In this document: piece by piece, positions 1 to 33,330 of the stretch | How positions within the stretch are numbered: position 1 is the first letter of the stretch | Layout: each line of letters opens with the position of its first letter | NCBI GenBank assembly: GCA_017882345.1 | Contig: JADGPT010000008.1 | Coordinates: 1 to 33,330, forward strand | Origin: Bacteroidales bacterium | GTDB taxonomy: Bacteria > Bacteroidota > Bacteroidia > Bacteroidales > VadinHA17 | Reading direction: 5' to 3' | Length of the DNA: 33,330 nt | Notes under the pieces: generated by a model | Told to the model about the DNA's origin: nothing | What the model saw: the letters and a program-made list of their open reading frames with translations, nothing else | Databases searched by the model: none | Translations under genes and position numbers: made by a program

Positions 1-258
1 TTAGTAGAACGTGTAAATAAGTATGGGTTGGAAGGTTTATTGGATGATCCACATACAGGGAGAAAACAACGAATCACTATTGAACAAAAAGAAGAGTTGT
101 GCTTAGTTCTTTCACAAAATCCTATAAAAAAAGGATATGCTCAGCCCGAATGGGATGGACCATTATTAGTTAAATATATGAAAAATGTTTTGAATCTTGA
201 ATATTCAATTCGCCAGACTCAAAGATTAATGAAATCACTTGGGTATAATGTAAGATAA
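1..258 (+). pseudogene. IS630-like transposase N-terminal fragment (HTH region), open at the window's left edge and stopping after GYNVR
   Basis: Frame 1 is open from base 1: LVERVNKYGLEGLLDDPHTGRKQRITIEQKEELCLVLSQNPIKKGYAQPEWDGPLLVKYMKNVLNLEYSIRQTQRLMKSLGYNVR*. This resembles the winged-helix N-terminus of IS630 transposases, and no DDE domain follows. Confidence 0.6.
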
Positions 259-302
259 TTTTTGTCAAAAATCTCATTATTTTCATTTATCCGGTGTACT
301 AA

Positions 303-1642
303 ATGTTTGATATTCTGTTAATATTACAATGTTTGAATACTTGTATGGATTCAACATCTTTGAAACGGTTGAAAATTATCGTGCCTGCATTATTGGCTAT
401 TCCAGGTCGGGTGACAATGCAAGGTATTTCTAGGTGGACAGAAGAAGGTGGAAGCTATCGAAGTGTTCAGCGATTTTTCAATACAACCCTAGATTGGAAA
501 AATGCTCAGTGGGCTCTTATTCGTCAATTTTTTCTGAATAGTTCTGATACTTTTATCTTAGCCGGAGATGAAACTGTCGTTACAAAATCAGGGAAAAAAA
601 CATTTGGACTCGATCGGTTTTTTTCATCCTTATTTGGAAAACCGGTTCCTGGAATATCTATTTTTGCTTTTTCTCTTGTCAGTACGAAATTGCGAATCTC
701 ATTGCCATTAATGACACAACAGATGACCCGTCCAAATGAAACAAATCCAGAAAAAACAACAAAAAAAAACTAAGTCAAGAAAAGAATAACAATGGATCAA
801 TGAAAAAAAGAGGGAGTGGGAGACCGAAAGGAAGTACAAACAAAGTCAAGGAAGACGTTGAATTATCCCCTTATCTCAAATTCATCCAGAATCTTTTATT
901 GGAAGTGATGCTGCTAATTGGAAATAACATTCACGTCAAATATGTGGTGTTTGATGGGGCATTTGGCCATTATGATGCATTGCAAATGGTCAAACTCGGT
1001 GGATTGCATCTGATTTCCAAATTGAAAAAGAACTCAAACCTATATTTTTCATATGAAGGTGCATACAGTGGAAGAGGGGCACCAAAAAAATATGGGAATA
1101 AAATAAACTATAAATATATTCCTACCAAGTTCTTGAAAAAAAGCATTTGTAAAAATTCGATTAAGACTGACATTTATCAAATGGCAATGCTCCATAAATT
1201 ATTCTCTCAACAGTTAAATATTGTGATTATAGTTAAAGAGAATCTCAAAACCAAAGCCAGGGATTTTGTTATTTTATTCAGCAGTGATCTTGATTTGGAC
1301 TATAAGAATTTGATTGACTATTACAAGCTACGTTTTCAGATTGAGTTCAATTTCCGAGATGCAAAACAATACTGGGGATTGGAAGATTTTATGAACATCA
1401 AGGAAACACCAGTCAACAACGCTGTTAACCTTGCTTTTTTTATGGTAAATCTTTCTCATATTTTAATCAACAATGTTCGTCTACAGAATGCGGAATTTAG
1501 TGTTCAAGATCTAAAAACACATTTTAGAGGCACTAAATATGTCGATGAAGTATTAAAATTACTTCCAGAAAAACTGGATCCAATTTTAATCCAGCAAATA
1601 TTTAAAGAAATGACGAGAATAGGTGGAATTAATACGGATTAA
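303..1642 (+). mobile_element. IS4-like DDE transposase split over two frames (303-773 frame 0; the second frame is open through the A-run to 1642)
   Basis: ORF1 has the first catalytic region ILAGDETVVTKSGKKTFGLDRFF. ORF2 has VVFDGAFGHYDAL and the Y-(2)-R-(3)-E-(6)-K signature YKLRFQIEFNFRDAK. Together they give a full-size (~446 aa) transposase. Confidence 0.8.
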
Positions 1643-1715
1643 TGGCGAAGGTATTGTCATACAGGAAATGACTTAATTGCAAGAAGTACAGTTTATACCT
1701 CATACCTAGTATCTG

Positions 1716-4559
1716 AAATTCGAAGAAATGGCTAAGACCTATGGCATAGATGATCCGTCCTATTCTACACTCGGTGCATTTTTTGATTATGACCTCGATG
1801 GTGATCTTGATCTTTTTATAGTGACAACAAATGTTAAAGTCTTAAGAGGTATAGATTTCGAAAAGGCCAGGGTTGAGAGCGATCCCTATGCAGGCGATAA
1901 ATTATTCAGGAATGACGGAAATCATTTTGTTGATGTTACTCCGGGATCAGGCATTTTAACAAATGCTCTGGGATACGGGCTTGGGGTTGCTATTTCTGAT
2001 ATCAATAAGGACGGCTGGCCGGATATTTATGTTACAAATGACTATGTTGAGCCTGATTATCTGTATATTAACAATAAAGATGGAACATTCACCAATAAAC
2101 TTTCCGAATATGTTCAGCATATTTCTCTTTCTGCCATGGGCAACGATATAAATGATTTTAATAATGATACCTGGCCTGATATCTTTACAACCGACATGCT
2201 ATCTGCAGATAATAAGAGACTTAAGCTGCTTTATGGGATGGAAAACTATATGGAATATGCGAAGATGGTTATGGATGGTTTTTATCACTCGACCATGCGG
2301 AATATGCTTCAGTTAAATAATGGCAATGAAACATTCAGCGAGATCGGTCAACTTGCCGGTGTTTCAAACACAGACTGGAGCTGGGCCCCATTGTTTGCTG
2401 ATTATGATAATGACGGTTGGAAGGATCTGTTTGTTTCAAACGGGTATTTTAAGGATTATACCAATCGTGATTTTTTAAAGTACAAAACAGACTATTATTT
2501 GCAGCAAGCCAGAGCGAAGGCTCCTGTAGATACGTTAATGCTTTCAGGTTTTATGACTTCAACTCCCATGCAAAGTTATATTTTTAAAAATAATAAGGAC
2601 CTGACATTTACTGATAAAAGTGTTGAATGGGGATTTGACAGGAAAGGATTCTCCAATGGAGCTGCGTACGCTGATCTTGATAATGACGGGGACCTTGATC
2701 TGGTTGTCAGTAATCAGAATGAAACTGCATCGATTTACAGAAATATGCTTAGGGAATCAAATCTGCCTGCAACCAATTATATCACAATTCAATTAAAAGG
2801 GGGTGATAAGAACACCTCTGGAATAGGCAGTAAAGTTTATGTCTTTACCCGTCATGGAGTGCAATATCAGGAACAATCACCATCACGCGGTTATCAATCA
2901 TGTGTAAGCAATAAACTTCATTTTGGATTATCTGACAGTGAGGTTGTTGACTCTGTCAGAGTTGAATGGCCACGAGGCAAAGTAAGTATTTTAAAGAATA
3001 TTAAAGCTAACCAGTTGATTATAATAACCGAGAGCGGACAAAAACAGAAGACACTTGTCGTTGCCCCGGTAAAAAAAATATTTTCAATGGTTGAATCATC
3101 TGTTGCCTATGAACATGTTGAATATGGATCTAATGATTTTGAACGTCAACCCTTACTGTTATCAATGTTGTCAACATGTGGTCCGGCAATGGCGATAGCT
3201 GATGTAAATAAAGATAAACTGACAGATGTTTTTGTCGGTGGATCAAAAGAGACACCGGGAAAATTATTTATTCAATCGGCGAATGGAACATTTAAGGCTT
3301 CTCCGGATTTTATTTTCAAGGATGACATTAACTGCACTGATGCAGATGCTATATTTTTTGATGCCGATAATGATGGTGATCAGGATCTGTATGTTGTCAG
3401 CGGAGGTTATAATGACTACAACAGAAATGACAAGGCTCTTCAGGACCGGCTATATATGAATAACGGATCAGGCAAATTCACAAAAGCTCAGGATGCCCTG
3501 CCGCAAATGCTAAATTCAAAATCTTGCGTATGCGCAGCTGATATAGATGGAGACGGTGATCTTGATCTTTTCGTGGGAGGACGGGTTATGCCGGGTGAAT
3601 ACCCCAAACCGCAGGAAAGCTATATTCTTATTAATGACGGGAAAGGACACTTTAAAAATATGACAGCATCATTTCTTCCCGATCTAGCAGCAGGTGGGAT
3701 GGTCACTGATGCTGTCTGGATCGATCTGAATAAAGATTCCTGGCCCGATCTGGTTATCGTTGGTGAGTTTATGCCGGTTCGTGTATTCATAAATGATCAT
3801 GGGAAAAAATTCAGGAAAGAAACCAAAACCTGGTTTGATGTTCCGGAGGGAGGATTCTGGAACAAAATTGCAGCAGCTGATTTTGATCATGACGGCAATA
3901 TAGACCTGGTAGTCGGGAATTTCGGAACAAACACTCAATTGAAGTGTTCCATAAAAGAACCAATTGAACTGACATATAAAGATTTTGATAACAATGGATC
4001 GATAGATCCTATTTTTACTACTTATATTCAACATGTTTCATATCCTTTTGCAAGCCGTAATGAGTTACTGAATCAGATTAACAGTTTACGTGGAAAGTTT
4101 CCGAACTATGAATCCTATTCAAATGCCAGACTGACAGATATTTTTTCAGCCGATAATTTAAAAACTGCCTCAACCTTATCAGCCAGTGAATTAAGAACAG
4201 TATATTTTAAAAATACAGGCAGTAAATTTGAAAAACATGTTCTTCCCATGGAGGCGCAATTTGCTCCTGTCCATGCTATTGAAGTACTTGATTACAATAT
4301 GGATGGAAATTTGGATTTTATTCTGGCTGGAAATCAGAATGCAAATTGTGTTCGGCTTGGAGTAATGGATGCCAATTACGGTCAGTTATTTGTAGGAGAT
4401 GGAAAGGGAAACTTCAGATATATCTCACAGGGTGTTTCAGGACTCAGCCTTACAGGGGATGTAAAATCACTTAAATTATTGACTATTAAAGGTATCCGGT
4501 ACCTGTTTGCCGGGATTAATAATACAGGGATTGCAACCTATAAGCTTAACTTAAAATAA
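1716..4559 (+). pseudogene. 5'-truncated FG-GAP/VCBS repeat protein with ASPIC/UnbV-type segment
   Basis: Many DxDxDGxxD repeats and an ASPIC-like segment (GIGSKVYVFTRHGVQYQEQSPSRGYQSCVSNKLHFGLSDSEVVDSVRVEWPRGK). It aligns by eye with the 30662+ ORF starting only at residue ~157 (FEEMAKTYGIDDPSYSTLGAFFDYD vs FTEMAEKYGIADTGYATNATFFDYD). An in-frame TAG lies at 1707-1709 and there is no signal peptide. Confidence 0.7.
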
Positions 4560-4561
4560 AA

Positions 4562-5524
4562 TTAATTATTAGCCTTGGGGGAATCACAAGTACAATTAAT
4601 CTGGCTGACAATTTTTTGTCTGAGGTTCATATTAATTAATCGATTGGTCCTCTGATCAACACATTTATTACATTTTGAAAAAAGGCCAAGATCCCATATA
4701 TCTGCAAATACACGGCCTGCTTTCAAACCAATTCCATATTCCACTACAGTTTCCAGAGAGTGAATATCAGGCAGGTTGAAGTCGCCTTTTTCCATTAACA
4801 GATCCATTGCACCGTTTCCTGCTCTGACAGGAATAATAGTACAACATTCCGCCCCGCTGTTGAAAGCAAAGTATATTGATCGTTCAGCCCAATAAATACC
4901 CTCTGATTCTGAGAGCAGGGGAGGCCTGAGGAGAATAAAAGCTCTGGAACTTATATCATGGTTCGTAAGAAAGCTGACAGAATTACGGAAATCCTCCAAA
5001 GACATTTGCTTATTCAGATTACGGAGAATATCAGGATGTATAGTTTCCAGACCCATTGCAATATGTAACTCGGGTATCAGCAAATCCCTGAAATTCAGAC
5101 ATTTTTCATTGATAAGCCTTGGGTGACTTTCAACGATTACTGTTTTGAAATTTTTCAGCAGTGATGCAATTTCTCTATAGTCTTCTTCAGGAATAGCTTT
5201 TCCGTCAAAGAAACTTCCACTATTATATAACTTCAGATGCTTAACATCAGGCATTTGTTGTAACGCCCATTCAATCTGATTTGGAATTGCTCCGGCAGGT
5301 ACGGATTCATCTGTAGTGTTCTTCCAAAGATCGCACATTAAACAATGGAAGGGGCATTCCCGGTTAGTCAGAAAGATGATTCCTGTATCTTCAATGCTCC
5401 CTGAGATAGTTCGCTCTTTTTCCACAAGCCAGCCATAAGGCTTTTGAGGGTCAACAGGATTTTTGTTTCCCCTCTGAGAGACAATCCATTGATCATTGAT
5501 CAGGAAATCAGGATTTTCACTCAT
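4562..5524 (-). CDS. Radical SAM protein, resembling the RaSEA/TIGR01210-like architecture
   Basis: Cx3Cx2C motif CPFHCLMC, followed by HLKLYNSGSFFD, VIVESHPRLI, IAMGLETIHPDILRNLNKQMSLEDF and ILLRPPLLSESEG. C-terminal extra cysteines KCNKC and INCTC. Start chosen at MSENPDFLIND (5524), giving an 8-nt ATGAGTGA overlap with the upstream gene instead of the longer ORF call. Confidence 0.8.
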   Translation of the reverse strand: MSENPDFLINDQWIVSQRGNKNPVDPQKPYGWLVEKERTISGSIEDTGIIFLTNRECPFHCLMCDLWKNTTDESVPAGAIPNQIEWALQQMPDVKHLKLYNSGSFFDGKAIPEEDYREIASLLKNFKTVIVESHPRLINEKCLNFRDLLIPELHIAMGLETIHPDILRNLNKQMSLEDFRNSVSFLTNHDISSRAFILLRPPLLSESEGIYWAERSIYFAFNSGAECCTIIPVRAGNGAMDLLMEKGDFNLPDIHSLETVVEYGIGLKAGRVFADIWDLGLFSKCNKCVDQRTNRLINMNLRQKIVSQINCTCDSPKANN

Positions 5525-6845
5525 AATTTGAAAGAAACTCTTTCCTATACTCAATTTCTTTATCAGGGAAATGCCTGCTAAAGTCCCGGCTTGATACTGC
5601 GCCATGTTGGAAACGCCTTTTTTGAAAAACCGGCATTTCCATTCCTGTAATAGCCTTAACCCCATCAAAAACTATTTGTCCCTTAAGAGCATAGAGTTTC
5701 TGGTGATCCCAATTTGTCATATCAATGTAGGGAATACCCTCGGAAATTTCTATCACATTTGGTAATGTATAAGGACTGAATCCTTCGAAACCCAGGAGAT
5801 CGGAAGTTGCAAACGTTCGCATGTATCCTCTGCTCAATCCACCTGAGTAGGTTAATGAATGTTTGATTGATTCGACTCCCCAACCTTCATGGTAAAGCAT
5901 CAGATTATTCAGTACACTCCTGATAGTTAATTCAGGATTTTCCTCAATCGGATAATCTTTTAAGTTTTCATCCCCTCCGTCTCCGTCAATTATGTATTTC
6001 CATTCGGGATAGCGTGACCGGATTCCCTGCAGAAGTGATAGATTCATAGTTGCGGATTGTATATCAAGAGCTTTATAGTCTTCAACGACTTTAACAGCCT
6101 TTTTCCAATCCAGAGTAGAATAATCCACTTCAATAGGTTCAAGGAACAGCCCGAGATTAAGTGCTTCCAGAAATTTTCTTGCCTGTAATAAATCAGCGCC
6201 ATCTCCGTCAATTGAAAGCGTAAAAGCCTTTAATCTTGACGGACTTTCACCAAGTTCTTTAAGTGCATGATAGGTAAGCAGGAATACTGAACCACTATCA
6301 ATTCCAGCCGAAAAAGTTACCCCAACAGGACCTGTTTTAGCACGGAACTGCAACCATTTTTTGATTTCTTCATATAAGGCTCCGATATATTTTTCGCCAA
6401 TTTGTGCCGTATCTTCAGTGGAAAAACTATTACGTTCTGGTTTGAAAAACCGGCTATAAACAGGATTGGGATCAGGACAGCCCAACAGTTCAATTCTGGT
6501 GATATAGTGGGCTGGCGCCATTCTTGTATAAGAAGGATGAAACTGATGATCAAGTCCTTCCTTTTTCAAATAATTATAAATTACATCAATACGTTCAGCA
6601 ATTACCAATTCAGGGCCCCCGGGTCGTTTTGCAATAAAATACCGGATCGGACGTCCTATAGATCTTGCCATGCGAATGGTCTTGCCCTCAACAGAAACAA
6701 GTGAAAACTGTCCATCGATCTTTCGGACAGATTCTGCATCGCCTGATCTGACAAAATTAACGGCTTCTTCGTGTGTCATGTTATAGATGACATTCTTTTC
6801 CGGATTCGTGAGATCCGTAACCTTACTTACATATTGACTGTTCAT
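5517..6845 (-). CDS. Asparagine-synthetase-like amide ligase lacking the N-terminal glutaminase Cys
   Basis: PPi-loop motif VGVTFSAGIDSGSVFLL. Degenerate GATase-like N-terminus (IDGQFSLVSVEGKTIRMARSIGRPIRYF) but begins MNSQYV rather than MC. YIIDGDGGDEN matches the synthetase-domain GxGGDE-like motif. Confidence 0.8.
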   Translation of the reverse strand: MNSQYVSKVTDLTNPEKNVIYNMTHEEAVNFVRSGDAESVRKIDGQFSLVSVEGKTIRMARSIGRPIRYFIAKRPGGPELVIAERIDVIYNYLKKEGLDHQFHPSYTRMAPAHYITRIELLGCPDPNPVYSRFFKPERNSFSTEDTAQIGEKYIGALYEEIKKWLQFRAKTGPVGVTFSAGIDSGSVFLLTYHALKELGESPSRLKAFTLSIDGDGADLLQARKFLEALNLGLFLEPIEVDYSTLDWKKAVKVVEDYKALDIQSATMNLSLLQGIRSRYPEWKYIIDGDGGDENLKDYPIEENPELTIRSVLNNLMLYHEGWGVESIKHSLTYSGGLSRGYMRTFATSDLLGFEGFSPYTLPNVIEISEGIPYIDMTNWDHQKLYALKGQIVFDGVKAITGMEMPVFQKRRFQHGAVSSRDFSRHFPDKEIEYRKEFLSNYE

Positions 6846-6885
6846 ATATCTTGTTTTATACGTTATTTCTCTTTTTTTATTAGTA

Positions 6886-6941
6886 AGTGCCTAAAGTGCC
6901 TAGAGTTTGGAGTGCCTAAAGTTAAAGAAAAGTAGGCACTC
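6886..6941. repeat. Short direct repeats AGTGCCTA(A/G)AGT with an inverted copy forming a 9-bp hairpin
   Basis: AGTGCCTAAAGT at 6886-6897 and 6911-6922; AGTGCCTAGAGT at 6895-6906. GAGTGCCTA (6910-6918) pairs with TAGGCACTC (6933-6941). Confidence 0.75.
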
Positions 6942-8617
6942 TATTTTGATACAATACCTGTACCCTCTACTATAGTTATATAACGGTCGGAATCAATTTT
7001 ATTGTAAACATCCTTCTTGCCATTTGACCAGTTGATCTCAAGCAAGTCGATCTTTTTTTGCTGACCAAGTCCGAAGTGTATTCTCGGATCATTGTTAGAG
7101 AGATAACTGGTTGCCCATTGGTTTACCATTACCCTCTTTTTACCACCGGCAGTAAGAGTCACTTTTGCACCTATTGCAGAAGCTGGTCCATCCTTACCTT
7201 TAAGGGTCAATCCCAGCCAGTGATTATTGTTTCCTCCATTATTTCTGAGAAGCGCTGCTGTTCCCGGCTTGTCAAGATGAGAAACGATAATATCGAGATT
7301 TCCGTCGTTATCAAAATCCCAGACAGCTAAGCTCCGACCGGAACGTTTAGTTGAGAAATAGGCTCCATGCTCTTTTCCTACATTTGAAAAATGACCTTTC
7401 CCATCATTTTCAAGCAATAATGGATACTGCAGAATTAGTTCTTCCGCGGTTCCATTTGCAGCAACTATATCGAGGTCACCGTCGTTGTCATAATCAAAGA
7501 GCTGGGCGCCCCAGCTGTTTTTACCTGCCATAGCCGCTGCGACACCACTTTGTTCAGTAATATCAACAAACAAACCATTTCCTGTGTTTTTATAAAGGGC
7601 GCCATAATCGAGATCAGTAACAAGCAGATCGATCAGACCATCACCATCGATATCACCAATAGATCCATGCATCGAACCAGTACCTTTACCCTGACTATTT
7701 GCAGCAACACCACTTTCCACGCCAACTTCCTTATAAACTCCTTTGTCATTTCTGAAAAGGAAATTCAGTTGATGATCATTTGCCTGAAAAATATCGAGAT
7801 CGCCGTCATCATCATAATCGAATACAGTCAGACCCATGCATTTTGAATCAGGGTAATAGAGTTTGTTCTTTCGGGTTACATCAACAAATTTTCCATCAGG
7901 TTGCTGCTCATACAACATTGATTCCTGCCCATTGTATTCAGTGGGACTTGGCATCATATTTGGCGATCCGGGTGAAACATAAGCAGGGTCGAAAGCCAGA
8001 AAGTTGCCGACCATTGCATCCAGTCTTCCATCGAGGTTATAATCCCAGAAAGCGACACCGATACTCCACTTTGTAAAACCGTTCAGCTTTTCAGGTCCGC
8101 CCAGACCTAATGAAGCAGTGATATCGCTGAATGTTCCATTGCCGTTATTATGATAGAATACATTTTGGCCATAATTCAAAAGATAAAGATCCTGGTAACC
8201 ATCATTGTCGAGATCGATGGCACCTGCAGCCATGCTCCAGAAGTGGCCATCTAATCCGGCAGCCTTAGAAACCTCGGTAAAAGTCCCGTTGCCATTATTT
8301 TTATATAGCTCGTTATGTGAATTTTTATTCACCTTTCCTTCAGGATCTGATATGCCTTCAAGATATGTACCGTTCATAAGGAAAAGATCCATAAAACCGT
8401 CGTTATTGTAATCAAACACTGTAATACCCGAACCACTGCTCTCGAGTATATTCTTATATGAGTTGTCTCCAAAAGTATATTTGAAAGTAATTCCTGCTTT
8501 AGAGGTTATGTCAGTGAATGTGACATTTTTTTTCTGAGCTGATGACTCAATGGTTAAAAATATCAAGAACAGGTAGTGTAAAAAAACGGGAAGTTTCTTA
8601 CTCATCTTTGGTCTCAT
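6941..8617 (-). CDS. CRTAC1-like FG-GAP repeat protein with C-terminal ASPIC/UnbV domain, secreted
   Basis: N-terminal signal sequence (KKLPVFLHYLFLIFLTIESSAQ). Repeated DYNNDGFMDL/DYDDDGDLDI motifs. C-terminal GAKVTLTAGGKKRVMVNQWATSYLSNNDPRIHFGLGQQKKIDLLEINWSNGK. ATGA overlap with the upstream gene. Confidence 0.88.
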   Translation of the reverse strand: MRPKMSKKLPVFLHYLFLIFLTIESSAQKKNVTFTDITSKAGITFKYTFGDNSYKNILESSGSGITVFDYNNDGFMDLFLMNGTYLEGISDPEGKVNKNSHNELYKNNGNGTFTEVSKAAGLDGHFWSMAAGAIDLDNDGYQDLYLLNYGQNVFYHNNGNGTFSDITASLGLGGPEKLNGFTKWSIGVAFWDYNLDGRLDAMVGNFLAFDPAYVSPGSPNMMPSPTEYNGQESMLYEQQPDGKFVDVTRKNKLYYPDSKCMGLTVFDYDDDGDLDIFQANDHQLNFLFRNDKGVYKEVGVESGVAANSQGKGTGSMHGSIGDIDGDGLIDLLVTDLDYGALYKNTGNGLFVDITEQSGVAAAMAGKNSWGAQLFDYDNDGDLDIVAANGTAEELILQYPLLLENDGKGHFSNVGKEHGAYFSTKRSGRSLAVWDFDNDGNLDIIVSHLDKPGTAALLRNNGGNNNHWLGLTLKGKDGPASAIGAKVTLTAGGKKRVMVNQWATSYLSNNDPRIHFGLGQQKKIDLLEINWSNGKKDVYNKIDSDRYITIVEGTGIVSK

Positions 8618-11600
8618 TTTTTTAAGGCATTACGAAATTCCTCTGATGTTACAACTCTTGTATTATATTCCTGAAGATACTTCTGATGTTCAGCATCTTT
8701 TGGATAAATATCATTCAAAGCAGGCGGATAACTTTTCATGCCATGAAACGGAAGAGGCATTACAGTATTGCCAAGGGCAGTATTTATATCGCCATCCTTA
8801 ACCCAGCCCACGCTGTGGATAAGAAAATCTCTTTTCCAGCCTTTTTTTAATTCCGGCAATCCTTTGGTATCAAAGGAAATAGATATTTCATCACCTGCAT
8901 TTGAGATAACATATTTATTATCCGATTCAGTCAGTAGCGGTAATACATCACCATATCGTGTATAGTTACCTGATAAATCGCGCCATTTTTTATTTTTATC
9001 AACATTTGAATAATCAAACCAGTGAGGTCCATATCTGCCTCCTTTTCTATAGGTGTGTGAAAATCCCCTGTAATGCAAGTCAGCGGAAACCGGATTAAGT
9101 ACAGTCGAAATAGTTGGAGAATTTGAGATATTATCAGAAAAAAATATATAATCCCAGTAAATCTCCATATTTGTCCTGATCCTGATTCTATGATCCCCTG
9201 ACAGAAATTTGGATGAAAGATCAGCAATTACTGTTTTATCCTTTCCCATCGGAAAACCCAGGTTTTCAATAACCGTTTCCCAATCACCTTTACCATTTAA
9301 AACCTGTATGAAGGGACGAATCACTTTCAGATCGCCGGATTGTGAGAGAGCAACATTAATACTGGCATCAGTAGGAAAGATCCATCCATTCAGGAAAAGG
9401 AACAGGTTTTTGGTTGTCCCATACTTACCAGGATCCAGAATCAGGTCATGCATTTCAGTAACTCCCTGGTATTTATCAGGTTTGAAATCAGCCAGATATT
9501 TGTCATCTTTCTCTGCTATAAAAGAAAGAACGTCATTTCCATGGGAATCTCTTGCAGTAACCGGGATGTGTTTTTCTTTTACCTGAAATTGTTGGTTGCC
9601 CGGGAATGGTGGTGGCGAAAATTGTTCAGGAACAAAAATGTCGACTGAATCGGGATGATCTACGGTAACCAGTTGTACCTTGTCGAAGAACATTGTCTCC
9701 CATAGTTCTGAGGTCAGCTGAATTGAATAGAGTCCGTTTTTTGGTGTTAATAAATCACCTGGTACTTTTATATAGTCATCAGATGCATCGGGGAATGCAT
9801 AAGCAGTATTGCCTCCCATAATACCAAGAGGCATTCCGAGTGCGCTTCTCCACATGACATCCTTTACAAATACAAATTCATTGCCATTCCAGGTGAAAAG
9901 AAACGGGCATGAACCTTTCAGTGTCTGTGCCTCAATCAATGCCTGATCGGTACCCGGTGAAAATATATTCTGTGGTACACCATTTGTCCAGGTGATTCTT
10001 ATAACATCGGCTTTTGACCGTGATCCAAGTCCGAAATGAACGTTAGGATCAGTCACAATCATAGATTGGTAAAGATCACCTGCACGTATTTCCACTTTTG
10101 CTCCGATTCCAAAATGGTTATTCTTTGCACTGCCGGCTCTTAACCCAATAAGCTTCATTCTGACATAATGGTTAATGTTTCCGCCGTCATTTCGTAAGAG
10201 TGAAATGCCACCATTCAAGCCGGCAATTACCACATCGATGTCACCGTCATCATTATAATCAAACAGTGCTATTTGTCTTCCTGATTTCGGTTCTTCGGGA
10301 AGCAGTCTGGAGACATCTTCAAAATTCCCTTTCCCGTCATTATGATAAAGAAACAGTCCCCGGCCACCTTTTTCTTCTGATTCACCGGCAATAATAAGAT
10401 CCTGAAATCCGTCATTGTCAAAATCAAAAAACTTAGCATCATAGACTTTAATGTGCTGAATAGCAGAGAACATTTCGTCGGTTCTTTTTTCCTGTTCAAA
10501 ACTCCCATTACCCTTATTCCGGAACAATTTTTGGCTGCCTCCATTAACTGACGAAATGAAAAGGTCAGGAAATCCATCATTATTGTAATCACCTACAGCT
10601 ACTGCACCGGATCCTCCATTACTTTTCAGACCGGTTTCTAAGGTGACATCTTTAAAAACTCCCTGCCGCTGATTAGAATATAAAACATTACTGGCATTCT
10701 CATTCACAACAAAAAGATCAATGTCGCCATCGTCATCAAAATCTCCAAATGCAGCTTCCCGGCTATTAGCATTAACACAAGATAATCCCATTTTTTCTGC
10801 CTGTTCTTCAAAAGTACCATCACCATTATTCCTGAACATCAGATTTGAATTTGATCTTGTCTCATACAGGTCAAGATCTCCATCGTGGTCCATATCAAAG
10901 AATAAAGCCTTATTTCCGCCGGATTTGCTGCCTATCTTTGCTTTATTTGTTACATCTTCAAAAACTCCTTTTCCTGCATTTCTGTATAAAACATCACCGC
11001 CCTCCTTTACAATATAGAGGTCGGGAAAACCATCGTTGTCATAATCGGCAAATGCTGCTGAAGATTCCTTGCCCGTATGTTTGATCCCGACCTGTTCTGC
11101 AACATCCTTAAACCTCCCCATATCATTATTGAAAAGGTAATGCTTATAAGATGAGGTAGCAGGATCATAACTACCCACATAAAGATCCACATCACCATCA
11201 CCATCATAATCAGCTGCCTCAACATGCGTGGAATTTTTAAATTCAGGATATTTATCCCCATCATAAACCGGAACAATATTCAACCCCGAAGATATTGTTG
11301 CATTGGTGAACTTTATTACATCCAGGAGCGATTTATTTTCACCGGGCTGGGAGGAGGGTTGGTGATCATAAGTAATAAGCGGGAAACCAATCAATGAACC
11401 ACCAGGACCCTTTAACTCCATAATACCAGCCTGATATGGTGAAGTAACCTTAAGATAATTATGGAAAATTGTAAATTGTATAAATGCATTTTCCTTATCC
11501 GGTTTTTTCAGCAATGAGAGGGTTTTATCATAATAATTAATGGCTTCCTTTGGAAACTCGGGAAATTGCTTTTGAATTATTTCCAGTTGTTCTATTGCCT

Positions 11601-12174
11601 TGTCGGTGTCACCGTTGCGGATATATATTTCGGTCAGATTAAGTCGTGGGACTAAATTTTCCGGTGCTTTTTCAACAAGCAGAAGCAGGAACTTCTTTCT
11701 TTGTTGTTGAGATTCCTCGTCAGATCCTGCAGAATATAATTCAGAAAGATCATATAGTATTTTAATATGATCAGGAGCAAATTTAAGAGCCTTTTCAAGT
11801 TCTGAAACAGCTTTTTCACGTTCATCATTCATCTGGTAAACAGTAGCCAATAATAATCTGATATCAGGATCTTTTTGATCAATTTTAATCGCTTTAAAAA
11901 GCTGTTTTTCAGCTTCCGGATATTTACCCATTCTTAGATATGCCAATCCCAGATTTGCATACCCCAGTTTTTCATCCGGTGCCAGTTTAATAAACTTCAG
12001 GAATTCCTTTTCAGCTTCATCAAGCTTAAACTCTTCAAGGTAAGCCAGGCCCATTGTCTGGGTAGTCATCAATTCAACTGATTTTTTTTTGCTGTCTTGC
12101 GGAGTCTCTTTGCAACTAAACAGAAAAGAGGAGCAAAGCATGATCAGTAATAAAATGTTATTGTTCTTCATCAT
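8614..12174 (-). CDS. TPR + FG-GAP + ASPIC/UnbV lipoprotein with ~430-aa C-terminal extension
   Basis: Lipobox LFSC. TPR repeats (EKEFLKFIKLAPDEKLGYANLGLAYLRMGKYPEAEKQLFKAIKIDQKDPDIRLLLA). Multiple DYDxDGxxDL motifs, then GIGAKVEIRAGDLYQSMIVTDPNVHFGLGSRSKADVIRITWTNG, then SCPFLFTWNGNEFVFVKDVMWRSALGMPLGIMGG and onward. Confidence 0.88.
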   Translation of the reverse strand: MMKNNNILLLIMLCSSFLFSCKETPQDSKKKSVELMTTQTMGLAYLEEFKLDEAEKEFLKFIKLAPDEKLGYANLGLAYLRMGKYPEAEKQLFKAIKIDQKDPDIRLLLATVYQMNDEREKAVSELEKALKFAPDHIKILYDLSELYSAGSDEESQQQRKKFLLLLVEKAPENLVPRLNLTEIYIRNGDTDKAIEQLEIIQKQFPEFPKEAINYYDKTLSLLKKPDKENAFIQFTIFHNYLKVTSPYQAGIMELKGPGGSLIGFPLITYDHQPSSQPGENKSLLDVIKFTNATISSGLNIVPVYDGDKYPEFKNSTHVEAADYDGDGDVDLYVGSYDPATSSYKHYLFNNDMGRFKDVAEQVGIKHTGKESSAAFADYDNDGFPDLYIVKEGGDVLYRNAGKGVFEDVTNKAKIGSKSGGNKALFFDMDHDGDLDLYETRSNSNLMFRNNGDGTFEEQAEKMGLSCVNANSREAAFGDFDDDGDIDLFVVNENASNVLYSNQRQGVFKDVTLETGLKSNGGSGAVAVGDYNNDGFPDLFISSVNGGSQKLFRNKGNGSFEQEKRTDEMFSAIQHIKVYDAKFFDFDNDGFQDLIIAGESEEKGGRGLFLYHNDGKGNFEDVSRLLPEEPKSGRQIALFDYNDDGDIDVVIAGLNGGISLLRNDGGNINHYVRMKLIGLRAGSAKNNHFGIGAKVEIRAGDLYQSMIVTDPNVHFGLGSRSKADVIRITWTNGVPQNIFSPGTDQALIEAQTLKGSCPFLFTWNGNEFVFVKDVMWRSALGMPLGIMGGNTAYAFPDASDDYIKVPGDLLTPKNGLYSIQLTSELWETMFFDKVQLVTVDHPDSVDIFVPEQFSPPPFPGNQQFQVKEKHIPVTARDSHGNDVLSFIAEKDDKYLADFKPDKYQGVTEMHDLILDPGKYGTTKNLFLFLNGWIFPTDASINVALSQSGDLKVIRPFIQVLNGKGDWETVIENLGFPMGKDKTVIADLSSKFLSGDHRIRIRTNMEIYWDYIFFSDNISNSPTISTVLNPVSADLHYRGFSHTYRKGGRYGPHWFDYSNVDKNKKWRDLSGNYTRYGDVLPLLTESDNKYVISNAGDEISISFDTKGLPELKKGWKRDFLIHSVGWVKDGDINTALGNTVMPLPFHGMKSYPPALNDIYPKDAEHQKYLQEYNTRVVTSEEFRNALKK

Positions 12175-12240
12175 ACTTGAATTGTTTTCTGGAGGTTCAA
12201 TGCATCAAAATTAAGAAATAAACGGAACTTAAGTCAGAGT

Positions 12241-13365
12241 TTACCTTTCAAGTGTGACCGGAATACCGTTTTTAATTTCTATCAGGACGGGTGTACCCAC
12301 ACGTTTTCCTTTATCATCAAATTGAATAGACCCTGTGACACCTTCAAAATGTATTTTTTTTAATGATTGTTGAATTTCATCTCTATCGGGACCGGCAATT
12401 CTGATAGCTTCAAGAAGTAAGCTCATGCCATCAAATGAATATGTTGCAATTGCACCTGGTATTTTACCATAAGTTTTCTTATAATCCTCCCGGAAGACTA
12501 TACCCTTTGATCCTGTCCGGTTTCCTGAGGAGACTAATACAACATTCTCATAATCTTTCAGGTACTGACCGGATAATTCATCTTCATAAAGAATTGACAA
12601 AGCACCAAAAACGGATTGATTCATTTTCCTTTGTCGTAACTGACGAATTAATCTCAATGAAGAAGATGGATTTCCAAATAAAACAATAGCACTGATCTCA
12701 GCTTTTTTGATCTTATCAAGTAAGTCAATAAAATCCTTATCCGGGGAATCGTAAAACAGCTGTAACGGATCTGCTTTACCTGCCAGCTTAGTTTTTTTCA
12801 GTAAGCTTTCAACAGCTAATTTCGAATCATAGCCCTTATCTGAAACGGTAGCTACTTTAGTAAGTCTTTTTTTATTGTATATTTCTTCAATGAAAGCATC
12901 TGCCTGCTGAAGATCGTTTGGTATACAGGTAAAATACCATGGTACGAAAGCCTGAGCAAGAGTAGGATCACTTGCCCATGTGGATAAATAAACAATTCTG
13001 GCTTTAGTCGTAACCTGTTCAACCAGGTGACCATTTCTCCCATCAGGAGAACCCATTATTGCACACACATTTTCTTCAAAGATTAGGTCAACTGCCTGTT
13101 TGGACCCTGTGCCCCAGGGGCCTTCCATTGACCGGATAACCAACCGGAACGGTTTACCATTTAATCCTCCATTTTCATTGGCTTTCCTTATTGCCATCTC
13201 AGCGCCATGCTTTGCAGCTATAGAATTATTATCAGGTATTAATAGTCCGATTTTTATGGTCTTGTCAGGTACTATGTGTTCTTGTATAGCTTTCACATCC
13301 ATGGCAATAAATCCAGGCAGGGCAAAAATAAAGAATGAATGTAATACTACCGAACGTAATCTCAT
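12241..13365 (-). CDS. Periplasmic LivK-type (Peripla_BP_6-like) ligand-binding protein
   Basis: Hydrophobic leader, then IKIGLLIPDNNSIAAKHGAEMAIRKANENGGLNGKPFRLVIRSMEGPWGTGSKQAVDLIFEENVCAIMGSPDG; C-terminal TYSFDGMSLLLEAIRIAGPDRDEIQQSLKKIHFEGVTGSIQFDDKGKR. Confidence 0.85.
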   Translation of the reverse strand: MRLRSVVLHSFFIFALPGFIAMDVKAIQEHIVPDKTIKIGLLIPDNNSIAAKHGAEMAIRKANENGGLNGKPFRLVIRSMEGPWGTGSKQAVDLIFEENVCAIMGSPDGRNGHLVEQVTTKARIVYLSTWASDPTLAQAFVPWYFTCIPNDLQQADAFIEEIYNKKRLTKVATVSDKGYDSKLAVESLLKKTKLAGKADPLQLFYDSPDKDFIDLLDKIKKAEISAIVLFGNPSSSLRLIRQLRQRKMNQSVFGALSILYEDELSGQYLKDYENVVLVSSGNRTGSKGIVFREDYKKTYGKIPGAIATYSFDGMSLLLEAIRIAGPDRDEIQQSLKKIHFEGVTGSIQFDDKGKRVGTPVLIEIKNGIPVTLER

Positions 13366-13379
13366 TGAGTGAGCACAAT

Positions 13380-14261
13380 CTAGATTAAAGGTTTTGGTAC
13401 TGAAATCTCTCTCCCTATTGCCTGTGCAATTTTTATAAGATCGGATATCAATCGGTCAAATTCATCAAGGTTAAGTGATTGGTAACCGTCACAAAGCGCT
13501 TCTTCAGGTTTATAATGAACTTCTATTATGAGGCCGTCTGCACCAACAGCCACTGCAGCTTTAGCCATTGGGGGTACCATCCACCTGACACCGGTTCCGT
13601 GACTTGGATCGACTATTACAGGGAGATGACTGAGCCGTTTCAACATTGGGACTGCACTGAGGTCGAGTGTATTTCGCGTTGAAGTTTCAAAAGTACGTAT
13701 CCCACGTTCACATAGAATTACCTGGTCATTACCCTGATGAAGGATATATTCAGCGGCAAGTAAGAATTCCTCTACAGTAGCCATCATCCCCCGCTTCAGT
13801 AATATCGGTTTCCTGCACATTCCCACCTCTTTCAAAAGTGGATAGTTTTGCATATTGCGTGAACCGATCTGAATCATATCGGCATAAGACGCTACCAGTT
13901 CTACCTGACGGGTATCCATCACTTCTGTTACCACAGGCAACCCTGTTTCCTTTCTGATGAGACTAAGGAGTTTTAATCCCTCTTCTCCCAAACCCTGAAA
14001 GTTATAAGGTGATGAGCGAGGTTTGAAAGCACCACCTCTCAGGATTTTTGCTCCGCCTGCCTTAACTGATCTGGCAGTTTCGAATAGTTGTTCCCGGTTC
14101 TCAACTGCACATGGTCCGGCAATAATAACAATTTCAGAACCACCTACCTGAACTCCGTTAATATTCACGATTGTGTCGTCCGGCTTTGTCTGACGACTCA
14201 CTCTTGATGGAACGGAAGATCCCCCGTTAACAGGTTTATTACATGGATTTGTTTCAATCAT
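13380..14261 (-). CDS. aroF: 3-deoxy-7-phosphoheptulonate (DAHP) synthase, AroF Ibeta-type, without the N-terminal ferredoxin-like regulatory domain
   Basis: [108 protein letters not shown]. Only ~35 residues of unrelated sequence precede the barrel. Confidence 0.9.
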
Positions 14262-14276
14262 CTCTTTATTTTCAGA

Positions 14277-15584
14277 TTAATAACTTCCGGTTTTAGTTGT
14301 CTGATGAATAGTACCCATTGGTGGCGACGGGTTAAATTCGAACTTGCCATTATGAACTTCAGCCATCCAGATGTCTCCAATATCATTCCAGGTATCATCA
14401 AATACAATTTTACCTGTGACTCCCTGATAACCCTGAAAAGTTTTCAGATCAGTGAGCAGATCGCGGATAAGAACCCTGTTAAGACCGGCTTTTTGAATGG
14501 ATTCAATGATAATGTTCATACCGTCATAAGCATGCGCCGCAAATACGTCCGGTTCCTGACCGAATCTCTTGAAATAATTCGATTGAAATGCCTTTAACTT
14601 TGGGTTATCTGCATTGGGATTATACTGACAAGTAGTTACAATGCCTTCGGCCAGATTCCCTGCAATTTTAAGAAACTCAGGGGAGACCATCCTGTCAGAG
14701 CCATAGACCGGCTGTTTCAGTCCAATCGCACGTATCTGTTGTAATATCAGTGCAGATTCTTTGGCATTTCCCCAGATAAGTATAGCATCAGGCACAGTGA
14801 CTAATATTCTCTCCACCTGTGTTTTGAAATCTGTTTCACCATCGTTAAATTTCTCTTCGATAACTATTGGATGACCAACACGTGTGGCTGTCTCTGAGAA
14901 TATCTTGATACCGACTCTTCCATACCTGTTATTAGCTCTTATTACTGCTACCCTGGAATGACTATCCTTCTTATAAATCTGGTTAACCAATGCGTAGCTG
15001 CTCTGCCTGTCATCGCTGATCACGCGTATTACCCAAGGTATATTGGTCTCAGTAAAAGTTGGATCCGGATCACCTGTACAAACCATGGGTATCTCCATTT
15101 TGAGAGTAGCCCTGATTGCAACATGTGAAACTATATCGTCGATAGAACCCAGCCATGCCCAGACCTTTTCATCATCCATTTTCACCACTTCGTTGGCGGC
15201 AGCACCCCATGCTCCAACATCATTGTGGATCATTAATTTGTAGGGCATGTTATGATAGCCGCCTTTTTTATTAGCTTCTTCAATTGCCAGAGTAGCCCCG
15301 TTTAACATCTGTTTCCCCAAAGATACTATTACAGAGCCTTCCAATGGTCCAAGGAAACCGATCCGTACTTCTTTGAGATCAGAAGGAGGCTTCAATTCAC
15401 GACCCGCGCCATTAAATTGGAGTGGCACAAGAAAATGATATACATAAGCTTTCTGAAATTTTTGATAAGGGAAAATTTCATCAGTAGCTTTACCATAGTT
15501 CTGTTTCTTTTCCTGTCCTGTTATATTTGAAATGGAACTCAGAATAAGTAAAACAATTGCCAATATCCTAAAGTTAAGTTTCAT
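14277..15584 (-). CDS. Periplasmic LivK-type ligand-binding protein (second copy)
   Basis: Signal peptide MKLNFRILAIVLLILSSISNITGQ (start chosen at 15584, not the ORF-track start inside the upstream gene). VRIGFLGPLEGSVIVSLGKQMLNGATLAIEEANKKGGYHNMPYKLMIHNDVGAWGAAANEVVKM; FAAHAYDGMNIIIESIQKAGLNR. Confidence 0.85.
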   Translation of the reverse strand: MKLNFRILAIVLLILSSISNITGQEKKQNYGKATDEIFPYQKFQKAYVYHFLVPLQFNGAGRELKPPSDLKEVRIGFLGPLEGSVIVSLGKQMLNGATLAIEEANKKGGYHNMPYKLMIHNDVGAWGAAANEVVKMDDEKVWAWLGSIDDIVSHVAIRATLKMEIPMVCTGDPDPTFTETNIPWVIRVISDDRQSSYALVNQIYKKDSHSRVAVIRANNRYGRVGIKIFSETATRVGHPIVIEEKFNDGETDFKTQVERILVTVPDAILIWGNAKESALILQQIRAIGLKQPVYGSDRMVSPEFLKIAGNLAEGIVTTCQYNPNADNPKLKAFQSNYFKRFGQEPDVFAAHAYDGMNIIIESIQKAGLNRVLIRDLLTDLKTFQGYQGVTGKIVFDDTWNDIGDIWMAEVHNGKFEFNPSPPMGTIHQTTKTGSY

Positions 15585-15594
15585 GATATTATTT

Positions 15595-16170
15595 TTAGTT
15601 TGATTTGCAAATTGCATATACTTCAATTTCAACCAATAGGGTTTCCCAGCATAACCTTGCCTGAATTCCTGTGCTGGCAGGTAAAGGATCAAGATTTAAC
15701 CACTGGTAGAAAGAGGTTCGGATTTTATTGAATTCCGTATAATCCCTTTCGATATCCCTGAGATAATTTGTCGTTCTTACTACATCATGCCAGGTCATCT
15801 TTTCAGCCGAAAGAAGATTGGTTATATTAAGGTATGTTCTCCAGAGCTGTGCCTTAAAATCACCAATATGTTCGGCTTTGCCTTCCTCGTTAACGCTTGC
15901 TGTACCTGATACGAGCAAAACCTTGTGACCGCCGAAATCCAGACGCAATGCCCTGGAAAAGGATGATGGCTTCTGATAGTTATATGCTTCATTGATTACC
16001 TTTGGTGCATGGACCATATGTTTTTCAATAGGAGGTCGATCGTTATGAAGAGTTGGATAGACAGATCTGATTATTTTGTTTTCTTCGGATAATATCCCCA
16101 GCTTTTTCATTTCGAGCCGCTCTCCATCAGTAAGATTTGAGAGATCTATCAATAATTGTTTTTCATCCAT
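15595..16170 (-). CDS. RidA/YjgF-superfamily protein, possibly chorismatase-like
   Basis: VLLVSGTASVNEEGKAEHIGDFKAQLWRTYLNITNLLSAEKMTWHDVVRTTNYLRDIERDYTEFN and PLPASTGIQARLCWETLLVEIEVYAI. RidA C-terminal pattern with VEIE, but PAST replaces the PAR of canonical RidA. Confidence 0.75.
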   Translation of the reverse strand: MDEKQLLIDLSNLTDGERLEMKKLGILSEENKIIRSVYPTLHNDRPPIEKHMVHAPKVINEAYNYQKPSSFSRALRLDFGGHKVLLVSGTASVNEEGKAEHIGDFKAQLWRTYLNITNLLSAEKMTWHDVVRTTNYLRDIERDYTEFNKIRTSFYQWLNLDPLPASTGIQARLCWETLLVEIEVYAICKSN

Positions 16171-16184
16171 TAGTTCATTTTTTT

Positions 16185-16220
16185 CAAATTTTCAACTTTT
16201 CAACTCTTCAACTCTTCAAC
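16185..16220. repeat. 8-bp tandem repeat, CAACTCTT-type, ~4.5 units
   Basis: CAAATTTT-CAACTTTT-CAACTCTT-CAACTCTT-CAAC read directly. Confidence 0.85.
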
Positions 16221-16228
16221 ATTTTTAA

Positions 16229-17389
16229 CTATTTCATCAACTCTCCACGACTCACTCCTTTTTCAGTAGCAACCCAGAGGACATCTTTATCAGCATCAAC
16301 ACCAATAATGAAATTATGTGCAATTGATGGTGATAATGGTATTTCTTTAGTTGTTTTATTTATGGTGTTATCATCATTACGACCAAAATTTTTTATGATG
16401 GCCATTCCATCGTTGTTATTGTCATTTTTCTTGTATGTCACCCAGCTCTTGCCGTCAGTACTGCTTAAACCTTTGTCGCTGCAGATAAAAACCACGGGAC
16501 CTTTCGCCCTGATGAAATTGATAAAGTTGCTGGCCAGACCACTGTCATGATCGAAATACCCTTTCCAGTGACTCCCATCATAACGACTCATTCCGAAATA
16601 TGTAGATACCCACAAGATACCGTCCGCGTAAGAAGTGGCGGTGGTTATATCGTGAACTATTCCATCGTCGGGGAGGAGATCAATTTCCATTTCCCCATCT
16701 GGATCGGTATAATCCTTGAATTTTTTTGTTTTGGTTGTGTACTCAATTACACCTCCTCCCCAGGCTGCAATAAAGATCTTCCCATCTCCGGCAGAAACGC
16801 CATAAGTCCATGGCTCATGCATGGGAGCATTCTTTTCTGTAAAAATTTCCCATGCTTTTGTGTAAGTATCATAATGACCAGCTCCGCCTGCTGTGGCAGC
16901 CCATACATCTTTACCGTCACAAATAACGCAGTAAACCAGATCATTGGGAAGACCACTATTTAACTGTGTAAAGGTTTCAAATTTACCGGCTGACCATCGG
17001 TTTAAGCCGCCAAATGTTCCAATCCAAACATCGCCGGTCAGTTCGCTTACATCTATTGAAACAACACCATTATGAGCCAGACCGTCCTTTGTGGTATATG
17101 TTTTCCATTTCCCATCCTCATAAACTGAAAGACCTTCATGAGTTCCAACCAATACACGGTTTCCGTCTATGCGAACACAATAAGCATGATCTGATGGTAA
17201 ACCGTCCTTAGTTGTGAAATTTTTCCAATGGCCATACACAGGCATTGGTTTGGCATCATCTTTAGAATGGGCGTTAGCCGGGCTTTTTTCAGCAGAGGGC
17301 TGAGAATTTATAACAGCGACAGAACAAATACCGCAAAGGATCACTGCAACTGCAGTTCGCGGGATGTTTTTTCGAAATATCTTTCTCAT
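16229..17389 (-). CDS. Secreted two-component-regulator-propeller (Reg_prop-like) beta-propeller protein with no kinase domain
   Basis: Signal-like N-terminus. Repeats WKNFTTKDGLPSDHAYCVRIDGNRVLVGTHEGLSVYEDGKWKTYTTKDGLAHNGVVSIDVSELTGDVWIGTFGGLNRW and LWVATEKGVSR. Confidence 0.82.
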   Translation of the reverse strand: MRKIFRKNIPRTAVAVILCGICSVAVINSQPSAEKSPANAHSKDDAKPMPVYGHWKNFTTKDGLPSDHAYCVRIDGNRVLVGTHEGLSVYEDGKWKTYTTKDGLAHNGVVSIDVSELTGDVWIGTFGGLNRWSAGKFETFTQLNSGLPNDLVYCVICDGKDVWAATAGGAGHYDTYTKAWEIFTEKNAPMHEPWTYGVSAGDGKIFIAAWGGGVIEYTTKTKKFKDYTDPDGEMEIDLLPDDGIVHDITTATSYADGILWVSTYFGMSRYDGSHWKGYFDHDSGLASNFINFIRAKGPVVFICSDKGLSSTDGKSWVTYKKNDNNNDGMAIIKNFGRNDDNTINKTTKEIPLSPSIAHNFIIGVDADKDVLWVATEKGVSRGELMK

Positions 17390-17400
17390 GATTTTCTTTC

Positions 17401-19434
17401 TTAGTTAGATTGGTTTTTAGCATGAAATTTCTTTGAAACATTATGTTCATAAGCCGGAGCTCTCAGAGATTTAAGATAATCAATCAAATCATTGAGCTGA
17501 TTTTTTGTCATATCATTAACCCGTCCATGCTTGTCTTCCTTCCCGTACTTAGTCCATATCTCCTCGAGTGTTGCAGCACGCCCGTCATGCAAATATGGTG
17601 GTGAAGCATAAATATTATTAAGATGAGGAGTATCAAATAGCATGGAATCATCACTTGAAGCAAGCGTTTTAACGTAAGCCATTTTCAGATTTGTATAGTA
17701 AGGGGGAGGGTGACAGGTTATGCACCTGTTATTTTCCGGGATATCATTTCCAAGGTTGTCCATTGTACGATCAAATATTGCTTTGCCCCTAAGTTGAGAT
17801 TCCGTAAGTTCTCCGTTTGGATTATACTGGAGATTCGGAGGATAAGGTATCCCTGTTATAATATAAGCAGTAATAGCATCAAGATCCTTATAATTAAACT
17901 GTTCCGTCCTTGTCAGAACTGTTGAAAAACGCATTCCGTCCTGTTTATATACAGTCTGATTTTTACCATTCCACTTGTATGGGGGTGTATCTCCTATATC
18001 GCGTAAAGATTGTGTATTGGTCAGATTGCGTCCCATATCCGTTGATGCCATGTTGTATACAAGGCCATCCTCATGCATATCAGGATGACAGGTATAACAG
18101 TCAAACTGATTCTGAAAAGTGTGTCCGGAATTATTGAAAAGCCTGCGACCTTGCCGGGCAACAGTAATCTTATTGGGACCACCGAGGTCGATAGTGCTTA
18201 CTGTCTCAAGGCTTTTGGTATTTATCACAGCTATCCTGTCTTCCAGTTGTTCTGCGACATACAGAAGTTTCCCGTCAGAGGAGAGTGCTAGTCCTTTAGG
18301 ATTTGCACCTGTTTTAATTCGTTTAATGACATATCTGCTGCTGATTCCAAGATTATCAGAATATGAATTTAAAAGTTCCGGGGAAGATTTATCTATCAAA
18401 GACCTGACAGAATCAATATTGACAACAGAAATAGTATTTACGCCTGAATGGGATACAAATGCTTTTTTACCATCGGGTGTTATGACTATATCAAAGGGAT
18501 CTGAATAGTATGCATTCGGTTCATCAAGCAACAACTGAATAACTCTGCCATTCTCTTTCTGCTCAATGACCACAATTCCATAGGTCATCATCCATCCCAG
18601 TTCAACCTGGATTGACGGAACCAGGTTTTTGGGTCTGATCATGGTAACTATTGCCAGATCTCCGGTAGGAGTGAAGGCAATATTTTCCATCATATACGCT
18701 GATTCGATGTTTCGCCGTCCGGTTATTTTTTGGGAGTTTTCATCTAAAACTGTGATCTCGCTCTTTAATGTCTCACCGTACGGGGCAATCAGAGCACGCC
18801 TGCTGGTCACATATAAAGTTTTCCCGTCGGGTGACAATTGTGTTCCCGTAGGATTATTTCCTGTATCAAACCTTTTTCTTTCTTCCCCTGTATTCAGGTC
18901 CAGGACAGAAATATTTGATGAGTACGAATTGACAACATAAAGAGATTTGTTATCAGCACTCAGAGACAGGCCGGCAGGACCATTACCTGTTTTCAGAGTA
19001 TCAACTACTTTTGATGTGCTTAAATCTATTACCGATACATCATCCGACCATTCATTACTTACATAAGCACGTTGTCCGTCATTGCTGAGAATCACACTAT
19101 GAGGAAGATTACCGACAATAATCTTTTTCAACACCTTCTTTTTTTCAGGATCAACAACAAGTAAGGCATTATCTTCCTGAGCAACAACATACAGACGGTC
19201 ACCCTCTTTTGATACAGCCATATTAAAAGGTGACATATACTTTCTATTCACCAATTTTGATATAAAACCACTTTTTTGAGTGTAAAGATGACACGATAGA
19301 CAGTTGAGAGGGTGGTCCCCAACGGCAGTTTTGGAATTAACATGGACTCTTGCCCATTTTCGTCCCGGGAAATATACAATTAATCCAAGTACGGAAAAAA
19401 ACAGTAAAACCGAGAGTATTCCGGATGTCTTCAT
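17401..19434 (-). CDS. YVTN/YncE-like beta-propeller fused to MauG/cytochrome-c-peroxidase-like region; three CxxCH heme sites
   Basis: CxxCH: CLSCH (N-terminal), CYTCH and CITCH (C-terminal). Propeller blades VGNLPHSVILSNDGQRAYVSNEWSDDVSVIDLSTSKVVDTLKTGNGPAGLSLSADNKSLYVVNSYSSNISVLD. C-terminal DTPHLNNIYASPPYLHDGRAATLEEIWTKYG is typical of MauG/CCP families. Confidence 0.88.
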   Translation of the reverse strand: MKTSGILSVLLFFSVLGLIVYFPGRKWARVHVNSKTAVGDHPLNCLSCHLYTQKSGFISKLVNRKYMSPFNMAVSKEGDRLYVVAQEDNALLVVDPEKKKVLKKIIVGNLPHSVILSNDGQRAYVSNEWSDDVSVIDLSTSKVVDTLKTGNGPAGLSLSADNKSLYVVNSYSSNISVLDLNTGEERKRFDTGNNPTGTQLSPDGKTLYVTSRRALIAPYGETLKSEITVLDENSQKITGRRNIESAYMMENIAFTPTGDLAIVTMIRPKNLVPSIQVELGWMMTYGIVVIEQKENGRVIQLLLDEPNAYYSDPFDIVITPDGKKAFVSHSGVNTISVVNIDSVRSLIDKSSPELLNSYSDNLGISSRYVIKRIKTGANPKGLALSSDGKLLYVAEQLEDRIAVINTKSLETVSTIDLGGPNKITVARQGRRLFNNSGHTFQNQFDCYTCHPDMHEDGLVYNMASTDMGRNLTNTQSLRDIGDTPPYKWNGKNQTVYKQDGMRFSTVLTRTEQFNYKDLDAITAYIITGIPYPPNLQYNPNGELTESQLRGKAIFDRTMDNLGNDIPENNRCITCHPPPYYTNLKMAYVKTLASSDDSMLFDTPHLNNIYASPPYLHDGRAATLEEIWTKYGKEDKHGRVNDMTKNQLNDLIDYLKSLRAPAYEHNVSKKFHAKNQSN

Positions 19435-19436
19435 AT

Positions 19437-20876
19437 CTATTCCAATGAAACCTTTTTCTCAATAACTTTATTTATATGCCCCGGTATAACAACCGGCGAT
19501 TTCTTAACTGAAAGGGGTACCCTGTTCACTGGTACCATTTCCGGATCCTGGTGACAGCCAACGCATCCGCGACGTTCATTGGGGCGTAACCAAATCCAGT
19601 CACTGGGCCCTCGCAAAATATGCCCGTCTTTATCAACTGTCTGAATCTGAAATGGTTTATCAGCCAAAACTTTTAAATAAAATGAACCATCCTCCTCAAC
19701 ATCAATAGATCCGAGAGTTGAGTCTATTCCCACGATTTCAATTCTGGACGATTTAGGAAAGGAGGCAGTATTACCTGAAGATTGCATATCTGATACATTG
19801 ATATCCTGGCAGAGAAGTAATCCTGTTTTTACTCCCATATCCAATTCACTTGGCAGTTTTTTTGGTCTGTCATGTTTTCCGGTTTCAACGGCTTCCAATA
19901 CATCATATTCTGCATTGTTGTACAATACTTTTCCAAGTGCTTTATTATCCGGATCAAATTCATAAAGTGCATACCGGTCTGATTCAGACTTCCGGTATGA
20001 AACCATTAGTCTGCCGGAATGCAGGGGGCAAACAGCGTGAAAATCACCTCCAATTTCAGAAGTAAGATTAACCCTTGAATGTAATGGCCTGTTATAACTT
20101 ATGGAGATCAGATTGCCTTTTCCCCTGAAAACTTTATCGGATTCTATAAAGACTATTCTGCCATTATTTGTTTCCAATCCGGGGCTGGTTATAAATGTGT
20201 CTTTTGTGCCTTTATAAAACATGTCTGCCTTTGTTCCATCAGGTCGTAAGATGATAAACATCGGATCTCCCTTCTCAGGAAAGATCTGTCTTCCTACAGT
20301 TAAAACCCGGCCATCACTCAAAATACTTGATGCAAAATAGGTATGAGGATTAAAAGTAATTCGTTTTAAATTGCTTCCATCGAGATTACAGGTATAGAGG
20401 GAATGCCCTGCTTTCAATGTGTCATTAGGAGCGAATTTGCTGAAAACCAAGCGTCCACCTGGCAGATAAGCTGGATCAGTACAGTTTTCTTTAGAAGCAA
20501 TTATCTGCCTTGTTTTTAAATCTCTCAGATTCATTTCCCATATCTGCCACGGATCGTTTTGTTTTTGCTGGCCGGCAAAAAGCAAATATTTTCCGTCAAA
20601 TGAAATTTGAGGAGACCTGGCCGAATAGTAATTGGTGGTAAGTACCTTCACTGATCCTGCCGGGTTATTGGGGTCTAATGCTACAATCTGTGCCTGAGGG
20701 ATATATCTCCAGGAATCTGTGGTATCATAATCTAAATATTTTGTTTTTCCTGAAGACCGTGTAAAAACTATCATCTCATTCATGGACTTTTCCGAGCATG
20801 ATGAAAAAAAGATACAGGCAGAGCCAATGGCCATCACGACGAAAAAGACTATAGTCGCTCTTATTTTATTCATCAA
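19437..20876 (-). CDS. PD40/TolB-like propeller lipoprotein with C-terminal heme c site; HzsA-like C-terminal organisation
   Basis: Lipobox FFSSCSE. PQISFDGKYLLFAGQQKQNDPWQIWEMNLRDLKTRQI and DPAYLPGGRLVFSKFA blades. C-terminal GSIDVEEDGSFYLKVLADKPFQIQTVDKDGHILRGPSDWIWLRPNERRGCVGCHQDPE. Confidence 0.78.
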   Translation of the reverse strand: MMNKIRATIVFFVVMAIGSACIFFSSCSEKSMNEMIVFTRSSGKTKYLDYDTTDSWRYIPQAQIVALDPNNPAGSVKVLTTNYYSARSPQISFDGKYLLFAGQQKQNDPWQIWEMNLRDLKTRQIIASKENCTDPAYLPGGRLVFSKFAPNDTLKAGHSLYTCNLDGSNLKRITFNPHTYFASSILSDGRVLTVGRQIFPEKGDPMFIILRPDGTKADMFYKGTKDTFITSPGLETNNGRIVFIESDKVFRGKGNLISISYNRPLHSRVNLTSEIGGDFHAVCPLHSGRLMVSYRKSESDRYALYEFDPDNKALGKVLYNNAEYDVLEAVETGKHDRPKKLPSELDMGVKTGLLLCQDINVSDMQSSGNTASFPKSSRIEIVGIDSTLGSIDVEEDGSFYLKVLADKPFQIQTVDKDGHILRGPSDWIWLRPNERRGCVGCHQDPEMVPVNRVPLSVKKSPVVIPGHINKVIEKKVSLE

Positions 20877-20885
20877 AATGTTATA

Positions 20886-22577
20886 TTAAGGTTCTTTGAC
20901 AGTAAGGATCTGATTGACTTTTACATTATTGAGGACCTGTATTTTGCCTGAAGGCCATTTTATCTCGATTCTATCAACAATCTCATTCTTAGCGAGTCCA
21001 AAATGCATTCTCGGGTCGTTTTGCGAAAGGTAACCAGATGTGCTTTTTTTCTGAGCCGTCTGTACTTTACCTCCGGAAGTGATTTTTACCCTCGAACCTA
21101 TTCCGTCTCTGTTGCTTGTTGTTCCCACCAGATTAAGGGTTATCCAGTTGTTTTGATTTCCTTTATTGTTTCTCAAAAATGCCCCACGGTCATTCAGATT
21201 TACAATATAGCCATCTATATCGCCATCATTGTCATAATCGCCAAAACAAGCCCCACGACCAACAAGCTTTTGCAAAAAGTATTTACCCATTTCTGTGGAA
21301 ACATCCTTGAATTTGCCATTGCCAATATTCTCAAAAAGCTGATCTTCCTGTCCATATAGATGTTTAAGAGCACCGTTTGCTTTATAAATATCAATTAATC
21401 CATCGTTGTTATAATCAATAAACGATGAGGACCATCCGACAAACTGACCGGCCGGCATAGCAATTCCTGAAGTATACGACTGATCGGTGAAAATCCCGTT
21501 ACCCTTGTTTTCATAAAGCCTGCAGTATTTATCGTCAGAAACAAAAATATCTACAAGACCGTCGCCATTATAGTCAGCAAAATCGACTGCCATGCTTACA
21601 GCTGATTCTCCTGACTGACCGAATGCCGTCCCTGATGGAGTTCCCATATCGGTGAAACCTTTTCCACCATTATTATGCCAGAGATAATTCATTGAATGGT
21701 CATTGGCTACATAAATATCAACGAAACCATCATCATCATAGTCTACGGCGCCAACACCCATGGCTCTTCCGTCAATATCAACGATTCCCATTTTTTTTGT
21801 CACATCTTCAAAGGTACCATCTCCATTATTGTGATAAAGAATATCCGGCTGTGCGTCATAGGACAATGGACCAGGAAAGCCGTCAGGAGCATAAAAATAT
21901 TTATAATCAGGATCAAAATTCAGGTAATTGCCTACATAAAGATCGAGGAAGCCATCATTATCGTAATCCAGCCAAACAGCGCCTACACTGAATTCATTTT
22001 CTCCTCCCCCGACTTTTGCGCGTTTAGTAACGTCTGTAAATGTGCCATTACCGTTATTTTTATAGAGCACATTTGCTCCGTAATTACTAACGTATAAATC
22101 AGGATAACCATCATTATTGTAATCGCCGACTGTTACTCCCATACTATACCATGGTCCACCTACACCCGCTTTTTTGGTTACATCTTCAAAAGTGCCGTCT
22201 CCACGGTTGTGATAGAGATGGTTCTCTGGCATTTTATCAGGTTTGTCACCACTGCTTAAACCTTTAATCCAGGTGCCGCTGCAAACATATAGATCGATAT
22301 ACCCGTCCTGATCGTAATCGAGAAATGCGGCTCCTGCGCCACTTGATTCAACAATATTTGAAAGTTCATTGTCACCGATAGAATGAACAAAATCCAGGCC
22401 TATCTCTTTACCGATCTCCTGAAAATAGTCATCATTTGCAGCCGGTACGGATGCAACAGAACTGGAAAAAGACCTGGTATTGGATTTGCAGGCGGAAATT
22501 GTTAGCAAAAAGATGAAAAGAAAAACAAGGAAGCCGGATTCATTTGATTTGCTGCAAAACTTCTTTTTTACAATCAT
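20886..22577 (-). CDS. CRTAC1-like FG-GAP + ASPIC/UnbV lipoprotein
   Basis: Lipobox LTISAC. GLDFVHSIGDNELSNIVESSGAGAAFLDYDQDGYIDLYVCSG; many DYNNDGYPDLYVSNYG repeats; GIGSRVKITSGGKVQTAQKKSTSGYLSQNDPRMHFGLAKNEIVDRIEIKWPSGK. Confidence 0.9.
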   Translation of the reverse strand: MIVKKKFCSKSNESGFLVFLFIFLLTISACKSNTRSFSSSVASVPAANDDYFQEIGKEIGLDFVHSIGDNELSNIVESSGAGAAFLDYDQDGYIDLYVCSGTWIKGLSSGDKPDKMPENHLYHNRGDGTFEDVTKKAGVGGPWYSMGVTVGDYNNDGYPDLYVSNYGANVLYKNNGNGTFTDVTKRAKVGGGENEFSVGAVWLDYDNDGFLDLYVGNYLNFDPDYKYFYAPDGFPGPLSYDAQPDILYHNNGDGTFEDVTKKMGIVDIDGRAMGVGAVDYDDDGFVDIYVANDHSMNYLWHNNGGKGFTDMGTPSGTAFGQSGESAVSMAVDFADYNGDGLVDIFVSDDKYCRLYENKGNGIFTDQSYTSGIAMPAGQFVGWSSSFIDYNNDGLIDIYKANGALKHLYGQEDQLFENIGNGKFKDVSTEMGKYFLQKLVGRGACFGDYDNDGDIDGYIVNLNDRGAFLRNNKGNQNNWITLNLVGTTSNRDGIGSRVKITSGGKVQTAQKKSTSGYLSQNDPRMHFGLAKNEIVDRIEIKWPSGKIQVLNNVKVNQILTVKEP

Positions 22578-22803
22578 CGTCAGGGTTATCGTTTATGAAT
22601 ATTATATAGTATTAGATTGCTTAGATTTAATCCTCAGTTACCTTTAAAACCGGCTGCAAAACCTATTACCCGATTTAACCTTAAGAATTAACCTAAACAA
22701 TCTTAATGCGTGAACCTAAAAACGATTCCTGACTATGCAATTAATTCAGGATAGTTATAAACCCTACCTTAAATAACTAACAGAACAATGTTAAGCATGC
22801 GCT

Positions 22804-22843
22804 ATTAAACTGTAATTAAAACAAGATTAAAAAAGAATTAAAA
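22804..22843. promoter_or_regulatory. Four 11-bp-phased direct repeats, candidate OmpR/PhoB-type operator array
   Basis: ATTAAAC-tgta-ATTAAAA-caag-ATTAAAA-aaga-ATTAAAA with starts at 22804, 22815, 22826 and 22837; intergenic, upstream of the 22577 start. Confidence 0.45.
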
Positions 22844-22879
22844 TTATAAGGTGAGAGTACTCACTAGGGGTTGCAGCCT

Positions 22880-24247
22880 CTAGACAGTAGGCAGCAAAAC
22901 CGTCACAACTGTACCTTTGCCAATTTGTGATACGAGTTTTACCGTTCCATTATGGTTTTTAATTATCTGATCAACAAGCGGAAGTCCTATCCCGGTACCC
23001 GAGAATGAAATTGTATTGGCACCACGGTAAAATGGTTCAAAAATCTTTTGGTGATCCCCCTCTGAAATTCCAATTCCCCTGTCTTCAAATACAACCTCAA
23101 TAAACTTTTCGATATGACGGAATCTTATATCAACTGTGTGGTCAGATGAGTATTTGCAAGCGTTATCAATAAGGTTTGAAACTGCAATTTTCAGAAGGGA
23201 ATCATCACCAACCACAATCATCTGGTCGGAGTCGGTGAGGGAATCATCCATTGAAATATTGATACGGTAACCCTTATTGAATCTTGTTATCTCCTCCTGG
23301 ACCTGCCAGAGAATTTCATCAATCCTGATCTTTTTGTTAAAATGTACCGGATCCTCAGCGCTGGTACGGGCTATCATCAATAATCTGTTTGACAGGTCAA
23401 TAAGTGATTTAATATCATCAAGTACTGATCCAAGAGCTGACTTATATTCTGCAGTTGAACGATCTTTCATCATCAGAACCTCCAACTGTCCATTTATGGA
23501 AGTAAGGGGTGTCCTGAGTTCGTGTGATGCGTTTGCAATAAAATTCTTCTGCATTCCAAATGATGTCTCAAGACGTTCAAGCATTTTATTAAATGTTTTT
23601 GCGAGTCGGCCTATCTCATCTGTTCCATTCCCTTCTAATACTCTTAAATTCAGGCTTGTAATAGAAATATCTTCTACCTTTTTTACTACATCGGAAATAG
23701 GTTTAAGCGCTCTCCCCGAATAAAACCAACCGGCAATAAAAAACAATAAGAGGCTGATCAGGCATACAATTATTAAAATGATTTTTAATTTTTCGAGATG
23801 TGCTGAACCTTCTGCATCAATAGCTGCGGCAATAATGACAAACCGGTCATATTTAGTGTAATATAAGGTTCCCAGTACAGTATACGGATCCTGTTTATAG
23901 CCGATATTATAGCCCATTCTTACCCGGTCAAGATAATTATTCTTTATTACTATATCGGAGTTTTCATCTGAATTATAAACTGTGTCATTCTTGAAATTCA
24001 GAATAATTATCTTTTCATTTTGCACGAAAACAGGGCTATTGTTTTCAATTCTGAGGATACGATTTGCATCGACGCCATCAGTATTAAATAATAAATTGGC
24101 AGTACTTCTGGCTTTGTCCATCAGGCGATTATAAAAATCTTCACTACGGAAGTTTGCCGAAGACAGAAAAATTGCAATTGATGCAATTATCATAATTACT
24201 CCTCCTAACAAGAGGAACTGCAAAGTTAATCTGGTCCTGATCTGCAT
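22880..24247 (-). CDS. Membrane sensor histidine kinase (HAMP, HisKA, HATPase)
   Basis: Two hydrophobic segments, H-box ASHELRTPLTSINGQLEVL, N-box NLIDNACKYSS, FEDRGIGIS and GTGIGLPLVDQII. Start MQIRTRLTL lies directly after the regulator stop. Confidence 0.9.
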   Translation of the reverse strand: MQIRTRLTLQFLLLGGVIMIIASIAIFLSSANFRSEDFYNRLMDKARSTANLLFNTDGVDANRILRIENNSPVFVQNEKIIILNFKNDTVYNSDENSDIVIKNNYLDRVRMGYNIGYKQDPYTVLGTLYYTKYDRFVIIAAAIDAEGSAHLEKLKIILIIVCLISLLLFFIAGWFYSGRALKPISDVVKKVEDISITSLNLRVLEGNGTDEIGRLAKTFNKMLERLETSFGMQKNFIANASHELRTPLTSINGQLEVLMMKDRSTAEYKSALGSVLDDIKSLIDLSNRLLMIARTSAEDPVHFNKKIRIDEILWQVQEEITRFNKGYRINISMDDSLTDSDQMIVVGDDSLLKIAVSNLIDNACKYSSDHTVDIRFRHIEKFIEVVFEDRGIGISEGDHQKIFEPFYRGANTISFSGTGIGLPLVDQIIKNHNGTVKLVSQIGKGTVVTVLLPTV

Positions 24248-24248
24248 T

Positions 24249-24926
24249 CTAAAAATCTCCAAAAACATAGCCAAACCCAACCCTGGTATGGATCATCTTT
24301 TTTTCATATCCTTTATCAATTTTCTTCCGTAAGAAGTTAACATAAACATCTACGACATTGGTACCGAAATCAAACTTTATATCCCAAACCTTTTCAGCTA
24401 TATCGATCCGCGATAATACTCTGCCACTGTTCCTCATAAAATATTCAAGTAAAGAAAACTCCTTTGCAGTAAGATCTATAGATGAATTTCCCCTTCGCGC
24501 AACTTTCCTGTCAAGATCAAGTTCCACATCGCCAACGATGAGACTGTTTGCTCTTTCCTGTGACTGATCGGGTTTCTTAAGTAAAACCTTAACCCTGGCA
24601 AGCAGTTCCCTGAATTCAAATGGTTTGACCAGGTAATCATTCGCACCGGCCTCAAATCCAATGATTTTATCATCGGTTGTACCAAGTGCAGTAAGCATCA
24701 GGACAGGTATATTTGAATTTAAATTTTTAAGCTTTTTACATAATTCCAGACCGTTGATTCCAGGGATAATAATATCAAGTATAAATAGGTCATATCTGTT
24801 CAACTTAACAAGGTTATCTGCTGAGATGCCATCATAAGCTATTTCAGCCTCGTAATTGTTTTCTTCCAGTCCCTTTTTTATAAATGAGGCTACCTTTGGT
24901 TCATCTTCGACGATCAGGATTTTCAT
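24249..24926 (-). CDS. OmpR/PhoB-family response regulator
   Basis: MKILIVEDEPKVASFIKKGLEENNYEAEIAYDG, LFILDIIIPGINGLELC, PVLMLTAL, NDYLVKPFEFRELLARV; C-terminal winged helix LTAKEFSLLEYFMRNSGRVLSRIDIAEKVW...VDVYVNFLRKKID...TRVGFGYVF. Confidence 0.93.
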   Translation of the reverse strand: MKILIVEDEPKVASFIKKGLEENNYEAEIAYDGISADNLVKLNRYDLFILDIIIPGINGLELCKKLKNLNSNIPVLMLTALGTTDDKIIGFEAGANDYLVKPFEFRELLARVKVLLKKPDQSQERANSLIVGDVELDLDRKVARRGNSSIDLTAKEFSLLEYFMRNSGRVLSRIDIAEKVWDIKFDFGTNVVDVYVNFLRKKIDKGYEKKMIHTRVGFGYVFGDF

Positions 24927-25406
24927 TGATTTCAGTTATAAAAAATTGATACCTTATATTAAATATCCACTGTCAATAGGATGTTTATATTCTTTTAGTC
25001 AGGCTTGTATTTGTGAAGCAAATATACATTATTTTATTTTGCAGGGTCATTCCATAGCATGAGCTCACTCTCAGTTCGCGATCTTTAGTGAAGAATATTT
25101 TATCCTGAGATTCGAATATCCGGTTTTTGTAAACTCTATGATAATAAATTTAATAGTCCTATTTGCCTTGTGTAGAATAGTTCTAAATTATAATATGTAA
25201 TTCAATGGTGATATGTCTTGTAAAGTACATATTCACAATGTTGTAACTGCTTTTATTGGTTTTTGTTTTGTGCGGATAAAGGTTAAAAATAATAATATCA
25301 TCATATTGTAATTGTAGTTTTAATTAATACCTTCGTTATTCGTGAACCTGTACCTTTCGATCAATAAGTAAATGTTTGTATTAGATTATAAACCCTTTTA
25401 ACTAAC

Positions 25407-28400
25407 ATGTTTAAAAAACGACTGACTATGCAAATTTCAACCAATCTACGGCGCATTGCGCTGTTTTTTCTCAGCATGGTTCTTTCTTCGAGTATCATTT
25501 TTGCTCAGGAAAAGACCATAACCGGGAAGGTTTCTGGTGAAGGTGAAGGATCTTTGCCAGGTGTAAACGTTACTGTTCAGGGAACGACGATCGGAGCGAT
25601 CACCGACATGAATGGCAGCTACTCAATTAAAGTGCCGGGAACGGCATCTGTACTTGTCTTTTCATCTATCGGCTATTCTGCTAAACAGGTGGTTGTCGGT
25701 ACACAGAATGTAATCGACATGGTTCTTCCGTCTGACGTTACTGCTCTTAATGAGGTAGTTGTAACAGGTTACACAACTCAGAGAAGGAAGGATCTTACCG
25801 GTTCTGTCGGAGTTGTTGCGCCGGCAAAACTTACTGCAATTCCATCTGGAAACGTTAGTACTGCATTGCAAGGACAAACATCCGGTATTACAGTTATCGG
25901 AAACGGGCAACCGGGAGAAACTTCTAAAGTAAGAATCAGGGGATTCAGTTCATTTGAGAACAATGATCCTCTTTACGTTGTTGACGGAGTTCCTACACAA
26001 GACATTTCTTCAATGAACCCGAATGACGTTGAATCACTGTCCGTACTTAAAGACGCAGGGGCCGCTTCTATTTATGGTTCCAGAGCATCAAACGGTGTTA
26101 TCATTGTAACTACAAAAAAAGGTTCCAAGGGTACCAAAATTACCTACAGCATGCAACTCGGTACTCAGGATCCTGGGAATGGCCCGACAAACCTGTTAAA
26201 TACACAGGAATATGCAGACCTTTCATGGCTGGTTAACAAAAATGATAAAGTATCACCCTATGTACTTGATACAGATGGTAATCCGACAGCTGACAAGATT
26301 GACAACGCGGTTTACGGATGGGTTGGAAATCCAACTCCTACAATTCCGGCATGGGCTGCAAATACCAATTGGTATAAAGCAATAACTAACCCTGCTACAA
26401 TGCAAAATCACGACCTTACTCTTTCAGGTGGTAGCGATAATACTAAATTTTTTGCAGGTATTGGTGTACGCCAGCAGAATGGTATTATTATTCACACGAA
26501 TTCTAACAAATATACTATCCGATTCAATTCCGAATTTAGCTTCTTAAATAACCATGTGAAAATTGGAGAAAACTTCACCACTACTTACGGAACAAGCCTG
26601 GGAGTTAATAACGGTACTAACCTTAATGAATCTAGCCCTATCTCAATGGGTACATACAGGGAACAATCTATTATTCCTGTAGTATGGACAGGCGAAGATT
26701 TTGCAGGACTATCGCATACATATAAGGCTGGAGACTGGGGTGGAACTGGAATTTCCTCAGGGTTAGGTAATGCAACAAATCCTGTGGCAAGTTTGACAAG
26801 GAATAAGGATAATCAGTATTGGAACGCACGTACAATTGGAAGTACCTACATTGATATAAAGATACTCCAGGGTTTAAGCTTCAAATCCCTCATAGGAGGT
26901 ACATTTAGCACGGGACATGGTCTGGGCTACAACTATGCAACATATGAAAATGCAGAAAACACCGGATCTAACAGTTTAGTAGAAAATTCATACTTCGGCA
27001 GCGACTGGACCTGGACAAACACACTTACTCTTGATAAGACCTTCGGACAGAATAAAATACTTGCAATTGGAGGATATGAAGCTGTAAAGTATGGTATGGG
27101 ACGTGATATGGATGCAAGTCGTGGTGGTTACTTCAATGATAATCCTCTTTATCGTACATTAAGTAATGGATCCAAAATTCAAACTGCTAATTCCAACTTT
27201 GGACCTACGGCTTTTTGGGGTTCTGATGTTTCTTCCACAACTCTGATATCACAATTCATGAGAGTTGATTACTCACTGAAGGACAGATACATGTTGAGCG
27301 CTACAGTTCGTCGCGATGGTTCTTCAAGGTTTGGAACTGCAAACCGTTATGGTGTTTTCCCATCCTTTTCGGCAGCATGGCGTATCAGTGACGAAGAATT
27401 CTTTAAGGGAATAAGCTTTATTAATGACTTAAAAATAAGAGGTTCATGGGGTACTATGGGTAATCAGCTTGCCGTTTCTCCGCAGAACCAGTTTATCGCA
27501 TACGGTGGATCACCTTCTATAACCTTTTATGATATTAACGGAACATCTACCAGCTCAGTCCAGGGATTTGCACAGTCACGCATCCCTAATAAGGATGCCA
27601 AGTGGGAAACCAACATAACTACTGACATAGGGTTTGAAGCCAGTATATTAAACAATAAAATAGGGATCAAATTAGACTGGTACGACAAGAAAACAAAAGA
27701 TCTCTTGTTTGCACCTGAATATCCTGGTGCAGATGGTGCAGCTGTAGTTCCATATGTTAATATTGCTGCTATGTCTAATAAAGGGATCGATGCTGAATTA
27801 TCATTCAAAAATAAATGGGGTGACTTTGGCTTTGATGGAAGCGTTGTTGTAACAACATACAGAAATAATATCGACAAACTCGCTGAAGGTGTCAACTTTT
27901 TTGATCAGGGAGGTGGTACTACCAGGATAGGATCTAACAACAGAAATCAGGTAGGACATCCAATGTCTGCATTTTTCGGATATAAAGTTATTGGCTTGTT
28001 CCAGAGCGCTACTGATGTTACAGACTCTCCTACTCAGGACGGAGCCGCACCTGGATTATTTAAATATCAGGACACAAATGGTGATAAAAAAATTACTTCT
28101 GATGACAGGACCTTTATTGGTAATCCTAATCCAAAATTCACTTATGGATTTAACCTGGCATTCAGCTATAAGAATTTTGATCTGTCTGGTTTCCTTTATG
28201 GCTCACAGGGAAATGATATCTTTAACTCTAACAGATACTTTACCGATTTCTGGCCATCTTTCCAGGGACAAAAGAGCAAAGATCTTTTGTACAATAGCTG
28301 GACACCAACAAATACTGGTGCAACGACTCCAATGGCATCCAACACATCAAATTTCTCAACAAATCTCAATCCTAACAGCTATTATATTGAAAACGGATCA

Positions 28401-28631
28401 TATCTGAGAATGAAAAGCATTGAGTTAGGTTATACGATTCCTGAAAGCGTTATGAGCAAGATTAAACTTTCATCTCTGAGGGTTTATGTTCAGGCGCTGA
28501 ATCTTTTCACGGTTACGAAATACTCAGGACTTGATCCCGAACTTGGTGGTGATGACAGAGCTTTTGGATCTGACACAGGTAACTACCCGCTTGTCAAGAC
28601 CTACGTTTTTGGACTCAACCTTAATTTTTAA
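25407..28631 (+). CDS. SusC/RagA-family TonB-dependent outer-membrane transporter
   Basis: Signal peptide, carboxypeptidase-D-like domain ITGKVSGEGEGSLPGVNVTVQGTTIGAITDMNGSYSI, ALNEVVVTGYTTQRRKDLTGSV, plug VRIRGFSSFENNDPLYVVDGVP...GAASIYGSRASNGVIIVTTKKG, C-terminal YVFGLNLNF. Confidence 0.95.
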   Translation: MFKKRLTMQISTNLRRIALFFLSMVLSSSIIFAQEKTITGKVSGEGEGSLPGVNVTVQGTTIGAITDMNGSYSIKVPGTASVLVFSSIGYSAKQVVVGTQNVIDMVLPSDVTALNEVVVTGYTTQRRKDLTGSVGVVAPAKLTAIPSGNVSTALQGQTSGITVIGNGQPGETSKVRIRGFSSFENNDPLYVVDGVPTQDISSMNPNDVESLSVLKDAGAASIYGSRASNGVIIVTTKKGSKGTKITYSMQLGTQDPGNGPTNLLNTQEYADLSWLVNKNDKVSPYVLDTDGNPTADKIDNAVYGWVGNPTPTIPAWAANTNWYKAITNPATMQNHDLTLSGGSDNTKFFAGIGVRQQNGIIIHTNSNKYTIRFNSEFSFLNNHVKIGENFTTTYGTSLGVNNGTNLNESSPISMGTYREQSIIPVVWTGEDFAGLSHTYKAGDWGGTGISSGLGNATNPVASLTRNKDNQYWNARTIGSTYIDIKILQGLSFKSLIGGTFSTGHGLGYNYATYENAENTGSNSLVENSYFGSDWTWTNTLTLDKTFGQNKILAIGGYEAVKYGMGRDMDASRGGYFNDNPLYRTLSNGSKIQTANSNFGPTAFWGSDVSSTTLISQFMRVDYSLKDRYMLSATVRRDGSSRFGTANRYGVFPSFSAAWRISDEEFFKGISFINDLKIRGSWGTMGNQLAVSPQNQFIAYGGSPSITFYDINGTSTSSVQGFAQSRIPNKDAKWETNITTDIGFEASILNNKIGIKLDWYDKKTKDLLFAPEYPGADGAAVVPYVNIAAMSNKGIDAELSFKNKWGDFGFDGSVVVTTYRNNIDKLAEGVNFFDQGGGTTRIGSNNRNQVGHPMSAFFGYKVIGLFQSATDVTDSPTQDGAAPGLFKYQDTNGDKKITSDDRTFIGNPNPKFTYGFNLAFSYKNFDLSGFLYGSQGNDIFNSNRYFTDFWPSFQGQKSKDLLYNSWTPTNTGATTPMASNTSNFSTNLNPNSYYIENGSYLRMKSIELGYTIPESVMSKIKLSSLRVYVQALNLFTVTKYSGLDPELGGDDRAFGSDTGNYPLVKTYVFGLNLNF

Positions 28632-28651
28632 TTTTTTAATATTGTTGTAAT

Positions 28652-30550
28652 ATGAAAAGAAAGTATATAATTTTTATATTTATACTTGCAGTGCTCGGAA
28701 CATGGGGTTCGTGCAAGAGTGATTTTCTAACTATTGCTCCGACAGGTAGTTTGGGCGCAACAGATATGCAAACAGTGCCAGGTCTCGATGGTCTTTTGGT
28801 AGGTGCCTATTCTATGATCGATGGTGTGTCATCAAATACCAGCCCTGATGGTTGGGAATCGACATCCAGCAACTGGGTGTACGGCTCTATACGTGGTATG
28901 GAAGCGAATAAAGGAACAGATGGAGGCGATCAGCCTGACATCAACCCTATTCAAACTTTCTCGGAGACTTCTACAAATCCTTACCTGAATTACAAATGGA
29001 GAGAGGTATACGAGGCAATTTACAGATGTAATACACTTATTTCCTTTGCCAATAAATCTTTAGCTGCAGGCAAAATAACAGATGATCAGAATAAACTGTA
29101 TCTTCAGCAAGCTAAGACTCTTCGCGGGTGGTACCATTTTGAGGCATGGAGAATGTGGGGAAAAATTCCTTATATTGATGAAACCGTGGTTGACCCGGGA
29201 AGTGTAGTCAATGCATCAGATAATGGACCAAAAATTATTGCTGATCTTCAGACAGGATTAAGTTTACCACTAGATATGGGCGCAATTGGTAAATTCAATA
29301 TAACTGTTTCAGAAGTGCTTGTTGCAAAGGCATTGATGCAGATAAATCATGACTATGCAGGCGCATTAACTCTGCTTCAGGATGTTGTGTTAACCGGTAA
29401 AAAACCTGATGGTGCTGATATCGGGCTTGCTCCAACTTTTGGTGAGATCTTTAATGCGGCTAACCGCAATGACATCGAATCGGTTTATACAATTCAGACT
29501 TCTGTAAATGATGGTTCCGGCGCATGGAATGCAGGACCCGGAGAAGTATTGAATTTCCCTTATAAGGGCGGCGGTTCTCCAGGAGGATGCTGCGGATTCT
29601 TTGATCCAACTCAGGAATTTGTAAACTCATTTGATGTAGATGCAAGTGGACTTCCAATCTTAGATTTTAGTTATAATACAGGAACAAACCAGAATTTACG
29701 CGATTATGGTGTTGCAGGCGGTAGCCCATGGGATGCAACAAAAACTTATTCTAAAAACCAGGGTTGTACTGCTTACGCTCCGGGAGCGCCATTTAAGGAT
29801 TTAGGCTATGTGTCGCTTTCTGACAAAAATACAGGTAATGACCCAATAACAAGCCCTTCTTTCTGGGCGCTTAGATGGACAGAAGACAATTCAAAAGTCG
29901 TTGATCCTCGCCTTGACTGGACTGTTGGAAGAAGAGGTATCCCATATTGGGACTGGGGAGTACATACCGGCTCAGACTGGATCCGCGACCAGACTTATTC
30001 AGGACCTTATAGTCCTAAGAAACAGGTTTATAAGAAATCTCAGGAAGGATCATTAACAAGTACTGATAGTTGGACTTCAGGGTACACTGCAAATGGCTAT
30101 CGCATGATCCGTTATGCTGATGTTCTTCTTATGATCGCAGAATGTCAGATTGAAGGCGCAGCTCTTGATCTTCCCGGTGCTCTTGCTAATATTAACCTGG
30201 TAAGGAACAGAGCAGCAAATCCTGACGGCTATGTTTACGAATCAGATGGTACAACACCTGCCGCTACCTATAATGTAAAGCCTTATCCTTCATTCCCGGA
30301 TAAAGCCTATGCAGAATCAGCACTTTTTATGGAAAGGAAATTGGAACTCGGACAGGAAGGACACAGATGGTTTGACCTGAACAGGTGGGGAATTACCCAA
30401 ACTGAACTGACAAGAGTTCTTAATTATGAGAAACTTATGCCATGGGGTGCTAATCTATATGGCAATGCGACAGTTGGACCTAATGCCGTTAAATTTCCGA
30501 TTCCACAACGTCAGATTGACCTTAGTAATGGGAAACTAACTCAGAACTAA
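28652..30550 (+). CDS. SusD/RagB-family surface lipoprotein
   Basis: Lipobox GTWGSCKSDFL. KWREVYEAIYRCNTLI, LRGWYHFEAWRMWGKIPYIDE, RMIRYADVLLMIAECQIEG, NLVRNRA, ERKLELGQEGHRWFDLNRWG, FPIPQRQIDLSNGKLTQN. Confidence 0.95.
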   Translation: MKRKYIIFIFILAVLGTWGSCKSDFLTIAPTGSLGATDMQTVPGLDGLLVGAYSMIDGVSSNTSPDGWESTSSNWVYGSIRGMEANKGTDGGDQPDINPIQTFSETSTNPYLNYKWREVYEAIYRCNTLISFANKSLAAGKITDDQNKLYLQQAKTLRGWYHFEAWRMWGKIPYIDETVVDPGSVVNASDNGPKIIADLQTGLSLPLDMGAIGKFNITVSEVLVAKALMQINHDYAGALTLLQDVVLTGKKPDGADIGLAPTFGEIFNAANRNDIESVYTIQTSVNDGSGAWNAGPGEVLNFPYKGGGSPGGCCGFFDPTQEFVNSFDVDASGLPILDFSYNTGTNQNLRDYGVAGGSPWDATKTYSKNQGCTAYAPGAPFKDLGYVSLSDKNTGNDPITSPSFWALRWTEDNSKVVDPRLDWTVGRRGIPYWDWGVHTGSDWIRDQTYSGPYSPKKQVYKKSQEGSLTSTDSWTSGYTANGYRMIRYADVLLMIAECQIEGAALDLPGALANINLVRNRAANPDGYVYESDGTTPAATYNVKPYPSFPDKAYAESALFMERKLELGQEGHRWFDLNRWGITQTELTRVLNYEKLMPWGANLYGNATVGPNAVKFPIPQRQIDLSNGKLTQN

Positions 30551-30575
30551 TAATATTTAATTATTACTTTATTAT

Positions 30576-30613
30576 AAAGTGGACTACCTTTACTGGTAGT
30601 CCACTTTTTTTTT
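30576..30613 (+). terminator. Rho-independent terminator after SusD
   Basis: Perfect 13-bp stem AAAGTGGACTACC / GGTAGTCCACTTT with 6-nt loop TTTACT and a run of nine T. Confidence 0.9.
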
Positions 30614-30661
30614 ATTTTTGCAGGATTAGAACAAGTTATGGTAATAATTATTACATATCCA

Positions 30662-33330
30662 ATGAGGAAATATTTGTTGCTTATGTATGCTGTATTATTT
30701 TTATCCTGTTCCAAATCGACGAAGTTCCAGTTATTAAGTTCAAAGCAGACGGGCATAGATTTTAGGAACACTATTACAGAGACGGACAGTTTTAATGTCA
30801 TGAAATATGAATATATTTATAATGGTGCAGGAGTTGGTATTGCAGATCTAAACAATGACGGATTACAGGATATCATTTTCGCGGGCAACCAGGTCTCACC
30901 GAGAGTTTATTTGAATCTTGGAAACTTCAAATTTAAAGATATAACATCTAATTTTGAGGGTCTTACAAACAGCCAGTGGTATAGCAGTGTTTCAATTGTG
31001 GACATCAACAGCGATGGATGGCCCGATGTATATTTAACTTCAACAAAAAGCAACGATCCTGAAAAACGCAAAAACAGATTATGGATCAATAACGGATCAA
31101 AAAATGGAGCAGATCCAACATTCACAGAGATGGCAGAAAAGTATGGAATTGCTGATACCGGTTATGCCACCAATGCAACATTTTTTGATTACGATCGTGA
31201 TGGGTACCTTGATCTTTATATATTAAATAATACCGAAACTCAAAGGATGATAACTACTTACCATAAGAGAGTGGTTGACGGTAGTGCCTCAAACAATGAC
31301 AGACTTTATCATAATAATGGGAACGGTACATTTACTGATGTGACAATTAAGGCAGGAATCGTTTATGAAGGGTATGGCCTGGGCTTGGCTATTGGTGATG
31401 TTAATAAAGATGGATACCCAGATATTTATATATCAAATGATTTCATGTCCAATGACTTATTATATATAAATCAGGGTGACGGAACTTTCAAAAATGAAAT
31501 TAGCAAATATATGTCTTACCAGTCAAAATCTTCAATGGGTAATGATATGGCTGATGTGAACAACGATGGGAATCTTGATATGTTTACACTTGATATGATG
31601 CCAGAGAATTATTATAAACGAAAACAAACTATCAATGGTTTTAGCTATATATTCTACATAAATGATGAAAAATTTGGTTTCGAACACCAATATTTGAGAA
31701 ATATGCTTCATGTGCATAATGGATTTTTGAAAGGAGAGATGCTTCCTTACAGTGAGGAGGGCCAGATGATGGGTATCGACAAGTCCGATTGGAGCTGGTC
31801 GCCATTATTTGCTGATTATGATAACGATGGGGATAAAGATCTTATCATTGCAAATGGGTTTCCTAAAGATATGACTGACAAAGACTGGACCCGTTTTAAA
31901 GTAAAGGCAGAAGGAAACTATGCTTCCGATCAGACCCTTATAAACATGGCCCCGGCTATAAAAGTACCTAATCTTGCTTTTGAAAACACTTTGAATACCG
32001 GGAATCTGGGTTTCACCAAAAGAACGGATTGGCTGCCACCCGTACCTTCTTTTTCTTATGGGGCTGCATTTGTTGATCTCGATAACGATGGTGATCTTGA
32101 CTACATCTCTAATAATTTAAATGACGAGGCCTTTATTCTGAAGAATACCACATTTGAAAAATCAAAGAAAAAGGCAGGTTTTATAAGGATAAAATTGACA
32201 GGAAAGACCGGGAATACAATGGCGATTGGAGCAAAAGTCGAGTTATGGGACAAAGACAAATACCAGTATACCGAGCATTTTCTAACAAGGGGATATGCTT
32301 CCTCTGTCGATCCAATCATACATTTTGGTCTTGGGCAGACCACTTCCATCGATTCAATTAAAGTTACGTGGCCGGCAACAGGTTATACAACAATACTGAA
32401 AAATATTGCTGCCAATCAGCTGATTGAAATAAATGAAATAAATTCAAGCCAGACACCAAAGATTGTTCAAAATTTGAATAATGATCACCTGTTATTTAAT
32501 GAGCATGAAAATGTGATAAATTATGTGCATGAACAAACGGATTATGTTGACTATTCGCTTCCTCAGAGAATTATTCCCCATAAATTTTCACAGATCGGGC
32601 CTCGTATGGCCAAAGGCGATCTTAATAACGATGGCCGCGAGGATCTGATAATTGGTTCTACTAATAAATTGCCAACTACTGTATTTTTAAGGAAAGGAAA
32701 TGGATTTGAAGAGGCTCATATTGAAGGATTAACTACAATGAAGGAATTCTCTGAATCAGATCTGGCGATATTGGATTTTGATAATGATGGTGATATGGAT
32801 GTTGTTGCTGTCGCCGGAGGATATGAAAACAAGGATAGCGATTACAAACATTACCTGTACGAAAACCATAATGGAACTTTTGTAAGAACAGAACTTCCAA
32901 TTCCGGCTTTTCCTGCTTCGGTAGTACGTCCCTGCGATTTTAATCATGATGGCTATCCTGATTTGTTTATTGGCTCAAGGGTAAAAAGAGGAATGTTCCC
33001 GTATGCAAACCATTCCTGGCTTATTATTAATGATAAAGGAAAACCTACAGTTAATTCTGCTTCAAAATTAGACCTTGGCATGGTAACTGATGCGATCTGG
33101 ACTGATTATGACAATGATGGATGGGAAGATCTGCTGGTTGCAAGAGAATATAATTCTATATTACTTTTAAAGAATATGAATGGGAAAGAACTGATCCCTC
33201 AAAACATACCTGAATTGGAAAGCAAGCGTGGTATATGGTTCTCCCTGGCTGCTGGTGATTTTAATAAGGATGGTTATGAAGATTATATTGTTGGCAATCT
33301 GGGTGAAAATAACCGGTTCAGTGTAAGTGA
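30662..33330 (+). CDS. FG-GAP/VCBS + ASPIC/UnbV lipoprotein, incomplete at the right window edge
   Basis: Not in the ORF track because it has no stop in the window. MRKYLLLMYAVLFLSCSKSTKFQLLSSKQTGIDFRNTITETDSFNVMKYEYIYNGAGVGIADLNNDGLQDIIFAGNQ; many DxDxDG repeats; ASPIC-like AIGAKVELWDKDKYQYTEHFLTRGYASSVDPIIHFGLGQTTSIDSIKVTWP. Paralogous to 1716-4559. Confidence 0.88.
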   Translation, partial: MRKYLLLMYAVLFLSCSKSTKFQLLSSKQTGIDFRNTITETDSFNVMKYEYIYNGAGVGIADLNNDGLQDIIFAGNQVSPRVYLNLGNFKFKDITSNFEGLTNSQWYSSVSIVDINSDGWPDVYLTSTKSNDPEKRKNRLWINNGSKNGADPTFTEMAEKYGIADTGYATNATFFDYDRDGYLDLYILNNTETQRMITTYHKRVVDGSASNNDRLYHNNGNGTFTDVTIKAGIVYEGYGLGLAIGDVNKDGYPDIYISNDFMSNDLLYINQGDGTFKNEISKYMSYQSKSSMGNDMADVNNDGNLDMFTLDMMPENYYKRKQTINGFSYIFYINDEKFGFEHQYLRNMLHVHNGFLKGEMLPYSEEGQMMGIDKSDWSWSPLFADYDNDGDKDLIIANGFPKDMTDKDWTRFKVKAEGNYASDQTLINMAPAIKVPNLAFENTLNTGNLGFTKRTDWLPPVPSFSYGAAFVDLDNDGDLDYISNNLNDEAFILKNTTFEKSKKKAGFIRIKLTGKTGNTMAIGAKVELWDKDKYQYTEHFLTRGYASSVDPIIHFGLGQTTSIDSIKVTWPATGYTTILKNIAANQLIEINEINSSQTPKIVQNLNNDHLLFNEHENVINYVHEQTDYVDYSLPQRIIPHKFSQIGPRMAKGDLNNDGREDLIIGSTNKLPTTVFLRKGNGFEEAHIEGLTTMKEFSESDLAILDFDNDGDMDVVAVAGGYENKDSDYKHYLYENHNGTFVRTELPIPAFPASVVRPCDFNHDGYPDLFIGSRVKRGMFPYANHSWLIINDKGKPTVNSASKLDLGMVTDAIWTDYDNDGWEDLLVAREYNSILLLKNMNGKELIPQNIPELESKRGIWFSLAAGDFNKDGYEDYIVGNLGENNRFSVS

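Follow-up and report, generated by a model that had tools for sequence, protein, structure and literature searches.

What do an asparagine-synthetase-like ligase and a radical SAM protein, encoded by overlapping genes, do together? The question is raised by a 33,330-nucleotide stretch of Bacteroidota DNA (the window), in which the two genes, referred to here as Lig and rSAM, stand at the end of a conserved operon encoding heme proteins that resemble hydrazine synthase (Table 1). The two-gene observation, which goes back to an initial annotation of this DNA, was confirmed as real. The Lig ORF (5517-6845, minus strand) has an ATG start and an N-terminus reading MNSQYVSK, and thus begins with MNSQ rather than Met-Cys, as had been claimed; the 8-nt overlap with the next gene is also present. 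The rSAM frame is open back to position 5668, giving a 347-aa version. Its M28, encoded by the ATG at 5524, is nearly invariant across the family, and we preferred this start because of that conservation and because the resulting 8-nt overlap recurs at 65 of 80 related loci.

Table 1. Features of the gene pair and of the surrounding operon in the window
Feature	Position	Strand	Basis
rSAM, radical SAM protein, TIGR01210/RaSEA superfamily, 320 aa	4562..5524	-	TIGR01210 105.6 bits (cut-off 212); model pLDDT 88
rSAM CX3CX2C [4Fe-4S] motif CPFHCLMC	5333..5356	-	three Cys invariant in 52 sequences
Lig stop/rSAM start overlap, 8 nt, translational coupling	5517..5524	-	same overlap at 65/80 loci
Lig, asparagine-synthetase-like ligase, 442 aa	5517..6845	-	PF00733 33.8 bits; AsnB alignment; fold match to asparagine and beta-lactam synthetases
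Lig K409, counterpart of AsnB K449	5619..5621	-	invariant, 65 homologues
Lig DGDGGDE loop (AsnB SGEGSDE; E348 position D or E)	5967..5987	-	65-homologue alignment
Lig PP-loop SAGIDSG (SGGxDS motif)	6291..6311	-	S, G, D, S, G invariant, 65 homologues
FG-GAP/ASPIC (CRTAC1-like) protein, next gene upstream of Lig	6941..8617	-	Pfam; conserved order
TPR-FG-GAP-ASPIC protein	8614..12174	-	Pfam; C-terminal domain in each of the 18 Lig+ genomes (297 searched)
Peripla_BP_6 substrate-binding protein 1	12241..13365	-	Pfam
DAHP synthase	13380..14261	-	NF006421 458 bits, over cut-off
Peripla_BP_6 substrate-binding protein 2	14277..15692	-	Pfam
RidA-fold protein	15595..16170	-	PF01042 55.8 bits
Propeller-repeat protein	16229..17389	-	PF07494
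Hydrazine-synthase beta-gamma-like protein	17401..19434	-	NF052342 229.5 bits, cut-off 1250
Hydrazine-synthase alpha-like protein	19437..20876	-	PF18582 66.1 bits, over cut-off; NF052339 110.6 bits, cut-off 800
FG-GAP/ASPIC protein, first gene of run	20886..22577	-	Pfam

To look at the distribution of the pair, 297 Bacteroidota genomes were searched. Lig was recovered from 18 of them, belonging to nine families, and a full-length rSAM gene from exactly the same 18, a strict co-occurrence. GTDB contigs yielded 295 rSAM relatives; among 97 loci with rSAM, Lig adjoins it on the same strand at all 94 where both genes could be placed. Given these numbers, the association is not due to chance. The mirror-tree correlation between the two families is high (rho 0.90), a value expected from shared ancestry and therefore not taken as evidence of contact. 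Both proteins come from known superfamilies and their pairing is described in none of the open-access papers searched; PADLOC gave no match for a defence system. The Lig tree separates into two supported clades, A and B (support 99/96). Clade A contains the window together with loci from metagenome-assembled genomes labelled Fidelibacterota (Marinimicrobia), Nitrospinota, Calditrichota, Deferribacterota and Chlorobiota, phylum labels for which misbinning of single assemblies is possible. In the genome of the window, a 63-aa open frame with 70% identity to the rSAM C-terminus (G000:C256:7874-8053) is probably an rSAM remnant.

Lig scored above the cut-off of Pfam Asn_synthase PF00733 in profile searches (33.8 bits, cut-off 21) and did not reach that of TIGR01536, the glutamine-hydrolysing asparagine synthetases (30 bits, cut-off 267). 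Alignment with E. coli AsnB and with the genome's own AsnB, a normal enzyme encoded elsewhere, showed that AsnB residues 1 to about 95, Cys1 included, are missing from Lig, which thus has no glutamine-fed ammonia of its own. The loss of the Ntn nucleophile proposed from the start of the protein is correct as regards the cysteine but was understated, since the glutaminase domain has lost its entire N-terminal half. No Met-Cys start was seen among the Lig homologues, a possibility that had been named as a check on this proposal. The ATP-pyrophosphatase domain, in contrast, is shared with AsnB: Lig has the PF00733 score, PP-loop, GxGxDE-type loop and Lys449 equivalent by which ligases of this type are recognised, and the last three are conserved over 65 homologues. 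The AsnB-348 position is Asp in 55 and Glu in 10 of these sequences, and is therefore acidic as in AsnB, whereas the aspartate-site TTIR is replaced in the Lig family, which has an invariant Asp there, and a long family-specific insertion follows the GxGxDE loop. The structure model of Lig has a mean pLDDT of 78, with values below 50 for residues 291-338, so that the alignment of the insertion depends on a low-confidence region.

The Lig model matched the folds of asparagine, beta-lactam and carbapenam synthetases and of TsnB9; PDB searches gave no meaningful sequence relative of either Lig or rSAM. The last three of these enzymes share with Lig an asparagine synthetase fold that does not use glutamine-derived ammonia, and they are among the best structural matches, but identities are only 10-16% and Lig has a truncated N-terminal domain. 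The position of the Tyr in the catalytic Tyr-Glu dyad of beta-lactam and carbapenam synthetases is Asp or Glu in the Lig family, acidic as in AsnB, and the earlier parallel with beta-lactam synthetases fails at this residue. The parallel with lasso cyclases does not hold either, no lasso-type precursor being conserved. That lasso cyclases are asparagine-synthetase-like and radical SAM enzymes common in RiPP clusters (PMC13060819) might have suggested an ordinary RiPP or lasso-type peptide maturation pair. This reading is barely credible and was rejected, as no conserved small ORF that could encode a precursor peptide was found within 3 kb of the pair in either clade; the genes of the window are, moreover, tightly packed.

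The second protein contains the CPFHCLMC motif and the other sequence blocks quoted in the initial annotation, which had likened it to the RaSEA group. RaSEA (TIGR01210) is indeed its nearest curated family, with shared blocks in the alignment and an E-value of 2.8e-30, but the score of 105.6 bits is half of the cut-off of 212.15 and the RaSEA equivalog is not reached; the alignment also contains a family-specific CDLWKNTT block. The structure model (pLDDT 88) matched general radical SAM folds only, such as Elp3, MgmA and MiaB, and rSAM falls in no characterised family, which had been a further point to check. Judged by its sequence, rSAM is RaSEA-like but not RaSEA. An auxiliary Fe-S cluster bound by a C-terminal CxxC...CxC was considered and rejected, these cysteines being lost in three relatives (L102-L104). 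Two other proteins are closer to RaSEA than rSAM: a Bacteroidota protein from a genome without the Lig family (L111, 9620-10852, minus strand; 209 bits to TIGR01210, just below the cut-off) and a Streptomyces relative (L092, 173 bits).

Archaeosine is an archaeal modification. In its synthesis in T. kodakarensis, ArcS attaches lysine and RaSEA finishes the reaction; ArcS binds its partner in a complex and has no activity in its absence (PMC11298593). Lig-rSAM resembles this system in combining a partner enzyme with a radical SAM protein of the same superfamily, in the obligate partnership and in the shared sequence blocks. It differs from it in that an asparagine-synthetase-like ligase replaces ArcS, in the score at half of the RaSEA cut-off, in the CDLWKNTT block, in having no diagnosed substrate site in common, and in being bacterial, patchy and linked to secreted proteins. 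A RaSEA-like modification of a nucleoside or tRNA by the pair, to which the relation to TIGR01210 and the presence of Elp3 and MiaB among the fold matches could point, is very improbable: presence in 18 of 297 genomes and linkage to secreted proteins are unlike RNA modification, and profile searches recognised no RNA-binding domain in Lig.

We tentatively propose, as the best-supported reading, plausible but short of probable, that Lig and rSAM act one after the other in a single cytoplasmic pathway, probably in physical contact, with Lig joining an amine and rSAM then carrying out a radical reaction. Lig would use ATP to adenylate a carboxylate, which would be attacked by a primary amine, and not by glutamine-derived ammonia, to give an amide adduct. 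With its [4Fe-4S] cluster and SAM, rSAM would then abstract a hydrogen from this adduct and cleave or rearrange it, much as RaSEA processes the lysine adduct from ArcS. We infer the substrates, the order of the steps, the product and its use; Lig could instead take free ammonia, or an amine group that its substrate already carries. In favour of this proposal we counted the presence of both genes in the same 18 of 297 genomes, the constant overlap, the missing glutaminase half, the kept ATP-pyrophosphatase residues, the normal AsnB elsewhere in the genome, the position of RaSEA as the nearest curated family of rSAM, the ArcS/RaSEA precedent, the lack of a precursor peptide and the flavin enzyme of clade B described below; against it, the distance of rSAM from the RaSEA cut-off, the lack of a diagnosed RaSEA substrate site in common and the low model confidence at the Lig insertion.

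The two enzymes may also act at different positions of one pathway, in which case Lig would make a lactam or simple amide and the radical step of rSAM (formation of a C-C or C-heteroatom bond, or epimerisation) would be unrelated to it. Many natural-product pathways work in this way, and asparagine-synthetase-like enzymes in such pathways yield lactams, amides and even nitriles (PMC13060819). A plasmid search returned only two rSAM relatives, both from Streptomyces (L092, 8857-9972; L093, 8680-9795); these RaSEA-like proteins adjoin a P450, an SHMT-like protein, a glycosyltransferase and a carbamoyltransferase, in a neighbourhood that looks like a natural-product cluster. The absence of a ligase of the Lig kind beside the P450, the SHMT-like protein and the carbamoyltransferase fits such a separate role for the radical SAM protein. 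We nevertheless regard this arrangement as somewhat unlikely, since the overlap is fixed and the pairing strict while the other neighbours change, which suggests that the steps of Lig and rSAM are directly consecutive.

The wider operon had gone unnoticed when the pair itself was correctly recognised. In the window, the genes run in the order FG-GAP/ASPIC, alpha-like, beta-gamma-like, propeller, RidA-fold, binding protein, DAHP synthase, binding protein, TPR-FG-GAP-ASPIC, FG-GAP/ASPIC, Lig and rSAM, and relatives retain this order with rotations and losses. No ABC permease or ATPase gene for the two Peripla_BP_6 proteins was found among the window genes scanned. At the left end of the window, transposase-like frames occupy 28-1642 (plus strand), with a short fragment followed by a gene split over 303-773 and 800-1642, a judgement made from the sequence alone. 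The alpha-like and beta-gamma-like genes (17401-20876, minus strand), here in non-anammox Bacteroidota, encode one and three CxxCH motifs and miss the NCBIfam hydrazine synthase cut-offs by far (110.6 bits against 800 for alpha, 229.5 against 1250 for beta-gamma). In gene order and in number of heme motifs they agree with the clade III homologues described by Hagglund et al. 2025 (PMC12758564), whose operon has in common with the window an FG-GAP gene upstream of alpha, a fused beta-gamma with one extra heme motif and two substrate-binding proteins downstream. In the text of PMC12758564 there is no mention of a radical SAM protein or of a gene like that of asparagine synthetase.

In clade A, the pair thus sits with FG-GAP/ASPIC proteins and often with a clade III hydrazine-synthase-like operon. 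Among 60 near genomes, 22 of the 24 having either Lig or the beta-gamma homologue have both; a strict tie between the pair and the hydrazine-synthase-like genes was rejected, 8 of 17 other pair genomes being without them. At four loci (L075, L078, L084, L085), the rSAM gene is followed by a gene for a membrane-anchored multiheme c554-type cytochrome, which replaces the hydrazine-synthase-like genes. According to the consecutive-step proposal, the product would, in clade A, probably be used with the secreted FG-GAP/ASPIC proteins and c-type hemoproteins. A more specific version, in which amine ligation and then a radical step outside RNA would make a new small redox cofactor or metabolite serving the neighbouring hydrazine-synthase-like, multiheme or flavin enzymes, appears improbable.

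DAHP synthase is encoded near the pair in 27 loci, and a two-domain chorismatase homologue of the FkbO/Hyg5 type adjoins it in three (L040, 7968-9194; L049, 3649-4821; L051, 2140-3312). A chorismate-derived acyl substrate was not adopted, as, over 60 related genomes, the presence of the chorismatase within the genus does not follow that of Lig.

Clade B, which had likewise escaped notice, always has a third gene, placed directly after rSAM in most loci; it encodes a flavin enzyme that belongs to the Trp-halogenase/QhpG/CmlS superfamily. All 17 clade B genomes have this enzyme, and none of the other genomes among the 297 does. Under the consecutive-step proposal, this flavin monooxygenase-type enzyme would complete a trio. 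Its presence also bears on protein modification, in which Lig, rSAM and, in clade B, the flavin enzyme would produce a terminal modification or a cofactor derived from a protein, much as QhpD/QhpG or MauG systems do. QhpD and QhpG act together on one protein (PMC7876137), and in QHNDH cofactor maturation, as in clade B, a radical SAM enzyme has a flavin enzyme beside it, both flavin enzymes belonging to one superfamily; the clade B flavin enzyme gave scores against QhpG, LodB and GoxB, all below the cut-offs (59-75 bits against QhpG for three members, cut-off 240), and the superfamily is broad. Unlike the QhpD/QhpG system, clade B has an rSAM matching TIGR01210 only, an additional asparagine-synthetase-like ligase and no QhpC-like substrate. 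Profile searches of clade A found diheme MauG/CCP-like domains, and the C-terminal domain of the TPR-FG-GAP-ASPIC protein is present in 18 of 18 Lig-containing genomes, often unlinked, but also in 11 of the 297 without Lig. As the surroundings of the pair contain no small protein that is conserved and could serve as substrate, we consider protein modification unlikely and retain amine ligation followed by radical chemistry as our working proposal.

Taken together, an obligate ligase/radical-SAM pair, perfectly co-occurring in the genomes sampled and distributed over several phyla, is a good lead to new chemistry. The pair would allow testing whether the attach-amine-then-radical logic of ArcS and RaSEA operates outside archaeal tRNA, and it offers genetics a way into the clade III operons of hydrazine-synthase-like genes.
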